The position numbers and the translations under genes were made by a program. Shown one piece after another: positions 1 through 64,000 of a stretch of DNA of 64,000 bases (positions within the stretch are counted from its first letter, which is position 1; each line of letters opens with the position of its first letter). The DNA is from Poseidonibacter lekithochrous (GTDB taxonomy: Bacteria > Campylobacterota > Campylobacteria > Campylobacterales > Arcobacteraceae): the NCBI RefSeq assembly GCF_013283835.1, contig NZ_CP054052.1, forward strand, positions 744,001-808,000, given 5' to 3'. The notes beneath the pieces are model-generated. The model had not been told where the DNA came from, did not search any database, and saw only the letters and a list, made by a program, of their open reading frames with translations.

Positions 1-1
1 T

Positions 2-2434
2 TACAATGAAATTCATGGAACAAGTGAAGATAAGTTTTATGCTTTAGATGAAGTATTTAATTATATGAATATGCATAAAACAAATGAAGTAATTGTATCT
101 TTTGCTGATAAAACTATTAATGAAAAAGAAGTTATTGATTATTTAGAATTAAAACTGAAAACTTTTCATTTAGGATCTTTTAGACCTAAAATTAATTATC
201 AAAATGAACTATTTAAAAATGTGTTTGATATTCAATCTTTATTAACAGCAATTGAGCATTTAGATATGGAACGAGTTCCCTTGTCAACTGAATCACTTGC
301 TGTGTTAATTGATTTTGTAATAGGGCATGATTCAAATATCATACAAAAACTTTCACTTCCTCAAAAATTAGATGTAAGTAAATATATTTATTTAGGTAAT
401 AACGCCTTAGAGCAGTTAAATGTAATTGAAACTAGTCATAATCCATCATTGATTAAACTAATGAATAATACATCAACAGCAATGGGGAAAAGACTTTTAA
501 AAGAAAGACTTACTCACCCTGTAAAAGATTCAAAAGAGATATTAAGAAGATTTAATTTATCAAAAGAGTTGTTTGATTATCATGGTCCAATTGAGAATGA
601 GTTAGCGAATATTTATGATATTGAAAGACTTACAAGAAGAATAAAATTAGCTAGACTTCATCCTTTTGAATTAAATTATCTTTATGACTCATTACTTAGT
701 ATAAAAGAAGTAGTTACATTTATGGAGAATTATAAGTTTTTAACTCCTCCTTGCTCTTCTGCTGAATTATCACTATTTATTCAATCAATTGATTCTACAT
801 TTGATTTAAGTATTTCTGGAAAGTATATGCTTAAAGATGTAGAAGCAAATATGGTTTGCAAAGGTATTAATACTCAAATCGATGAATTAAGTTCTCAAAA
901 TAGTGTATTACGTTCTAAACTTGAACTTTTAAGGCTTCATGTTTTAGGTTTTCTAAATGCTTCTGAAGATTCTAATTTTGTAAATATTAATAGATTAGAT
1001 AAAGAAGGTTTCTTCTTAACTATGACAAAAAATAGATACAACTTAATAAAAGAAGACTTACAAAATTCTCATATTATTATAGATGATGATTTACTTTTAT
1101 TCAAAGATTTCACTGTAAAAGTACAAACAAACTCTGTTAAGATTTTTTGTAAACTTACTGATTCTGTAAGTGATAAATATGTACATAATCTTAAGAAAAT
1201 TGTTGAATTAAATAAATTAGTATTTAAAGAAAAATTAGCAGAATTTGAAAAGAAGTTCTCATTATTACTAGAAGAATTAGTTCAGTTTATTGCGGAAGTT
1301 GATTTAACAGTTTCTAATATTAAAACAGCAAAAAAATATAATTATGTTTGTCCTAAAATTGTAAAAACAAAAGATGAAGAAAACTTCATTGAATTAATAG
1401 ACTTAAGACACCCAATTATTGAAGCAAATGAAGAACAAGGTATTTATGTACCTAATGATATTATCTTAGGAGAATTGTCTTATGCTTCAAAAGAGTATAA
1501 AGATAATGTGATTATTAAAAATTCAAACCCAATTAATACTAAAAACAATAATATGCACGGAGTATTATTATATGGTATTAACTCTTCTGGTAAATCTTCA
1601 TTAATGAAATCAATTGGTATTGCAGTTATTTTAGCTCAAGCTGGATTTTATGTACCGTGTAAATCTATGAGATTCTCAATTTTTGATGCAGTGTATACAA
1701 GAATATCTGGAGCTGATAATATTGCTAAAGGTTTATCTTCTTTTGCCGTTGAGATGTTAGAATTAAAAAATATATTTAACAGAGCTACTAAAAATTCCCT
1801 TGTTTTAGGTGATGAAATCTCACATAGTACCGAGACAATGAGTGGATTATCTATTGTTGCTAGTGCTATTTTAAAACTCGCAAAACTAGAGTCTATTTTT
1901 GTATTTGCTACACATTTACATCAATTACCAGAGTTACCAGAAATTGAACGACTTAAAAATATAATTTCACTTCATTTATCTGTAATGTATAAAGATGATG
2001 AAGATAAATTAATTTTTGATAGAAAATTAGCTTACGGAAGTGGTTCATCTATGTATGGTTTAGAGTATGCAAGATCACTTCATATGGATAAAGAGTTTTT
2101 ATCTGTAGCAAATGATATTAGAAAAAAACTAACAGATGATTACTCTGCAATTGAGAGATTATCTCAAAAGAAAACTTCAAAGTACAATAAAAATGTTTTT
2201 GCTGCTACTTGTGTTATTTGTGGAAAAGCTTGTGATGATGTTCATCATATTAAAGAGCAAGCCAGAGCAAATAAAGATGGATTTATTGAACACATAAATC
2301 AAAATCATAAATATAATCTAATACCTTTATGTAAAGAACATCATAAGATGGTACATGATGGAAGTATTAATGTTAATGGTTTTGTTGCAACTTCTTCTGG
2401 ATTAGAATTACATTACACTATGTTAGATAAATAG
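2..2434 (+). CDS. mutS: MutS7-type DNA mismatch repair protein with C-terminal HNH domain (5' end outside window)
   Basis: The reading frame is open to the left edge, so the Met at 65 is probably internal and the gene starts before the window. Numbering from that Met, the MutS core and lever domains come first, then the ABC-type ATPase with Walker A GINSSGKSS (about 504-512) and Walker B LVLGDE (about residue 583), and finally an HNH-type zinc domain with CVICGK (from about 716), HH and CKEHH. A MutS fused to HNH is the MutS7 subfamily, known from epsilonproteobacteria, some giant viruses and octocoral mitochondria. The fused nuclease is thought to nick DNA in the absence of MutL, but that role is inferred here. 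It ends in a hairpin terminator facing a convergent gene. Confidence 0.9.
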   Translation, partial: YNEIHGTSEDKFYALDEVFNYMNMHKTNEVIVSFADKTINEKEVIDYLELKLKTFHLGSFRPKINYQNELFKNVFDIQSLLTAIEHLDMERVPLSTESLAVLIDFVIGHDSNIIQKLSLPQKLDVSKYIYLGNNALEQLNVIETSHNPSLIKLMNNTSTAMGKRLLKERLTHPVKDSKEILRRFNLSKELFDYHGPIENELANIYDIERLTRRIKLARLHPFELNYLYDSLLSIKEVVTFMENYKFLTPPCSSAELSLFIQSIDSTFDLSISGKYMLKDVEANMVCKGINTQIDELSSQNSVLRSKLELLRLHVLGFLNASEDSNFVNINRLDKEGFFLTMTKNRYNLIKEDLQNSHIIIDDDLLLFKDFTVKVQTNSVKIFCKLTDSVSDKYVHNLKKIVELNKLVFKEKLAEFEKKFSLLLEELVQFIAEVDLTVSNIKTAKKYNYVCPKIVKTKDEENFIELIDLRHPIIEANEEQGIYVPNDIILGELSYASKEYKDNVIIKNSNPINTKNNNMHGVLLYGINSSGKSSLMKSIGIAVILAQAGFYVPCKSMRFSIFDAVYTRISGADNIAKGLSSFAVEMLELKNIFNRATKNSLVLGDEISHSTETMSGLSIVASAILKLAKLESIFVFATHLHQLPELPEIERLKNIISLHLSVMYKDDEDKLIFDRKLAYGSGSSMYGLEYARSLHMDKEFLSVANDIRKKLTDDYSAIERLSQKKTSKYNKNVFAATCVICGKACDDVHHIKEQARANKDGFIEHINQNHKYNLIPLCKEHHKMVHDGSINVNGFVATSSGLELHYTMLDK

Positions 2435-2462
2435 AATAAGAAAAATCTTATTCTATTTGTTT
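2431..2462 (+). terminator. Intrinsic terminator of mutS
   Basis: An 11-bp perfect stem (2431-2441 with 2446-2456, loop AAAA) is followed by TTGTTTTTT. It overlaps the mutS stop codon and lies just before the 3' end of the convergent minus-strand gene. Confidence 0.8.
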
Positions 2463-2463
2463 T

Positions 2464-4713
2464 TTAGTTACCGCAGTTTGTTTCTACACATTTTCCTTTA
2501 ATTACTTTTACTAAAGTATTAAGAGGTCTTTCTCCCACAGATTTTACTTTTACAGCATCGTGAGTTAATGTTGAAGCTGTCCAGAATGGATCATTTACTC
2601 CAGGAATTAATAAATCTGAAGCTGGATTTCCACTTACTGTGTTTACCACAAGTCCTTCATCAAGAATCTTAACTCTATAATCATCTCCTGCTAAAGATAA
2701 TTGAGTGGCAGATTTAATATTAATTTTTGGGAACCATTTTCCATTAATATTTTTCCATGGAACTTGTAATGAAAAACCATCATAGTTTAATCTATATAAT
2801 CCATCTACATCACTAGCCCCATTAATATCCTTTGTACTATTATGTTCATAATTAAATACCATAGGTGCATCAAAAGTTTGTAATGTTGAGTTTAGTTTAA
2901 TACCTGTAAACTTATTCCAATCATTTGAACCAGTTTCCCATTTATAATAGATATTTTCATTTTGTTCAACTTCCCAATAATTACTAGTATTGTAAGTATT
3001 ATTTAGAACAGATGAGGAAGTAGCTTCTAATAAAGGACCAATACTTGCACCCCATTGTCTATGTGAATTACTTAAATCAATACTAGAGTTAATTACAATT
3101 GCATTTGAACTTTCATCTTCTAATGTTAAGTTACTAGTATTATATGTATATGTTTTTCCTATTACACCATTTGAGCCATTATTATAAATTGCAAAATCAT
3201 TTATATTTGTCATTGCTGGATTGATAACTTCATGACCGTAATTAACTAAATCTAAATCACTACTTGGGCTAACAATTTCTTCTTTATGAAAAGAGACATT
3301 ACTACTATTTGTTAAAGTTGCTTTTATTGGAATATTTGCTTGTAATGCTTCAGACCAAGCACCATTCCAATCATTAATTGTTATAGGAATTGAAGAATTA
3401 TCATCTCCTGCTGTATTAAATAAATATTTATTACTAACACCACTTACAACATCAGCTTCACCAGTTTGATTATTCTGAGTTCCTAAGATTTTAAAGTTTC
3501 CATTACTTCCACCAGCTGAACTATCCCATGTAATAATATATTGTGTATTATTAGAGTTATTCCAATAGTACATTTTTGTACCATTTAATTTATTCATTGT
3601 AGTTGCTGATTTTGTAAACTTTTTTAATTTACCTGGACCTTGAACAATTGTATATGCTGTAGTTTTTGCTCTATCTTCTTCTTTATAAACAGTATCACCA
3701 TTCTTGATTTTATTATTATCAGTCCATAATCCCCAATATCCAACATAACCGTGGTATTCTTCCCCTGTTGTAGCATCAATTTTTACAATTGGATAACCAC
3801 TATTAAGTTTTACTTCATTACCAGATGTTTCCTCATATAACCCATATCTGAAAACTTTATGAGATAAAGATTGTTTATCTTTAGTGATTTCTGAACCTAC
3901 ATTAATAGCACTATCATCTTTGCTTACTTCTTGAATTTTATAGTACCTATTACTTAATGCAAGTTTGTAAGCTTTTAAAACTGGACTTTGTCCATGCTCT
4001 ATTGCTTTAGAAAAAGCAACTCCTTTTCCTTTTTCTTCTCCAGTTTCATCACCTTTTGTTCCATTGTTTTGAGCATCTGTAGCATTAACATTTAGTACAA
4101 GTTTTAAAAGTTCTGGATATTGATTTCCATTTTCAGTCATTAGGTTTTTATAATCAACTATAGCTTGACCTTCATGAGCTCCTTTATCTGTGCTGATAAC
4201 TCCACCCATAACTTTTGAATCAAAATTAGTTGATTTATCACTATTTATTGAATAACCACTAAAGTTCATTAATAATTTACCATAAGGATATTGGACACTT
4301 ACGCCTTTTTCAACTTCAATAAATCCAATAATTCTTTGTTCTCTACTTGGATCATCATTCTCATCAATCCAAAATTTAATGATCATTGGGTCATTGTTAC
4401 TTTTTCTTGTAACAATAATATTCATTTGCATTAGCTTTTCAATATTTTTATTACTTGATGCACCTGCGTTTTGAACTTGACCACTTTGTTCTTTATCTTT
4501 TATTAGGGCTTTATAAGGACCTTTATTAACAAACTCTGAGGCTTTAGTTTGTGAAATAATGTCTAAAATCATATTAACAGTATTAATAGGTTGTAATGTT
4601 GATTCTTCAGTAAAGCTTTTTGTTATAGCATTAGTATAATCTGTACCTGCATCATTGTAATTTGCAAAAAGTAATGATGAACATAGTGCCGCACTTAATA
4701 ATATTTTCTTCAT
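2464..4713 (-). CDS. Large secreted protein of unknown function
   Basis: 749 aa with a clear Sec signal peptide (MKKILLSAALCSSLLFA, cleavage near residue 17). The mature part is rich in Asn, Ser, Thr and Asp, with no membrane segment I can see, and ends in a Cys pair (CVETNC) that could form a disulfide. I recognise no catalytic motif or family. A good Shine-Dalgarno (AAGGA) precedes the ATG. The gene lies 10 bp after the lipoprotein gene at 4724-5449, so the two are probably one operon and may act together at the outer surface. Function unknown. Confidence 0.75.
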   Translation of the reverse strand: MKKILLSAALCSSLLFANYNDAGTDYTNAITKSFTEESTLQPINTVNMILDIISQTKASEFVNKGPYKALIKDKEQSGQVQNAGASSNKNIEKLMQMNIIVTRKSNNDPMIIKFWIDENDDPSREQRIIGFIEVEKGVSVQYPYGKLLMNFSGYSINSDKSTNFDSKVMGGVISTDKGAHEGQAIVDYKNLMTENGNQYPELLKLVLNVNATDAQNNGTKGDETGEEKGKGVAFSKAIEHGQSPVLKAYKLALSNRYYKIQEVSKDDSAINVGSEITKDKQSLSHKVFRYGLYEETSGNEVKLNSGYPIVKIDATTGEEYHGYVGYWGLWTDNNKIKNGDTVYKEEDRAKTTAYTIVQGPGKLKKFTKSATTMNKLNGTKMYYWNNSNNTQYIITWDSSAGGSNGNFKILGTQNNQTGEADVVSGVSNKYLFNTAGDDNSSIPITINDWNGAWSEALQANIPIKATLTNSSNVSFHKEEIVSPSSDLDLVNYGHEVINPAMTNINDFAIYNNGSNGVIGKTYTYNTSNLTLEDESSNAIVINSSIDLSNSHRQWGASIGPLLEATSSSVLNNTYNTSNYWEVEQNENIYYKWETGSNDWNKFTGIKLNSTLQTFDAPMVFNYEHNSTKDINGASDVDGLYRLNYDGFSLQVPWKNINGKWFPKINIKSATQLSLAGDDYRVKILDEGLVVNTVSGNPASDLLIPGVNDPFWTASTLTHDAVKVKSVGERPLNTLVKVIKGKCVETNCGN

Positions 4714-4723
4714 ATTTTATTCC

Positions 4724-5449
4724 TTAGTTTGAAGCATCAAGTGCATCAACTTGACTTGGTGTTGTTAAACCATTAACTGTAAGATTTGATGTTGCTCTTG
4801 AAACTACATCTTCTGTCATTTTACTTCTTAACGTTGTTAGATTTACACTACCATTAGACATTGAGCTTTCAATATTAGTTGTTTCAGCATCAGCTTTTGA
4901 TTGAAGTGCATTTCTTTTGATTTGACTTAATTTACTTGTATCATTAAAGTTTTGAAGTAAATCTGCAGCATCTACACCTGAAATACTACCTGCAACACTT
5001 GTCTTAGCTTGTTCTAGAGTTTCATTATTCTCTTTCATTGCTGACCAAACTTTTGTAGATATTGCACTAACTATATGTTTTCCATCACTTGCTTTTGCAT
5101 CTTTAGGAGCTAGAAAAGTAATTGCTGTTGTTACTGTTGTTCCAGTATCTCCAGATACAGCATGTTTAATAGCATTAACTGGAATTTCAGCAATTACATC
5201 ATAGTCACCACCGCTAAGAGAAAAAATACCATCGGCATCTGATGTTGTAAAAGTTTCACCTGCATCACATTTTCCATTACTATTTGCATCAAGGCATACT
5301 TTTGCACCTTCATAGAAACTTCCTGAAACTACACCACTAGTAACAGATGAAATAGAACTAGATGAACCACCACCTCCACCACAGCCAACTAATACACTTC
5401 CTGCAATAATAGGAAGAACAATTGTTTTTAAAAGATTATTTTTATTCAT
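4724..5449 (-). CDS. Lipoprotein with DxNxNGxCDxGE calcium-type loop
   Basis: 241 aa. The N-terminus is a lipoprotein signal ending in the lipobox LVGC (Cys at about residue 23), followed by a Gly/Ser linker, so the protein is probably lipid-anchored in the outer membrane. Residues about 40-80 carry a carboxypeptidase-regulatory/EF-hand-like segment with DANSNGKCDAGE. The rest is Ala/Ser/Thr-rich and probably helical. The Shine-Dalgarno AAGGAG is strong. It is the first gene of a two-gene unit with the 749-aa secreted protein. No enzyme motif is visible; a surface-binding or assembly role is a guess. Confidence 0.7.
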   Translation of the reverse strand: MNKNNLLKTIVLPIIAGSVLVGCGGGGGSSSSISSVTSGVVSGSFYEGAKVCLDANSNGKCDAGETFTTSDADGIFSLSGGDYDVIAEIPVNAIKHAVSGDTGTTVTTAITFLAPKDAKASDGKHIVSAISTKVWSAMKENNETLEQAKTSVAGSISGVDAADLLQNFNDTSKLSQIKRNALQSKADAETTNIESSMSNGSVNLTTLRSKMTEDVVSRATSNLTVNGLTTPSQVDALDASN

Positions 5450-5688
5450 TAATACTCCTTATTTAAAGAAAATTTATATATAAAAAATTAAAAGTAACAT
5501 TCTATATAACGTTTGTAAAGACCATTATTACATAGGATATATAAAAAATAATTTAATTGAGTGTGTATAAATAAGAAAATATAAGCCTATTTTAAAATTA
5601 TTAATTGTTTTAGATGTTTTTTAGAATAATAGGTTTGTTTTGAATAAAAAGTAGATGAATAATTGAAAGTAAAATAAAAAAGAAAAAG
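5450..5688. other. Intergenic region, AT-rich
   Basis: 239 bp upstream of the lipoprotein gene and downstream of the small membrane-protein gene. I see AT-rich sequence with TATA-like stretches that may hold the lipoprotein promoter, but no convincing -35/-10 pair, RNA gene or repeat. Confidence 0.4.
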
Positions 5689-5847
5689 CTAGTTTTCTTT
5701 TTCTTTTTTTGTTTTAAGAATATTTCTTATTAGTAAGATTATAAATAAAAGAGCAATTCCACTATTTATATAAAAGCCTTGCATGTTTCCATCTTGGAAA
5801 AATGTATATGCTAAAGCTGTAAATATAAGTGAAATCACTAAACACAT
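5689..5847 (-). CDS. Small two-helix membrane protein
   Basis: 52 aa, starting MCLVISLIFTALAYTFF with a second hydrophobic stretch GIALLFIILLI and a basic Lys-rich tail. Two short transmembrane helices joined by a small loop are likely. The ATG at 5847 lies one base after the hisA stop codon, so translation is probably coupled to hisA in the same minus-strand operon. I do not recognise a family. The case for a real gene is the tight coupling and the coherent membrane-protein pattern, not homology. Confidence 0.6.
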   Translation of the reverse strand: MCLVISLIFTALAYTFFQDGNMQGFYINSGIALLFIILLIRNILKTKKEKEN

Positions 5848-5848
5848 A

Positions 5849-6556
5849 TTATAGAGCTTTAAAACCTTCTTCTAGGTCTAAAGTACCTTCGTAAAATGCT
5901 TTTCCAACAATAACACCAGCGATGTTACCATTTTCTTTACAGTTAGTGATATCATTGATATCTTTTACACCACCAGATGCAATTGTATCAACTCCAGATG
6001 CTAGTGCAATTGATTCAGTAAATTCTACATTTACACCACATAACATCCCATCTTTTGAAATATCAGTACAAATAATAGCTTCAACCCCAGCATTTGCAAA
6101 CTCTTTTGCTAAAGTTGTAGCTTCCATAGTTGAAACTTCTGCCCAACCTTCAACTGCTACCATTCCATTCATTGCATCAATTCCTACAGCAATTGGATAT
6201 TTTGCTGCCATATCTTTCACAAATTGTGGATCTTTAACTGCAATTGATCCTAAGATTAATCTATCAATTCCTAGTTCAACATACATTTTGATAGTTTCTT
6301 CATCTCGAATACCACCACCAACTTCAATTTTTAAATTACAATTTTCTTTAATCTTTTTAATTTGTTCTAAGTTAGCTGGTTCACCTGCAAATGCACCATT
6401 TAAATCAACAATATGTAACCATTTTGAACCTAATTCTTCAAATCTTTTAGCAACTTGCCATGGCTCATCTGAATAGATTTTTGCACTATCCATTAATCCC
6501 TTACTTAATCTTACAGCTTTCCCATCTTTTAAATCAATCGCAGGTAAAATATCCAT
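5849..6556 (-). CDS. hisA: HisA, ProFAR isomerase
   Basis: 235 aa, the usual length. It isomerises the ProFAR aminoaldose to PRFAR in histidine synthesis. The TIM-barrel signatures are visible: the N-terminal [15 protein letters not shown] with the catalytic Asp, the second-half Asp in VGIDAMNG, and the phosphate-binding GGGIRD and SGGVKD loops. It sits 3 bp downstream of a DUF1801-type gene and in the same minus-strand run as hisH, so two histidine genes are separated by two unrelated small genes. Cytoplasmic. Confidence 0.97.
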
Positions 6557-6559
6557 ACT

Positions 6560-6910
6560 TTATGCTCTCCTCATTTCTTGTTTAATTTTCTTTTTTTCGT
6601 TTAATTCGATTGAACAAATTATTGCTTCTTCTAAATAGCTTTTTATAATCTCTTCATTAAAATCATTTTCATTGTTTATATATAAATGACGTATATACTT
6701 TGATCCATATTTAAAATCAAATTTATCATCTAATAAATATCCCTTATGACAACCAAGTGTGATCTTTTTATCATCTTTTTTTAGATAAAAAAGTACTTGA
6801 TTTTCAAATTCATATGAGTGATGTTTTTTTAGATAGTTTTTTTCAACTCCTTCAATATCAAGAGCTATAGAATCAATTTTTTGTGCTATTTCTTTGATCC
6901 AATCTAACAT
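6560..6910 (-). CDS. DUF1801 (YdhG-like) domain protein
   Basis: 116 aa, cytoplasmic, no signal peptide. The central stretch ITLGCHKGYLLDDKF followed by GSKYIRHLYI matches the pattern of YdhG/DUF1801 domains. The biochemical role of that family is not firmly known. The gene overlaps the upstream epimerase-like gene by 7 bp and precedes hisA by 3 bp, so it is co-transcribed with the histidine genes. No regulatory element of its own is visible. Confidence 0.7.
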   Translation of the reverse strand: MLDWIKEIAQKIDSIALDIEGVEKNYLKKHHSYEFENQVLFYLKKDDKKITLGCHKGYLLDDKFDFKYGSKYIRHLYINNENDFNEEIIKSYLEEAIICSIELNEKKKIKQEMRRA

Positions 6911-7752
6911 AAATCCTCAATTGTTTCTTCTATTGTTTTAAATTTAAACTCAAAACCTAAGTCTTCTAGTTTTTGAGGAATAACACTTTGTCCATCTGTT
7001 AATACTTTTGCACCTTCAGAGAAAATAATGTTTAAAACAAATTCTGGTACTGGAAGTATAGTAGGTCTTTTTAGTGTTTTTCCTAAAGCAAGAGTTAGAC
7101 CTTTGTTAGTTGTGGGAACTGGTGCTGTTAAATTAAATATATCCTCATGTAAGTTATCAATAACAAACCTAAAAGCGTTAAGTAAGTCATAAATATGAAT
7201 AAAAGAGAAAGTTTGTTTTCCACTTCCTATTACTCCACCTACACCCATTTTAAATGGAGTTATCATTTTTTGTAATGCACCGCCGTGTTTACCTAAAACA
7301 ATACCAAATCTGAATATAGAAACTTTAACTCCAAATTCTTTTGCTTTGTTTGCTTCATTTTCCCAGTCTTTACATAAGTTTGCTAAGAAATCTGTATTCT
7401 TATTTCCATCTTCATTATAAGTTTGTTTATTATCATAAATTCCAACTGCTGATGTTGAAATAAGTAAGTCTGGTTTATTTGTTGAGTTTTTAATTGCATT
7501 TACAATTTTTGAAGTTGTATCTATTCTACTTGAATAAAGAAGTTTTTTATAACTTTCGCTCCATCTATTAATGATATTTGCTCCAGCTAGATTGATTATA
7601 ATATTAGAAGAGTTTATTAGCTCTTCTAATTTATTCTGATCATTTAGGATCTCTCTTGATATTGGTAATATTTTATAACCTAAAGAAGAAAAAAATTTAT
7701 TTAAGTTTGTACCAACAAATCCGCTAGCGCCCGTAATTGCTATTGTTTTCAT
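6904..7752 (-). CDS. TIGR01777-type NAD(P)-dependent epimerase
   Basis: 282 aa, an extended SDR protein of the YfcH/SDR39U1 kind. The N-terminal Rossmann motif is ITGASGFVGTNL; a conserved INLAGANI and the family-typical ISTSAVGIYDN and FRFGIVLGKHGGAL follow. The C-terminus holds the DUF1731-like tail (PVPEFVLNIIFSEGAKVL). The substrate is unknown for this family. It lies 24 bp after hisH and overlaps the next gene by 7 bp, within the his run. Confidence 0.85.
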   Translation of the reverse strand: MKTIAITGASGFVGTNLNKFFSSLGYKILPISREILNDQNKLEELINSSNIIINLAGANIINRWSESYKKLLYSSRIDTTSKIVNAIKNSTNKPDLLISTSAVGIYDNKQTYNEDGNKNTDFLANLCKDWENEANKAKEFGVKVSIFRFGIVLGKHGGALQKMITPFKMGVGGVIGSGKQTFSFIHIYDLLNAFRFVIDNLHEDIFNLTAPVPTTNKGLTLALGKTLKRPTILPVPEFVLNIIFSEGAKVLTDGQSVIPQKLEDLGFEFKFKTIEETIEDLC

Positions 7753-7776
7753 TTGAGATCCTTTTATATAAAATGA

Positions 7777-8382
7777 TTAAATTTTCATAAAGTTCTTTAA
7801 AATTTTTAATCCATTATCATGTGACTTTTCTGGATGTGGTTGGAAACCATAAATATTATCTTTATTTACTGCACTTACAAAATCATAACCGTAAGTTGTT
7901 TTTCCAATAATATTTTTCTCATTGGTAACTGCATGGTATGAGTGTACAAAATATAAATATGGATTATCTAATCCTTCAAATAATGCATGTTCTTTATTCT
8001 GAATTGTATTCCAACCCATATGAGGAATTTTGAAATCCTCATGCATTTTTGATTTATCAAATTTGATTACTTCTCCATCAATTAATCCAAGACCATCACT
8101 ATGTCCAAACTCTTGTGAACTTTCGAATAATAGTTGCATACCTAAACAAATACCAATCATTGGTTTTCCTGTATTTGCGAAGTTATATATAGCTTCTTTC
8201 ATTCCTGTTTCATTTAAGTGTTCCATTGCATCTTTATATGCACCAACACCTGGTAAAATAATTCTATCGTAGTTTTTTAAGTCATTTGGGTCTTTTACAA
8301 TTGTAGCTTTTGCATCTAATAGATGACAAGCATTATAAACACTTGCTAAGTTACCCATATTATAATCAATAATTCCTATCAC
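7777..8382 (-). CDS. hisH: HisH, glutamine amidotransferase subunit of IGP synthase
   Basis: 201 aa, the normal length. It supplies ammonia from glutamine to HisF to make IGP and AICAR. The class I amidotransferase triad is visible: the nucleophile Cys in GICLGMQLLF, and the His and Glu in GFQPHPEKS. The N-terminus IGIIDYNMGNLASV is typical. HisF is not in this window. The gene is 29 bp downstream of comF and begins the his part of the operon. Confidence 0.96.
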   Translation of the reverse strand: MIGIIDYNMGNLASVYNACHLLDAKATIVKDPNDLKNYDRIILPGVGAYKDAMEHLNETGMKEAIYNFANTGKPMIGICLGMQLLFESSQEFGHSDGLGLIDGEVIKFDKSKMHEDFKIPHMGWNTIQNKEHALFEGLDNPYLYFVHSYHAVTNEKNIIGKTTYGYDFVSAVNKDNIYGFQPHPEKSHDNGLKILKNFMKI

Positions 8383-8411
8383 AGCTATCCCTTTATTAAA
8401 AATGAATTATA

Positions 8412-8984
8412 CTAAAGTTTAGCATCATCTAGGGTTAAAGAAAATAACACCTTATTGTTTTTCTTTTCAAGAACTTTTTTTGCTTCTTTTATTGTAGCAC
8501 CTGTTGTAATTAAATCATCACATAAAATTGTCGTTTGATTATGAATATTTGTTAGTTGAAATTTTCTAGGATTTTTTTGCCTAAACTCTAGGTCTTTTCC
8601 TGCATATTTGACTATATTTTTAGCTTTTAGAGTATTGTATTTTGGTGTGATTATTGATGATTTCAAATGTTTTGCCAAAATTGCAGTATGTGAAAAATTA
8701 TGTCTTGAATGATCATCGATTGGAATTGCTAAAATTTGTTCATCAATTTTGAATTTTTTTGTAAATTCTAAAAATGATAATCTAGCTAAAATATTATAAA
8801 TCTTATCTCCATGAAAATGATATTTTGATGAAATTAAATCTTCAATTTCTGAGTAGGGATAAAAAGAATAATTATAAAAACCATCTTCAATTTCTCTTTT
8901 ATTAAAAACTGGTTTTAATAAAGTATTTTGACAATTTTTACAGATTATATACAAAGATAGTTTACTACAAGTTATACAATACAT
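8412..8984 (-). CDS. comF: ComF-family phosphoribosyltransferase-like protein
   Basis: 190 aa. An N-terminal zinc ribbon (CITC and CKNC) is followed by a phosphoribosyltransferase-like fold with the PRPP-loop motif ILCDDLITTGAT. ComF proteins are linked to natural transformation in several bacteria, but the reaction is not defined. The gene is first in the minus-strand run leading to hisH and is divergent from the PAS/HD-GYP gene, with a short intergenic region holding both promoters. Confidence 0.88.
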   Translation of the reverse strand: MYCITCSKLSLYIICKNCQNTLLKPVFNKREIEDGFYNYSFYPYSEIEDLISSKYHFHGDKIYNILARLSFLEFTKKFKIDEQILAIPIDDHSRHNFSHTAILAKHLKSSIITPKYNTLKAKNIVKYAGKDLEFRQKNPRKFQLTNIHNQTTILCDDLITTGATIKEAKKVLEKKNNKVLFSLTLDDAKL

Positions 8985-9066
8985 ATAAGTTTTCTTAATT
9001 TAAATATTATTTTAGTACAATGTTAAACGTAATATTAACACAAATTATTTAATAATAGGATTAATT

Positions 9067-10713
9067 ATTTTAATTAAGAAAAAACTGACTATTTTCACTT
9101 CTGTATTTTTGATTTTTATTTTGTTAGCTTCAACTTTAATTCTTACAACTCTTAATGAGATTGAAACAAAATTCTTTAATTATAAAAATATTTCTATCAA
9201 AGGAAAGCTTGCAAGTTTGGAGATATCCAAAGATATCAACTATATAAGCCGATGTTCTAGGGATATTATGCTTGGTAATGATTATGAAAATAATGTATCT
9301 AAAATAAAACAACGTATACTTTCAATTGAAAATTCATTTATTATTTTAGAGAAAAGTATTCCTTATATGAATAATGGAGAAGATAATAAAAAACTTTTTG
9401 AAGATACAAAAACAAATAGTATTTCCTTTATTTATGATGTTTTAGAGAAAATGGAAACAGTGAATAACTATGAAAATCTTAATGAACTTTATACTTTATA
9501 TAAAAAAGAATCTACACCAATTGCAATTAAAAGTAGAGAATATTTCAAAAAATTAAAAGAAAATCAAAATGATAGTTTTGAATTATTAACCAATAGATTT
9601 ACAAAAGATATTAGAACTCAAAGAGATATTGTATTTTCAAGTGCAATACTATTTGCTTTTTTGATTATTGTATTTATTATGATTGTATATAAGAATGTTA
9701 TTAAACAAATCAAAACAGAAGAAGCTCTAACTAATACTAAAAATCTTTTTTTACAATATAAAAATGCTATTGATAAAACAAATATTGTTTCAAAAACAAA
9801 TACTAGGGGTATTATTACTTATGTAAATGATGAATTTTGTAAAGTATCTCAATTCTCTCAAAACGAATTATTAGGACAGCCTCATAATATTGTAAGACAT
9901 CCAAATAGTAAAAAATCAGTTTTTAAAGATTTATGGGAAACAATTCAATCAAAAAAATCTTGGAATGGCATTATTGAGAATAGAAAAAAAGATGGTTCTA
10001 GTTATTTTGTAGATACAACTGTTTTTCCTATTTTTGGCAAAGATAATAGTGTAGATGAATATATAGCTATTAGAAAAGATATCACTGAATTAGTTGAGTT
10101 AAATAAAGAACTTAGTTCTTCAAGAGAAGAGATTCTAACTCGTATTGGTATGATTGCTGAAACTAGATCAAAAGAGACAAGTAATCATGTACGAAGAGTT
10201 GCTGAGTACTCAAAAATCTTAGCTAAGTATTATGGAATAAAAGATGATGAAATTGATATTTTATATAATGCTACAGCCTTACATGATATTGGAAAAGTAG
10301 TAACTCCTGATCATATTCTAAATAAACCAGGGAAGTTAACATATGATGAATTTGAGATTATGAAAAGACATACCTCAGATGGTTATTTGATGTTAAAAGA
10401 TACTCATAATAATATCATTAAAGCAGGCTCTATAATTGCCCATGAACATCATGAAAAATATGATGGTTCAGGATATCCACGAGGAATCAAAGGTGAAGAT
10501 ATTCACATCTATGCAAGAATCACCGCAATTGCTGATGTATTCGATGCTTTAGGAAGTACAAGAGTATATAAGAGTGGTTGGGAATTAAACGATATTGTGA
10601 AGTTTGTAAATGAACAAAGTGGTAAACATTTTGATCCAAAATTGGTTAAGATTTTTAATGATAGGTTTGAGGATTTTATGTTTATTCGTAAGAAGTTTAG
10701 AACAGAGTATTAA
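9067..10713 (+). CDS. Membrane PAS/HD-GYP receptor, probable cyclic-di-GMP phosphodiesterase
   Basis: Two membrane helices (FLIFILLASTLIL near the start, and SSAILFAFLIIVFIMIVY) enclose a periplasmic domain of about 150 residues. A PAS domain follows (TRGIITYVNDEF... NIVRHPNS), then an HD-GYP domain with HDIGK, AHEHHEKYDGSGYPRG and ADVFDALGS, which keeps the metal ligands. It should cleave cyclic-di-GMP in response to a periplasmic or PAS signal. The first usual start is TTG at 9109, which would begin inside the first helix. The frame is open upstream to 9016, and a Shine-Dalgarno AGGA (9057-9060) sits 6 bases before ATT at 9067. That start restores a basic KKK stretch before the helix, so I chose it, with caution. 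Confidence 0.85.
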   Translation: MLIKKKLTIFTSVFLIFILLASTLILTTLNEIETKFFNYKNISIKGKLASLEISKDINYISRCSRDIMLGNDYENNVSKIKQRILSIENSFIILEKSIPYMNNGEDNKKLFEDTKTNSISFIYDVLEKMETVNNYENLNELYTLYKKESTPIAIKSREYFKKLKENQNDSFELLTNRFTKDIRTQRDIVFSSAILFAFLIIVFIMIVYKNVIKQIKTEEALTNTKNLFLQYKNAIDKTNIVSKTNTRGIITYVNDEFCKVSQFSQNELLGQPHNIVRHPNSKKSVFKDLWETIQSKKSWNGIIENRKKDGSSYFVDTTVFPIFGKDNSVDEYIAIRKDITELVELNKELSSSREEILTRIGMIAETRSKETSNHVRRVAEYSKILAKYYGIKDDEIDILYNATALHDIGKVVTPDHILNKPGKLTYDEFEIMKRHTSDGYLMLKDTHNNIIKAGSIIAHEHHEKYDGSGYPRGIKGEDIHIYARITAIADVFDALGSTRVYKSGWELNDIVKFVNEQSGKHFDPKLVKIFNDRFEDFMFIRKKFRTEY

Positions 10714-10861
10714 GTAGAATCTCTTTCTTTTCTTTTTAGTAAGGAAAAGAAACAAAAGATGTAATCCCATTTATTAGAAAGAGCGTGAGAGAAGTTGAAA
10801 ATTACGCTAAAAATGATCACATTTTTTTACACTCTATCTTTTGATACAATAATAAAAATAT

Positions 10862-11038
10862 ATGAAAGGTTTAATATGTATAAATCAGAATCTAAGTGCA
10901 AAAGTCTCAAATTATGAATCTGTTGAAAATATAAATAAACCATCTAATGCTTCACATAATACTAAAAGAATGTATTTAAAATATAAAGATTATAATATTT
11001 TTGAGTTAGAAGAAGTAATTAAAGATTCTAAAATTTAA
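10862..11038 (+). CDS. Small hypothetical protein
   Basis: 58 aa, beginning MKGLICINQNLSAKV and ending KDSKI, hydrophilic and Lys/Asn-rich apart from the first few residues. I recognise no family. A possible -10 box TACAAT (10845-10850) lies only 11 bases before the ATG and no clear Shine-Dalgarno is present, so it would be nearly leaderless. It may be a chance or decayed reading frame. Confidence 0.35.
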   Translation: MKGLICINQNLSAKVSNYESVENINKPSNASHNTKRMYLKYKDYNIFELEEVIKDSKI

Positions 11039-11046
11039 ATTTTTAT

Positions 11047-11134
11047 GAAGATTTAAGGCGGAAGGTAAAAATTATTGAGGAGCTTAGTTAACTAAGTGAG
11101 TCAATAATTTTTGCCTTCCAACGAAGAAGATTTA
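11047..11134. repeat. 60-bp imperfect palindrome flanked by 9-bp direct repeats, MITE-like
   Basis: Arms 11060-11078 and 11101-11119 are complementary over 19 positions with one mismatch (a G-U pair as RNA). At the exact centre is a perfect 14-bp palindrome CTTAGTTAACTAAG (11083-11096). The block is bracketed by GAAGATTTA at 11047-11055 and 11126-11134, as a target-site duplication would be. It has no T-tract on either strand, so it is not a classic terminator. A miniature mobile element or a structured RNA are the main options. Confidence 0.55.
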
Positions 11135-11141
11135 TAAAAAG

Positions 11142-12929
11142 TTAGATTTTCAGTACTGCCATGAATGCTTCTTGTGGTACGTTAACCTTACCTATAGATT
11201 TCATTCTTTTTTTACCAGCTTTTTGTTTTTCTAATAGTTTTCTTTTTCTTGTAATATCTCCACCATAACATTTTGCAGTTACGTTTTTACCTGTTGATTT
11301 TACAGTCTCTCTAGCGATAATATTAGCACCAATAGATGCTTGAATTGCTACTTCGAATAATTGTCTTGGAATTAACTCTTTTAAGGCTTTAATAAACTCT
11401 CTACCTTTTGATAAAGCTTTGTTTTCTGGAACAATAATTGATAATGCATCAACTACATCTCCCGCAACTTTAATATCAAGTTTTTGTAATACACCTGGTC
11501 TGAATCCAATTGGTTCATAATCAAATGATGCATAACCTTTTGTAGTAGATTTTAATCTATCATAGAAGTCCATTACAATTTCATTCATTGGAATATCATA
11601 GTCTAATAAAACTCTAGTTCCAATATAATCCATTTTATTTTGAATACCTCTTTTGTCATTAAGAAGTTTAATAACATTTCCTAAGAATTCATCAGGTACT
11701 AAAATTGTTGCTTTTACATATGGTTCAAAAATTGTCTCAATATGGTTTGGTTCTGGTAATTCAGAAGGATTTTGAATAGAAATCTTTTCACCATCTTTCT
11801 TTTCCACTTCATAAATAACTGTTGGTGCAGTTGCAATTAAATCAAGGTTGAATTCTCTCTCTAATCTTTCTTTAATAACTTCCATATGAAGCATACCTAA
11901 GAAACCTGTTCTAAATCCACTTCCTAAAGCAGCTGAAGATTCTGGTTCATAAGAAATAGATGAATCATTTAATCTTAGTTTATCAAGAGCATCTCTTAAG
12001 TCTTCAAACTTATCTGTATCAATTGGATAAATACCTGCAAATACAAATGGTTTAGCTGGCTCAAACCCATCAATTGCTTCAGGTGTTCTATTTTTAGCAT
12101 CAGTAATAGTATCACCAACTGCAATAATATCTACAGTTTTAATACCAAGTACTACAATACCAATTTCACCAGTTTTAATTTCATCAGTAGTCTCTTTTTT
12201 TAGAGGATGTGGATACATTAAAGATAATACTTGTTGTTCATGTTCTGTATTCATCATACGTACAACTTGACCTTTTTTAATACTTCCTTCATATACCCTA
12301 ACTAGCGCTAATGCACCTAAGTAACTATCAAACCAAGAATCATAGATTAAAGCTTTTGTAGGAGCATCTGGATCACCAACTGGTGCAGGAACTCTATCAA
12401 CAATAGAATCAATTAAATCTCTAACACCTAAACCTGTTTTTGCAGAAATTAGATTGTTTTCTGTACAGTCAAGACCAATAGCATCTTCAACTTCTTCAAG
12501 TACTCTATCTGGGTCAGCAGAAGGTAAATCAATTTTATTTACAACTGGTAAAAGTTCTAAATCATTATCCATTGCAATATATACATTTGCAATTGTTTGT
12601 GCTTCAACACCTTGAGTTGAATCTACAATTAATAGTGCTCCATCTGAAGAAGCTAATGATCTAGATACTTCATATGAGAAGTCAACGTGACCTGGAGTGT
12701 CGATTAGGTTAAGAACATAATTTTGTCCATCTTTTACATAATCAAGTCTAACGCTTTGCGCTTTAATAGTAATACCACGCTCTTTTTCAATATCCATTGT
12801 ATCCATTACTTGTGCAGACATATCTCTATCTGCTACTGAACCACATTCTTGGATAATTCTATCTGCTAATGTAGATTTTCCGTGGTCAATATGAGCAATA
12901 ATACTAAAGTTTCTAATATTTGTTTGCAA
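11142..12929 (-). CDS. lepA: LepA (EF-4), ribosome-associated GTPase
   Basis: 595 aa, full length. The G domain shows G1 AHIDHGKST, the switch region ERGITIK, G3 DTPGH and G4 NKIDLP. The EF-G-like domains and the LepA-specific C-terminal domain ([20 protein letters not shown]) follow. It acts on translating or initiating ribosomes; its exact role is still debated. It stands alone on the minus strand, with OmpA-family genes upstream and the palindromic repeat downstream. Confidence 0.97.
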
Positions 12930-13022
12930 GGCTAATCCTAATATTTATTTCTATTTATTCGCGATTATATCTAAAGTTTTGTAAGTTTATAGTTAAGTTA
13001 AGAAGAAGAGAGTAGGGGAGCT

Positions 13023-13053
13023 AATAAATTTAGGATGGTCTCCTAAATTTATT
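13023..13053 (-). terminator. Hairpin after the first OmpA-family gene
   Basis: 13-bp perfect stem (13023-13035 with 13041-13053) and a 5-base loop, directly downstream of the OmpA-family stop codon. The T-tract is weak on the gene's strand. Confidence 0.55.
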
Positions 13054-13059
13054 TTTATA

Positions 13060-14190
13060 TTATTGGTTGATTAAACCAGTAACTCTTCTATTTTTTGCTC
13101 TACCTTCTTTTGTAGAGTTTGTTGCAACAGGTTGAGATTCACCATATCCAATTGCTTTTAATCTAGAAGCATCAATATTTAAATCTTTTAGTGCTTCAAG
13201 AGTCGAATTAGCTCTTTGTTGAGATAGTTTTTGATTATATTCATCATTACCTCTTGAGTCTGTATGTGCTTCAATAGTAGCTTTTAATTTAGTATTTTGC
13301 TTTAATAAATAAGCAAATTGTGCTATTTCTTGACTATATAAATCTTTGATATTATCAGAGTTTGAATCAAAGTTGATTTGTAGTTGTACAGTTGCAACAC
13401 AACCATCTTTATTTACTTCAACCCCTTCAGATGTTTTTGGACATTTATCCAATCTATTTACAACTGAATCATTATCATCATCAAGTTCACATCCATTTCT
13501 ATCAACTACAACTCCAGATAAAGAGTTAGGACATAAATCTCTTGAGTTAAGAACATCATCATTATCGTCATCTCCATCAACTATTGGAACGATAGCTTCT
13601 ATTTCTTCTTTTTCAACTACTTCTGGAATTTTTGCTTCAATAACATCATTATATTTTTTGCCTAAAGGCATAGCCATACCAAATGTATACATAACATCAT
13701 TTCTAGAGTTTTTTGTTGATATTAAATGTCTAATATCACTTTTTAAAGCAATACCATAAAATGGAATATCATATCTTAAACCAAGACCCCAGTTGAAAAA
13801 TGGAGAATCTTCATTTTTACCCGCTTCACTTGATACATCTTGATGTCCAATACCAAGTATTCCGTAAGCACCCCATCTTTGTGAGATTGAATATTTTTTA
13901 ATTGCATTTAAAAATAATCTATTTAAATTAGTGTTTCCACCATTTTTATATTCAACACTTTGGCTTCTCATAAATCCTAATTCAATTTGGTCGATAATTT
14001 TTCCATCTAAATTTTTAGAAAGAGATATTCCGCCATTAAAATAATGATCATCTTCTAAACCAATTTTACTATCACTTAAAATTCCTGCTGCAAAAGGTGT
14101 TACTTCATAACTATATTGAAGACTTGGATTGCTTGCTGCGAAGATTACAGATGAAGCTAATATTGAAGTTAATAGAATTTTTTTCATCAT
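13060..14190 (-). CDS. OmpA-family outer membrane protein with two TSP3-type repeats
   Basis: 376 aa from the chosen ATG at 14190, where MMKKILLTSILASSVIFA is a signal peptide preceded by AGGAAA; a longer frame to 14235 would add 15 residues that spoil the signal. Order: signal peptide, N-terminal beta-barrel of about 170 residues, a Glu/Val linker, two Asp-rich TSP3 calcium-type repeats (DGDDDNDDV, DDDNDSVVN, each with CP), and the OmpA C-terminal peptidoglycan-binding domain (IEAHTDSRG, AKNRRV). It should link the outer membrane to peptidoglycan. It is the first of three neighbouring paralogues, each with its own hairpin terminator. Confidence 0.9.
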   Translation of the reverse strand: MMKKILLTSILASSVIFAASNPSLQYSYEVTPFAAGILSDSKIGLEDDHYFNGGISLSKNLDGKIIDQIELGFMRSQSVEYKNGGNTNLNRLFLNAIKKYSISQRWGAYGILGIGHQDVSSEAGKNEDSPFFNWGLGLRYDIPFYGIALKSDIRHLISTKNSRNDVMYTFGMAMPLGKKYNDVIEAKIPEVVEKEEIEAIVPIVDGDDDNDDVLNSRDLCPNSLSGVVVDRNGCELDDDNDSVVNRLDKCPKTSEGVEVNKDGCVATVQLQINFDSNSDNIKDLYSQEIAQFAYLLKQNTKLKATIEAHTDSRGNDEYNQKLSQQRANSTLEALKDLNIDASRLKAIGYGESQPVATNSTKEGRAKNRRVTGLINQ

Positions 14191-14296
14191 TTTTTCCTTA
14201 GTTAAATAATTTCTAATATTATAACTAAAAATCAAATTTTTTTTCTAAAAGTAAGTTTAATTCTAATTTTTTGTATTTTATATTTGAGAGGAAGAG

Positions 14297-14323
14297 AAGA
14301 TTAGGTAATAAATACCTAATCTT
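14297..14323 (-). terminator. Hairpin after the second OmpA-family gene
   Basis: 11-bp perfect stem (14297-14307 with 14313-14323), 5-base loop, followed on the minus strand by a pyrimidine-rich stretch. It starts 15 bases after the stop codon. Confidence 0.65.
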
Positions 14324-14338
14324 TAATCATTAAGTTGA

Positions 14339-15343
14339 TTATTTATCAATTACTGCATGAACTCTTCTGTTTTGAGCTTTTCCTTCTACTGTATCATTTG
14401 TTGCAATTGGTCTTGTTTCACCATATCCAACTGATTTTAATCTTGAAGGATCAACATCTAAATCTTTTAAAGCTTGTACCGTTGAAGCGGCTCTTCTTTC
14501 TGATAGTTTTTGATTGTATGCATGTGATGCAACTGAATCTGTATGTGCTTCAATAGTTGCTCTTAATTTAGTATTACTTTTCATAACTTTTGCAAATTCA
14601 ACTATTTTTGAAGTATATGAATCTTTAATTGTTGATGAATCAGTATCAAAATTAATATTTAGATTAACTAATGTTATACATCCAACTTTATCAACTTGTG
14701 CACCTGACATTGTGTCTGGACAATCATCTTTTGCATCTATAACTCCATCGTTATCAGAGTCTTTAGGTGGCATAATAGGAGCTGCTTTTTTCATTGGAAC
14801 TACAATAGGAGCTTTAGCAATTTTCCCAAAAGGAATTGCAACACCAAAGTTGTATAGTAATGTGTTGTCTCCATGATCTGCTTCAATAATATGTCTTAAA
14901 TCAAATTTTAAAGCTATATCGTCAGAAAATGCAAGTCTAACACCAGCACCATAGTTCCCAAATCCACCGCTATCATTTCCAGCGAATTCATCATCAAAGT
15001 GCTCATATCCTAAACCAGCTAGTGCGTAAAGTGATAGGTCTGAGTTAATTGGATAGTATTTTACGATATTTGCGAAAAGTCTTGTAATAGAAGTACTTCT
15101 ATTAGCATTTTCATAATTAACGTCACCAATTGATTGTAAGAAACCTAATTCGAATTGATCGAAAAATAAGTCTTTTTGGTTAAACCCTATAGCAAGTCCA
15201 GCATTAGCAAAGTGTTCTTCTAAATCAGTATTACCCTCTGTTACTGCACCTCCAACCATAGGCGTAATTTCATATTTATAATCATTACTCGCAGCTAGCA
15301 TTAAGGATGCACACGCAAGTGATGTTAAGATAACCTTTTTCAT
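14339..15343 (-). CDS. OmpA-family outer membrane protein with one TSP3-type repeat
   Basis: 334 aa. Signal peptide MKKVILTSLACASLMLAA, a beta-barrel with the family stretch ALKFDLRHIIEADHGDNTLL, a Pro/Ala linker, one TSP3 repeat (DSDNDGVIDAKDDCPD) and the OmpA C-terminal domain (IEAHTDSVA, GYGETRPIATND, AQNRRV). The barrel is close to that of the next paralogue, which carries two TSP3 repeats. Outer membrane, probably bound to peptidoglycan. Confidence 0.92.
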   Translation of the reverse strand: MKKVILTSLACASLMLAASNDYKYEITPMVGGAVTEGNTDLEEHFANAGLAIGFNQKDLFFDQFELGFLQSIGDVNYENANRSTSITRLFANIVKYYPINSDLSLYALAGLGYEHFDDEFAGNDSGGFGNYGAGVRLAFSDDIALKFDLRHIIEADHGDNTLLYNFGVAIPFGKIAKAPIVVPMKKAAPIMPPKDSDNDGVIDAKDDCPDTMSGAQVDKVGCITLVNLNINFDTDSSTIKDSYTSKIVEFAKVMKSNTKLRATIEAHTDSVASHAYNQKLSERRAASTVQALKDLDVDPSRLKSVGYGETRPIATNDTVEGKAQNRRVHAVIDK

Positions 15344-15448
15344 TTGGAATCCTTCTTAAACATAATATGCTTAATTATAACTAAATGTTTTATTTTTTTA
15401 ACAAGAGATATAGATATTAGGGGGAAAATTTAAAAAAACTTTAAGAAT

Positions 15449-15477
15449 AAGGTTAGGTATAGAACCTAACCTTTATT
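15449..15477 (-). terminator. Hairpin after the third OmpA-family gene
   Basis: A 10-bp stem AAGGTTAGGT/ACCTAACCTT (15449-15458 with 15464-15473), extendable with one bulge. On the gene's strand T-rich sequence including TTTTTTT follows about 15 bases further on. Confidence 0.65.
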
Positions 15478-15488
15478 TATGTATAGAA

Positions 15489-16574
15489 TTACTTAGAGAT
15501 TACTGCGTGTACTCTTCTATTTTTACTTCTATTTTCTGCTGTATCATTAGAAACTAATGGTTTACTTTCACCGTATCCAATAGCTGTTAATCTTGATTCT
15601 TCAACATTTAATGATTTTAAAGCTTCTACAGTTGAATTAGCTCTTTTTTGAGATAATTTTTTATTGTAAGCAGCTGAACCAACAGAATCAGTATGTGCTT
15701 CAATTGTAGCTTTTAATTTTGTATTGTTTTTCATCATAGTTGCAAATTTTTCAATTTTAGAATAATAAGATTGTCCAATTTTTGCAGAGTTAGTTGCAAA
15801 GTTAATGTCTAAATCTACTAAGTTAGCACAACCTAATGCATCAACTTTAGCTCCAGCCATTGTAGTAGGACATTCATCTAATCTATTTACAACACCATCT
15901 TTATCATCATCCATTTCACAACCTACAGCATTTACAACAGCATAAGGAATTGAATTTGGACATTGATCTTTAGCATCAATAACTCTATCATTATCAGAAT
16001 CTTTTGGAGTTTCTTTAACCATCATTGGTTTTGGAGCTGCTTTTTGAACTTTTCCAAATGGAATTGCTAACCCAATGTTATATAATAAAGTATTATCACC
16101 GTGGTCAGTTTCAATTACATGTCTTAAGTCCATTTTCATAGCAATATTTTCATATACTTTGATTTTAAGACCAGCACCATAATTACCAAATAAACCGTCT
16201 TTATTACCTGCAAATTCATCATCAAAGAATTCTAATCCTGCTCCAACTAAAGCATATAAAGAGTAGTTTGAATTAAGTGGGTAATCTTTTACGAAGTTTG
16301 TGAAAACTCTTGTAATACCAGTATCTCTGTTAGCTACATTTTGGTATTCAACGTCTTCAATTGATCTTAAGAAACCTAACTCAACTTGATCGAATGTTGA
16401 GTCATTTAAATTGAAGCCTACTGCTAATCCAGCATTACTATATCCCTTTGGAAGGTCAGTATTGTGTTCTGAAAAAGCAGATCCAAACATTGGAGTAACT
16501 TCATATTTGTATTCACTGTTAGCTGCGAACATTAATGATGCACATGCTACAGATGTAAGTATAATTTTTTTCAT
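15489..16574 (-). CDS. OmpA-family outer membrane protein with two TSP3-type repeats
   Basis: 361 aa. Signal peptide MKKIILTSVACASLMFAA, a beta-barrel with MKMDLRHVIETDHGDNTLL, two TSP3 repeats (DSDNDRVIDAKDQCPN and DDDKDGVVNRLDECPT), and an OmpA C-terminal domain with IEAHTDSVG and SKNRRV. The barrel resembles the 334-aa paralogue much more than the 376-aa one, so this pair looks like the younger duplication. It lies downstream of prs, with a separate promoter region. Confidence 0.93.
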   Translation of the reverse strand: MKKIILTSVACASLMFAANSEYKYEVTPMFGSAFSEHNTDLPKGYSNAGLAVGFNLNDSTFDQVELGFLRSIEDVEYQNVANRDTGITRVFTNFVKDYPLNSNYSLYALVGAGLEFFDDEFAGNKDGLFGNYGAGLKIKVYENIAMKMDLRHVIETDHGDNTLLYNIGLAIPFGKVQKAAPKPMMVKETPKDSDNDRVIDAKDQCPNSIPYAVVNAVGCEMDDDKDGVVNRLDECPTTMAGAKVDALGCANLVDLDINFATNSAKIGQSYYSKIEKFATMMKNNTKLKATIEAHTDSVGSAAYNKKLSQKRANSTVEALKSLNVEESRLTAIGYGESKPLVSNDTAENRSKNRRVHAVISK

Positions 16575-16647
16575 TGTAATCCTTGTTAAACAATAATTTT
16601 TATTATTATAACATAAAAATTATTGTTTAATCATTAAGGACTAAGAA

Positions 16648-17580
16648 TTAAGAATTAAAAATTGAGTTTACAGATTCGTTATTATGGATTCTTCTAATTG
16701 CTTCACCAATTATATTAGAAGCTGATAATACAGTAATTTTTTCTGCATTTTCTCTAATAGGAATTGTATCAGCTACAACTAATTCATCAAGAACACCATT
16801 CGCAATTCTATCGTATGCAGGTCCACTTAATACACCATGTGTACAGCATGCCATTACTGAATTAGCACCTTTTTTCTTTAATACTTCTGCAGCTTTAACT
16901 AAAGTACCAGCTGTGTCAACCATATCATCAACTAAGATTACATCTTTACCTTCAACATCACCAATGATGTTCATAACTTCAGCAACATTAGCTTTTTCTC
17001 TTTTTTTATCAACAATTATTAAATCATAACCAAGTTTATCAGCATAAGATCTTGCACGTGCAACACCACCGATATCTGGACTTGCAATAATAGGGTTTTC
17101 TAATTCTTTTTCTTTGATGTAATTTGCAAATAAAATTGAACCAAATAAGTTATCCGCAGGAATATTAAAGAAACCTTGAATTTGAGCTGCATGTAAATCA
17201 ATAGTTACAACTCTATTAATTCCAGCTGCTTCTAATAAATCAGCAGTAAGTTTCGCAGTAATTGGAACTCTTGGAGCTGCTTTTCTATCTTGTCTTGCAT
17301 ATCCGTAGTATGGAATAACTGCAGAAATTGATCTTGCACTTGATCTTTTAAGTGCATCTACCATAATTAATAACTCCATTAAGTTGTCATTAGCTGGAGC
17401 ACATGTAGGTTGAATAATAAATACGTCTTGTCCTCTAACACTTTCAGTAATTTGAACAGAGATTTCTCCATCACTGAATTTTTTTAAAGTAGCGTTTGAT
17501 ACTGGAATTCCTAAGTAATCCCCAACTTTTGCTGCAAATTCAGGATTAGCTGAACCACTAAAAAGTTTAAATGTTGACAT
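16648..17580 (-). CDS. prs: Ribose-phosphate pyrophosphokinase (PRPP synthase)
   Basis: 310 aa, the usual bacterial length. It makes PRPP from ribose 5-phosphate and ATP for purine, pyrimidine, histidine and NAD synthesis. Visible motifs are the metal-binding DLHAAQIQGFF, the flexible loop near KKREKANVAEV, and the PRPP-binding VILVDDMVDTAGTL. Cytoplasmic. Single gene between OmpA-family and mnmA genes. Confidence 0.98.
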   Translation of the reverse strand: MSTFKLFSGSANPEFAAKVGDYLGIPVSNATLKKFSDGEISVQITESVRGQDVFIIQPTCAPANDNLMELLIMVDALKRSSARSISAVIPYYGYARQDRKAAPRVPITAKLTADLLEAAGINRVVTIDLHAAQIQGFFNIPADNLFGSILFANYIKEKELENPIIASPDIGGVARARSYADKLGYDLIIVDKKREKANVAEVMNIIGDVEGKDVILVDDMVDTAGTLVKAAEVLKKKGANSVMACCTHGVLSGPAYDRIANGVLDELVVADTIPIRENAEKITVLSASNIIGEAIRRIHNNESVNSIFNS

Positions 17581-17925
17581 GAAATTTTCCTTTGATGATA
17601 ATTAATATTGCGATTTTATCTAAAGAGGACTTAATGATTTGTTATTAGAAAAAAATGATCTTAAAAAAATTAATATTGTTAATATAATATACAAAAATAG
17701 TATATATAAATATTTAGATGAAAAATATTATTAAATAAGAAAAAGTTATGACTCTTCGCCTATATAAACTTAATTTATTTAATTTTATATATTATTATAT
17801 TGTGTTATGAAATAAATTGTAATTAAAAAGTTTAAATGTTTTATTTTTTTGAAATTATAAGTATTTAATAAATTGTTTGAATGTTTTATTTTTGTTTTTT
17901 CAATAATTTAGGAAAAATTCCTAAA
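17581..17925. other. Gene-free region between mnmA-1 and prs
   Basis: 345 bp, extremely AT-rich, containing the likely prs promoter area and, at its left end, the mnmA-1 hairpin. Two short imperfect direct repeats around (A/G)AATGTTTTATTTTT are visible near 17835 and 17880. I see no convincing ORF or RNA gene. Confidence 0.4.
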
Positions 17926-17930
17926 TTATT
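17902..17930 (-). terminator. Hairpin at the mnmA-1 stop codon
   Basis: 13-bp perfect stem (17902-17914 with 17918-17930) and a 3-base loop, overlapping the stop codon of mnmA-1. A-rich sequence, not T, follows at once on the gene's strand, so termination strength is uncertain. Confidence 0.5.
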
Positions 17931-18960
17931 TTGTATCTTCGATCCAAGCGGAACCTATAACTTTTTGACCATCATAGAATACTGCTAATTGTCCAGCAGC
18001 AACTCCAAAAGCGGGTTCTTCTAAAGAAATTGAAGCTTTTGAATCTTCAATTTTAATTTTACATGGTATAGAATTTGATCTATATCTTAACTTTACAGTA
18101 CAGTCAAATTCTTTTTTCTCAATATACATATTTAAATTGTTAGCTATTACTTCATTAATTTCTAAAGCAGCTTTTTTCCCAACAACAATAGTATTATCCT
18201 TAGGGTTTAATTTTGTAACAAAATGTGGTTCATGTGCTCCATGAACTACAAAGCCTCTTCTTTTACCAATTGTATAATGTGCATAACCTTTATGAGTTCC
18301 AACAACATTACCTTTTTCATCTAAAACATCACCTTTTTGGTCAATATTGGCATGTTTTTTTACAACATCGGTATATACTGTTTCAACAAAACAAATCTCT
18401 TGTGATTCACTTTTTGCTGTAATCTTTTTATATACATCATCTAATTCTTCACCAAGTCTAACAATGTCGTCTTTTTTGTAAGTACTTAAGGGGAACATCA
18501 TATATGGAAGTGCTTCTTTATCTACTTGTGATAAGAAGTAAGATTGATCTTTACTTTTATCATCAGCTTCATAGAAAAATTTACCATCTGTTTTAGCATA
18601 GTGTCCAGTTGCAAGATATGAACAGTCTTTATCTTGAGCAAATTGTAACATTGCACCAAACTTGATTTGTTTATTACATTTTACACATGGGTTAGGAGTA
18701 GTTCCCTCTAGGTAAGAATCTACAAAGTAGTCATATACTTCTTGTGTAAATTTATCGCTTAAGTCTAATACGTGATATTTAATATCTAAGAATTTAGCAA
18801 CATCTTCAATATGTCCTAAGTTTTTTTCGTGGTAACCGTCAGTTCTATTATGAAGTTTTAAGTAAACACCTTCAACTTCGTAACCTTCTTTTTGTAGCAT
18901 ATAAGCAGTAACTGAAGAATCAATTCCTCCACTCATACCTACCATTACTTTTTTTTGCAT
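17926..18960 (-). CDS. mnmA: MnmA-1, epsilonproteobacterial-type tRNA 2-thiouridylase
   Basis: 344 aa. It activates U34 of tRNA-Lys, -Glu and -Gln with ATP and inserts sulfur to give 2-thiouridine. The PP-loop GMSGGIDSSV is at the N-terminus; the two catalytic cysteines lie in TPNPCVKCN and EICFVE; the C-terminal domain has HYTIGKRRGF and RYRSNSIPCK. The sequence style (GAHEPHFVTKLNPKDN) matches the Campylobacter enzyme, so this is probably the native copy. A decayed folK lies immediately upstream and a different mnmA beyond it. Confidence 0.93.
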   Translation of the reverse strand: MQKKVMVGMSGGIDSSVTAYMLQKEGYEVEGVYLKLHNRTDGYHEKNLGHIEDVAKFLDIKYHVLDLSDKFTQEVYDYFVDSYLEGTTPNPCVKCNKQIKFGAMLQFAQDKDCSYLATGHYAKTDGKFFYEADDKSKDQSYFLSQVDKEALPYMMFPLSTYKKDDIVRLGEELDDVYKKITAKSESQEICFVETVYTDVVKKHANIDQKGDVLDEKGNVVGTHKGYAHYTIGKRRGFVVHGAHEPHFVTKLNPKDNTIVVGKKAALEINEVIANNLNMYIEKKEFDCTVKLRYRSNSIPCKIKIEDSKASISLEEPAFGVAAGQLAVFYDGQKVIGSAWIEDTK

Positions 18961-18990
18961 ATTTAACCCTTTAAAAAGTTTCTTTTTTAT

Positions 18991-19207
18991 TTTAAAGGAA
19001 TAATTAGTGATTCTATATTTGCCAAATCTTTATAAGAAATAATAAGTTTTTTGTATTAATTTTTATTATCTAAGGTTCTAGGCGTATCTTGAAAGGATCG
19101 CTTTATTCCGTATCTTATTTCTAATCTTTGTTAATTTATGAAAATTGTTTGTTCGAGATTAGTATAAGGTAGCATTATAGCATTTTAAAAGAATTTTATT
19201 CTAAATA
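18991..19207 (-). pseudogene. folK: Decayed fragment of folK
   Basis: This stretch aligns with the 3' part of the intact folK (20445-20689). A block of 30 bases (19075-19104 against 20553-20582) is identical but for one base and covers the conserved HPPK motif region. The fragment lacks the 5' half of the gene, has a deletion of about 28 bases upstream of that block, and carries many substitutions. It sits right after the start of mnmA-1, just as the real folK sits after the start of mnmA-2, so it marks an old duplication. Confidence 0.85.
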
Positions 19208-19283
19208 GGAGAGTTTTATTTAAGTTGATGGTATTGGGAAAGAGTAATTCTATCCCAATATTTTTTGAAAAAAGTAAGTATTT

Positions 19284-20384
19284 CTAATTAAAGTAATTAC
19301 TTATAAATCCACCACCAAGGCAGTATTCACCATCATATAAAACAAGACTTTGTCCTAAAGTAACAGCTCTTTGAGGTTTATCAAATGTAACTATGACTTT
19401 ATCCCCTTCCGTTGATGTTACTGTACAAGCTTGTTTTTGTTGTCTATATCTAATTTGTGCCATTAGTTTATCACCAATTTTAGGTGCATGCTCTAATACC
19501 CAGTGCATATGAGAGGCTTCAACATTTTGGTTCATTAATAATGGATGAACTGTATCTTGAACAACTGTTAGTGTATTGTTTTCAATATTTTTTTGTGCAG
19601 CATACCATGGCTTATGGATATGTCCATCAGATTCAGTCTCTTTAATTCCACCAAGACCAATACCTTTTCTTTGACCTAATGTGTAACAAATAAGACCTTT
19701 GTGTTTACCTATTACTTTTCCATTTTCATCTATAATATCACCAGGAACGGCTTTTAAATGTTGTGTAATAAAATCATCAAATCTTTGATTACCAATAAAA
19801 CATATACCAGTACTATCTTTTTTATCACTAACTGGAAGATTATGTTCTCTTGCAATTTCTCGCACTTCTGTTTTTGTTAAATCTCCAAGTGGAAACATAG
19901 CTTGTGAAAGTTGTTCACTAGATAGTGCATGTAAAAAGTAAGATTGATCTTTTGAACTGTCTTTTGGAGTATCTAATACATAGTGGTCTTCATGTTTAGA
20001 TATCTTTGCATAATGTCCCATTGCAATAAAATCAGCACCCATTTTTTTAGCTTCATTTAAAAATACATTAAACTTGATTTCTCTATTACATAAAATATCT
20101 GGATTAGGAGTAAGTCCTTTTTTTAAACCTTCTAAGAATACATCAAATACTTTTCCTCTGTATTCTTCAACAAAGTCTTTACCTTTTACTTCAATGCCAA
20201 TTATTTCACCAACTTTTTTTGCATCTTCAAACTCTATACGATTAGGACATTGACTACCTTTTACACCATAGTCCCAATTTCGCATAAATAAGCCTATTAC
20301 TTCATAACCTTGCTGTTTTAACAATAAAGCAGTAACTGATGAATCAACACCACCAGACATTCCAACAACTACTTTTTTCTTCAT
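19284..20384 (-). CDS. mnmA: MnmA-2, long-form tRNA 2-thiouridylase-like protein
   Basis: 366 aa, with the architecture of the E. coli enzyme rather than that of the neighbouring MnmA-1: PP-loop GMSGGVDSSVTALLL, IGLFMRNWDYG, catalytic Cys in TPNPDILCN and in DSTGICFIG, TLGQRKGIGLGG, and the C-terminal VTLGQSLVLYDGEYCLGGG. All expected active-site residues appear intact, so it should thiolate tRNA U34 or a closely related target. It overlaps folK by 4 bp. The coexistence of two unlike MnmA proteins suggests this one came by transfer. Confidence 0.9.
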   Translation of the reverse strand: MKKKVVVGMSGGVDSSVTALLLKQQGYEVIGLFMRNWDYGVKGSQCPNRIEFEDAKKVGEIIGIEVKGKDFVEEYRGKVFDVFLEGLKKGLTPNPDILCNREIKFNVFLNEAKKMGADFIAMGHYAKISKHEDHYVLDTPKDSSKDQSYFLHALSSEQLSQAMFPLGDLTKTEVREIAREHNLPVSDKKDSTGICFIGNQRFDDFITQHLKAVPGDIIDENGKVIGKHKGLICYTLGQRKGIGLGGIKETESDGHIHKPWYAAQKNIENNTLTVVQDTVHPLLMNQNVEASHMHWVLEHAPKIGDKLMAQIRYRQQKQACTVTSTEGDKVIVTFDKPQRAVTLGQSLVLYDGEYCLGGGFISNYFN

Positions 20385-20911
20385 TTTCTACCCTTATAAA
20401 TTCTATATATTTTATTTGCTCTTGTTTTTATTGTTTTCATATAATTTAAAGGAATAATCACTGATTCTCTATTTGCCCAGTCTTTGTGAGGGATAATAAG
20501 GTTTTCTGTATGAATTTTCTTATTATCAAAAAATATAATATCTATATCCAGAGTTCTAGGCGCATCTTGAAAGGATCGCTTTCTTCCATATCTAATTTCT
20601 AGCCTTTGCATAATTTTTAAAAATTCATTAGGAGCTAGATTAGTTTTAAGCGTGATTATACCATTTAAAAAGTCATTTTGTTCTAAATATCCAAAAGGTG
20701 GATTCTGAAGTAGGGGACTTGCCATTATAATATCAAATTTTGTATGACTATTTAAACACAATAATAACTTGTCAAATGTTTGTTTTACATTTCCTACATT
20801 TCCCCCAATTCCGATAGTAACAATATGTCTTTTTGAGGATTTTTTCTTATTTACATAAGGAAAATTGCTTGTTCTAAAAAGTGTTAAACTTTCACTTATT
20901 TTTTTTTTCAA
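20381..20911 (-). CDS. folK: FolK, HPPK of folate synthesis
   Basis: 176 aa. It transfers pyrophosphate from ATP to 6-hydroxymethyl-7,8-dihydropterin. Seen: IGIGGNVGNV at the start of the fold, NPPFGYLEQNDFLNG, and the HPPK signature RKRSFQDAPRTLDIDIIFFD. A basic N-terminal extension of about 25 residues precedes the fold. It overlaps mnmA-2. The folK-aroQ neighbourhood is shared with Campylobacter. Confidence 0.95.
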   Translation of the reverse strand: MKKKISESLTLFRTSNFPYVNKKKSSKRHIVTIGIGGNVGNVKQTFDKLLLCLNSHTKFDIIMASPLLQNPPFGYLEQNDFLNGIITLKTNLAPNEFLKIMQRLEIRYGRKRSFQDAPRTLDIDIIFFDNKKIHTENLIIPHKDWANRESVIIPLNYMKTIKTRANKIYRIYKGRK

Positions 20912-20985
20912 ATTTTTCTCTTTTTTTCCTGATAAATTAAAGTTTACTTAAATACTCAAGATTTATTTCTGCAATTTTTATAAAA

Positions 20986-22011
20986 TTAAAGGATAATGGC
21001 TTTACCATTTTTCATTACAACTGTATCTTCAATTCTAACACCAAATTCATTTGGTATATAAATTCCAGGTTCAACTGTAAAGACCATATTATCTTCAATT
21101 ATTACATCTGATTTACTGTTAATATTTGGAAATTCATGAATATCTAATCCTACTCCATGTCCAGTACTGTGAATAAAGTATTTCCCATATCCAGCTTTTT
21201 CAATAACAGATCTAGTAAGATTATCAATTTGACTAGCTTTCATTCCTACTTTTGCATTTTCAATTGCATTTAATTGTGCTTTGTAAACTAAGTCATAAAT
21301 TTTTTGATGTTTATGTTTCTTGAATTTTTGTTCTCTCTTAAAAGAGAAGTTTTCAAAATTAACAGCTGCGGTACAAGTTCTATCAGAACAATATCTTTTA
21401 TATTTAACTCCCGCATCAACTAATAATAAATCATTAAGTTTTAATTTCTTTTTACTTGGAAGTGCATGGGGTTTTGCTGCATTTTCATTAATGGCAATAA
21501 TAGGATCAAAACTAAGATCTAGTTTTCCCATTTGGCTCATTTTCTCTAAACCTTTAAAAAATAAATGTTGCTCAGATTTTTTAAAACCATTTTTTCTAAT
21601 ATATTTAGCTAGTTCTTTAAAACCTTTTCTACCATGTTTTGCAGCTTTAGCTAATATTTCTATCTCTTCATCACTTTTAATAATTCTTTTTTGCTTAGAA
21701 AAATTCGGCTCTTGAATAAATTGTGTTTTTAAATCTTTACTTAGATTTGTATATAGTGCATATGTAAAGTCATTAGGATCAAAAGTAATTTTTTTTATCT
21801 TATTTTTTATTAGAATTTCTTTTGCAGTTTCCACTAGATTTGATGATTCAATTACTTCGCAATCTTTAGCAAACTCTTTTGCTTCTGTAGTATATCTTGC
21901 ATCAGTAATAAAGTATCTATCACTACCTAATTTTAGGAAAATTACATTGTCACAAGAAAACTTTGATTCAAAATAAACTGCATTTTCATCTCGTAAAATA
22001 AAATTTTTCAT
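20986..22011 (-). CDS. M24-family aminopeptidase (Xaa-Pro type)
   Basis: 341 aa, cytoplasmic. The creatinase-like N-terminal domain is short, followed by the M24 metal-binding fold with LLVDAGVKYKRYCSD, HSTGHGVGLDIHEFP and VFTVEPGIYIP plus the last Glu in VRIEDTVV, which together supply the Asp, His and Glu ligands of a two-metal site. It probably removes residues before proline from peptides. It is divergent from aroQ and upstream of folK. Confidence 0.9.
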   Translation of the reverse strand: MKNFILRDENAVYFESKFSCDNVIFLKLGSDRYFITDARYTTEAKEFAKDCEVIESSNLVETAKEILIKNKIKKITFDPNDFTYALYTNLSKDLKTQFIQEPNFSKQKRIIKSDEEIEILAKAAKHGRKGFKELAKYIRKNGFKKSEQHLFFKGLEKMSQMGKLDLSFDPIIAINENAAKPHALPSKKKLKLNDLLLVDAGVKYKRYCSDRTCTAAVNFENFSFKREQKFKKHKHQKIYDLVYKAQLNAIENAKVGMKASQIDNLTRSVIEKAGYGKYFIHSTGHGVGLDIHEFPNINSKSDVIIEDNMVFTVEPGIYIPNEFGVRIEDTVVMKNGKAIIL

Positions 22012-22087
22012 AATTGCTCGTTCCTTTGGTGTGGTTTAACATAAATTTAAATATAATCTTACCTAAATTTTATAAAAGGAATATAAT

Positions 22088-22561
22088 ATGAAAATAGCCG
22101 TAATTCAAGGACCAAACTTAAATATGTTAGGTATTAGAGAACAACACATTTATGGTCCAATGAGTTTAGATCAAATTCATGAACAACTAAAAAATGCAGC
22201 AGAACAAAATGGAGTAGAATTAGAATTCTTCCAGTCAAACCTAGAGGGTGAGATTGTAGATAGAGTTCAAGAATGTTTAGGAACAGTAGATGGTATTATG
22301 ATTAATCCAGCTGCATATTCACATACTTCAATTGCAATCAAAGATGCATTAGCAGCTGTTGAAATGCCAACAGTAGAAGTACATATTTCAAATATTTATA
22401 AAAGAGAAGAATTCAGACAAAAATCTGTAACTGCTGGTTCTACAACTGGTGTTATTACAGGATTTGGACCATTTGGTTACCACATGGGATTAATTGCATT
22501 AATGCAAATTATTTCTGAAATCAAAGCAGTAGAAGAAGCTCAACAAGAAACTGCTGAATAA
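22088..22561 (+). CDS. aroQ: Type II 3-dehydroquinate dehydratase
   Basis: 157 aa, typical of the small type II enzyme of the shikimate pathway. Motifs: [18 protein letters not shown] with the catalytic Tyr, [25 protein letters not shown] and [14 protein letters not shown]. Shine-Dalgarno AAAGGAA precedes the ATG. It begins a plus-strand run with the amidohydrolase (11-bp gap) and sppA. Confidence 0.97.
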
Positions 22562-22572
22562 TTAGTATTTAA

Positions 22573-23796
22573 ATGAAAATATTAAGTGCAAAGTGGGTAC
22601 TTACCTGCGATGAAAATAACAGTATCATTGAAAATGGTGCTGTTGTTTTTAATGAAAAAATAATAGACATAGACTCTCTTGAAAATATCCAAAAAAAATA
22701 TCCAGACTTAGAAGTAGAAGAATCAAAAGAAAATTCAGTTTTAATGCCAGGGCTTATTAATTCCCATGTACATTTAGAGTTTTCTGCTAATAGTACAACT
22801 TTAAAGTATGGTAACTTTATGAACTGGTTAAATTCAGTAATTAAAAATAGAGATGCTCTAGTAGAAAAAGCTACAAGTAAATTAATCTCTACAAAACTTG
22901 ATAGAATGAAAAAAACTGGTACTACAAGTATTGGTGCAATTTCTTCTTATTCGTTTGATTTAGAAGCTTGTATTAAAAGTCCTATTAATACTGTATTCTT
23001 TTGTGAAGTAATTGGTACGAAAATGGATATGGTTGATACTTTATTCGCTGATTTTAAATCAAGACTAGAAGGTGCTAAACAAAGTGCTAGTAAGAATTTT
23101 ATTCCTGCTGTTGCTATTCACTCACCTTATTCAGTACATCCTTTTTTAGTTAGAGAATCATTACGGCTAGCAAAAGAAGAAAATTTTGCAGTATCATCTC
23201 ATTTTTTAGAATCTCCAGAAGAGTTTGAATGGTTACATAAAGACCAAGGTCTTTTTATTGATTTCTTTAAAAACTTTTTAGGTCAAGATAAAGCTGTTAC
23301 AAAACCTATGGAGTTTTTAAATAACTTCTCAAATGTGAATAACTTATCTTTTACACATTGTGTGGAAGCAAGTGATGCTGATATTGAAAAAATTAAATCT
23401 TTAGGTGCTAGTATAAACCATTGTGTTACTTCAAATAGAGTATTAAATAATTCAAAACTAGATATTAGTAAATTAGATGATATCAATCTTACTATTGGTA
23501 CTGATGGATTAAGTTCTAATAATTCTTTATCTATGTTTGATGAATTAAGAAATGCTTTAATGATGCATACAGATATTAATATTAACTCTTTAGCTAGTAA
23601 GTTATTAAAAGCTGCAACACTTAATGGTGCAAAAGCTTTAGGATTAAATAAAGGTGCTTTACAAAAAGATTTAGATGCTGATATTATTTCATTTACATTG
23701 CCAGATGATATTGAAGAGAGTGAAGATTTAGCTATGCATATTATATTACATACTAAATTCGTAGATAAAACAATTATAGGAGGAATAGATGCTTAA
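22573..23796 (+). CDS. Aminofutalosine deaminase-family amidohydrolase
   Basis: 407 aa, amidohydrolase superfamily. The metal site is visible: NSHVHLEFSA, SHFLES, THCVEA and GTDGLSSNNSLSMFDELR. The family member at this place in Campylobacterota (between aroQ and sppA) is annotated as aminofutalosine deaminase-type, part of the futalosine route to menaquinone. The exact substrate here is inferred from family and synteny; a related deaminase (for example guanine or adenosine-like) is an alternative. It overlaps sppA by 8 bp. Confidence 0.85.
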   Translation: MKILSAKWVLTCDENNSIIENGAVVFNEKIIDIDSLENIQKKYPDLEVEESKENSVLMPGLINSHVHLEFSANSTTLKYGNFMNWLNSVIKNRDALVEKATSKLISTKLDRMKKTGTTSIGAISSYSFDLEACIKSPINTVFFCEVIGTKMDMVDTLFADFKSRLEGAKQSASKNFIPAVAIHSPYSVHPFLVRESLRLAKEENFAVSSHFLESPEEFEWLHKDQGLFIDFFKNFLGQDKAVTKPMEFLNNFSNVNNLSFTHCVEASDADIEKIKSLGASINHCVTSNRVLNNSKLDISKLDDINLTIGTDGLSSNNSLSMFDELRNALMMHTDININSLASKLLKAATLNGAKALGLNKGALQKDLDADIISFTLPDDIEESEDLAMHIILHTKFVDKTIIGGIDA

Positions 23797-24679
23797 TTTC
23801 TTTAAAACTATTTTCTCTCCTATTATTGCTATATTAGATTTTATTACAAAATATTTTAAGACAGTTGTATTTTTAACTATTATTTATTTTGTTGTATATG
23901 GTACTAATGGCAATAATATGGATTCAGGAAGTTTTGAAACTGCAAACTTACAAAGAATTGATCTTGTGGGGCCAATTTTAGATGTAAGTAAAACATTAGA
24001 AGATATAGAAAAAGCTAAAAATGATTCTAATATAAAAGGTGTTTTACTTGTAGTGAATTCTCCTGGTGGATCTGTTGCTCCATCTGTTGAATTAGCTTAT
24101 GCAATAAAAGAACTTAAAACAGTTAAACCAGTTATTGCTTATGCAAGTGGTGTAATTGCAAGTGGTTCATATTATGCTTCTATTTGGGCAGATAAAATTA
24201 TTGCAAACCCTGGATCTATGGTTGGTTCAATTGGAGTTATTATGCAAGGTGTAAATACTGAAGAGCTAATGGCAAAAATTGGAGTTTCAACTCAAACAGT
24301 GAAAGCTGGTAAATACAAAGAGTCAGGAACACCAACTAGAAAATGGTTTGATTATGAAAAACAACAATTACAAAGTATTATTGATGATACTTACCAAATG
24401 TTTATAAGTGATGTTGCAAGTGCAAGAAAACTTAATGTTAAAGATCATACTATTTATGCAGATGCAAAAGTATTTACTGCAAGACAAGCCAAAAATGTTG
24501 GTTTAGTTGATGAGGTAGCTACTATTTCAAGTGCAAAAAGTCAAATTGCAAAACTATCAAAAGTTAAAGTTGCAGTTTGGAATAAACAAGATAAATTTGA
24601 AAAATTTATGGATAAGTTGATCAGTGAAACTGTATCAAAAATCTCAATGAATTTTGCAAGTACACTAAAAGCTTATTAA
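23789..24679 (+). CDS. sppA: SppA-type signal peptide peptidase (S49)
   Basis: 296 aa, the short form. One N-terminal membrane helix (about 20-38, VFLTIIYFVVYG) anchors it, with the protease domain outside. Motifs: VVNSPGGSVAPSVE, the nucleophile region ASGVIASGSYYASIWADKI with NPGSMVGSIGVI, and the Lys general base in GKYKESGTPTRKW. It degrades cleaved signal peptides in the membrane. A strong GGAGG lies 5 bases before the start. Last gene of the aroQ run. Confidence 0.93.
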   Translation: MLNFFKTIFSPIIAILDFITKYFKTVVFLTIIYFVVYGTNGNNMDSGSFETANLQRIDLVGPILDVSKTLEDIEKAKNDSNIKGVLLVVNSPGGSVAPSVELAYAIKELKTVKPVIAYASGVIASGSYYASIWADKIIANPGSMVGSIGVIMQGVNTEELMAKIGVSTQTVKAGKYKESGTPTRKWFDYEKQQLQSIIDDTYQMFISDVASARKLNVKDHTIYADAKVFTARQAKNVGLVDEVATISSAKSQIAKLSKVKVAVWNKQDKFEKFMDKLISETVSKISMNFASTLKAY

Positions 24680-24686
24680 AACTAGT

Positions 24687-24719
24687 AAAAAAAGAGGAGA
24701 ATATAACTTCTCTTTTTTT
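24687..24719 (+). terminator. Intrinsic terminator of the aroQ-sppA run
   Basis: 13-bp stem with one G-T mismatch (24687-24699 with 24707-24719) ending in a run of seven T. Confidence 0.85.
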
Positions 24720-24875
24720 GCAAAAATTAGTTAAATTACACATTATTGTGATATACTCCCGAAAATCATAGTAATAAACTACATTTTCTTCATTTCGAAA
24801 ACTATAACAATTTCATAGTTTCATTAATCAAAAAGATCTTTTTTATAAATTACTATAGCAAACAAAAGGTAATTA
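24720..24875 (+). promoter_or_regulatory. Promoter and leader region of rhlE
   Basis: A TATACT box (24753-24758) would give a leader of over 100 bases before the rhlE ATG. The leader holds an inverted repeat around GAAAACTAT / ATAGTTTC (24797-24822) and the palindrome AAAAGATCTTTT. Long structured leaders are common for cold-regulated RNA helicases, but regulation here is inferred. Confidence 0.35.
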
Positions 24876-26303
24876 ATGTCATTTACACAATTAGGTTTAA
24901 ATAGTGATATCCTAAAAGCTATTAAAGAGCAAGGATATACAGAACCTACACCAATACAAAAACAAGCTATTCCAGTTATTCTACAAAAAGAAGACGTTTT
25001 AGCAGCAGCTCAAACGGGAACAGGAAAAACAGCAGGTTTTACACTACCAATGTTAAATCTACTTAGTGCAAAATCTCCTAAAAAAGGTAATAAACCTTAT
25101 GTTAGAGCTTTAATTTTAACACCAACAAGAGAGTTAGCTTCTCAAGTTGCACAAAATGTAGAGGAATACAGTCAATATCTTCCTATTAAAACTTCAGTGA
25201 TATTTGGAGGAGTTGGAATCAACCCTCAAAAAGCACAATTAAGAAAAGGAGTTGATATAGTAATTGCAACTCCTGGAAGATTATTAGATCACGTATCACA
25301 AAACTCAATAGATTTATCAAGAGTTGAATTTTTAGTTCTTGATGAAGCAGATAGAATGTTAGATATGGGATTTATTCATGATATTAAAAAAGTAATATCA
25401 AATCTTCCATCTCACAGACAAAATCTTCTATTCTCTGCTACTTTTTCTGATGAAATTAAAAAACTAGCAGGTGGATTTTTAAATAATCCAAAAATAATTG
25501 AAGTAGCTAGAAGAAATACATCTTCAGCTCAAGTTGAACAAATTGTTCATTATGTGAAAAAAGATCAGAAAAGAAATTTATTATGTTACATAATTAAAGA
25601 AAATAATTTATCACAAGTATTAGTATTTACTCGTACTAAACATGGTGCAAATAGATTAACTGATTATTTAAAAAATTATAATATCTCAGCTGCTGCTATT
25701 CATGGTAGTAAATCACAAGGTGCAAGAACAAAAGCATTAGCTGATTTTAAATCAAATGAAATTAGAGTTTTAGTAGCAACTGATATTGCGGCTCGTGGTA
25801 TTGATATTGAACTTTTACCAAATGTAATTAATTATGAGTTACCAAATGTTCCAGAAGATTATGTTCACAGAATCGGTAGAACTGGTAGAGCTGGTAATGT
25901 AGGAATTGCAATGTCTTTAGTTTGTAATGAAGAGTTTGAATATTTAAGAGATATTGAGAAGTTAATTAAAAAAGATTTAGAAGTAGTAGCTATTGATGGA
26001 TATACAGTATCAAAATTAACTAAAGTTAAAAAAGATACTAGTAACAAAAACAATAATTCTAGAAACTCAAATAGAAACTCTAAACCAAAAGAGAATAAAA
26101 GAGAAAAAAGAACAGATAGAAAAGATGATAAAAACCCTAGAAATAAATCTGCAAAAGATAATAAAAAAAGATTTGATAAAAAAAGTGAAAATAAATCTTT
26201 AATTGAAACTTGGGAAAAAGAGTTAAAAAAAGAAAAAGCAAAACCTAGAAATAGAAGAATTTCTAGTGAATCTCAAAGAAGAGTTTCTTCAAGAAATAGC
26301 TAA
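24876..26303 (+). CDS. rhlE: DEAD-box RNA helicase, RhlE type
   Basis: 475 aa. Q motif FTQLGLN...PTPIQ, motif [10 protein letters not shown], motif Ia PTRELASQV, motif II DEAD, motif III SAT, and motif [12 protein letters not shown] are all present, followed by a long basic, Asn/Lys/Arg-rich tail (about 375-475) for RNA binding. It should unwind RNA in ribosome assembly or mRNA decay. Shine-Dalgarno AAAGG. Single gene, ending in a strong shared terminator. Confidence 0.94.
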
Positions 26304-26321
26304 AAATACAAAATAAGAAAT

Positions 26322-26357
26322 AAAAAAGGGGAAGACATTTAAGTCTTCCCCTTTTTT
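26322..26357. terminator. Strong bidirectional terminator between rhlE and ackA-1
   Basis: 15-bp perfect stem (26322-26336 with 26343-26357) with GGGGAAGAC/GTCTTCCCC at its core and A- and T-runs on the two sides, serving both convergent genes. Confidence 0.92.
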
Positions 26358-26370
26358 TATGTAGTAAATA

Positions 26371-27573
26371 TTACTCAGAAATTCCAGAAACGATTTTGTA
26401 AGTATCGTTAGCAATAACGTACTCTTCATTTGTAGGAATAACAAAAATTCTACCAGATGAACCATTAGTAGAGATATCTCTAGCTTCACCAGATCTTTTG
26501 TTATTTTTAGTTGGGTCAATATTTAATCCCATGTAATCTAAACCAGCACAAACTTTTTCTCTGATTAATGCAGCATTTTCACCAATACCACCTGTGAAAC
26601 ATAATGCATCAACACCATCAAGTGCAGCAGCATAAGATCCAACATATTTTTTAATAATGTAAGCAATCATATCAACAGTTAATCTACATCTATCATCACC
26701 ATCTTCCATACCTTCAAGAACTTCTCTTAAGTCAGAAGATTTTCCAGAAATACCAACGATACCTGATTTTTTGTTAAGTACGTTTAACATTTCTTGGATA
26801 TCCCATTTTTCAGTATCCATCATGTATTGAATAGCACCTGCACCAATATCACCAGATCTAGTTCCCATCATTAAACCTTGAACTGGAGTAAGACCCATTG
26901 AAGTATCAATACATTTACCATCAAAGATAGCAGAAACAGAAGAACCATTTCCTAAGTGACAAACAATAATTCTAGTATTATGTTTTTTATCTAACATATT
27001 TCTAGCTTCATTTGATACGAAGTAGTGAGATGTACCATGGAATCCATATTTTCTAACACCATTTTTAGTGTATTGATCATAAGGAAGTGGATACATATAT
27101 GCGTAATCAGGCATAGTTTGGTGGAATGCAGTATCAAATACAGCTACATTTGGTTTACCTGGCATTAATTGTGCACAGATTTCCATACCCATAATGTTTG
27201 CTGGGTTATGTAATGGAGCTAAAGGTATTAATTCTTTCATTTTATCAATTACTTTATCTGTAACCATAACAGAACCAGCAAAGTCTTCCCCACCATGTAC
27301 TGCTCTATGTCCGATTGCTTCAATATCATCAATAGAGTTAATAACTTTACCTTCACCTTCAGTTAATGTTTTTAATACTAACTCAATTGCTTCCTTGTGA
27401 GTTGGCATAGAAACTTCTAATTTAACTTTTTGATCTTCACCAAATTCGTGTTTTAAAACACCATCAATTCCGATTCTTTCACATAGTCCTACTGCTAAAA
27501 CTTCCTTGTTTACTGGATTCATTAATTGATACTTTAATGATGAACTTCCTGCGTTTAAAATAAATACTAACAT
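26371..27573 (-). CDS. ackA: Acetate kinase 1
   Basis: 400 aa. It interconverts acetyl phosphate and ADP with acetate and ATP. N-terminal MLVFILNAGSSSLKYQLMNP and the signature regions VFDTAFHQTMP, YGFHGTSH, VCHLGNGSS, SMGLTPVQGLMMGTRSGD are intact, as is the C-terminal CFTGGIGENA. It is 33 bp after pta and shares its promoter, so pta-ackA is an operon for acetate activation or excretion. A second ackA lies on the other side of pta. Confidence 0.97.
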   Translation of the reverse strand: MLVFILNAGSSSLKYQLMNPVNKEVLAVGLCERIGIDGVLKHEFGEDQKVKLEVSMPTHKEAIELVLKTLTEGEGKVINSIDDIEAIGHRAVHGGEDFAGSVMVTDKVIDKMKELIPLAPLHNPANIMGMEICAQLMPGKPNVAVFDTAFHQTMPDYAYMYPLPYDQYTKNGVRKYGFHGTSHYFVSNEARNMLDKKHNTRIIVCHLGNGSSVSAIFDGKCIDTSMGLTPVQGLMMGTRSGDIGAGAIQYMMDTEKWDIQEMLNVLNKKSGIVGISGKSSDLREVLEGMEDGDDRCRLTVDMIAYIIKKYVGSYAAALDGVDALCFTGGIGENAALIREKVCAGLDYMGLNIDPTKNNKRSGEARDISTNGSSGRIFVIPTNEEYVIANDTYKIVSGISE

Positions 27574-27606
27574 ACTTCTGCTTCCTTTTGTTTAGTTATA
27601 TTAAAA

Positions 27607-28602
27607 TTATTTGATTTGAGTTGCAGTAATTGCAACTAAATTAGCGATATCTTCTACTGAACATCCTCTAGATAAGTCATTAACAGGTTTTGCTAAACCT
27701 TGAACAACTGGTCCATGAGCTTGTGCTCCTGCGAATCTTTGTACTAATTTATATCCAATATTTCCAGACTGTAAGTCAGGGAATACTAATACATTTGCTT
27801 TTCCAGCTACTTCTGAACCTGGTGCTTTTTTAGCTCCAATTGCTTCAACGATTGCTGCATCTGCTTGCATTTCACCATCAAAAGAGAAATCAACATTTCT
27901 TTCTTCTAATAAATCAACTGCAAATTGTACTTTATCAACTAATGGGTGCTTAGCACTCCCTTTTGTTGAGAAAGATAACATAGCAACTCTAGGATCAAGT
28001 CCAACCACTGAACTAGCTGTTGCTGCTGTTGCACAAGCGATATCTGCTAATTGCTCAGCATTAGGCTCAGGAATTACTGCACAGTCTGCAAATAAAATAA
28101 GACCATTGTCTCCAAATTTACCGTCAGCTGTTTCCATAATAAACGCAGATGATACTGTGTTAATACCAGGAGCTGTTTTGATTACATGAATTGCTGCTTT
28201 TAATACATCAGCAGTTGGTGAATTAGAACCTGCAACTAAACCGTCTGCATCTCCAAGTCTTACCATCATACAACCAAAGAATCTTGGCTCAGTAGTCATG
28301 ATTTCAGTAGCTTCTTCTCTAGATAAACCTTTTTTCTTTCTTAATTCAACTAATTCATCTATATATGTATCAATCTTATCAAATTTCTTAGGATCAATAA
28401 TTGTTGCTCCATCAATAAATGCACCACAAGCTGCTGCATCAGCTTTAATAGTTTCTTCATTTCCAATTAATACAACATTTGCTGTTTTCTCATCTAAAAC
28501 TTGTTGAGCAGCTTTTAATACTCTCTCATCTTCAGACTCTGGAAGAACAATTGTTCTTAACTGTAATTTTGCTTTTTCTTTAATGCTTTCAATTAAACCC
28601 AT
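27607..28602 (-). CDS. pta: Phosphate acetyltransferase
   Basis: 331 aa, the short form without the N-terminal DRTGG/CobB-like part. It converts acetyl phosphate and CoA to acetyl-CoA. Typical stretches are IVLPESEDERVLKAA, the PTB fold with VAGSNSPTADVLKAA, and the C-terminal VLVFPDLQSGNIGYKL and GLAKPVNDLSRGCS. It heads the pta-ackA-1 operon. Its promoter carries the direct-repeat motif shared with the acetate transporter genes of this region. Confidence 0.97.
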   Translation of the reverse strand: MGLIESIKEKAKLQLRTIVLPESEDERVLKAAQQVLDEKTANVVLIGNEETIKADAAACGAFIDGATIIDPKKFDKIDTYIDELVELRKKKGLSREEATEIMTTEPRFFGCMMVRLGDADGLVAGSNSPTADVLKAAIHVIKTAPGINTVSSAFIMETADGKFGDNGLILFADCAVIPEPNAEQLADIACATAATASSVVGLDPRVAMLSFSTKGSAKHPLVDKVQFAVDLLEERNVDFSFDGEMQADAAIVEAIGAKKAPGSEVAGKANVLVFPDLQSGNIGYKLVQRFAGAQAHGPVVQGLAKPVNDLSRGCSVEDIANLVAITATQIK

Positions 28603-28637
28603 TTAAGTTATCCTTTCTAGTTTAAAACTTGTGAAAG

Positions 28638-28670
28638 ATTATAATTCAAAACCGTAGCATATAAGTAGCA
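28638..28670 (-). promoter_or_regulatory. pta-ackA promoter with 11-bp direct-repeat operator
   Basis: On the coding strand: TGCTAC-TTATA-TGCTAC, then 10 bp, then TATAAT (28638-28643). Repeats are at 28654-28659 and 28665-28670. The repeat takes the place of a -35 box. Same geometry as three other promoters in this window. Confidence 0.75.
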
Positions 28671-28872
28671 TAGGTTTATAATCTTATTCAAGTTATATTG
28701 TATATTATATTTTTCGAAAAGTACATAAAATATACATTAAATTTGCAAAATATTTAAAATGTGCATAATTGTAATAAAATAGGGTGTTTATAGGGTTTTA
28801 AGGGATATTGTCAAGGTGATAATGTACTAAAGTTGTACGTGATGTTTAAAATTTAAGCGTTATTGATTTCTA

Positions 28873-28900
28873 TTAACAAAAGCTGTTACGCTTTTGTTAA
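28873..28900 (-). terminator. Hairpin at the end of ackA-2
   Basis: 11-bp perfect stem (28873-28883 with 28890-28900), 6-base loop, overlapping the ackA-2 stop codon. No long T-tract. Confidence 0.55.
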
Positions 28901-30073
28901 ATTGTAAGTATCTTTAGCAATTACTAATTCTTCATTAGTAGGAATTACAAAGATTTTTGTCTTAGATGTTTCTTTATTGATTTCTCTATTTTGATCGTTT
29001 CTTACTTGATTTTTTTCATTGTCAATTTCAACTCCCATAAATTCTAAACCAGAACAAACTCTTTCTCTAATTAAATCTGCATTTTCACCAATTCCAGCAG
29101 TGAAACAAATTGCATCTACACCTTCAAGCATTCCTGCATATGAACAAATGTATTTTTTAATTCTATTACATTTCATATCAATAGTTGTATTAGCTCTTTC
29201 ATCACCATTTGCAGCAGCTTCAATAATTTCTCTTAAATCAGAAGAAATTCCAGATACTCCAAGTAAACCAGATTTTTTATTTAAATAGTTAGTCATTTCA
29301 TTTGCACTCATATCTTTTCTTTCCATTAAGTAAGAAATAACAGCTGGGTCTAAATCTCCAGATCTAGTACCCATCATTAGACCTTCAAGTGGAGTAAGTC
29401 CCATTGAAGTATCAATTGATTTTCCATCTCTAACTGCACAAATTGAAGAACCATTTCCTAAGTGACAAACAATAACTTTAGAATCTTCTTTATTTAACAT
29501 TTGTTTTGCTTGATCTGATACATAGAAGTGAGAAGTTCCATGGAATCCATATTTTCTAACTTTATGTTCTTTATAATCTTCATATGGAACTGCATACATA
29601 AATGAACTAGCTGGCATAGTTTGGTGGAATGCTGTATCAAATACTGCTACATTTGGTTTTGTAGGCATTAATTCTTTACAAATCTCAATACCAATAATAT
29701 GTGCTGGATTATGTAAAGGTGCTAATGGAATTAATTCTTTTAATTTTGAAACAACATCTTCATCAATAAGAACTGAAGTAGAGAAGTACTCTCCACCATG
29801 AACAACTCTATGTCCAATTGAGTCAATATCTTCAATTGAGTTTATAACTTTATTTTCACCTTGTGTTAAAACATCTAAAACAATTTCAATTGCCTCTTTA
29901 TGTGTAGGCATATCTAAATCTTTTTTTGTTTTAGTTTCATTAGCTTCATGTACTAATCTTCCATCAATACCAATTCTTTCACAAAGTCCAGAAGCTAAAA
30001 CTTCTGTAGTTTCAGGGTTCATTAATTGATACTTTAATGATGAACTACCTGCATTTAAAATAAATACTAACAT
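28886..30073 (-). CDS. ackA: Acetate kinase 2
   Basis: 395 aa, intact acetate kinase with the same motifs as the 400-aa paralogue (LNAGSSSLKYQLMNP, VFDTAFHQTMP, YGFHGTSH, MGLTPLEGLMMGTRSGD, CFTAGIGENA). The two differ throughout, so the duplication is not recent or one copy was acquired. It is not joined to a pta; it has its own promoter with ATGTCA/TGACAT repeats rather than the TGCTAY repeat. A role under other conditions, or with propionate, is possible but not shown. Confidence 0.96.
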   Translation of the reverse strand: MLVFILNAGSSSLKYQLMNPETTEVLASGLCERIGIDGRLVHEANETKTKKDLDMPTHKEAIEIVLDVLTQGENKVINSIEDIDSIGHRVVHGGEYFSTSVLIDEDVVSKLKELIPLAPLHNPAHIIGIEICKELMPTKPNVAVFDTAFHQTMPASSFMYAVPYEDYKEHKVRKYGFHGTSHFYVSDQAKQMLNKEDSKVIVCHLGNGSSICAVRDGKSIDTSMGLTPLEGLMMGTRSGDLDPAVISYLMERKDMSANEMTNYLNKKSGLLGVSGISSDLREIIEAAANGDERANTTIDMKCNRIKKYICSYAGMLEGVDAICFTAGIGENADLIRERVCSGLEFMGVEIDNEKNQVRNDQNREINKETSKTKIFVIPTNEELVIAKDTYNLTKA

Positions 30074-30105
30074 TCAATAAATCCTTATATTTTTTTTATT
30101 TTATC

Positions 30106-30142
30106 GACATTATATGTCATATTTATGTCAAACAAATGACAT
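30106..30142 (-). promoter_or_regulatory. ackA-2 promoter with ATGTCA/TGACAT repeats
   Basis: A TATAAT box (30109-30114, minus strand) is overlapped by a set of repeats: ATGTCA at 30114-30119 and 30125-30130 (11-bp period), with GACAT copies in the other orientation at 30106-30110 and 30138-30142. Overlap with the -10 box suggests repression. The regulator is unknown. Confidence 0.5.
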
Positions 30143-30154
30143 GGATCAATAAAA

Positions 30155-30775
30155 CTACTTTATTTTTACTTTTGGTAAGTTTTTTAACTTAATAAAAATT
30201 AAAGAAGTCATTAAAGCATCATTATATGCATCATGCTTACCCATTACTGGAATATCTAAATCTTCCATAATTGTGTCGAACCTAAGATCAATATTTGCTT
30301 GAGGTATTTTTTCTATTTTATAATCATAATAAATCTCAGAAACTTCTAATGCTTTATTTGGAAGTTTAATACCAATTTTTGGTTTTAAATATTTGTTAAC
30401 CATAGAAATATCAAATTCTAGGAAATAACCAACTAAAGTTCTATTTCCAATATAATCTATAAATTCTTCAATTACGTTATTAATATCATCTGCATCTTCA
30501 AGATCACACTCACGTATGTGATGAATTTTAATTGCATCTGCTTGTAGTTTTGTTTTAGGTTTTACAAATCTTACAAATTTTTTACTAGATATAACCACAT
30601 TATTTTTAATAATAACTGCACCTATTGAGATAATATCATCTTTTTTAGGATCTAATCCTGTTGTCTCACAATCAAAACACACATACTCATCTTCATGTGG
30701 TTTATCAAAAAGGTAAGAATAGTTTTGATCCTTTAATCTCTTTTTACTAAAGTAGTTATTGATGATTCTAAACAT
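30155..30775 (-). CDS. DnaQ-like 3'-5' exonuclease 1, partner of the DUF294 protein
   Basis: 206 aa, DEDDh exonuclease of the DNA polymerase III epsilon type. Exo I CFDCETTGL supplies Asp and Glu, Exo II is FDISMVNKYL-like, and Exo III is HDAYNDA. It overlaps the upstream cNMP/CBS/DUF294 gene by 8 bp, so the two are translated together. In many proteobacteria this pair accompanies acetate-permease genes. The substrate is unknown; a replication role is unlikely given the context. Confidence 0.85.
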   Translation of the reverse strand: MFRIINNYFSKKRLKDQNYSYLFDKPHEDEYVCFDCETTGLDPKKDDIISIGAVIIKNNVVISSKKFVRFVKPKTKLQADAIKIHHIRECDLEDADDINNVIEEFIDYIGNRTLVGYFLEFDISMVNKYLKPKIGIKLPNKALEVSEIYYDYKIEKIPQANIDLRFDTIMEDLDIPVMGKHDAYNDALMTSLIFIKLKNLPKVKIK

Positions 30776-32609
30776 AGTTCAACTTAAAATGATATTCTAG
30801 TTTTTTCTTTAGTTTATTAATGATTTTGAATGAATCTTTTAATAAATCTTTTTGCATTGTATTTAGATTATCTGGGTTGATATAGTTATCAATAACCTCG
30901 TTTTTATCAAGTTTTTCAAGATTAGATTTTAATTTTAGATTTGATAAGAAATTAAATGCCATTATTAACTCTTGTGCAAACTCATCATCAAATACACCTT
31001 GTTCTGTTAATACCTTGATTCTTTTATTTGTATTAGTATTAAATAGTTTTTTCTCTAAACTTAAAGCTCTAACACTTTGTACTAATATGAATATACCGCC
31101 TTTTTTAATATCAAGCTCATTTTTATGATCATTATTAGCACTATCAAATACAAATCCATCAAAGAATCCTAAAGGTACATCAAAATTCATAATTACTTTT
31201 GCAAAATTAGATTTGAAAGCTTGAGAATCAGCTCCAGCTTTAAATAGATACTCTTTTAATTCTAATATTATGTCAATATCCCCTGATGCACAAACTGAAT
31301 CGTAGAAAATTGCTACATTCATTAAATTATCAGGATTTGGTTCATTTACCCATGAATAAATTAAATCTTTGAAATCAGATTTTCTTCTACACCAGTATGG
31401 ATTTGAAACCATAATATTACCTTCGCATCTTGGAAAACCAAAATCTACTAAAGTATCTGTAAATTTGTTTGTAAATGTTTGTAACTCTTCATCTGTAATC
31501 TCACAATCATCATCAATAATTAAAGCATTATCTTGATCAGTTTTAAGAACTTGTTCTCCTCTTCCTTCACTTCCCATAACAACTAAACAAGACTTACCTT
31601 GCAGTTGAATTGGTGCAAGAATATTATAAAGTTTATTTAGAAGTTTTCTATTTAATTGATTAATTAATTTAGAAATAAATTCAATTTTTACACCTTTTGC
31701 ATTAAGTGATTTAATGATTTTCATAAATGAGTGTGATGCTGCCTTTAACTCATCAACTGTTTCAGCTTTTACAATTTCATTGGATACAGCAAATGTGTTA
31801 GTCGCAAAGAAAGAAGATAAAGATATTTGATCAAGAATACCAATTATTTCGCCTTTATTATTTTTTACTACAACTCTTTTTAGACCATGTTTTGCCATTA
31901 TAAGTTGAGCATTAAATAAAAAGTCATTTTCATTTACATAAACTAAACCTTTTGATGCAATTTTTACAATTTTATCATCAAAGTCCATTCTATTTAAAAT
32001 TACTTTTTGTCTAAAATCTGAATCAGTAACAATATACATTTCCCCATCTTGGTCTTTTAATAATACCGTTGGTACTTTTTCTTTCTTTATTATAGTTGCT
32101 GCTTCAAAAATTGTTTTTTCAGTGTCAATAATTACAGCTGGATGTATTTGAGCATCTTTGATTTTAGCAACCATAATATTTGCCATATCTTTATTTTTTT
32201 CTTGATTGATATGATTATTAAGTTTTTGTGAAATAGTCTGAAAGAAAAAACTCTCTAATTCAGTATTTTCATGTAATGTTTTAATGAAAATTTCTCTAGG
32301 TAATGAATAACAGATAGTTTCTTGTGCAGTAATAAATGTGTGCTTTGAATAGTTTTCAACAAGTGAAATTGGATCAAATATTTCATTCTTTGAAAAAATT
32401 GAAAGTACTTCATCGTTTAATGTTTCTTGAACGATACCTTTTAATACAAAATATAAATGTGTTGGTTCACTTCCTTGTTTTTGTAAAATCTCATTTTTTT
32501 TAAAATAAACAATATCAATATTTTCCGCAAATGTTTCTAATTGAACTTTGTTCAAATGTTCAAAGGGATGAATTGATGTCAGAAAAGTTTTTTGTTCTAA
32601 TATACTCAT
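30768..32609 (-). CDS. cNMP-binding/CBS/DUF294 nucleotidyltransferase-like signalling protein 1
   Basis: 613 aa. Domains in order: cyclic-nucleotide-binding-like (about 10-130), two CBS domains (about 150-275), DUF294 putative nucleotidyltransferase with GSEGRGEQVLKTDQDNA (about 345-365), and the DUF294 C-terminal helical domain. No membrane segment. It may sense a nucleotide and modify a partner by nucleotidyl transfer, but the target is unknown. It forms a module with the exonuclease gene and has a full paralogue at 38142-39959. Confidence 0.88.
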   Translation of the reverse strand: MSILEQKTFLTSIHPFEHLNKVQLETFAENIDIVYFKKNEILQKQGSEPTHLYFVLKGIVQETLNDEVLSIFSKNEIFDPISLVENYSKHTFITAQETICYSLPREIFIKTLHENTELESFFFQTISQKLNNHINQEKNKDMANIMVAKIKDAQIHPAVIIDTEKTIFEAATIIKKEKVPTVLLKDQDGEMYIVTDSDFRQKVILNRMDFDDKIVKIASKGLVYVNENDFLFNAQLIMAKHGLKRVVVKNNKGEIIGILDQISLSSFFATNTFAVSNEIVKAETVDELKAASHSFMKIIKSLNAKGVKIEFISKLINQLNRKLLNKLYNILAPIQLQGKSCLVVMGSEGRGEQVLKTDQDNALIIDDDCEITDEELQTFTNKFTDTLVDFGFPRCEGNIMVSNPYWCRRKSDFKDLIYSWVNEPNPDNLMNVAIFYDSVCASGDIDIILELKEYLFKAGADSQAFKSNFAKVIMNFDVPLGFFDGFVFDSANNDHKNELDIKKGGIFILVQSVRALSLEKKLFNTNTNKRIKVLTEQGVFDDEFAQELIMAFNFLSNLKLKSNLEKLDKNEVIDNYINPDNLNTMQKDLLKDSFKIINKLKKKLEYHFKLNYV

Positions 32610-32773
32610 AAATATGCTTCCTATGTTTTAGTAATATACTAAATATTTATGTATATATTTTATCTAAAAATGCATAAGTAAATTATTATTAAATGAGTAA
32701 AAAAATGAAAATAAATTGCGTTTTTGTGGGAATAGTGTAAGAAAAATTGAATTTTAATAACTAGATAATAAAT

Positions 32774-32803
32774 TTTATCAAAGGAATAAATTCCTTTGAT
32801 AAA
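32774..32803 (-). terminator. Palindromic hairpin after actP-1
   Basis: 14-bp perfect inverted repeat (32774-32787 with 32790-32803), 7 bases after the symporter stop codon. Confidence 0.6.
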
Positions 32804-32809
32804 TAAGTA

Positions 32810-34459
32810 CTAGTGATCAACTGCTCCAGCTGAACCAATACCTGTATTTGCTCTAACATTTTGTGCTCTATACATTTCTTTTTCGTTTCTACCTCTTTCA
32901 GATGAATCTGTTTTAGAGAATAACCAAATTGAAACAAATGCTATAGTTACAGAGAATAAAGCAGGGTGTTTATAAGGGAATAAAGCTTCTTCATTTCCTA
33001 AAATAGAAACCCATACAATAGGTCCAACAATAACTAAAGTAATAGCAGTTAATAATCCAATTAATCCACCAATGAATGCACCTCTAGTCGTTAATCCTCT
33101 CCAGTAAATTGAAAGAAATAAAATTGGGAAGTTAGCAGATGCAGCAATACCGAATGCTAATCCAACCATGTATGCAATATTTTGCTCTTCAAATGCAATA
33201 CCTAAAGTAACACCAACAATACCAACAACAACAACTGTATATCTAGAGATTTTTACAATTTGCTCATCAGTAGCTTTTGGATTAATTACATTTGAGTATA
33301 AGTCATGCGAAATTGCTGAAGCACCTGCTAAAGTAAGTCCTGAAACAACCGCTAAAATAGTTGCAAAAGCAACAGCTGAAATAAATCCTAAGAATGCATT
33401 TCCACCTAACATATGTGATAAGTGAATAGATGCCATATTATTTCCACCGAATAATTTACCATCAACAAAATACTGTGCACCATCTGCTGAGTTTAAGAAT
33501 GCGATTGCACCAAAACCAACGATAGTAATAATAACCCAGAAGTAACCAACAAAACCAGTTGCATAAACAACAGATTTTCTAGCTTCTTTTGCATTACCAA
33601 CAGTAAAGAATCTCATAAGTACATGTGGAAGACCAGCAGTTCCTAACATTAATGCCATACCTAATGAAATAGCAGAGATTGGGTCAGAAATAAATCCACC
33701 TGGTGCTAAAATTGATTCACCAGCACTGTGATTTTCAACAGCTTTAACTGCTAAAGATTCAAATGAGAAATCAAATGAGTAAAGAACCATTATTGCCATG
33801 AATGATACACCTGTTAATAATAAACAAGCTTTAATAATTTGTACCCAAGTAGTTGCAAGCATACCACCAAAAGTTACATAAATAATCATCATAATACCAA
33901 CAAGAATTACAGCGAATTCATATTCCATACCAAATAATACTTGAATAAGTTTACCAGCTCCAACCATTTGAGCAATTAAGTATAAAACAACAACAGATAA
34001 AGTACCAAACGCAGCAAGAGTTCTAATCTCTTTTTGTCCTAATCTGTATGCAGCAATATCAGCAAATGTAAATTTACCTAAGTTTCTTAACTTCTCAGCC
34101 ATGAAGAATAAAATAATTGGCCATCCAACTAAGAATGAAACAGCATAGATAACTCCATCATAACCTTTTAAGTAAATTAAACCAGATACACCAAGGAATG
34201 CAGCAGCTGACATATAATCACCAGCAATTGCTAATCCATTTTGGAAACCAGTAATTCCTCCACCAGCAGTATAGAAATCAGATGCTGATTTCGTTCTTCT
34301 TGCAGCCCATACTGTTAAACCTAAAGTAAAAACAATAAAAACAAAGAACATAATAATCGCAGGTATATTAAGTTCTCTTTTTGTTGCTTCAAAAGATGCA
34401 TCTCCAGCAGCAAATGCACTTAAAGCTATAATTGAAATGATTGCTAAAATTTTTAACAT
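32810..34459 (-). CDS. actP: Cation/acetate symporter ActP-1
   Basis: 549 aa, sodium:solute symporter family with about 13 membrane helices. The N-terminus is a hydrophobic leader followed by the core helix with [20 protein letters not shown], and [12 protein letters not shown] and [11 protein letters not shown] are family-typical. It imports acetate and related short monocarboxylates with Na+. The first base of its ATG is shared with the DUF485 stop, as in the E. coli yjcH-actP pair. A paralogue of the same length lies 2.5 kb away. Confidence 0.93.
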
Positions 34460-34773
34460 TATAATAAATCCTTTACGTCTTCTTTAATATCATTAGTTAA
34501 GTCTTCAAACTCACCATTTGCTCTTTTAACATAAATAAGAGTTGTGATAAAACTAATTACTAAGATTGCTAAAGCAATAGGAAATGCTACTGTTGTAAGC
34601 CCTTCACCAATTTTTGTAGCTAATACTTCTTTGTTAAATGCAATTGTTAAAATAAATGCATAAAACATAACTAGTACAAAAATCCCAAGTTTAATACCAA
34701 AACTATTTCTTTTAGAAACTAGTTCTTGATACTTAGGATTATTTTCGATTCTTTCTACTAATTCGTCCTTCAT
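34459..34773 (-). CDS. DUF485 small membrane partner of ActP-1
   Basis: 104 aa from the chosen ATG at 34773, which follows GGAAG at good spacing and makes it equal in length to its paralogue; a longer frame to 34806 adds 11 residues without a ribosome site. Two membrane helices ([18 protein letters not shown] and [19 protein letters not shown]). DUF485 proteins (YjcH) accompany ActP; their function is unclear. Its promoter carries the acetate-island direct repeat. Confidence 0.9.
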
Positions 34774-34836
34774 GTTGCTTCCTTTTTTGTATAACTTAAT
34801 GTGCAAGTTATCCTGTGTACTTATTTTTATATAACT

Positions 34837-34869
34837 ATTTCTAATCTTTTATGTAGCAGTAGAATAGCA
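34837..34869 (-). promoter_or_regulatory. actP-1 promoter with 11-bp direct-repeat operator
   Basis: Coding strand: TGCTAT-TCTAC-TGCTAC, 10 bp, then AGAAAT (or TAGAAA one base earlier) as a weak -10. Repeats at 34853-34858 and 34864-34869. Same spacing as the pta promoter. Confidence 0.7.
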
Positions 34870-35274
34870 AATAAAAAAAATGTATGTTTATTATACATCC
34901 AAAAATTTACGAAAAGAAAGTATTAAATATTAAAATGTGTAAAAAATATGTTTTTTTTGTAGAAAGGTAACATAAAATACCATTATAAATTATCCTATTT
35001 AATTAATTATTTTAAGTTTTGTTTTATATATGGCTAAAATGGCTCTAAAGGATAAAAATTGTTACATAAGGTAATGTTTTTATAGTCTAATGTTACATAT
35101 ATGTTATATAATTTTATATAACCCTTTTATTCTATTGCTATTAATACTAATAAATAATAATAACAATGATTAATATTGCTAAGAAAATAGAAAAATGTTA
35201 TTTTTTTTATGTAACTTAAATTGTAAAATAGGGATTATTTGTATATTTTGAAGGTATTAGTTTTGAGCAAGGAA

Positions 35275-35301
35275 TCAAAGAGAGTGTACAACTCTCTTTG
35301 A
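35275..35301 (-). terminator. Hairpin after actP-2
   Basis: 11-bp perfect stem (35275-35285 with 35291-35301) with a 5-base loop, 20 bases after the stop codon. Confidence 0.7.
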
Positions 35302-35321
35302 AATGTACAATAAATGTACAA

Positions 35322-36971
35322 TTAGTGATCAACAGCTCCGTCAGCTCCGATTCCAGTTTCAGCTCTAACACTTTGTGCTTCATAAGCTTTAATTTCATCT
35401 TTTGCTCTTTGCGATTTATCAGTAATTGAGAAGAACCAAATACCAATGAATGCAACAGATACTGAGAATAGTGCAGGGTGTTTATAAGGGAAAATAGCTT
35501 CAGCATTTCCTAAAACAGATACCCATACAACAGGACCTAAAATTACAAGCACTACCGCAGTAAGTAATCCTAAGAACCCACCAATGAATGCTCCTCTAGT
35601 TGTTAACTTAGACCAGTAAATTGATAAGAATAAAATTGGGAAGTTAGCAGATGCAGCAATAGCAAATGCAAGACCAACCATAAATGCAATATTTTGGTGC
35701 TCGAAAGCAATACCTAATACAACACCAACTACACCAATTGCAATTGTTGCTCTTTTTGATACAGCAATTTCTTGCTCTTCAGTAGCATTAGTATTAATAA
35801 CAGATGCGTAAAGGTCATGTGAAATTGCAGATGCACCTGCAAGAGTAAGACCAGAAACAACCGCTAAAATAGTAGCAAATGCAACAGCTGAAATAAATCC
35901 TAAGAATACATTTCCACCAACAACATGTGATAAGTGAATTGCAGCCATATTATTTCCACCAAATAATTGACCATCAACAAAGTACTGTTGACCTTCTGGA
36001 GAGTTTAAGAATACAATTGCTCCAAGACCAATAATAGCAATAACTAAGTAGAAGTAACCAATAAATCCAGTTGCATAAACAACAGATTTTCTAGCTTCTT
36101 TAGCATTTCCAACAGTAAAGAATCTCATAAGAACGTGAGGTAAACCCGCAGTACCTAACATAAGAGCTAAACCAAGTGAAATTGCGGAGATTGGATCGGA
36201 TATAAATCCTCCAGGCGCCATAATATCTTGACCTAACGTATGAGTTTCAACAGCTTTTGTTGCTAATGCTTCGAATGAGAATCCAAAGTGACTTAATACC
36301 ATGTAACCCATGAAAGTTACACCAGAAAGTAATAATACAGCTTTAATAATTTGTACCCAAGTAGTTGCTAACATCCCACCAAAAGTAACATATACAATCA
36401 TCATAATTCCAACAAGGATAACTGCATATTCATATTCTAAACCAAATAATACTTGAATTAACTTTCCAGAACCAACCATTTGAGCAATAAGATATAAAGT
36501 AACAACTGCTAAAGAACCCGCAGCAGCAAGAGATCTAATCTCTTTTTGACCTAATCTATATGCAGCAATATCAGCGAATGTAAATTTACCTAAGTTTCTT
36601 AATTTTTCAGCCATTAAGAATAAAATTACAGGCCAACCAACTAAAAATCCAACAGCATAAACTAATCCATCATAACCTTTAAGGTATACTAAACCTGAAA
36701 GACCTAAGAAAGATGCAGCTGACATGTAGTCACCCGCAATTGCCATACCATTTTGGAAACCAGAAATTCCTCCACCTGCTGTATAGAAATCACTAGCAGA
36801 TTTAGTTCTTTTTGCAGCCCAGTAAGTAATAGCTAAAGTACCACCAACAAAGATAAAGAACATAATAATCGCAGGAATATTTAATTCTCTTTTAGTTGCC
36901 TCAAATGTTGCATCACCAGCAGCAAACATTGCTACAGCGAATACAGAAAGTAGTGCTAATATTTTTAACAT
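35322..36971 (-). CDS. actP: Cation/acetate symporter ActP-2
   Basis: 549 aa, close paralogue of ActP-1 with the same helix pattern and the same motifs ([42 protein letters not shown]) and the same C-terminal GADGAVDH-type tail. Very similar length and sequence point to tandem duplication of the DUF485-actP operon. The two promoters differ in their -10 boxes, so expression levels may differ. Imports acetate-type monocarboxylates; exact preference unknown. Confidence 0.93.
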
Positions 36972-37285
36972 TATAATAAATCCTTTACATCAGCTTTAAT
37001 TTCATTAGTTAAATCTTCAAACTCACCGTTTGCTCTTTTAACATAAATTAATGTTGTAATGAAACTTACTACAATAATTGCAGCCGCAACTGGGAATGCA
37101 ATTGTCATAACACCCTCACCAGTTAATGTTCCTAATACACTAGGATTAAATGCAATTGTTAAAATATATGCATAAAACATCACTAATACGAAAATCGATA
37201 ATTTCAGGGCGAAACCACTTCTTTTCTTAACTAACTCTTGATATTTAGAGTTATTTTTGATTCGTTGTACTAACTCATCATTCAT
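36971..37285 (-). CDS. DUF485 small membrane partner of ActP-2
   Basis: 104 aa, two membrane helices ([17 protein letters not shown] and [19 protein letters not shown]) with a Lys/Asp-rich tail that is nearly identical to that of its paralogue. Stop and actP-2 start overlap by one base (TAATG). First gene of the actP-2 operon, with a GGAG ribosome site upstream. Confidence 0.9.
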
Positions 37286-37329
37286 TTTTGCCTCCTTAGT
37301 TATTTTATTCGAATTAAATAATAATATTT

Positions 37330-37362
37330 CTTAAAGTAAAGAAACGTAGCATTTACGTAGCA
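37330..37362 (-). promoter_or_regulatory. actP-2 promoter with 11-bp direct-repeat operator
   Basis: Coding strand: TGCTAC-GTAAA-TGCTAC, 10 bp, then TTTAAG as a weak -10. Repeats at 37346-37351 and 37357-37362. Same spacing as the pta, actP-1 and DUF4212 promoters. Confidence 0.75.
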
Positions 37363-37474
37363 TTCGAATAAAAATAAGACTAATTATACATAGTAAAAAT
37401 TATATTTAACCATTATTAGTGTATTTTAAGTGTAATTTAATATTGGGAAAGATTATATGTAACTTTTAGAAGCT

Positions 37475-37509
37475 AAAAAAAGAGAAATAATTCTAAAATT
37501 ATTCTCTTC
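37475..37509 (-). terminator. Intrinsic terminator after exonuclease 2
   Basis: Minus strand: GAGAATAATT-TTAG-AATTATTTCTC stem with one bulge, then TTTTTTT. It begins at the stop codon of the exonuclease gene. Confidence 0.85.
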
Positions 37510-38142
37510 CTAATTCGTGTAAAAAGTTGTTTTTGCAGGAGTGATGTGTCTTAATTTTAAAAACATCATTGAAGTCATAATTGCATCATTTAGTGCATCA
37601 TGTTTTCCAAGTTCTGGAATATCTAATTCTTTTAAAATTGTGTCAAATTTTAAATCAATAAATTCATATTCACTAGTTTTTTTTCTTGTTTTATAATACA
37701 TTGAAGAAACTTCAATTGATTCATTTGGAAGTTTTATACCAATGAATTTTTTTGTATATTTTGATATCATTGCAATATCAAAATTTATGTAATATCCAAC
37801 AATAGGTCGATTTCCAATAAATTCTAATAACTCTTTTATTGCTACTTCTGGTTCAACTGCATTTTCTAAATCTATAGGTCTAATATGATGAATTTTAATT
37901 GATTCAGCGGTTACATTTTTTGAAGGTTTAACAAAAATATTAAGAGTTTTTCTCATTAATATTTTATTTTCTTTTATTAAAACTGCACCAATTGAAAGTA
38001 TTTCATCTTTTCTAGGACTAAGCCCAGTAGTTTCACAATCTAAGCATATATATTCATGTTCTTTAGGTTCATCAAATAGATATAGATATTTATCATCTTT
38101 TAGTTTTCTTTTATTCCAGCTTCTTAAAAAATTATCAAACAT
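37510..38142 (-). CDS. DnaQ-like 3'-5' exonuclease 2, partner of the DUF294 protein
   Basis: 210 aa, DEDDh exonuclease with CLDCETTGLSPRKDEILSIGA and HDALNDAIMTSMMF. Paralogue of the 206-aa protein at 30155-30775, including the N-terminal extension with YLFDEPKEHEYI. It overlaps the upstream DUF294 gene by one base. Same module as the first pair; substrate unknown. Confidence 0.85.
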   Translation of the reverse strand: MFDNFLRSWNKRKLKDDKYLYLFDEPKEHEYICLDCETTGLSPRKDEILSIGAVLIKENKILMRKTLNIFVKPSKNVTAESIKIHHIRPIDLENAVEPEVAIKELLEFIGNRPIVGYYINFDIAMISKYTKKFIGIKLPNESIEVSSMYYKTRKKTSEYEFIDLKFDTILKELDIPELGKHDALNDAIMTSMMFLKLRHITPAKTTFYTN

Positions 38143-39959
38143 TACGAAATCTTATCAATTTTAAATGTGAAGTTAATGAATTTTTTAAAATCACTAACAA
38201 TTTTGAAAGAATCTTTTAATAAATCTCTTTCAATTTTTCCTAAAGTATGAGTATCTATTTCATTTGTAATTTTTTTATTTTCTTGAACATATTCAAGTTG
38301 AGCTTTTAATCTTAATGTATTTACTACATCAAAAGCCTCTTGTAATTCTGCTGCTTGTTCTTTTTCTAGAACTTTTCTTTGCTCTAAAAGTTTTATTCTT
38401 TTAACTGTAGTTGTTTCTCTAATTCGCTCACGTAAAGCAAGTGATCTTATACCTTGAACTATTGGGAAAACAGCAGTTTTTTTAATATCAATATAATGTA
38501 CTTTTGTCATAAAGTTTGCAATTGTACTTGGTGTATCAAAAGTTAGAGTGGCTTTTGCAAAATATGCCATAAACACATCTTTATCATGTAGCTTATAGAA
38601 TAAATCATCTTTTAGATTAATTAATAAATCTTTATCTCCAGCAACTGCAAAAGAGTCAAAGAATATAGCTAAATCCATGTAGTTTTGCATATCTGGAGCT
38701 TCAATCCATCTTGCAGTTTCACTTTTATATTCACTAACAGTTTTACACCAAAATGGATTTGAAACCATAATATTACCTTCACATGGTGGATAACCAAAAT
38801 CAATTAATGTTTCAGTGATTTTTTCCATAAAAGGTCTGTATTCATTAACATCAACTCCATCTTTAATTACTAGTGCATTATCTTGGTCAGTTTTCATGAT
38901 TTGTTCATTTCTACCTTCACTTCCCATTACAATAAAACAAGCATTTTTTTGTAAGTCTTCTGGTAGAATTAATTTATATAGTTTCTTATAAACTTTTGTA
39001 TTTAACTGTCCAATTAAATTTGATATGTGATTAACTTTTACACCTTTTGCATGTAAGGATTTGATTATATTTAGAAGGTCTTTACTTGCAGATTTTAACT
39101 CTTCAATATTTTTAGATTTTTTAATTTGTGTATCTACTACATAAGTATTATTTGCAAAATGAGATAAAACATCAATTTGCTCTAGTATTCCTAACATATC
39201 ACCATTTGAGTTTACAACTCCAACTCTTTTGATATTTCTTTTTATTAATACTGAAAGTGCATCGAATAAATAGTCATCATTGAATACAGTCATTAATGGA
39301 AATATTGCAATATCACTAACTGGAATAGATAAATCTCTTCCTTCTAATAAAACTTTTACTTTTAAAAGAGAATCTGTAATAATTCCATATTCGTTATTAT
39401 CACCTTTTATAAGAATTGTAGAAGTTTTATATTCCATTGATTTTTGAATTGCATCAATTAGTTTTGTATGTGGTTCTACAATACATGCATCATGTATTAA
39501 TGAATCATCAACTTTTGCAATCATAAATGAAGACAATTCAGAAGTGTATTCTTTATCTTTTAATGTTTTTAATTTATTCACTAAATCTTTTAAGAAGAAA
39601 TCTTTAAAGGCTTGATTCTCTTCTATTAGTTTTAAAAATGTATTTTTTTCTAATTCGTAACAAATTAGATCTTCATGTACTTTAAATGTATTTTTACATT
39701 CGCCATAAATAAGTGAGTTTGCATCAAAGGAGTCTTCTTGATGATAATCCATTACAATCTCATCATCACTGTATTCATATACAGTTCCCTTAATAATAAT
39801 AAAAAAGTGGTTTGAGATTTTCTCCGGACTAATTAAAACAGAATCTTTCGCATAATAAGCAATATCCATGTGTTTTATACAAATATCAGATTGCTCTTGA
39901 TTTAGAACTTCAAAGGGGTGGATGTTTGAAAGATAGGCTTCTTGATCTTGTAAACTCAT
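38142..39959 (-). CDS. cNMP-binding/CBS/DUF294 nucleotidyltransferase-like signalling protein 2
   Basis: 605 aa. Same domain order as the paralogue at 30768-32609: cNMP-binding-like N-terminus, CBS pair, DUF294 with GSEGRNEQIMKTDQDNA, and the C-terminal helical domain. The N-terminus has diverged most, so the two may sense different ligands. It lies next to the VC_2705-type symporter, the usual neighbour of such proteins in other proteobacteria. Confidence 0.88.
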   Translation of the reverse strand: MSLQDQEAYLSNIHPFEVLNQEQSDICIKHMDIAYYAKDSVLISPEKISNHFFIIIKGTVYEYSDDEIVMDYHQEDSFDANSLIYGECKNTFKVHEDLICYELEKNTFLKLIEENQAFKDFFLKDLVNKLKTLKDKEYTSELSSFMIAKVDDSLIHDACIVEPHTKLIDAIQKSMEYKTSTILIKGDNNEYGIITDSLLKVKVLLEGRDLSIPVSDIAIFPLMTVFNDDYLFDALSVLIKRNIKRVGVVNSNGDMLGILEQIDVLSHFANNTYVVDTQIKKSKNIEELKSASKDLLNIIKSLHAKGVKVNHISNLIGQLNTKVYKKLYKLILPEDLQKNACFIVMGSEGRNEQIMKTDQDNALVIKDGVDVNEYRPFMEKITETLIDFGYPPCEGNIMVSNPFWCKTVSEYKSETARWIEAPDMQNYMDLAIFFDSFAVAGDKDLLINLKDDLFYKLHDKDVFMAYFAKATLTFDTPSTIANFMTKVHYIDIKKTAVFPIVQGIRSLALRERIRETTTVKRIKLLEQRKVLEKEQAAELQEAFDVVNTLRLKAQLEYVQENKKITNEIDTHTLGKIERDLLKDSFKIVSDFKKFINFTFKIDKIS

Positions 39960-40092
39960 ATAGTGTCCTTGCAGTTAATATAATTTAATTATATATTAAT
40001 AAAATGTAATATAAATGGAATTTTTTTCTTGTTTCTGTAGATAATATTACTTTCTATTAATTAAAAACTTAGTTAATAGAAAATAATATAAT

Positions 40093-40122
40093 AAAAAAAA
40101 GCCAACCCGAAGGTTGACTTTT
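40093..40122 (-). terminator. Intrinsic terminator of the DUF4212-symporter operon
   Basis: Minus strand: AAAGTCAACC-TTCG-GGTTGGCTTT, a stable UUCG tetraloop stem with one wobble pair, then a T-run. Confidence 0.92.
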
Positions 40123-40130
40123 AGTAGGTT

Positions 40131-42026
40131 TTAGTGATCAACTGCCTCACCAGCACCTGAAGGAATTCTGATCTTTTCAACTAGATCTTGAATCTCTTGT
40201 GGTGGTTCTGGAGTCATTCTTGAAATAACTACTGCCACGATTAAGTGAAGTAATGTTCCAATTGTACCAATACCTGTAGGTGCAATTCCTAAGAAGTAAT
40301 CTTCTTTAGCTCCACCTAAGAATACGAAGTAGATAATGTAACCGAATGTGAAAATTAAACCAGTTAAAATACCAGCAATCGCACCTTCTTTATTCATTCT
40401 CTTATCGAATACACCAAGGATAATAGTTGGGAAGAATGCTGCTGCCGCTAAACCAAATGCGAACGCAACAACTTGTGCAACAAATCCAGGAGGGTTAATC
40501 CCTAAGTAACCAGCAACACAAATTGCAGCTACTGCTGAAACTCTTGCCCACATTAACTCAGTTTTTTCGTTTAATGTAGATTTACCAGTTTCTTTATCTT
40601 TAAAGATTACTTGTCCCATAAGGTCATGTGAAATTGCTGATGCAATTACAAGTAATAAACCTGCTGCTGTAGATAATGCTGCTGCAAGACCACCAGCTGC
40701 GATGAATGCGATTACCCAGTTAGGTAAGTTTGCAATCTCTGGATTTGCAAGTACCATGATATCTCTATCAACGTATAACTCATTTGCAATTCCGTTTCCT
40801 TTAGCTAATTCAGCTTCACCAGCTGGACCTTTAGCATTAGTTACAAGTCTATGACCGTCTTCTGCTCTTTTTTCACCATCAAATGCTGGTTTACCTTTTG
40901 CACCATCGAATGCTTTTCCAGTAGCGTATTGGATTTTACCATCGCCATTTCTATCATTCCATGCAATAAGACCACCATTTTCCCATGTTCTGAACCAGTT
41001 ACCATCATTTGGTGTACCATCAGAGTGAGATAATTCACCGTTTACAAATGCTTTGTATTCAGTGTTTTGTAAGTTCTTAATTAAGTTAACTCTTGAGAAA
41101 GAAGCAACTGAAGAAATAGTTGTATACATAATAGCAATAAATACTAATGCCCATCCTGCAGAGATTCTAGCATCTTTAACAGTTGGTACTGTAAAGAATC
41201 TAACAATAACGTGTGGAAGACCAGCTGTTCCTAACATTAACGCAGTTGTTAACATGAACATGTTCCATAAGTTACCTGGTTGAGTATAATCACTAAACCC
41301 TAAATCAGAAACCGCGGTATCTAGTGCATGCAGTAGATATGTTCCTTCTGGAATAACTTGTACACCTGAATCAAATGCAAATGAAGTTGTAGCAAAAATA
41401 CCTAATTGAGGTAAGAATGTATCAGTAACTTGTAATGATAAGAAAATTGCTGGAATCATGTAAGCAAAAATCATAACAACATATTGTGCAACTTGAGTAT
41501 AAGTAATACCTTTCATACCACCAAGAACAGAGTAGAAGAATACAATAGCCATACCAATAAGTACACCTGTATTTACATCAACTTGTAAGAATCTTGAGAA
41601 TACGATACCAACACCTCTCATTTGTCCAGCAACATATGTGAACGAAACGAAAATAACAGCAACAACTGCAACTAATCTAGCTGCATCTGAATAATATCTG
41701 TCACCAACGAAATCTGGAACTGTAAACTTACCAAACTTTCTTAAGTATGGAGCTAATAACATTGCTAGTAGAACGTATCCACCAGTCCAACCCATTAAAT
41801 AAGCACCACCATCAGAACCTTTGAAAGAAATGATTCCTGCTAATGAAATGAATGAAGCTGCTGACATCCAGTCTGCTGCTGTCGCCATACCATTTGCTAC
41901 TGGGTGAACCCCTCCACCTGCAACATAGAAATCTTTAGTAGATCCAGCTTTTGCCCAAAGTGCAATACCAATATAAACTGCGAACGAAATACCTACGAAT
42001 AGGTAAATTAATGATTGTAATTCCAT
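40131..42026 (-). CDS. Sodium:solute symporter, VC_2705 subfamily
   Basis: 631 aa, with about 13 membrane helices. The core FYVAGGGVHPVANGMATAAD and LPHVIVRFFTV are SSS-family; the long loop at about 320-420, which contains DRNGDGKIQYATGK, is typical of the VC_2705 subfamily. These transporters are found beside DUF4212, DUF294 and acetyl-CoA synthetase genes and are thought to import acetate or other short carboxylates. It is 11 bp after its DUF4212 partner. It differs clearly from the two ActP proteins. Confidence 0.92.
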   Translation of the reverse strand: MELQSLIYLFVGISFAVYIGIALWAKAGSTKDFYVAGGGVHPVANGMATAADWMSAASFISLAGIISFKGSDGGAYLMGWTGGYVLLAMLLAPYLRKFGKFTVPDFVGDRYYSDAARLVAVVAVIFVSFTYVAGQMRGVGIVFSRFLQVDVNTGVLIGMAIVFFYSVLGGMKGITYTQVAQYVVMIFAYMIPAIFLSLQVTDTFLPQLGIFATTSFAFDSGVQVIPEGTYLLHALDTAVSDLGFSDYTQPGNLWNMFMLTTALMLGTAGLPHVIVRFFTVPTVKDARISAGWALVFIAIMYTTISSVASFSRVNLIKNLQNTEYKAFVNGELSHSDGTPNDGNWFRTWENGGLIAWNDRNGDGKIQYATGKAFDGAKGKPAFDGEKRAEDGHRLVTNAKGPAGEAELAKGNGIANELYVDRDIMVLANPEIANLPNWVIAFIAAGGLAAALSTAAGLLLVIASAISHDLMGQVIFKDKETGKSTLNEKTELMWARVSAVAAICVAGYLGINPPGFVAQVVAFAFGLAAAAFFPTIILGVFDKRMNKEGAIAGILTGLIFTFGYIIYFVFLGGAKEDYFLGIAPTGIGTIGTLLHLIVAVVISRMTPEPPQEIQDLVEKIRIPSGAGEAVDH

Positions 42027-42037
42027 CTTGTTAACTC

Positions 42038-42292
42038 CTATTCACTAACGCCGTATTTTTCGTCGATACTTGTCATTACTTTAACGTAAATGAAGATTAA
42101 TATAACGAATACGTAAATTGCACCTTGTTGTGCAAACCAATAACCTAATTTAACACCACTAATTTCAATAGTGTTAAGTTCATTAATGAATAAAATCCCA
42201 CATCCAAAAGATACAACGAACCAAACTACTAATAGTTTAAGAATCATTGCAATGTTTTCTTTCCAATATGCTTGTGCTTTTTCTGGACTCAT
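42038..42292 (-). CDS. DUF4212 small membrane partner of the symporter
   Basis: 84 aa with two membrane helices (LLVVWFVVSFGCGILFI and GAIYVFVILIFIYVKVM) and the typical N-terminal YWKENIAMI. DUF4212 is the usual small partner gene of VC_2705-type symporters, as DUF485 is for ActP. It heads the operon; its promoter has two copies of the direct-repeat operator. Confidence 0.9.
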   Translation of the reverse strand: MSPEKAQAYWKENIAMILKLLVVWFVVSFGCGILFINELNTIEISGVKLGYWFAQQGAIYVFVILIFIYVKVMTSIDEKYGVSE

Positions 42293-42353
42293 ATTCTGCT
42301 CTCCTTATTGATTTTTACCAAACAAGTAAATTGTTTAATAATTTAACATTGAA

Positions 42354-42436
42354 AGTATAGTAAGTGTAGATAGCAAAAAGATAGCAATTAAAAAAGAATT
42401 TAAAAAAATTATTTTGAACGTAGTATTAGAGTAGCA
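42354..42436 (-). promoter_or_regulatory. DUF4212-symporter promoter with two direct-repeat operators
   Basis: Proximal site, coding strand: TGCTAT-CTTTT-TGCTAT (42370-42386), 10 bp, then TATACT (42354-42359). A second site TGCTAC-TCTAA-TACTAC lies at 42420-42436, exactly 50 bp further upstream, on the same face of the helix. A further single TAGCG word lies at 42448-42452. Confidence 0.75.
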
Positions 42437-42470
42437 ATATATCTATGTAGCGACCATAGGGTCGGGCTTC

Positions 42471-43133
42471 TTAAACAGAATAATATCTGTCAATTTTATA
42501 ACCCAATCCTCTGATATTTTTTATAAAGTCTTCTTTTAGAGCTTTTTTAAGTCTTGATATTTCAGCTCTTATTGTAGGATTGTCGATGTTCTCCCCATCC
42601 CAGATGTCAATTCTGAATCTCTCGAAGTCTACAATCATATTAATATTAAGTGCTAAGATATGAATTATTTCTAATTGCTTCTTAGTTAGACTTTGTGGTT
42701 CACCATTAAAATATAGAGTTTGATTATCTTTTGAATAAGAATAATTCTCTGAGAATCTAATATGTGATGTATTATTTTGTTCTTTTTTAAGAATTAGATT
42801 AATTTTAATAGCCAATTCTTCTAAGTGGAATGGTTTTTTAAGATATTCTCTAGCTCCAAGCTCATATGCCTTAGAAATGTCTTCTATATCTATTAGCGCA
42901 GAAATAAATATAGTAGGAATATATACTTTTTTAGTATTAAGTTCTTGTAGTATAGTAAAACCATCTTTTGTTGGAACATTTATATCTAGTATTAATAAAT
43001 CATAAGTACTATCAATATTATCCAACACCTCTTGCCCATCAGTAAAACTTTCAACCATATGTCCAATATTTTTTAAATATTCACAAATGGCATTGTTTAA
43101 CATTAATTCATCTTCAAGTAGTAGTATCTTCAT
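42471..43133 (-). CDS. OmpR/PhoB-family response regulator of the acetate island
   Basis: 220 aa. Receiver domain with the acidic pair in LLLEDE, phospho-acceptor Asp at about residue 50 (LLILDINVP) and Lys in KKPF; C-terminal winged helix (about 125-217) with TRAEISRLKKAL-like recognition region and RGLGYKI. Such regulators bind direct repeats about one helical turn apart, which is what the acetate promoters in this window have. It overlaps the kinase gene by 20 bp. Target assignment is inference. Confidence 0.93.
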   Translation of the reverse strand: MKILLLEDELMLNNAICEYLKNIGHMVESFTDGQEVLDNIDSTYDLLILDINVPTKDGFTILQELNTKKVYIPTIFISALIDIEDISKAYELGAREYLKKPFHLEELAIKINLILKKEQNNTSHIRFSENYSYSKDNQTLYFNGEPQSLTKKQLEIIHILALNINMIVDFERFRIDIWDGENIDNPTIRAEISRLKKALKEDFIKNIRGLGYKIDRYYSV

Positions 43134-44697
43134 TTATCTTAAACCTATATGTAAATTTTGTTTCTTTGTCGTTTGATTCTAAATTAATCAATACAGAACT
43201 TTTATCGCAAATATCTTTTACGATCTTTAATCCTAAACCAAATCCTCCCCTTGCTGAGTTTTCTCTATAGAAGTCATCAAAAATTCTATTTTTATAATCT
43301 ATTTTTTTTGAATTAGTTGAAACAGAAAACTCTATTTCACTGTCATTAACATAATCAAGTCTTACAAATACTGGTGATTTAGGGTAAGAATATTTGATTG
43401 CATTTGATAAGTTATTATCAATTACCCTTTGTAATTCAGTTTTATTAAATTTTATATAAATATCATCTTGTATATTACTTACAAAGTATAATGAATTAGA
43501 TATAGCAATTTCATCAAAGAAATCTAATCTATTTATTAGTATCTCTGTATAATTTAAATACTCTTTTTCATAAACTACACGATCTTTTTTAATAAGATAA
43601 GATAAATCATCATAAATGTATTGAATTATTTTAGAACCAGATTCAATGTTAATTATATATTTGTTATTAGGAATATTCATTTTTAATAAGTCAATATTTG
43701 TTTGAATAATTGATAGTGGAGTATTAATCTCATGTACTGAGTTTTTAATAAAAGTTTTTTGTGATTCTATTAGTTTTGTTAATTCTTTAGTTTTCTCATC
43801 TACTTTATACTCAAGATTTTTATTTAAATCTTCTAACATATGAGTTTTTAGTTTTATATTATTCATTGCATCTGTTGCATAATTTGCAATTACTTTAAAT
43901 TCTCCAAAGATAATTCTATTTTGATTGATTGGATCATCATTATCTTGAGACTCTTTAAAATATTTACCTATTTCTTTTACATCATTGACAATCAATATGG
44001 TTGCATTTTTATAAATGAAAATTGAATATAAAACAAGCATTATTGTTAAAGACGTGATTTGAAGAGTATAATCAGACATTTTTTGATTGTATTCTTCATT
44101 TTTTTCTTTTACTAGTTTTTCAATTTCGTCTAAATATACACCTTTACCAATAGTCCATTGCCATTTGTCATAAGAGTTTGCATAAGATATTTTTTGAACA
44201 TTTTTACTAATATCAGGTTTATACCATATATAATCAACATAACCGCCTATATATCGCTTTGAGGCTTTGATTAGGTCATATATAACTCTTTTACCTGTAT
44301 TGTCTATCATATTAATTCTATTGTCACCAATACTGTCTTTTGCTACAGGATGAAATAACAATGTTCCATCATAAGAATAGATAAAAATGTAATCACTAAT
44401 ATCTCTTTTACTTTTCATTTTTTCAATTGCTAGTAAAATATCTTTTTTGATTTCATCTTCTGGTTTAATATTTTCGTATTTGTTATGATAGTATTCGATA
44501 AAACTGATTACTGAGTTTATATCATTTTTAATTAGTTCTTTTTGATTGCTTGTAAAGTCTGATTTTAGAGTACTGATTTTTTCTTGTAATTCATCATGAG
44601 CATTTTCTATTATTATAAATGTAAAAAATGAGATTAATACAACAATGAATAGAATGCTGTATACAATAAGGTGATATAAGCTTTTCGCTTTAAACAT
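43114..44697 (-). CDS. Membrane sensor histidine kinase with Cache sensor domain
   Basis: 527 aa. Membrane helices at about 9-31 and 210-229 enclose a periplasmic domain (about 35-205) with FHPVAKDSIGDNRINMID, GGYVDYIWYKP and WTIGKGVYLDEI, the pattern of single Cache (sCache_2) domains. Members of that group often bind short carboxylates such as acetate, propionate or lactate. The kinase core has H322 in SVHEINTPLSII, the N box NNLSNAIKYS and G box GGFGLGLKIV. It phosphorylates the overlapping response regulator. That acetate is the signal is inferred from domain and context. Confidence 0.92.
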   Translation of the reverse strand: MFKAKSLYHLIVYSILFIVVLISFFTFIIIENAHDELQEKISTLKSDFTSNQKELIKNDINSVISFIEYYHNKYENIKPEDEIKKDILLAIEKMKSKRDISDYIFIYSYDGTLLFHPVAKDSIGDNRINMIDNTGKRVIYDLIKASKRYIGGYVDYIWYKPDISKNVQKISYANSYDKWQWTIGKGVYLDEIEKLVKEKNEEYNQKMSDYTLQITSLTIMLVLYSIFIYKNATILIVNDVKEIGKYFKESQDNDDPINQNRIIFGEFKVIANYATDAMNNIKLKTHMLEDLNKNLEYKVDEKTKELTKLIESQKTFIKNSVHEINTPLSIIQTNIDLLKMNIPNNKYIINIESGSKIIQYIYDDLSYLIKKDRVVYEKEYLNYTEILINRLDFFDEIAISNSLYFVSNIQDDIYIKFNKTELQRVIDNNLSNAIKYSYPKSPVFVRLDYVNDSEIEFSVSTNSKKIDYKNRIFDDFYRENSARGGFGLGLKIVKDICDKSSVLINLESNDKETKFTYRFKINEDTTT

Positions 44698-44797
44698 AAA
44701 AAATCTTCCTAAGGTTTAGTGTAGGATTAGAATAGCTTTATTTATATAAGAAAGAACTTTTGTATATAAGAATTATATGATTTTTTTGTTATTTAAG

Positions 44798-44874
44798 TGG
44801 CGCGGTAGAAGGGACTCGAACCCTCGACCTCCTGCGTGACAGGCAGGCGTTCTAACCAACTAAACTACTACCGC
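44798..44874 (-). tRNA. tRNA-Asp (GTC), cassette 1
   Basis: 77 bases with encoded CCA; acceptor GCGGTAG/CTACCGC, discriminator G, anticodon GTC. Last gene of the array in transcription order. Confidence 0.97.
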
Positions 44875-44967
44875 GCTTAAAGATATTAAATACATGAGTA
44901 TTTAAAAGTCACTTGATAAAAATCTTTAAAAAATCTAATGCTACTGCATTTTGTGATTGTTTAAAAA

Positions 44968-45043
44968 TGGTGGTCGATGCAAGACTCGAACTTGCGACGT
45001 CTACCTTGTAAGGGTAGCGCTCTACCAACTGAGCTAATCGACC
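44968..45043 (-). tRNA. tRNA-Val (TAC), cassette 1
   Basis: 76 bases with encoded CCA; acceptor GGTCGAT/ATCGACC, anticodon TAC. Confidence 0.97.
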
Positions 45044-45059
45044 ATAATATTAATTGTGT

Positions 45060-45134
45060 TGGTGACCCCTAGGAGACTCGAACTCCTGTGATTGGAATGA
45101 AAATCCAAGATCCTAACCGCTAGATGAAGGGGCC
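45060..45134 (-). tRNA. tRNA-Glu (TTC), cassette 1
   Basis: 75 bases with encoded CCA; acceptor GGCCCCT/AGGGGTC with one wobble pair, anticodon TTC. A likely substrate of the MnmA enzymes encoded in this window. Confidence 0.97.
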
Positions 45135-45189
45135 AACATTATAATAATAAATTTTGTGATTGTTTGTATATTCAAATCATAAATTTGAA

Positions 45190-45265
45190 TGGTGACCCGT
45201 GATGGATTCGAACCATCGGCCACCTCCTTAAAAGGGAGATGCTCTACCAGCTGAGCTAACGGGTC
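45190..45265 (-). tRNA. tRNA-Lys (TTT), cassette 1
   Basis: 76 bases with encoded CCA; acceptor GACCCGT/ACGGGTC, anticodon TTT. A likely MnmA substrate. Confidence 0.97.
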
Positions 45266-45320
45266 ACAATGAAAATAATTGTATTTAAAAATATGATCTA
45301 AATCATTTTTTTAAATTTAG

Positions 45321-45397
45321 TGGCGCGGTAGAAGGGACTCGAACCCTCGACCTCCTGCGTGACAGGCAGGCGTTCTAACCAACTAAACTACTACCGC
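45321..45397 (-). tRNA. tRNA-Asp (GTC), cassette 2
   Basis: 77 bases, identical in form to the other Asp copies; CCA encoded. Confidence 0.97.
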
Positions 45398-45492
45398 ACT
45401 ATTAATACTAAACACTAGGTATTTAGAAGTCACTTTGAAAAAATGAATCTTTAAAAAATCTAATGCCACTGCATTTTGTGATTATTTAAAAA

Positions 45493-45568
45493 TGGTGGTC
45501 GATGCAAGACTCGAACTTGCGACGTCTACCTTGTAAGGGTAGCGCTCTACCAACTGAGCTAATCGACC
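45493..45568 (-). tRNA. tRNA-Val (TAC), cassette 2
   Basis: 76 bases; 2 bases from the Glu gene, so the two must be separated by processing. Confidence 0.97.
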
Positions 45569-45570
45569 GA

Positions 45571-45645
45571 TGGTGACCCCTAGGAGACTCGAACTCCTGT
45601 GATTGGAATGAAAATCCAAGATCCTAACCGCTAGATGAAGGGGCC
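45571..45645 (-). tRNA. tRNA-Glu (TTC), cassette 2
   Basis: 75 bases; CCA encoded. Confidence 0.97.
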
Positions 45646-45687
45646 ATCGTTTAACATTATATTGTGAATTCAAATCATAAATTTGAA

Positions 45688-45763
45688 TGGTGACCCGTGA
45701 TGGATTCGAACCATCGGCCACCTCCTTAAAAGGGAGATGCTCTACCAGCTGAGCTAACGGGTC
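45688..45763 (-). tRNA. tRNA-Lys (TTT), cassette 2
   Basis: 76 bases; CCA encoded. Confidence 0.97.
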
Positions 45764-45780
45764 ACAATGAAAAAAAATAG

Positions 45781-45857
45781 TGGCGCGGTAGAAGGGACTC
45801 GAACCCTCGACCTCCTGCGTGACAGGCAGGCGTTCTAACCAACTAAACTACTACCGC
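45781..45857 (-). tRNA. tRNA-Asp (GTC), cassette 3
   Basis: 77 bases; CCA encoded. Confidence 0.97.
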
Positions 45858-45952
45858 ACTATTAATACTAAACACTAGGTATTTAGAAGTCACTTTGAAA
45901 AAATGAATCTTTAAAAAATCTAATGCCACTGCATTTTGTGATTATTTAAAAA

Positions 45953-46028
45953 TGGTGGTCGATGCAAGACTCGAACTTGCGACGTCTACCTTGTAAGGGT
46001 AGCGCTCTACCAACTGAGCTAATCGACC
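45953..46028 (-). tRNA. tRNA-Val (TAC), cassette 3
   Basis: 76 bases; CCA encoded. Confidence 0.97.
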
Positions 46029-46030
46029 GA

Positions 46031-46105
46031 TGGTGACCCCTAGGAGACTCGAACTCCTGTGATTGGAATGAAAATCCAAGATCCTAACCGCTAGATGAAG
46101 GGGCC
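46031..46105 (-). tRNA. tRNA-Glu (TTC), cassette 3
   Basis: 75 bases; CCA encoded. Confidence 0.97.
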
Positions 46106-46147
46106 ATCGTTTAACATTATATTGTGAATTCAAATCATAAATTTGAA

Positions 46148-46223
46148 TGGTGACCCGTGATGGATTCGAACCATCGGCCACCTCCTTAAAAGGGAGATGC
46201 TCTACCAGCTGAGCTAACGGGTC
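46148..46223 (-). tRNA. tRNA-Lys (TTT), cassette 3
   Basis: 76 bases; CCA encoded. Confidence 0.97.
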
Positions 46224-46240
46224 ACAATGAAAAAAAATAG

Positions 46241-46317
46241 TGGCGCGGTAGAAGGGACTCGAACCCTCGACCTCCTGCGTGACAGGCAGGCGTTCTAACC
46301 AACTAAACTACTACCGC
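46241..46317 (-). tRNA. tRNA-Asp (GTC), cassette 4
   Basis: 77 bases; CCA encoded. Confidence 0.97.
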
Positions 46318-46411
46318 ACTATTAATACTAAATACTAGGTATTTAGAAGTCACTTTGAAAAATGAATCTTTAAAAAATCTAATGCCACTGCATTTTGTGA
46401 TTATTTAAAAA

Positions 46412-46487
46412 TGGTGGTCGATGCAAGACTCGAACTTGCGACGTCTACCTTGTAAGGGTAGCGCTCTACCAACTGAGCTAATCGACC
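46412..46487 (-). tRNA. tRNA-Val (TAC), cassette 4
   Basis: 76 bases; CCA encoded. Confidence 0.97.
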
Positions 46488-46489
46488 GA

Positions 46490-46564
46490 TGGTGACCCCT
46501 AGGAGACTCGAACTCCTGTGATTGGAATGAAAATCCAAGATCCTAACCGCTAGATGAAGGGGCC
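46490..46564 (-). tRNA. tRNA-Glu (TTC), cassette 4
   Basis: 75 bases; CCA encoded. Confidence 0.97.
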
Positions 46565-46606
46565 ATCGTTTAACATTATATTGTGAATTCAAATCATAAA
46601 TTTGAA

Positions 46607-46682
46607 TGGTGACCCGTGATGGATTCGAACCATCGGCCACCTCCTTAAAAGGGAGATGCTCTACCAGCTGAGCTAACGGGTC
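46607..46682 (-). tRNA. tRNA-Lys (TTT), cassette 4
   Basis: 76 bases; CCA encoded. Confidence 0.97.
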
Positions 46683-46699
46683 ACAATGAAAAAAAATAG

Positions 46700-46776
46700 T
46701 GGCGCGGTAGAAGGGACTCGAACCCTCGACCTCCTGCGTGACAGGCAGGCGTTCTAACCAACTAAACTACTACCGC
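46700..46776 (-). tRNA. tRNA-Asp (GTC), cassette 5
   Basis: 77 bases; CCA encoded. Confidence 0.97.
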
Positions 46777-46870
46777 ACTATTAATACTAAATACTAGGTA
46801 TTTAGAAGTCACTTTGAAAAATGAATCTTTAAAAAATCTAATGCCACTGCATTTTGTGATTATTTAAAAA

Positions 46871-46946
46871 TGGTGGTCGATGCAAGACTCGAACTTGCGA
46901 CGTCTACCTTGTAAGGGTAGCGCTCTACCAACTGAGCTAATCGACC
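46871..46946 (-). tRNA. tRNA-Val (TAC), cassette 5
   Basis: 76 bases; CCA encoded. Confidence 0.97.
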
Positions 46947-46948
46947 GA

Positions 46949-47023
46949 TGGTGACCCCTAGGAGACTCGAACTCCTGTGATTGGAATGAAAATCCAAGAT
47001 CCTAACCGCTAGATGAAGGGGCC
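46949..47023 (-). tRNA. tRNA-Glu (TTC), cassette 5
   Basis: 75 bases; CCA encoded. Confidence 0.97.
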
Positions 47024-47065
47024 ATCGTTTAACATTATATTGTGAATTCAAATCATAAATTTGAA

Positions 47066-47141
47066 TGGTGACCCGTGATGGATTCGAACCATCGGCCACC
47101 TCCTTAAAAGGGAGATGCTCTACCAGCTGAGCTAACGGGTC
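47066..47141 (-). tRNA. tRNA-Lys (TTT), cassette 5
   Basis: 76 bases; the first tRNA transcribed, about 31 bases after the predicted transcription start. Confidence 0.97.
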
Positions 47142-47164
47142 ACTCGTAATTTAAGTTGTTGTTC

Positions 47165-47704
47165 TTAAATTGGACTGGAATTATAATAGGTTTTTATTTC
47201 TTTGTCAAGACTTTTCCGAAGAAATTTAAAAATTTTTGCTAATGCCGTATTTGCAGCTTGTATTTGAACCTCTTCTCTGCTACCTTCAAAATGGCATGTA
47301 TCCACGATATAATCGGCATTCTTCTGTGCTATTCCTATCACTACTGTACCTACTGGTTTATTTTCACTTCCACCTGTTGGTCCTGCTACCCCAGATACGG
47401 CTATAGCGTAGTCGGCACTAAATTTTACTAGGCTTCCTTCTAACATCTGTTTTACAACTTCTTTTGAAACTGCTCCAAAATCATTTAAAGTTGTATTTTT
47501 TACATGTAATTCTTGTTCTTTTATTTCATTTGAATAAGAGACTATTGCTCCATTAAAAATATCAGATGAACCAGAAATTTTTGTTATTAGATGAGCTATT
47601 AATCCACCCGTACATGATTCAGCTGTTGTTATAGTCTTTTTATTAGCTCTTAGCAGTGTTTGAAGTTCAATCATGTCATTAGTATTAAATATTTCATTTC
47701 TCAT
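47165..47704 (-). CDS. pncC: CinA C-terminal domain protein (nicotinamide-nucleotide amidase type)
   Basis: 179 aa, only the CinA C-terminal domain, as in E. coli PncC. Family motifs: TAESCTGGLIAHLITKISGSS, IVSYSNEIK, GAVSKEVVKQM and SGVAGPTGG. PncC deamidates NMN to nicotinate mononucleotide in NAD salvage; the activity here is inferred from the family. The 3' end carries the promoter of the tRNA array, so the last residues may be constrained by that overlap. Confidence 0.88.
   Translation of the reverse strand: MRNEIFNTNDMIELQTLLRANKKTITTAESCTGGLIAHLITKISGSSDIFNGAIVSYSNEIKEQELHVKNTTLNDFGAVSKEVVKQMLEGSLVKFSADYAIAVSGVAGPTGGSENKPVGTVVIGIAQKNADYIVDTCHFEGSREEVQIQAANTALAKIFKFLRKSLDKEIKTYYNSSPI
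47180..47208 (-). promoter_or_regulatory. Consensus promoter of the tRNA array, inside the pncC-like gene
   Basis: Minus strand: TTGACA (47203-47208), exactly 17 bp, TATAAT (47180-47185). Both boxes are perfect consensus. The site lies within the last codons of the upstream protein gene, about 38 bp from the first tRNA. Confidence 0.88.
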
Positions 47705-47846
47705 GTTATAGAAGCCTTAAAATTGTAATTATAGTATTATATATAGTTGTAGTAAAAAGTAGTATAAAAAAAAGTGTAAATATTAAAAGAAGTTGGGCTA
47801 TATAATAAGAGTTAAATACTCTTATTATATATGTGTAATATGAAAA

Positions 47847-49205
47847 TTACTTGTCGTCTGTATAATCAGCTAAGAATTGATCTTCATAGAATTCAATATT
47901 TAAGTAATCACAAACTACTTTGATATCTCTTTCTGCATTTCCTAAACAAGATGTTGCACCTGGAGATGGAGTCATATTAAAGATAATTCCATTACCTGGG
48001 TTAATTGATGCTTCACCAAGCATTAATTTTTGTTCTTCTTTATTTAGAACCTGAGGTCTAACACCACCAAATCCTTTTGCATATTCAATATCATCAACAG
48101 ATAATGATGGTACAATTTTTTGAGCATCTTTTACGAATAACTTTTTATTGATACCTGGAACTTCGAATAAGAAGTTTTTGAATACATAGTTTCTAATTTC
48201 TGAATCTTTTAATAAGTCCCAGAAGATTTTAAGAATATTACCATCAATGTTCATTGTTTTAATACATTGACCAACTGATTTGAATCCTTTATATCTTTCA
48301 AGTACACCAAGAGCTAATGCTGTTGGTCCAAATCTAGTTTTTCCATCTTCTAAGATATCTGGATCACCATGCAATGCTGCAAATGGTAATTTATCATTTT
48401 GAACCATGTAAACTTTACCATTTAAGAATTCACCACTAGTAATATAGAATGATCCAGCCATTGATAATGATCCCATATGTTTACCGTAACCCATTTTATG
48501 AGCTAAGTATAATGAGTGAGCACCAGCATTAACTACAACGAAGTCAGCAGTATAAACAGTACCATTAACAGTAGTTAATTTGTATTTATCACCAATTTGT
48601 TCAATTTCTTCTACTTCTGAGTTGTAGAAAATATCTGTAGTTTTTGATTCATCTGCACTTTGCGCAGCTTTAGCTAATTCGTTTGTCATAGCACCAAAGT
48701 CAACAGTTGTATATTGATCTTTTGCACCCATAGCAACGATTGGCTCTGGTCTATCAATAGTTTGTTCTTTATCTGCATAAACTAATTTAGGCTCTAATTC
48801 TCTTAATTGTTCTTTATCCCATAATTCTAAGTAAGGGAAAATTTCTTTGAATTCGTTATATCTATTTGTAATAAATTCAACTTCATCAGCTCCAACACCT
48901 AAAGCCATTTTTTGATGCTTATGCATAACAGTTTCTTGTAAACCATACTCTAAACAGAACTTCTCAATCATTTTGGCAGTTCTTTTAGTGATTTTTGCTT
49001 TTTCAAAAGTATAGTTAGTCTCAATATCACCTACGTGAATTGTTTGAGAGTTACTTGTACCTTTTGAGTTAAGAGTTGCAAGACCTTCATATTTTTCTAA
49101 TAAACAAATATTTTTTGCACTAGAATATTTTGCTAGCTCAAAGAATAATGCTGCACCAGAGATTCCTCCACCAACAATAACGACTTCATAATGTTTCTCA
49201 TTCAT
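47847..49205 (-). CDS. mqo: Malate:quinone oxidoreductase
   Basis: 452 aa, FAD-dependent. N-terminal dinucleotide fold VVIVGGGISGAALFFELA, then GTSNSQTIHVGDIETNY, and a C-terminal GGVRPQVLNKEEQKLMLG and TPSPGATSCLGNA. It oxidises malate to oxaloacetate and passes electrons to the quinone pool on the inner face of the membrane. The length and style match the Campylobacter Mqo. Single gene, divergent from ileS. Confidence 0.88.
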   Translation of the reverse strand: MNEKHYEVVIVGGGISGAALFFELAKYSSAKNICLLEKYEGLATLNSKGTSNSQTIHVGDIETNYTFEKAKITKRTAKMIEKFCLEYGLQETVMHKHQKMALGVGADEVEFITNRYNEFKEIFPYLELWDKEQLRELEPKLVYADKEQTIDRPEPIVAMGAKDQYTTVDFGAMTNELAKAAQSADESKTTDIFYNSEVEEIEQIGDKYKLTTVNGTVYTADFVVVNAGAHSLYLAHKMGYGKHMGSLSMAGSFYITSGEFLNGKVYMVQNDKLPFAALHGDPDILEDGKTRFGPTALALGVLERYKGFKSVGQCIKTMNIDGNILKIFWDLLKDSEIRNYVFKNFLFEVPGINKKLFVKDAQKIVPSLSVDDIEYAKGFGGVRPQVLNKEEQKLMLGEASINPGNGIIFNMTPSPGATSCLGNAERDIKVVCDYLNIEFYEDQFLADYTDDK

Positions 49206-49486
49206 ATTTATAGTTCCTATCTATTTGCGAAATATAGATGGATTATATCATATTAAAGTTAGATTAAGTTAAATAAAATAAATAATTGTGCATTAAAGTA
49301 ATAAAGTATAGAGTTTCGTAACACCTAGTAATAATGGATAGAAGTCATTTATGTACATTTTTTGTACACAATGTGCAACTTACGAAATTTATAAAAGTTT
49401 CACTAATACTAGTTTTAAACTTATTTAGATATAATCTACGATTTAATAAAAACTATATATATTTAGATAATTGAAGGTACTTTAAA
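49206..49486. promoter_or_regulatory. mqo/ileS divergent promoter region with TGTACA repeats
   Basis: 281 bp with no ORF. TGTACA occurs at 49352-49357 and 49363-49368 (11-bp period), with TGTGCA at 49372-49377. The word is itself palindromic. A -10-like TATAAT (49431-49436) fits the ileS promoter. The regulator is unknown. Confidence 0.4.
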
Positions 49487-52216
49487 ATGGATTACAAAGA
49501 GAGTTTATTACTACCAAAAACTTCATTCCCTATGAGAGGGAATCTTCCTCAAAACGAGCCAAAAAGATATAAGTCTTGGGATGAACAAAAAGTTTATGAC
49601 AGAATGAAAAAGAATAGAGAAGGTGCTCCTTCTTTTACTTTACATGATGGACCACCATATGCAAATGGACACATTCATATTGGTCATGCATTAAACAAAG
49701 TTTTAAAAGATATTATTAACAAGTTTCACTACTTTGATGGGAAATCAATTAGATACGTTCCAGGTTGGGATTGTCATGGTCTACCAATTGAGCAAAAAGT
49801 TGAAGAGAAGATTGGGTCTACTAAGAAAAAAGAGTTACCAAAATCTAAATTAAGACAATTATGTAGGGATCATGCATCTAGATTTGTTGATATTCAAAGA
49901 GATGAATTTAAGAAATTAGGTGTTATTGCTGATTGGGAAAATCCATATTTAACAATGGATTTCAAATTTGAAGCAAATATCTATAGAGAATTATGTGCTA
50001 TTGCTAAGCAAGGTTTATTAATTCAAAGATCTAAGCCAGTATATTGGTCTTGGGCTGCACAAACAGCATTAGCTGAAGCAGAAGTTGAATATGAAGATAA
50101 AACATCTCCATCTATTTATGTTGCATTCAAGCATGAAAAATTAGATGCATCTGTAATTATCTGGACTACAACTCCATGGACATTACCAGCTAATACTGGT
50201 ATTTCTTTAAATGGTGAAGAAGAGTATGTATTAACATCTGATAAATTTATCGTTGCTAAAAAATTATATAATTCATTAATTGAAAATGAAATAATCTCTG
50301 GTGAAATTGTTGATTCTGTATGTCCTAAAGAATTAGAAAATACTCATGCAATTAATCCAATTAATGATAGACAATCAAAAATTATCTTAGGTGAACACGT
50401 TGAAATGGATGCTGGTACTGGTGCAGTACATACAGCTCCTGGACATGGTGAGGATGACTATAAAGTTGGTTTAAGATATGGATTAGATGTTATCATGCCT
50501 GTTGACGCTTATGGGAAATATGATGAAACAATTGTAAGAGAAAAATTATTTAGAGATACTGATAAATATCTTGGATTAAATGTATTTAAAGCAAATGCAT
50601 TAATTTTAGAAGAATTAGGCGATGCTTTAATTAAACATGTTGATATTAGACACTCTTATCCACATTGTTGGAGAACACATACACCTATTATCTTTAGAGC
50701 AACTAAACAATGGTTTATCTCAATTGATGATGAGTATGGTGAACAAAATAAAACACTTAGAGAAAATGCTCTTCAAGTTGTTGAAGATTTAACTTTTTAT
50801 CCTGAGTGGGGAAGAAATAGATTAAGATCTATGCTTGATGGTAGACCTGATTGGTGTATCTCTAGACAAAGAGACTGGGGAGTGCCTATTGCATTCTTTA
50901 GAAATAAAAAGACTGATGAAATCATTTTTGATGAAAAAGTTCTTAACTATACTGCTATGATCTTTGAACAAAAAGGTTGTGATGCTTGGTATGATTTAGA
51001 AATTTCAGAATTATTATATCCAGGTTCTGGACTTAATCCTGAAGATTTAGAAAAAACTGTAGATATTTTAGATGTATGGTTTGATTCTGGTTCTACTCAA
51101 AATGCAGTATTAAGATCAAGAAATTATGATGCTGGTACTTTTCCTGCTGATATGTACTTAGAAGGTTCAGATCAACATAGAGGTTGGTTCCAATCATCAT
51201 TATTAACTACTTTAGCATCGCAAGAAATTGCACCTTATAAATCAATTTTAACTCATGGGTTTACTGTTGATGAAAAGGGTGAAAAAATGTCTAAATCAAA
51301 AGGAAATGTTGTTGCACCTGATAAGGTAATGAAACAATATGGTTCTGAGATTTTAAGACTATGGGTTGCTATGAGTGATTATCAATCAGATTTAAAAATC
51401 TCTGATAATATCTTAAAACAAAACGCAGAGTTATATAGAAAAATTAGAAATACTTCAAGATTCCTACTTGCAAACGTAAGTGACTTAGAAGAGATTGTTT
51501 CTGTTGACAAAATGGGTGAAGTTGATAAATGGATTTTATCTAGAGCTAAATCTGTATTTGATGAAATTGAAGCTGCATTTAATGTATATGAATTCTCTAA
51601 AGGATTAAATAAATTAAATAACTTCTTAGTTGTTGATTTATCTGGTATCTATTTAGATGTTTGTAAAGATAGATTATATTGTGATGATAAAAATGATATT
51701 CATAGACTTGCATCTCAAAGTGCAATGGCATTAATTGCTAAGAAATTAATTTCTACTTTAGCTTGTATCTTAACTTATACAATGGATGAGTTATTAGACT
51801 ATGCACCTGCATTTATTAAAGGTGATGCTAAAGATATCTACGATTATGAAAAAGTAGTATTACCAGAAGTTACTTCATCATTTAATGAAGAAGTATTATT
51901 AGCTGCAAAAGAAAAATTCTCTGAAATCAAAGATGCATTAAGTAAAGAAAAAGTGATTAAATCTACTTTAGAATTAGATATGTACACTAATTGTGAAGAG
52001 ATTTTAGCTCTTGGAAATACTGAAGCTTCTGACTGGTTCTTAGTATCTTCTGTAACGAATACTAAACAAAGCTCAGATATACTAGGAACATTCCAAATAG
52101 ATGGGAAAGATTTTGAAGTATACAAAGCAAGTGCTCATAAATGTCCAAGATGTTGGAAATTTACAGCAACAAAAGAAGATACACTTTGTTCAAGATGTGA
52201 CGAAGTTTTAAACTAG
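49487..52216 (+). CDS. ileS: Isoleucyl-tRNA synthetase
   Basis: 909 aa, class I synthetase. HIGH motif at 64-67, KMSKS at 600-604, the editing CP1 domain between them with WTTTPWTLPANTG and GTGAVHTAPGHGEDDY, and a C-terminal zinc finger CPRC...CSRC. It charges tRNA-Ile and edits valine. Shine-Dalgarno GAAGG. First gene of a plus-strand run that leads to murE. Confidence 0.98.
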   Translation: MDYKESLLLPKTSFPMRGNLPQNEPKRYKSWDEQKVYDRMKKNREGAPSFTLHDGPPYANGHIHIGHALNKVLKDIINKFHYFDGKSIRYVPGWDCHGLPIEQKVEEKIGSTKKKELPKSKLRQLCRDHASRFVDIQRDEFKKLGVIADWENPYLTMDFKFEANIYRELCAIAKQGLLIQRSKPVYWSWAAQTALAEAEVEYEDKTSPSIYVAFKHEKLDASVIIWTTTPWTLPANTGISLNGEEEYVLTSDKFIVAKKLYNSLIENEIISGEIVDSVCPKELENTHAINPINDRQSKIILGEHVEMDAGTGAVHTAPGHGEDDYKVGLRYGLDVIMPVDAYGKYDETIVREKLFRDTDKYLGLNVFKANALILEELGDALIKHVDIRHSYPHCWRTHTPIIFRATKQWFISIDDEYGEQNKTLRENALQVVEDLTFYPEWGRNRLRSMLDGRPDWCISRQRDWGVPIAFFRNKKTDEIIFDEKVLNYTAMIFEQKGCDAWYDLEISELLYPGSGLNPEDLEKTVDILDVWFDSGSTQNAVLRSRNYDAGTFPADMYLEGSDQHRGWFQSSLLTTLASQEIAPYKSILTHGFTVDEKGEKMSKSKGNVVAPDKVMKQYGSEILRLWVAMSDYQSDLKISDNILKQNAELYRKIRNTSRFLLANVSDLEEIVSVDKMGEVDKWILSRAKSVFDEIEAAFNVYEFSKGLNKLNNFLVVDLSGIYLDVCKDRLYCDDKNDIHRLASQSAMALIAKKLISTLACILTYTMDELLDYAPAFIKGDAKDIYDYEKVVLPEVTSSFNEEVLLAAKEKFSEIKDALSKEKVIKSTLELDMYTNCEEILALGNTEASDWFLVSSVTNTKQSSDILGTFQIDGKDFEVYKASAHKCPRCWKFTATKEDTLCSRCDEVLN

Positions 52217-52223
52217 AGTTCAC

Positions 52224-52337
52224 ATGTTTCAAGATCAAGTATCATTAACATTTATATTCCAAACAATTGCAGTTATCTTAGGATTAACTGCTCTTGGAAT
52301 ATATTTAGTAAAGAAAAAAGCAAAAGAGGTAAAGTAA
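52224..52337 (+). CDS. Small single-helix membrane protein
   Basis: 37 aa: a short polar start (MFQDQVSLT), one membrane helix (FIFQTIAVILGLTALGIYLV) and a basic tail KKKAKEVK, so the C-terminus should be inside. It starts 7 bases after the ileS stop and ends 1 base before the NifU-like gene, so it is in the operon. No family recognised. Confidence 0.6.
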   Translation: MFQDQVSLTFIFQTIAVILGLTALGIYLVKKKAKEVK

Positions 52338-52338
52338 C

Positions 52339-52617
52339 ATGATGCCATTTTCAGATGAAGATTTACAATCTCCTGTTAGTTCGATTATAAAAAGTAAGAT
52401 AGCCCCAATGTTAGCAAGAGATGGTGGCGCAATTCAATTATTACAAATAAAAGATGCTAAAGTATATATCCAATTACAAGGGGCATGTGTCGGTTGTAGT
52501 GCTAGTGGTAGTACTTTGAAATATATTGTTGAAAAAGAATTAAAAGCTGCAATTCACCCTGAATTAGAAATCGTGAATGTACCTCAAGGCATGGAAAATA
52601 GATTAGAGGAATTTTAA
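52339..52617 (+). CDS. NifU C-terminal domain (Nfu-type) iron-sulfur scaffold
   Basis: 92 aa, a stand-alone Nfu domain. The CxxC cluster site is in GACVGCSASGSTLKY. Such proteins carry and deliver a 4Fe-4S cluster. The stop overlaps the next start (TAATG). The order NifU-hypothetical-murE is also found in Campylobacter. Confidence 0.92.
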   Translation: MMPFSDEDLQSPVSSIIKSKIAPMLARDGGAIQLLQIKDAKVYIQLQGACVGCSASGSTLKYIVEKELKAAIHPELEIVNVPQGMENRLEEF

Positions 52618-53210
52618 TGATTAACGAAAGTAGACTATTAAATGAAGCAAATAGTTTTTTCACTCAAAAAATGTTCGAAAAAGCTTTATTTTTATACTCT
52701 CAATTGTCTTCAAATTTCCCAAGTAATAAAGAATACCCAATATACGCGCTATTTTGTGACATAGCAAGTGAAGATGAAGAAAAAGCTATTTCTTTGTTTG
52801 ATTACTTCTCTGTTGTAAAACAAGATAGTATTGAAGAAGCTATAACATATGTAGAAGATATTGTAAATGCTTACGATGGTGATATTGATAAAATGATGGG
52901 ATTACTAAAAGATTTAAGTAACTCGACGGTAGATTCTTTAGATGCAATAAAATATGATGATTTCAAAAGATTGATTGATTCAAGAGGTTCTTTTAGAATT
53001 GCATTTGAAGATATTATGTTTTCAACAAAAGTTGCAATTGAAAATAAAGATGATTTCTTTGATTTTGTAACTAAATTGATTGATAATGATTTTAATACAA
53101 CAGCATATACATATCTTGATGGCTTTAATGAGTATTTTTCTTATGACGAAGAAATTGAGAAGTTATATAAAAGATTGGAAGAGAAAGAACTTGCAAATAA
53201 TCATAAATAA
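52617..53210 (+). CDS. Conserved hypothetical helical-repeat protein
   Basis: 197 aa, acidic, cytoplasmic, all-helical in appearance. The first 40 residues (LLNEANSFFTQKMFEKALFLYSQL) look like one TPR unit. No catalytic motif. It overlaps NifU by one base and murE by 20 bases. Its conserved place next to murE in Campylobacterota suggests a cell-envelope or iron-sulfur link, but this is only context. Confidence 0.75.
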   Translation: MINESRLLNEANSFFTQKMFEKALFLYSQLSSNFPSNKEYPIYALFCDIASEDEEKAISLFDYFSVVKQDSIEEAITYVEDIVNAYDGDIDKMMGLLKDLSNSTVDSLDAIKYDDFKRLIDSRGSFRIAFEDIMFSTKVAIENKDDFFDFVTKLIDNDFNTTAYTYLDGFNEYFSYDEEIEKLYKRLEEKELANNHK

Positions 53211-54468
53211 TAAAACTTATACAGATAATTCTAATGAAGCGAATGAAAATAGCGTTTTTGTAGTTTCTAAACAGAATGAAAAATTTGTAGATGCAGCCAA
53301 GAGTAAGGGCTGCACTGAAATTATTCAAGCAAAAGATTTAGATCAGCACTTTGATATGTCTAGTATTAAAGTAATTGGTATTACTGGAACTAACGGTAAA
53401 ACAACTACAGCAGCTGCTATTTATTCTTTTTTATTGGATTTAGGATATAAAGTTGCTCTTCAAGGAACTAGAGGTTTTTTCATTAATGATGAAAGAATTG
53501 AAGAGTACTCTTTAACTACTCCTGTTCAATTAGGTAATTTTGCACATATTCAAAAAGCTATTGAAAACGAATGTGACTTCTTTGTAATGGAAGTTAGTTC
53601 TCATGCAATTGAACAAAAAAGAATTGAAGGTATAAAGTTTGAACTTAAAATTCATACTAATATTACTAGAGATCATCTTGACTATCACAAAACTATCGAA
53701 GAGTATATTAATGTTAAAAACTCTTTCTTAAGAGATGATACAAAAAAACTTATTAATAAAGATGATAAGAATGTTAGATTTAATACTAAGAATACATTAG
53801 CTTATTCTTTGGATGATCCATCAACTTATAAAGTTGCAGCATACTCTTTTAAAAATGGAATGCATGTAATGTTTTCTCATTTTGGTAAGATGCATTCTTT
53901 TTCATCAACAATGATGGGTATTTTTAATGTTTATAATCTAATGGCAGCAGTTGGTGCAGTTCATATGCTTACAAACAAAGATTTAGATGAGATTTGTGAA
54001 GTAGTAGAAAACTTTGCTGGTGTATCTGGAAGAATGGAAACTATCCATGCTGATCCATTAATTATTGTTGATTTTGCTCATACTCCTGATGGAATGAAAG
54101 AAGTACTTCAAAGTTTTAATGAAAGAGATATTATTTGTGTATTTGGTGCTGGTGGAGATAGAGATCAAGATAAAAGACCACTAATGGGAAGTATTGCTGC
54201 TTCTTATTCAAAACATATAATAGTAACATCTGATAATCCAAGATTTGAAGATCCAGATTTAATTGTTGAAGATATTTTAAAAGGTATCAAAAACCATCAA
54301 AGTGTGAAAGTTGATATTAATAGAAAAGCTGCAATTAAAATGGCCATTGATATGGCAGATAAAGATTCAGTTGTATTAATCCTTGGAAAAGGTGATGAAT
54401 CAACTCAAACTATTTATGATAAAAAAATACCATTTTCTGATAAAGAGGAAATCTTAAAGCATATCTAA
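53191..54468 (+). CDS. murE: MurE, UDP-MurNAc-tripeptide synthetase
   Basis: 425 aa from TTG at 53191, chosen because it follows a GGAAGAGAAAG ribosome site and gives a start LQIIINNKTYTD typical of the family; a frame reaching back to 53080 only runs through the previous gene. ATP loop VIGITGTNGKTTTA, conserved VMEVSSHAIEQ with the KIHTNITRDHLDYH stretch, and the diaminopimelate-selecting DNPR in TSDNPRFEDP. It adds meso-DAP to the peptidoglycan precursor. Confidence 0.95.
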   Translation: MQIIINNKTYTDNSNEANENSVFVVSKQNEKFVDAAKSKGCTEIIQAKDLDQHFDMSSIKVIGITGTNGKTTTAAAIYSFLLDLGYKVALQGTRGFFINDERIEEYSLTTPVQLGNFAHIQKAIENECDFFVMEVSSHAIEQKRIEGIKFELKIHTNITRDHLDYHKTIEEYINVKNSFLRDDTKKLINKDDKNVRFNTKNTLAYSLDDPSTYKVAAYSFKNGMHVMFSHFGKMHSFSSTMMGIFNVYNLMAAVGAVHMLTNKDLDEICEVVENFAGVSGRMETIHADPLIIVDFAHTPDGMKEVLQSFNERDIICVFGAGGDRDQDKRPLMGSIAASYSKHIIVTSDNPRFEDPDLIVEDILKGIKNHQSVKVDINRKAAIKMAIDMADKDSVVLILGKGDESTQTIYDKKIPFSDKEEILKHI

Positions 54469-54481
54469 TGATATGCTTTAA
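54454..54481. terminator. Hairpin containing both stop codons of murE and the convergent gene
   Basis: 12-bp perfect stem (54454-54465 with 54470-54481), loop TAAT. The two convergent genes overlap by 4 bases (CTAA), which supplies both stop codons. Confidence 0.65.
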
Positions 54482-55313
54482 TTAATATCCCTTTATTATT
54501 CTTCACAGACTCTACAAAGTAGTTTGTTGGTGTAAGAATAGTATCTTTGCCTAAGATCTGTTTAATCTGCCAAGACAGCTCTAAAACTCTATCCCTAGCT
54601 AATCCTCTTAACGCATAAGTTTTTAATTTACTTGATTTAGAATAGTTCTCTAATTTAATATTTTCTATTCCTTTAAATGCATCAATATCGTCTTTTCCTA
54701 AAACAGCAATTACTTCAAGTCTTATTGCTTTTTTATTCTTTTCTAGAAAACTTTTCATTTGTTCTTTACATGAAGTTGTTGGCATAATAGTAGCTGCTTT
54801 ATATCCATAACATGTAAGTTTATTAAAGCTTCTTGTATTGTAAAACTCTTTGAATTTCTTTTTTGTTAAGTTTTCATCACTTATTTTAACTTCTTTGATT
54901 ACTTCTTTTATTTGAATAACAGTTTCTACTTTAGGAGTTTGAGTTTTTACTATTACTTCTTCTTTTGTAGTTTTTTCTTTTTTTACAAGAACTTCTTGTG
55001 ATTTAAGTATTTGTTTTTTTTCAACTTGTAAATCTTCAATAATTTCATTTTGTCTATTAAATAAAAAAACTATTGCAGTAAATATTAGTATTGCAAAAAT
55101 TCCTATAACTGGAAAAGTTAAATTCTTTTTTTCTTCTTTACTTATTGATTTTTGTGAGTTAGATTTGTTAGTTTTTCTTTTTTCAAGTTTTTCGTCTTTA
55201 GAGTTTGTATTCTCTTTCTTTTTTTCTCTTTCTATTTTGTGTTCTTTAAAATGATCTGTTGAGGCAGATTTTTTTAAAAGTTCCTTTATTTCTTCTTTCT
55301 TCTGTTCTTCCAT
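54465..55313 (-). CDS. Membrane-anchored protein of unknown function at the end of the MoxR/VWA operon
   Basis: 282 aa. A highly charged Lys/Glu-rich cytoplasmic N-terminus (about 70 residues) precedes one membrane helix (FPVIGIFAILIFTAIVFLF), a coiled-coil-like Lys/Glu/Val stretch, and a C-terminal globular part of about 130 residues with two Cys (TCYGYKAATIMPTTSC). I recognise no family. It lies 2 bp after the VWA gene, so it probably works with the MoxR/Bat-type complex in the envelope. It converges on murE. Confidence 0.7.
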   Translation of the reverse strand: MEEQKKEEIKELLKKSASTDHFKEHKIEREKKKENTNSKDEKLEKRKTNKSNSQKSISKEEKKNLTFPVIGIFAILIFTAIVFLFNRQNEIIEDLQVEKKQILKSQEVLVKKEKTTKEEVIVKTQTPKVETVIQIKEVIKEVKISDENLTKKKFKEFYNTRSFNKLTCYGYKAATIMPTTSCKEQMKSFLEKNKKAIRLEVIAVLGKDDIDAFKGIENIKLENYSKSSKLKTYALRGLARDRVLELSWQIKQILGKDTILTPTNYFVESVKNNKGILIKAYH

Positions 55314-55315
55314 TG

Positions 55316-56221
55316 TTACTCTTTGTTTTTTATGTAGATGTAAATAATCAACAAAATTATAGCTAAAAACAGAGGATAAAAGAAAAGGTAATCTTTTAAA
55401 ATAATACGATTTTTCTCTATTTTTGACTTCTCTAAATTATTTATATCTTCGTATATGGTTTTAAGATCTTTTTTTGAATATGCTGTATATGCTTTTGCAT
55501 TAGATTGTTTCGCGATTTGAGATAAAACACTTTTATTAGAAGGGCCAATTCCTACTGTATATACTTTTATTTTATATTTACTAAGTAACCTTAATACTAC
55601 ATCTTTTGGTATCTGACTGGCTGTATCTTCTCCATCACTTAATAAAATGATTACATTTGATTTGGCTTCTTTTTTCTTTAGGATATTAATACTAGAAGCT
55701 AGTGAGTCATATAAAGCAGTTTTACTTCCTGCCATTTCAACTTCTAAATAATTAATTATTTCTTTTTGTGCATTTTTATCAAAACTTAGGGGACTTGCTA
55801 ATAATGCAGCATCTCCAAAGACAACTAATCCTATGTTATCAGCATTTCTTTTATTTATGAAGTCTTTTACTATCTCTTTTACTACATCAAATCTATTTTT
55901 GCTTTCATCGTTTTTATCTAAGTCTCTATATTTCATAGAACCACTTGCATCAAGATTTAGAATAATATTAATACCATCATTTTTTATTAGTTTGTTATCT
56001 AGTATTTTTATAGGTGAAGATAGGGCGATTATAGATAGGACTATAATCAAGTACTTCAAAATATTTAAAAAGATGTTTGTCTTCTTATTTGATTCTTGAA
56101 ATATATGTAAATGAGGAATCAAATATGAAGGGCTTTTTGCTTTACAAAAAATAGAACAGATTACAAAAATAAAAATAAGTAAAAGTATATATGGATATTC
56201 AAGTGTAATATTATTAAACAT
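55316..56221 (-). CDS. VWA-domain membrane protein, BatA type
   Basis: 301 aa. Two membrane helices near the N-terminus, a von Willebrand factor A domain with an intact MIDAS (LDASGSM, the Thr in SKTALYD, LLSDGEDTAS), and a C-terminal membrane helix. BatA proteins work with MoxR ATPases in envelope stress or complex assembly. It overlaps the upstream small gene by 8 bases. A second VWA protein (BatB) is absent. Confidence 0.87.
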   Translation of the reverse strand: MFNNITLEYPYILLLIFIFVICSIFCKAKSPSYLIPHLHIFQESNKKTNIFLNILKYLIIVLSIIALSSPIKILDNKLIKNDGINIILNLDASGSMKYRDLDKNDESKNRFDVVKEIVKDFINKRNADNIGLVVFGDAALLASPLSFDKNAQKEIINYLEVEMAGSKTALYDSLASSINILKKKEAKSNVIILLSDGEDTASQIPKDVVLRLLSKYKIKVYTVGIGPSNKSVLSQIAKQSNAKAYTAYSKKDLKTIYEDINNLEKSKIEKNRIILKDYLFFYPLFLAIILLIIYIYIKNKE

Positions 56222-56612
56222 CTAAACTCTCCATAAAAGTAGATAATTTTGCTTTTATATTTTTATCTATTTTATCAACTTCTTTTTTGTATTTGTATTT
56301 ATCTAATTCTTCTATTAGTTCATTTGCTAGTTTTATCTCTCTAGGTGTTTTTGCTAATAATCTTGAATATTTACTTATTTCATATGCTGTTTTTTTACTA
56401 TTAGAAAAATCAATATTTTTAAGATTAGATAAATACTCTTTTCTTCTATTTGGTTTTTTTCTTTTAATCATTTTAGTTACAAATACAATTAAAATGATTA
56501 ATAAAATAAAACAAAAAATAGATATTAATACTAGAAATAAAAAAGAGTTATCTGGTATTTCAACTATATCTTTTATATCATGTAGTTTTAAAGTTTGAGT
56601 ATTTTCTATCAT
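56214..56612 (-). CDS. Small membrane protein of the MoxR/VWA operon (DUF4381-like)
   Basis: 132 aa. One membrane helix (SFLFLVLISIFCFILLIILIV) is followed by a basic stretch and a helical cytoplasmic region. Position between DUF58 and VWA genes and size suit the DUF4381-type proteins of such operons, but sequence support is weak. It overlaps both neighbours (4 and 8 bases). Confidence 0.65.
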   Translation of the reverse strand: MIENTQTLKLHDIKDIVEIPDNSFLFLVLISIFCFILLIILIVFVTKMIKRKKPNRRKEYLSNLKNIDFSNSKKTAYEISKYSRLLAKTPREIKLANELIEELDKYKYKKEVDKIDKNIKAKLSTFMESLDV

Positions 56613-57442
56613 CTTAATAAACCTATTAACTTTTTGATAGGTTCTTCATGGGTATAAACTTTTGTAAATCTAATTGAGCAGTCTTGAAAATGTTTAAATA
56701 GTTTTTTATCATTACTTTGAACTTTTTTAATATATTCATTTATTGTTGATTTATTTAGTAATCCTTCATAATTTATATTTGAGCTTGGATCATTAAAATT
56801 TACATTTCCTAATTCTAGTGGTTCTTCTTCAAATTTATCTCTTATTACTAAAGCAATAACTTCATGTTTTGTTGCTAGTAGTTTTAAATCTAAACTTTCA
56901 ATATCAAAAAAATCACCAATTAAAAATATAATTGATTTATGATTTATAGCTTTAAATAACTCTTTTGTAATATGAGGATAGTTTATACTTTTACCTATGA
57001 CATTGTAGTTATATAGTTGTTCACTCATAAAGTTTACATTAAAAACTCTTTTTGATTTTTTTGTACAAAGCTGTAAGGATTCATTTGCAATATAAGAAGC
57101 AAAAGGATCTCCTTGTTTTGTGGAGATAAAAGCAATGGCAGATGATAATTCACAAATAATATCTTGTTTGAATCTTTTTGAACCAAAAAATATTGAACCA
57201 CCAAGTAGGTTTACTATTTTGATATTTTGTTCTTTTTGAGAGTGAAAAACTTTTACATAAGGTTTTTGCATTTTAGCACTTATAACCCAATCAATGTTTT
57301 TTACATCTTCTCCATATTCATACTCTTTAAGTTCACAAAAATCATAACCTTCCCCTTTTTGTTTAGAAGTGTTATTTCCTATTATTTCAGAGAAGGCTTG
57401 TTTTTTACTTTTGATAAGTATTTTTTTTAAAGCTTGATTCAT
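56609..57442 (-). CDS. DUF58 family protein
   Basis: 277 aa. The DUF58 signature region (FCELKEYEYGEDVKNIDW) is near the N-terminus and the remainder has a VWA-like fold pattern with IIFLIGDFFD. No membrane helix. DUF58 proteins are standard partners of MoxR ATPases; biochemical role unknown. 3 bp after moxR. Confidence 0.87.
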   Translation of the reverse strand: MNQALKKILIKSKKQAFSEIIGNNTSKQKGEGYDFCELKEYEYGEDVKNIDWVISAKMQKPYVKVFHSQKEQNIKIVNLLGGSIFFGSKRFKQDIICELSSAIAFISTKQGDPFASYIANESLQLCTKKSKRVFNVNFMSEQLYNYNVIGKSINYPHITKELFKAINHKSIIFLIGDFFDIESLDLKLLATKHEVIALVIRDKFEEEPLELGNVNFNDPSSNINYEGLLNKSTINEYIKKVQSNDKKLFKHFQDCSIRFTKVYTHEEPIKKLIGLLR

Positions 57443-57445
57443 TGT

Positions 57446-58399
57446 TTATGGAATATCAATTTTTTCTAAGATTTTTTGTATTAAATTATCAACATTAATT
57501 TCTTGGGCTTGAGCTTCATAACTTAGAATAATTCTATGTCTTAATATACTTTTTGCAACTAATGAAATATCAAGGGGCGAAACATAATCATTCCCTCTTA
57601 AATAAGCACTAGCCTTCACAGCTTTAAACATATCAATTGTTGCTCTTGGACTTGCTCCAAAATGTATTTGTTCTTCTATTTCTTCTAATCCATAATCTTT
57701 AGGTTCTCTTGTTGCACAAATAATTGTTACAATATACTCTTCAAGTTCTTTATCAATATGAATATTTAAAACTTCTTTTTTTAACTCTTCTAAACTATCT
57801 TTATCTAAAACTTTATTTATTGTTTCAAAAGAGTTCATAGTAGCTTTTTTTGCTATTTCATACTCTTCTTCTTTATTATTATAATCAACTACAATTTTGA
57901 ACATAAATCTATCTAATTGAGCTTCAGGAAGTGAATATGCACCTTCTTGTTCAATTGGATTTTGAGTTGCTAATACTAAAAAAGGAGAATCAACTTTGAA
58001 TGAATTCTCAGCAATAGTTACTTGTCTCTCTTGCATAACTTCAAGAAGTGCTGATTGAACTTTTGCAGGAGCTCTATTAATCTCGTCTGCTAAAAGTAAG
58101 TTTGTAAAGATAGGACCTTTTTTGATTTTGAATTCACTAGTTTTCATATCATAGATTTGAGCCCCTATAATATCACTTGGTAATAAATCAGGTGTAAATT
58201 GTACTCTTTTAAAATCTAAATCAATAGCATCTGAAATAGCTTTTACTGTAGTTGTTTTTGCAAGTCCTGGAACACCTTCAAGTAAAATATGTCCATTTGT
58301 TAATAATCCTATTAAAATAGAACTAACCATATCTTCTTGACCTATTACACCTTTTTTTATCTCATCTCTTAGTTGCTTTAACTTCTCATGTGAATTCAA
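57446..58399 (-). CDS. moxR: MoxR-family AAA+ ATPase
   Basis: 317 aa. Walker A EGVPGLAKTT, Walker B LLADEINRAPAKVQ, sensor 1 LATQNPIEQEG and the arginine-rich LPEAQLDRFMFK. A chaperone-like ATPase that acts on VWA/DUF58 partners encoded next to it. First gene of a five-gene minus-strand operon. Confidence 0.94.
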   Translation of the reverse strand: MNSHEKLKQLRDEIKKGVIGQEDMVSSILIGLLTNGHILLEGVPGLAKTTTVKAISDAIDLDFKRVQFTPDLLPSDIIGAQIYDMKTSEFKIKKGPIFTNLLLADEINRAPAKVQSALLEVMQERQVTIAENSFKVDSPFLVLATQNPIEQEGAYSLPEAQLDRFMFKIVVDYNNKEEEYEIAKKATMNSFETINKVLDKDSLEELKKEVLNIHIDKELEEYIVTIICATREPKDYGLEEIEEQIHFGASPRATIDMFKAVKASAYLRGNDYVSPLDISLVAKSILRHRIILSYEAQAQEINVDNLIQKILEKIDIP

Positions 58400-58452
58400 A
58401 TATTATCCTTGACTTTTTGCTGATTTATTTTATCAAAAGTGTCATAAAAAAT

Positions 58453-60279
58453 TTAGAATTCAATAAGAAATTTTGCACCATTTTCATAAGAATATGTTAG
58501 TTTCCCTTGTAATTGCAGTTTTGAGATTGTATTTATTAGTTTCAAGCCTAAAGAATCAGAGTTATAAATATCTATATTTTTATCTATTCCTTCTCCATTA
58601 TCTTTAATAATTAAAGTATATGTATTATCTGTTCTTTCCATTTTAATTAATAGTTTTGGTTTATCATTATTTTTGAAAGCATATTTGAAAGCATTTGTAA
58701 TTACTTCATTTATTATCAAACCACAAGGCATTGCTATTTCTATATTTAGGTATATGTCTTTAATATCAATATTAACATCAATTTTTTTATCATAATTATA
58801 TGTATTTTCTATATCATATACTAAATTTGTCACATAGTCTTTGAAAGATATTTCATTTAATTTTGAAGATTCATATAACTTCCTATGCAATAACTCCATA
58901 GTATAAATTCTCTCTTGAATATTGTTTAATATTTTTTTTGTATTTTCATCTTCAATTTCTACTTCTTGTAATTTTATTAATCCAATAGTCATAGCTAGAT
59001 TGTTTTTTACTCTGTGATGAATCTCTTTTAATAAAACCTCTTTCTCTTCTAGAGAGTTTTGTAATTCTTTAGTTTTATTTTCTACTTTTGAATCTAAGGT
59101 TTTAATATTTTGTTGTAAGGAATCAAGCATTGAATCAAATACAATTCCTAAATGACCTATATCATCATTTCCTTTTACTTTACTTCTAATGTTTTTATTC
59201 CCTTTATTTACTTCTTTTGCAGTATCTGAGAGAATATTTATACCTTTAAATAGTCTTTTGAATAAAAAGAAACCAGCAACAATAGATAGGAATAAAGCAG
59301 TTAGTGAAGCAGGTAAAATTTTCCAAAAAGTTGAATCAACATGTGTATTTAAATCTTCATCATAAATAGTTGTAACTAATAAAAAAGTATATTTATCATT
59401 TTTATCACTTAAATCATCTATCCACGTGTGGGCTTTTTTATTATTTAGCTTGTGAACTAATGGTTCTTTATTCTTAGCATCATTAATTTGTTTTGCTGTT
59501 AAATCCCCTGTAAAAATATTTTTTACATCGGACATATTACTTATTGAATATCTTTCTTTTCTTTTCTTTTGGTCTTCTTCATACAGTGGTCTATTATCTT
59601 CTTGTGAATATTCATCATTAATCCACATTAAATAAGTTTTACCTTTGTGAAACTTATGTGTTAAAGCAAAAGTTTTTTGAACATTTATTTTTATACCTTC
59701 TTCAAAAGAAGCATGATTTTTATTAAGTTTATACTCTTCACATAATATTGAGATATTTGTATTTTTATCTATTTTTGTTTTATATAATAAATACTTGACT
59801 TTTCTTTTTAATGAATAGTGTTTATTCAAAAACTTGTGATTAGTCCAAGTATCTTCTTTTGCTTTTTTTATTGCTTCTAGGAAAAGTTTATTTTTGATAT
59901 TTGTTTTTACTGTATCTGTATTTTCAAGAAGATAATAACAGTGATTTACAATATTGCTTTTTTTTATGTTTTTTATTAAATTTTCTGTACTAGTATGATT
60001 TTTTTTTAGTTCTAATAAGTCTAAAACTAATTTATATCTTGTTTCACTTTTTTCTAAAACACCTTGAATTCTAAGAGCTTTTCCTGCAACTTTTACTTGT
60101 TCTTTAGTTACTGCAATCATTTGTTCTATTCTTTTTTTTGTTTGTGCGTATTGTTCTTTTTGCATTTTTGGAACAATCATTAAAAAAAGAACACTTAATA
60201 AAAATATAGATAAAAGAAAAAGAGCTAAAGCTACTTTCATATTTAGAGTATATGATTTTACTTGTAGTAATTTAGGCAT
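58453..60279 (-). CDS. Membrane sensor kinase with HisKA_2 core
   Basis: 608 aa. Membrane helix at about 13-35, a large periplasmic sensor region (about 36-325) with a Cache-like appearance, second helix (ASLTALFLSIVAGFFLF), HAMP domain, a coiled coil, then the HisKA_2 phosphorylation site EIHHRVKNNLAM (His near 421) and HATPase with NEVITNAFKYAF and DNGEGI. It overlaps the response regulator by one base (TAATG). The signal is unknown; a Fur-box-like site upstream of the pair hints at iron. Confidence 0.9.
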   Translation of the reverse strand: MPKLLQVKSYTLNMKVALALFLLSIFLLSVLFLMIVPKMQKEQYAQTKKRIEQMIAVTKEQVKVAGKALRIQGVLEKSETRYKLVLDLLELKKNHTSTENLIKNIKKSNIVNHCYYLLENTDTVKTNIKNKLFLEAIKKAKEDTWTNHKFLNKHYSLKRKVKYLLYKTKIDKNTNISILCEEYKLNKNHASFEEGIKINVQKTFALTHKFHKGKTYLMWINDEYSQEDNRPLYEEDQKKRKERYSISNMSDVKNIFTGDLTAKQINDAKNKEPLVHKLNNKKAHTWIDDLSDKNDKYTFLLVTTIYDEDLNTHVDSTFWKILPASLTALFLSIVAGFFLFKRLFKGINILSDTAKEVNKGNKNIRSKVKGNDDIGHLGIVFDSMLDSLQQNIKTLDSKVENKTKELQNSLEEKEVLLKEIHHRVKNNLAMTIGLIKLQEVEIEDENTKKILNNIQERIYTMELLHRKLYESSKLNEISFKDYVTNLVYDIENTYNYDKKIDVNIDIKDIYLNIEIAMPCGLIINEVITNAFKYAFKNNDKPKLLIKMERTDNTYTLIIKDNGEGIDKNIDIYNSDSLGLKLINTISKLQLQGKLTYSYENGAKFLIEF

Positions 60280-61010
60280 TATTTTGAAATCTTTAATTTA
60301 TATCCAGACTCATATACATTTTCAAGAGGGTTAAATTCTAGTTTTTGTCTTAGTCTATAAATTAATGTTCGAAGTTTTCCCATATCATAAAGCTCTTCTC
60401 TCCAAACGTATGCAGATATTTGTTCAAAACTTATTACACTATTTGGGTTTTCACACATTATTTCAAATAATTTTTTTTCATTTTTTGTTAGTTTTATTAG
60501 TAAGTCATTTTTGTATAAAGCTGATTTTGTTTTATCAAAACTTAGATTACCTTCTATTAATATATATTGACTTTCCTCTTTTATTACTTGCTTTTTATTA
60601 GCGAAAAAATATCTATGTTTATGTATAGCCATTGTAATTGTGGCTTTCAAATCTCTATCTCTGCATGGTTTTATTAAATATCCGTATGGTTCACATTCCA
60701 TTGCTTGATTAATTGTCTTGTCATTTGAGTATGAAGTCAAAAATATAATAGGTATTTTAAGGCTTTTCCAAATTTCATTGGCAGCATCAATTCCTGAACT
60801 ATTATTTAAATTTATATCCATAATTACTAAATCTGGTAGTCTATTTCTTGCATGATTTATAGCTTGTGCCGCACTAGTTTCTATTCCTGTTACTTCATAA
60901 CCCATTTTTTTTAAACTAACTTCCATAGACATAGCTAGGATTACTTCATCTTCTACTATTAAAATACTGATGTCAATATCATTTTGTGATAAATTTGATA
61001 ATTTAGTCAA
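60279..61010 (-). CDS. Response regulator with C-terminal winged helix
   Basis: 243 aa from TTG at 61010, chosen because AAGGA lies 5 bases before it; the TTG at 61013 is only 2 bases from AAGGA. Receiver with VEDE and the acceptor Asp in LVIMDINLN, Lys in YLIKPC; then a short linker and an OmpR-type winged helix with LRTLIYRLRQKL and ESGYKL. Transcription factor, partner of the HisKA_2 kinase. Confidence 0.9.
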   Translation of the reverse strand: MTKLSNLSQNDIDISILIVEDEVILAMSMEVSLKKMGYEVTGIETSAAQAINHARNRLPDLVIMDINLNNSSGIDAANEIWKSLKIPIIFLTSYSNDKTINQAMECEPYGYLIKPCRDRDLKATITMAIHKHRYFFANKKQVIKEESQYILIEGNLSFDKTKSALYKNDLLIKLTKNEKKLFEIMCENPNSVISFEQISAYVWREELYDMGKLRTLIYRLRQKLEFNPLENVYESGYKLKISK

Positions 61011-61041
61011 CAAAATCCTTTTTTGTTAAAATTAATGGTTA

Positions 61042-61056
61042 TGATACTCACTATCA
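61042..61056. promoter_or_regulatory. Fur-box-like palindrome upstream of the two-component genes
   Basis: TGATACTCACTATCA, with matching half-sites TGATA/TATCA. It resembles Fur boxes and the second copy at 61219-61233 (13 of 15 bases identical). Confidence 0.6.
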
Positions 61057-61217
61057 ATTTAAAGAAAGATTAAGCGAACTTGCTATAAAAGCTATACAAA
61101 TTATGAAATATCATCTGTTTCTATTATAAAAGTACATAGTATAAAGCAAAACAATATCTAATTGCTATAAATATTATTGAAAATTAAAATGTGATTATTC
61201 TGTGATTATATATAAGT

Positions 61218-61234
61218 ATGATTCTCAATATCAT
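61218..61234. promoter_or_regulatory. Fur-box-like palindrome upstream of the TonB-dependent receptor
   Basis: ATGATTCTCAATATCAT, half-sites ATGAT/ATCAT, 24 bases before the receptor ATG and next to a TATATAAG stretch. It should allow iron-dependent repression of the receptor. Confidence 0.65.
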
Positions 61235-61258
61235 TTAGAAAAACAAAGGAATTATACA

Positions 61259-63286
61259 ATGAAAAGTAAAAAACTATTTATTAGTCTTTCTGCATCTGCT
61301 TGTCTTGCTTTATCTTCAATTGCAAGTGAAACAGAAAGTTTAGGGGAAATCTCAATTGAAGATACTGCATTTGAATCGCATATTAAAAGTATGACTTCAG
61401 AAAAATTAGATTTAATTCAAGCAAGTGACGTAAAAGATATTTTAGATTCACTTCCATCTGTGAATGTTTCAGGAAGCTCAAGATATTCTCAAAAAGTATA
61501 TGTAAGAGGTTTAGAAGATAAGTTTTCTAATATCACTATTGATGGTGCTAGAATGACAGGACAACTTTTTCATCACTCAGGAGATCAAACAATTGATCCA
61601 GAGATGTTAAAAATTGGTTCTATTGAACTTGGACCTAATTCTGCTTTAAGTGGACCAGGAGTTGTTAATGGTTCATTTGTATATGAAACAAAAGATCCAA
61701 GTGATTTATTAGAAGATGGTGAAAACTTTGGTGGAAAAATTTCTTTTGGTCATGAAACGGGATATAACAGAAATAGTGTAAACCTTTCATTATTTGGAAA
61801 AGTAAATGAACATGTAGAAATCTTAGGTGTTGGAAATATTGTTGATGATGGTGAAATTGAAACACCAGCTGGTAATGTAAAAGATAAAGAGAGTAAATTA
61901 GAGAGTGGTTTATTAAAATCAGTATTTAAATTAAATGACAGTAATACTTTAAAATTATCATATAACAAATATAATGATGGTGGAGGAAGAAATATTTCTG
62001 CTGAAAAAGGTAATGCAACAGAAGTAACTGATAATGACTTCAATGAAATTACAAGAGATACATATACTCTTAACTACGAATATAATCCTGATAATGATTT
62101 AGTAAAAGTTGATGCAAAAGTATATTTAAACTCACAAGAAATGTTTAGAGCAAAAGCAGATACATTTGATCAAAATAAAGTAAAATCTGGTCAAAGTGGT
62201 GATAGATATTATGAAAACACTAGTGAAGGTTTTGATTTAAGAAATAGTTCAATCTTTGGTAATCATGTATTAACATATGGAGTTGATTATTCAAAAGATG
62301 AACAAACTAAAAGATCTATTGGGGATCAAGGTACTTACTATAGTTCAAGAAGTAATTCAGATATAGCAAATAGTAATAATATTGATGGTTCTGGTACATT
62401 AACTTCACAAGGAATATATATTGAAGATGAACTAAGTCTTGGTGCTTTAGTTTTAAATATTGGTGCAAGATATGACAAATTTAAACTTGGTGGTTGGTAT
62501 AGTGGTGATTTCAATAAAGTAACACCTAAATTCAAAAGTAAATATCAAGTAAATGATGATTTAAGTTTTAGATTTGCATACGGAAAAATTTTCAAAGCTC
62601 CTGCTTTACCAGAGACTTTAACTCTTTCTCAAAGTTCAATTGATTCATGGAATGCAGATGGTGTAGAAGCTCAAGAAGGTCATAACTACGAGGCAGGATT
62701 TGATTATGATTTATCGGAAGCATTAAATGCTGATGATGCAATCTTTGGATTTACAGCATATACATATAATGTAGACAATTATTCTCATCCTACAAAAAAT
62801 AATGCTTTAGCACCACAATATGATGTAAAAGTTCATGGGGTTGAATCTGTATTTAAATATAACAAAGATGACTTAGGATTAAGTTTATCTCACTCTTATT
62901 CAGATGGATCAGAAAAAAGTTTATCTGATGGAAGTAAAAAAGATCCAAGAACTGCAAAAATTCATTCTTTTAAAACAGGAGTTGATTATAGTTTCTCTGA
63001 TGCACTAAAAGTAGCTTATTCTTCTCAGTTTGTTTTAGGTAATACATATGCTTATAAATCAGATCAAATGGTTTCTAGAAGTGGTTATGCTGTTCATAAT
63101 ATTAACTCAACTTATAAAATTAAAGATGGATCATTAAAAGGTGCAACACTAAACTTTGGTATTGATAATATTTTTGATAAACAATATGCACAACATACTG
63201 CATTTGGTGTTTACTTCGATAGTGAAGAATATACAGATTATGAAGTTGGTAGAAACTTCAAAGTAAAATTAGCTTATAAGTTTTAA
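61259..63286 (+). CDS. TonB-dependent outer membrane receptor
   Basis: 675 aa from the ATG at 61259, which follows AAAGGA and opens with a signal peptide MKSKKLFISLSASACLALSS; the frame runs back to 61202 but those residues are not a leader. A plug domain (about 40-150, SDVKDILDSLPSVNVSG, YVRGLEDKF) is followed by a 22-strand-type barrel with the final Phe in KLAYKF. Substrate unknown; iron or siderophore is likely given the Fur-like box and the PepSY-type partner 7 bp downstream. Confidence 0.93.
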   Translation: MKSKKLFISLSASACLALSSIASETESLGEISIEDTAFESHIKSMTSEKLDLIQASDVKDILDSLPSVNVSGSSRYSQKVYVRGLEDKFSNITIDGARMTGQLFHHSGDQTIDPEMLKIGSIELGPNSALSGPGVVNGSFVYETKDPSDLLEDGENFGGKISFGHETGYNRNSVNLSLFGKVNEHVEILGVGNIVDDGEIETPAGNVKDKESKLESGLLKSVFKLNDSNTLKLSYNKYNDGGGRNISAEKGNATEVTDNDFNEITRDTYTLNYEYNPDNDLVKVDAKVYLNSQEMFRAKADTFDQNKVKSGQSGDRYYENTSEGFDLRNSSIFGNHVLTYGVDYSKDEQTKRSIGDQGTYYSSRSNSDIANSNNIDGSGTLTSQGIYIEDELSLGALVLNIGARYDKFKLGGWYSGDFNKVTPKFKSKYQVNDDLSFRFAYGKIFKAPALPETLTLSQSSIDSWNADGVEAQEGHNYEAGFDYDLSEALNADDAIFGFTAYTYNVDNYSHPTKNNALAPQYDVKVHGVESVFKYNKDDLGLSLSHSYSDGSEKSLSDGSKKDPRTAKIHSFKTGVDYSFSDALKVAYSSQFVLGNTYAYKSDQMVSRSGYAVHNINSTYKIKDGSLKGATLNFGIDNIFDKQYAQHTAFGVYFDSEEYTDYEVGRNFKVKLAYKF

Positions 63287-63293
63287 TTAGTAA

Positions 63294-63884
63294 ATGAAAT
63301 CTTTTAGTAATACAGTAAGGTCTCTTCATAGAGACCTTGGATATTTTGTAATTGGACTAACTTTAATTTATGCAATTACGGGGATTATATTATCAGGGCG
63401 TGGGCTTGGTTGGTTTAAACAAGAGTTTAAATCTCAAGCTGTAATACAAAAAAGTATTGAAACAAAAAAGTTTAATGATATTTTTATTGCTGAGGTACAA
63501 AAAGGAACAATAAGCGAAGTTTTTCCTACTAGTAGTTATGAATCAGTAAAAAAGCATTTAAATTTAAAATTAAAAAAACAAGAAGATACTGTTTATTTTT
63601 ACAAAGCTTGGAGAACATTAGAAGTTAGGTATGACTCAAATAATGGTTCTTTAAATGTAAAATATGTTGGTTATCCAGCAGTAGTTGAATTGTTTATAGA
63701 TGCACATAAAGCAGCACATGAAGGCGCATGGTTCTACCTTGCAATTTTATATAGTGTTATCTTGTCATTTTTAGCTATCTCATCTTTTTGGATGGTAAAA
63801 GGTAAAAATGGATTTAAAAGAAGAGGTATTTATTTTATGTTAGCAGGTTTTGTAGTTGTTGGAATATTTTTATCTCTAGGTTAA
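63294..63884 (+). CDS. PepSY-associated membrane protein
   Basis: 196 aa with about three or four helices: LGYFVIGLTLIYAITGIILS near the N-terminus, AWFYLAILYSVILSFLAISSFWM and FMLAGFVVVGIFLSLG at the C-terminus, and a soluble periplasmic part between. Conserved His (SLHRDLG, DAHKAAHEGAW) could bind haem or metal, as in PepSY_TM reductases. In an operon with the TonB-dependent receptor, so perhaps a ferric reductase or siderophore-linked protein. Confidence 0.82.
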   Translation: MKSFSNTVRSLHRDLGYFVIGLTLIYAITGIILSGRGLGWFKQEFKSQAVIQKSIETKKFNDIFIAEVQKGTISEVFPTSSYESVKKHLNLKLKKQEDTVYFYKAWRTLEVRYDSNNGSLNVKYVGYPAVVELFIDAHKAAHEGAWFYLAILYSVILSFLAISSFWMVKGKNGFKRRGIYFMLAGFVVVGIFLSLG

Positions 63885-63896
63885 TTAACTCTTATT

Positions 63897-63926
63897 CAAT
63901 AACAAGTTTGCGATTTCTTGTTATTG
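63897..63926 (+). terminator. Hairpin after the receptor operon
   Basis: 10-bp stem CAATAACAAG/CTTGTTATTG with a 10-base loop, 13 bases after the stop codon. Confidence 0.5.
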
Positions 63927-63934
63927 GATATTAT

Positions 63935-63971
63935 AAAAAGCACTACTTCTTGTCCTTTAGTAGTGCTTTTT
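63935..63971. terminator. Strong intrinsic terminator
   Basis: 13-bp perfect stem AAAAAGCACTACT/AGTAGTGCTTTTT (63935-63947 with 63959-63971) with A- and T-runs on both sides, so it may work in both directions. Confidence 0.88.
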
Positions 63972-64000
63972 ATGATATCTTGAATAAATAAACTCAATTA

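Follow-up and report, generated by a model that had tools for sequence, protein, structure and literature searches.

The sensor kinase HK and the response regulator RR probably regulate monocarboxylate (acetate-type) uptake and activation in at least eight Campylobacterota families. As read from the sequence, a carboxylate in the Cache domain of HK would act through RR on a TGCTA-N6-TGCTA box and lead to activation. The original prediction was a candidate acetate switch. Control of the transporters and of pta is supported by gene order, by the shared box and by recurrence in seven other families. Acetate itself is only one candidate ligand, in view of the reported growth of Arcobacter butzleri, a variable pocket histidine, an acs gene without a box and Cache-less kinases beside ActP. 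Gene order, the box, its position and its conservation were computed here.

The kinase–regulator pair and its island

The window, which is the whole 64,000-nucleotide stretch analysed, carries HK at 43114–44697 and RR at 42471–43133, and these and all window features given with coordinates below lie on the minus strand. By Pfam, HK is a sensor histidine kinase with sCache_2 (98.6 bits, cut-off 25), HisKA (30.9 bits) and HATPase_c (54.7 bits) domains, all above cut-off; it has no Pfam SSF match, and sCache_2 stands in its place. RR consists of a receiver (Response_reg, 75.2 bits) and a winged-helix domain (Trans_reg_C, 40.3 bits), both above cut-off, as OmpR/PhoB response regulators require, and its gene overlaps that of HK by 20 bp. 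Pfam thus confirms the predicted pairing of a single-Cache kinase with an OmpR-type regulator. HK has a match (E ≤ 1e-60) in 87 of 104 Arcobacteraceae genomes, one per genome except for G059, where it is split in two pieces; in four of the 87 (G074, G100, G102 and G103) the alignment covers the kinase half only. His322, Asn432 and glycines 485, 487 and 489 are invariant in all rows of a 77-row Arcobacteraceae alignment, in which four genomes appear twice, and the G1 box is non-canonical. Among the matches listed, RR identity is 77–100% at island loci and 71–72% in genus g20. An array of 20 tRNA genes lies upstream of HK.

The single Cache domain, placed in the periplasm, spans residues 51–198 (44104–44547) according to Pfam. 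An AlphaFold model of residues 32–212 has a mean pLDDT of 89.3. In a structure search, the model matches 4k08 and 2qhk with a Z of 19.2 and 4exo and 5g4y with 18.9; the top matches are all single-Cache domains (Z 17.9–19.2), and the next row falls to 13.3. TlpB, which binds urea, scores nearly the same as the carboxylate binders, so the structural check proposed with the prediction recovers the single-Cache fold and leaves the ligand undecided. Since the whole genome has 38 sCache_2 matches, the Cache domain alone carries little information.

The pair heads the island, with all transporters on the same strand, as the prediction stated and the gene scan confirms. RR is followed by the DUF4212 small subunit (42038–42292; PF13937, 118.5 bits; TIGR03647) of a VC_2705-family SSF symporter (40131–42026; TIGR03648, 791.7 bits), a cNMP/CBS/DUF294 protein (38142–39959), an exonuclease and two DUF485–ActP units. 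The first unit comprises DUF485 at 36971–37285 and ActP at 35322–36971 (NF006903, 898.3 bits), and the second comprises DUF485 at 34459–34806 and ActP at 32810–34459 (NF006903, 868.2 bits). The distal part continues on the same strand with a second DUF294 protein, an exonuclease, AckA, a short-form phosphate acetyltransferase (pta, 27607–28602; TIGR00651, 380 bits) and a further acetate kinase 3′ of pta (26371–27573; TIGR00016, 498.2 bits), which is probably in the same operon. DUF4212, SSF, both DUF485–ActP units and pta are the predicted targets. The acetate gene set named in the prediction stands for actP, DUF4212–SSF, DUF294 and pta, but no acs turned up in the genes scanned in the window. 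The acs of this genome lies outside it (G000:C1:2384066-2385931; TIGR02188, 1015.6 bits, above cut-off), and this locus with 1.5 kb flanks has no exact box and no near match upstream of the gene.

A tandem TGCTA box before the predicted targets

The box is a tandem direct repeat, TGCTA-N6-TGCTA, with the repeats 11 bp apart. Four exact copies occur in the window: TGCTATCTTTTTGCTA in the DUF4212–SSF promoter (42371–42386), TGCTACGTAAATGCTA before the first DUF485–ActP unit (37347–37362), TGCTATTCTACTGCTA before the second (34854–34869) and TGCTACTTATATGCTA before pta (28655–28670). All four are on the coding strand, against 0.19 expected, and the maximum in 200 first-order Markov control sequences was two. 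At a tolerance of one mismatch the window shows no enrichment (6 boxes versus 5.0). TGCTACTCTAATACTA, a one-mismatch copy at 42421–42436, 50 bp upstream of TGCTATCTTTTTGCTA, may be due to chance. In the DUF4212–SSF promoter, a likely −10 element, TATACT (42354–42359), starts 16 nt past the start of the second TGCTA. The region upstream of HK in the window has at best a site with two mismatches. The whole genome has 16 exact boxes and none of the reversed pattern, and none of the 16 lies within an ORF of at least 100 codons.

The box is conserved across Arcobacteraceae. An exact copy separates RR from DUF4212/SSF at 73 of the 76 loci with these genes (69/72 genomes by subtraction), and the other three have one mismatch. 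The full set of 89 loci represents 85 genomes, four of which occur twice (L016/L070, L018/L106, L019/L099 and L020/L109, the same four duplicated in the HK alignment), and 190 of its boxes share the island's strand, 17 lie on the opposite one and the reversed pattern is absent. In scoring gene by gene, which omits genes lying 300 bp or less from the edge of a locus, an exact box precedes DUF4212 in 70/72 and Pta in 44/49 loci, and about half of the DUF485 genes (29/67 for the first and 25/52 for the second). None was found in the scored loci before HK (0/78), RR (0/88), the first DUF294 (0/75), the first exonuclease (0/74), CinA (0/57) or the first AckA (0/61). Autoregulation of HK was rejected on the first of these counts; at L049, a locus removed by the contig-edge filter, a box lies 39 bp before the HK match. 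In 48 of 66 distinct DUF4212 promoters, and likewise in 40 of 50 for Pta, a TATAAT-like hexamer has the same 16-nt offset downstream of the second TGCTA, measured start to start.

The arrangement recurs in seven families besides Arcobacteraceae, for which the analysis covered the surroundings of HK. Of 40 homologous loci there, 35 have ActP or DUF4212/SSF no more than 6.5 kb after the pair, with two opposite-strand genes intervening at L237, and 31 have an exact box in the gap. The 40 were drawn from 59 matches outside Arcobacteraceae (97 minus 38, by a hand count). Three homologous kinases beside ActP (L259, L265 and L268), read by eye, have no Cache domain; at L266 and L267 a sensor-less kinase is suggested by frame length.

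Mechanism, rival readings and the ligand

In the mechanism that we propose, binding of a small carboxylate by the periplasmic Cache domain would alter RR phosphorylation, and phosphorylated RR would bind TGCTA-N6-TGCTA as a tandem dimer. The box and the −35 region would coincide in part at most promoters of DUF4212 and pta, a position that suggests an activator, and bound RR is predicted to activate DUF4212–SSF, DUF485–ActP and pta.

A reading with appreciable though lesser weight is that the pair is a broader carbon or electron-donor regulator with acetate uptake as one output among several, and perhaps responds to pyruvate, lactate or some other metabolite. Boxes also precede genes for an LctP-type lactate permease, a GPR1/FUN34/YaaH protein, an LdhH-like Fe–S protein, a sulfite-oxidase-like protein and a NiFe hydrogenase small subunit. 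The pocket residues F105, Y107 and I139 of HK match those of pyruvate-bound 4EXO. By gene counting, A. butzleri AB0504 is presumably the island's SSF symporter. In the cited part of an A. butzleri microarray study, the sodium:solute symporter AB0504 and pta AB0495 move together, which also favours the mechanism proposed above, and ackA-pta and AB0504 share their regulation with a hydrogenase and an aldehyde dehydrogenase (PMC3445524). However, the non-island boxes were viewed gene by gene in this genome and at fetched sites in six relatives, their link to RR is putative, and outside Arcobacteraceae the evidence consists of HK neighbourhoods. The sulfite-oxidase-like genes (except at L195), the L217 hydrogenase gene, a porin-like gene and the aldehyde dehydrogenases at L213 and L223 were named by eye only.

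It is unlikely that a whole regulator subgroup uses the box and that the RR of a FIST-domain kinase, or another one, controls the acetate promoters in place of the linked RR. The RRs of two FIST-domain kinases (L161 and L162) are 54% and 51% identical to RR and have the same TIRAE core in the presumed recognition helix, and the half-site TGCTA may, judging from this core, be common to paralogous RRs. Boxes precede aldehyde-dehydrogenase-like genes in two genomes (L213 and L223), and they also occur in genomes with no RR match at E ≤ 1e-55: 10 in G070, 31 in G038, 20 in G040 and 9 in G037, against 0, 7, 6 and 4 of the reversed control, respectively. Among 26 relatives in which the HK–RR ortholog is not full or is divergent, 10 have a Pta match. 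Seven of these are long-type and without a box, too distant to serve as a clean control; the short Pta of G070 also has none, and those of G019 (91% complete) and G096 (86%), assemblies with paralog-level RR matches only, do have a box. On the other hand, in G003, G008, G015 and G016 the linked RR is the sole match at E ≤ 1e-55 (weaker paralogs are possible) and the symporter box is kept, and in other families the linked RR gene is usually directly followed by a box.

Control by an ECF sigma factor, with the box as part of its promoter, is highly improbable: repeats 11 bp apart are not spaced as −35 and −10 elements are, and the hexamer lies at one distance in 48 of 66 DUF4212 promoters, although the cited part of the A. 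butzleri study reports ackA-pta and AB0504 changed in sigma2 and sigma7 mutants (PMC3445524). Equally improbable is a passenger pair whose gene order is conserved without regulating its neighbours; the link to these neighbours is drawn from sequence, and related pairs occur in eight divergent Arcobacteraceae loci where no symporter follows in at least 7.8 kb read after HK, but the box is kept between RR and symporter in the counts given above for both sets of loci.

With the pair read as a regulator of monocarboxylate uptake, the ligand of the Cache domain is most likely a small carboxylate such as acetate, pyruvate or lactate, and a C3 acid is at least as likely as acetate. The domain has all four hydrogen-bonding residues of PscD (Tyr90, His103, Tyr143 and Lys156 in PscD), as given in the cited part of PMC5062169. 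Of 77 Arcobacteraceae rows, 11 retain the pocket histidine; among 22 distant rows, 17 have an aspartate in its place, and 5 lack Trp158 and Lys169 as well. We dropped a proposed association of His116 variants with divergent DUF4212/SSF; by eye, the variants seem to track lineage. A. butzleri is reported, in the cited part of PMC2147049, not to grow on acetate and to grow on lactate and pyruvate. Because the kinases at L259, L265 and L268 adjoin ActP without a periplasmic domain, the kinase might conceivably sense its symporter, instead of or besides free ligand, with transport itself as the signal, but we consider this improbable. Such a kinase would be a split version of CrbS, in which symporter and kinase form one protein. 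Kinases with a Cache domain carrying His, Asp, Tyr or Asn in the pocket, together with the Cache-less ones, form a natural series for the question of sensing.

Comparison with known systems

Among the matches listed, the open-licence literature yielded nothing on the HK/RR pair or the box. The Cache fold of HK resembles those of PscD (5g4y) and Adeh_3718 (4k08), and McpP belongs to the same single-Cache chemoreceptor group; the output of these three is chemotaxis, whereas that of HK is a kinase. Compared with the PscD group, Trp92 is replaced by Phe, Phe126 by Ile and Asn94 by Tyr in the pocket. In the same phylum, BumS/BumR of Campylobacter jejuni is a short-chain fatty acid signalling pair, but BumS has a PAS domain and works as a phosphatase only, as the cited part of PMC11796366 describes, unlike the Cache-type HK.

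CrbS/CrbR (MxtR/ErdR) of Pseudomonas and Vibrio is comparable in its targets. The cited sections of PMC5715377 give the P. fluorescens set as acs, pflu1813-actP and a protein with nucleotidyltransferase domains; it overlaps the island in ActP, its co-transcribed small membrane protein and the nucleotidyltransferase-domain protein, and both systems have a conserved promoter motif. By the same sections, CrbS is an SLC5/STAC-type kinase, CrbR is of the LuxR family, the motif is an inverted repeat (ACTU) and acs is a target, whereas here we find a Cache kinase, an OmpR-type regulator, a direct repeat and acs outside the window without a box. The predicted replacement of CrbS/CrbR therefore holds as an analogy of overlapping targets and not in regulator family or motif. 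No ACTU-type inverted repeat was found in the window, a weak test with a pattern that we wrote from Table 4 of PMC5715377. Elsewhere in the genome there is a single, weak SSF match (19.8 bits) to a 982-aa HATPase_c protein beside a DUF3369-HD regulator, so an SLC5-type kinase may still be encoded outside the island.

In Rhizobium leguminosarum, according to the cited part of PMC9100948, a monocarboxylate permease of the SSF type is under the control of MctS/MctR, whose kinase has a Cache domain; the same permease is adjoined in other rhizobia by the SLC5/STAC kinase RpuS. HK is likewise a Cache kinase adjoining a predicted SSF permease, but it scores 113 bits against the MctS equivalog NF052443 (cut-off 700), and the match covers residues 9–223, the sensor half only. 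In summary, HK/RR is best read as an as yet unnamed regulator, CrbS/CrbR-like in its working without being a member and near MctS/MctR in its logic. Judging from this comparison, acetate uptake may have come under control more than once in evolution, through different sensors acting on overlapping target genes.

The kinase–regulator pair and its sensor domain

The genome of P. lekithochrous (G000) is a single contig of 3.57 Mb. An OmpR/PhoB-type response regulator (RR; window 42471–43133, minus strand) and an sCache_2/HisKA/HATPase_c sensor histidine kinase (HK; 43114–44697, minus strand) share a 20 bp overlap. Both genes are present with the domains originally predicted, and the pair does head an island whose symporter genes lie 3′ of it on the same strand. 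The island runs through DUF4212, a VC_2705-family sodium:solute symporter (SSF), cNMP-CBS-DUF294, an exonuclease and two DUF485-ActP pairs, and continues on that strand with a second DUF294 and exonuclease and then AckA-Pta-AckA; acs is ∼1.6 Mb from the window. Much of the island (26371–39959) looks duplicated: the DUF485-ActP pair, the DUF294-exonuclease pair and the acetate kinase each occur twice, around a single pta. Twenty tRNA genes are arrayed on the 5′ side of HK (44798–47141, minus strand) as five tandem copies of Lys-Glu-Val-Asp.

The Cache fold proposed for the sensor was borne out by structure prediction, where the model (mean pLDDT 89.3) matches 4k08, 2qhk, 4exo and 5g4y with Z values of 18.9–19.2. 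According to excerpts of PMC5062169, PscD binds C2/C3 acids via Tyr90, His103, Tyr143 and Lys156, with Trp92, Trp145 and Phe126 as flanking residues. In a pairwise alignment the HK residues at these positions are Y103, H116, Y156, K169, F105, W158 and I139, an identity of 5/7. Tyr107 of HK aligns with a tyrosine of pyruvate-bound 4EXO; those alignments place a Phe of 4EXO opposite PscD Tyr143, a placement that differs from the structural statement in the excerpts. Among 77 Arcobacteraceae rows the pocket is largely retained (Y103 in 73, F105 in 76, Y107 in 72, Y156 and W158 in 77, K169 in 74), with H116 kept in only 11 (otherwise Y in 32, N in 17, S in 9, D in 7 and A in 1). Of 22 distant rows, 17 have Asp at the H116 position; Trp158 is conserved in 17, as is Lys169. 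A carboxylate is a plausible ligand, for which acetate is a candidate only. According to PMC2147049 and, similarly, PMC9927503, A. butzleri does not grow on acetate and grows on lactate, pyruvate, malate and fumarate; the latter names strain ED-1 as an exception to acetate non-growth.

A tandem TGCTA box at the acetate-type promoters

Within the otherwise variable gap between RR and DUF4212, two TGCTA elements 11 bp apart are nearly invariant in an alignment of 73 sequences. This TGCTA-N6-TGCTA box, exact when both elements lack mismatches, occurs four times in the window, always on the coding strand: before DUF4212-SSF, both DUF485-ActP pairs and pta. Chance would give 0.19 occurrences, and the maximum across 200 Markov sequences was 2. 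Allowing one mismatch gives no enrichment in the window (6 observed versus 5.0), so the case for the box rests on exact sites and their conservation. The whole genome holds 16 exact boxes, none inside an ORF of at least 100 codons, and no copy of the reversed control pattern. Ten one-mismatch matches spaced by exactly 495 bp at G000:C1:509794–514264 suggest that a 495 bp unit is repeated there in tandem ten times or more.

We scored boxes 15–260 bp upstream of genes in 89 Arcobacteraceae loci, which left five boxes without a gene. Exact boxes precede DUF4212 (70/72), Pta (44/49), the first and second DUF485 (29/67 and 25/52) and rarely SSF (3/76) or the second DUF294 (1/56). None was found upstream of HK (0/78), RR (0/88), the first DUF294 (0/75), the first and second exonucleases (0/74 and 0/49), ActP itself (0/64 and 0/52), AckA (0/61 and 0/25), CinA (0/57) or LhgO (0/17). 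The interval from RR to DUF4212/SSF contains an exact box in 73 of 76 loci and a one-mismatch version in the other three. In 48/66 distinct DUF4212 and 40/50 distinct Pta promoters, a TATAAT-like hexamer begins 16 nt past the first base of the second TGCTA. This measure is partly self-selected because the hexamer is the best match over a 28-position range; at DUF485 promoters it has no fixed distance from the box. If the hexamer is the −10 element of the predicted promoter, the half-sites would fall near −39 to −35 and −28 to −24, which is the arrangement of PhoB-type activators.

Conservation and the candidate regulator for the box

HK is matched at E ≤ 1e-60 in 87 of 104 Arcobacteraceae genomes (75/88 among better assemblies); the match is split in two pieces in one genome (G059) and covers the kinase half only in four. 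HK and RR are followed by DUF4212 and/or SSF in 76 of the 89 loci read. The remaining 13 (L111–L123) are divergent: eight have no symporter after HK within at least 7.8 kb read, and five are on short contigs. In two of the latter (L113 and L123) a DUF485 gene directly follows HK or the pair, so the ActP link may hold there too. In L120–L122, from one genus, the island is missing and the kinase is without a Cache domain; the four genomes of this genus have no Pta match. In 15 other loci (L065–L071, L075–L077, L079, L081, L089, L093 and L100) the SSF at the same position is only 30–49% identical to that of the window, as if replaced or fast-diverging; there, DUF4212 is 36–65% identical or undetected and RR 83–87% identical.

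A scan of the phylum gave kinase matches in 97/397 genomes and 32/68 genera. Outside Arcobacteraceae we read 40 of 59 neighbourhoods, which represent seven families and in which HK matches are ∼29–47% identical. ActP or DUF4212/SSF comes after the pair, no more than 6.5 kb away, in 35/40, and the interval from RR to the symporter holds an exact box in 31/40; box totals are 38 on the gene strand, two on the opposite strand and one reversed pattern. In distant loci listed gene by gene, a ∼440–480-codon gene, which by eye looks like a porin, often comes first, and DUF294 and exonuclease often come after. The strongest evidence for a link among box, pair and symporter is their recurrence at this level of HK identity.

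The linked RR is the best candidate for binding the box, favoured by linkage and by retention of the box at the symporter in G003, G008, G015 and G016, genomes with one RR match each at E ≤ 1e-55. G070, which has no RR ortholog, has a short Pta without a box. G003, G008, G015 and G016 also weigh against the alternative that the box is a site of TIRAE-type regulators generally, with a paralogous (FIST-kinase) or other RR controlling the acetate promoters. That alternative draws on the TIRAE core common to the linked RR and two paralogous RRs of FIST-domain kinases, on the box that two genomes carry ahead of an aldehyde-dehydrogenase-like gene (in G000 the FIST kinase has a PF00171 gene next to it), and on a box at pta in G019 and G096, incomplete assemblies whose RR matches are only paralog-level. 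Exact boxes occur in 103/104 Arcobacteraceae genomes. Among these are genomes in which no RR match reaches E ≤ 1e-55: G038 (31; reversed control 7), G040 (20; 6), G037 (9; 4) and G070 (10; 0). The reversed pattern is also commoner in some such genomes. Since boxes without an RR ortholog and related pairs without a symporter had been underweighted, we slightly lowered our overall confidence and slightly raised the paralog alternative, which we still regard as improbable. For the linked pair, control of the predicted targets DUF4212-SSF, DUF485-ActP and pta is well supported by comparison across genomes, as the original prediction had it. It is fairly likely that the pair regulates monocarboxylate (acetate-type) uptake and activation through the box, with phosphorylated RR activating.

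Other exact boxes in G000 precede an LctP-type lactate permease (PF02652), a GPR1/FUN34/YaaH protein, an LdhH-like Fe-S protein, a family-3 solute-binding protein and a GntR regulator. A boxed TAT-type protein (L159) resembles by eye a protein encoded behind a box in five relatives; the L195 example is of sulfite-oxidase type by score (PF00174, PF03404). G003 has a box ahead of a NiFe hydrogenase small subunit. In the parts of PMC3445524 on A. butzleri sigma2 and sigma7 mutants, AB0504 (sodium:solute symporter), ackA-pta, aldehyde dehydrogenase and hydrogenase change together; AB0504 should be the island SSF by gene count from pta (AB0495). The acetate genes therefore seem to belong to a wider organic-acid and electron-donor programme. 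In six loci (L183, L187, L193, L199, L212 and L222) a recurring exact box has a plus-strand gene on one side and the 3′ end of a minus-strand gene on the other. No gene is an obvious target there, and the box is possibly a small RNA promoter.

Kinase chemistry and known systems

All 77 rows keep His322, Asn432 and the glycines of GFGLGL. The G1 box (HK residues 460–467, window 43297–43320, minus strand) is non-canonical, with other kinase motifs intact: DxGxG (461–466) is absent from all 77 rows, where 461 is Thr or Ser, 462 is variable and 463 is Ser. A 982-residue kinase with a weak SSF match (L001:7340–10288) adjoins a divergent DUF3369-HD response regulator and may be a kinase of SLC5 type whose partner is unusual. 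Among the papers listed by searches of open-licence literature, none concerned the present pair or box.

The pair had been proposed to stand in place of CrbS/CrbR, the Vibrio/Pseudomonas acetate switch. It works like that switch but is not a member, since kinase type and regulator type both differ from the defining features; the P. fluorescens CrbS/CrbR motif is, in the relevant section of PMC5715377, an inverted repeat. MctS/MctR resembles the pair in logic, although the window HK scores below the MctS equivalog cut-off; as excerpted from PMC9100948, the MctS/MctR permease gene has either a Cache kinase or an SLC5/STAC kinase beside it, depending on lineage.
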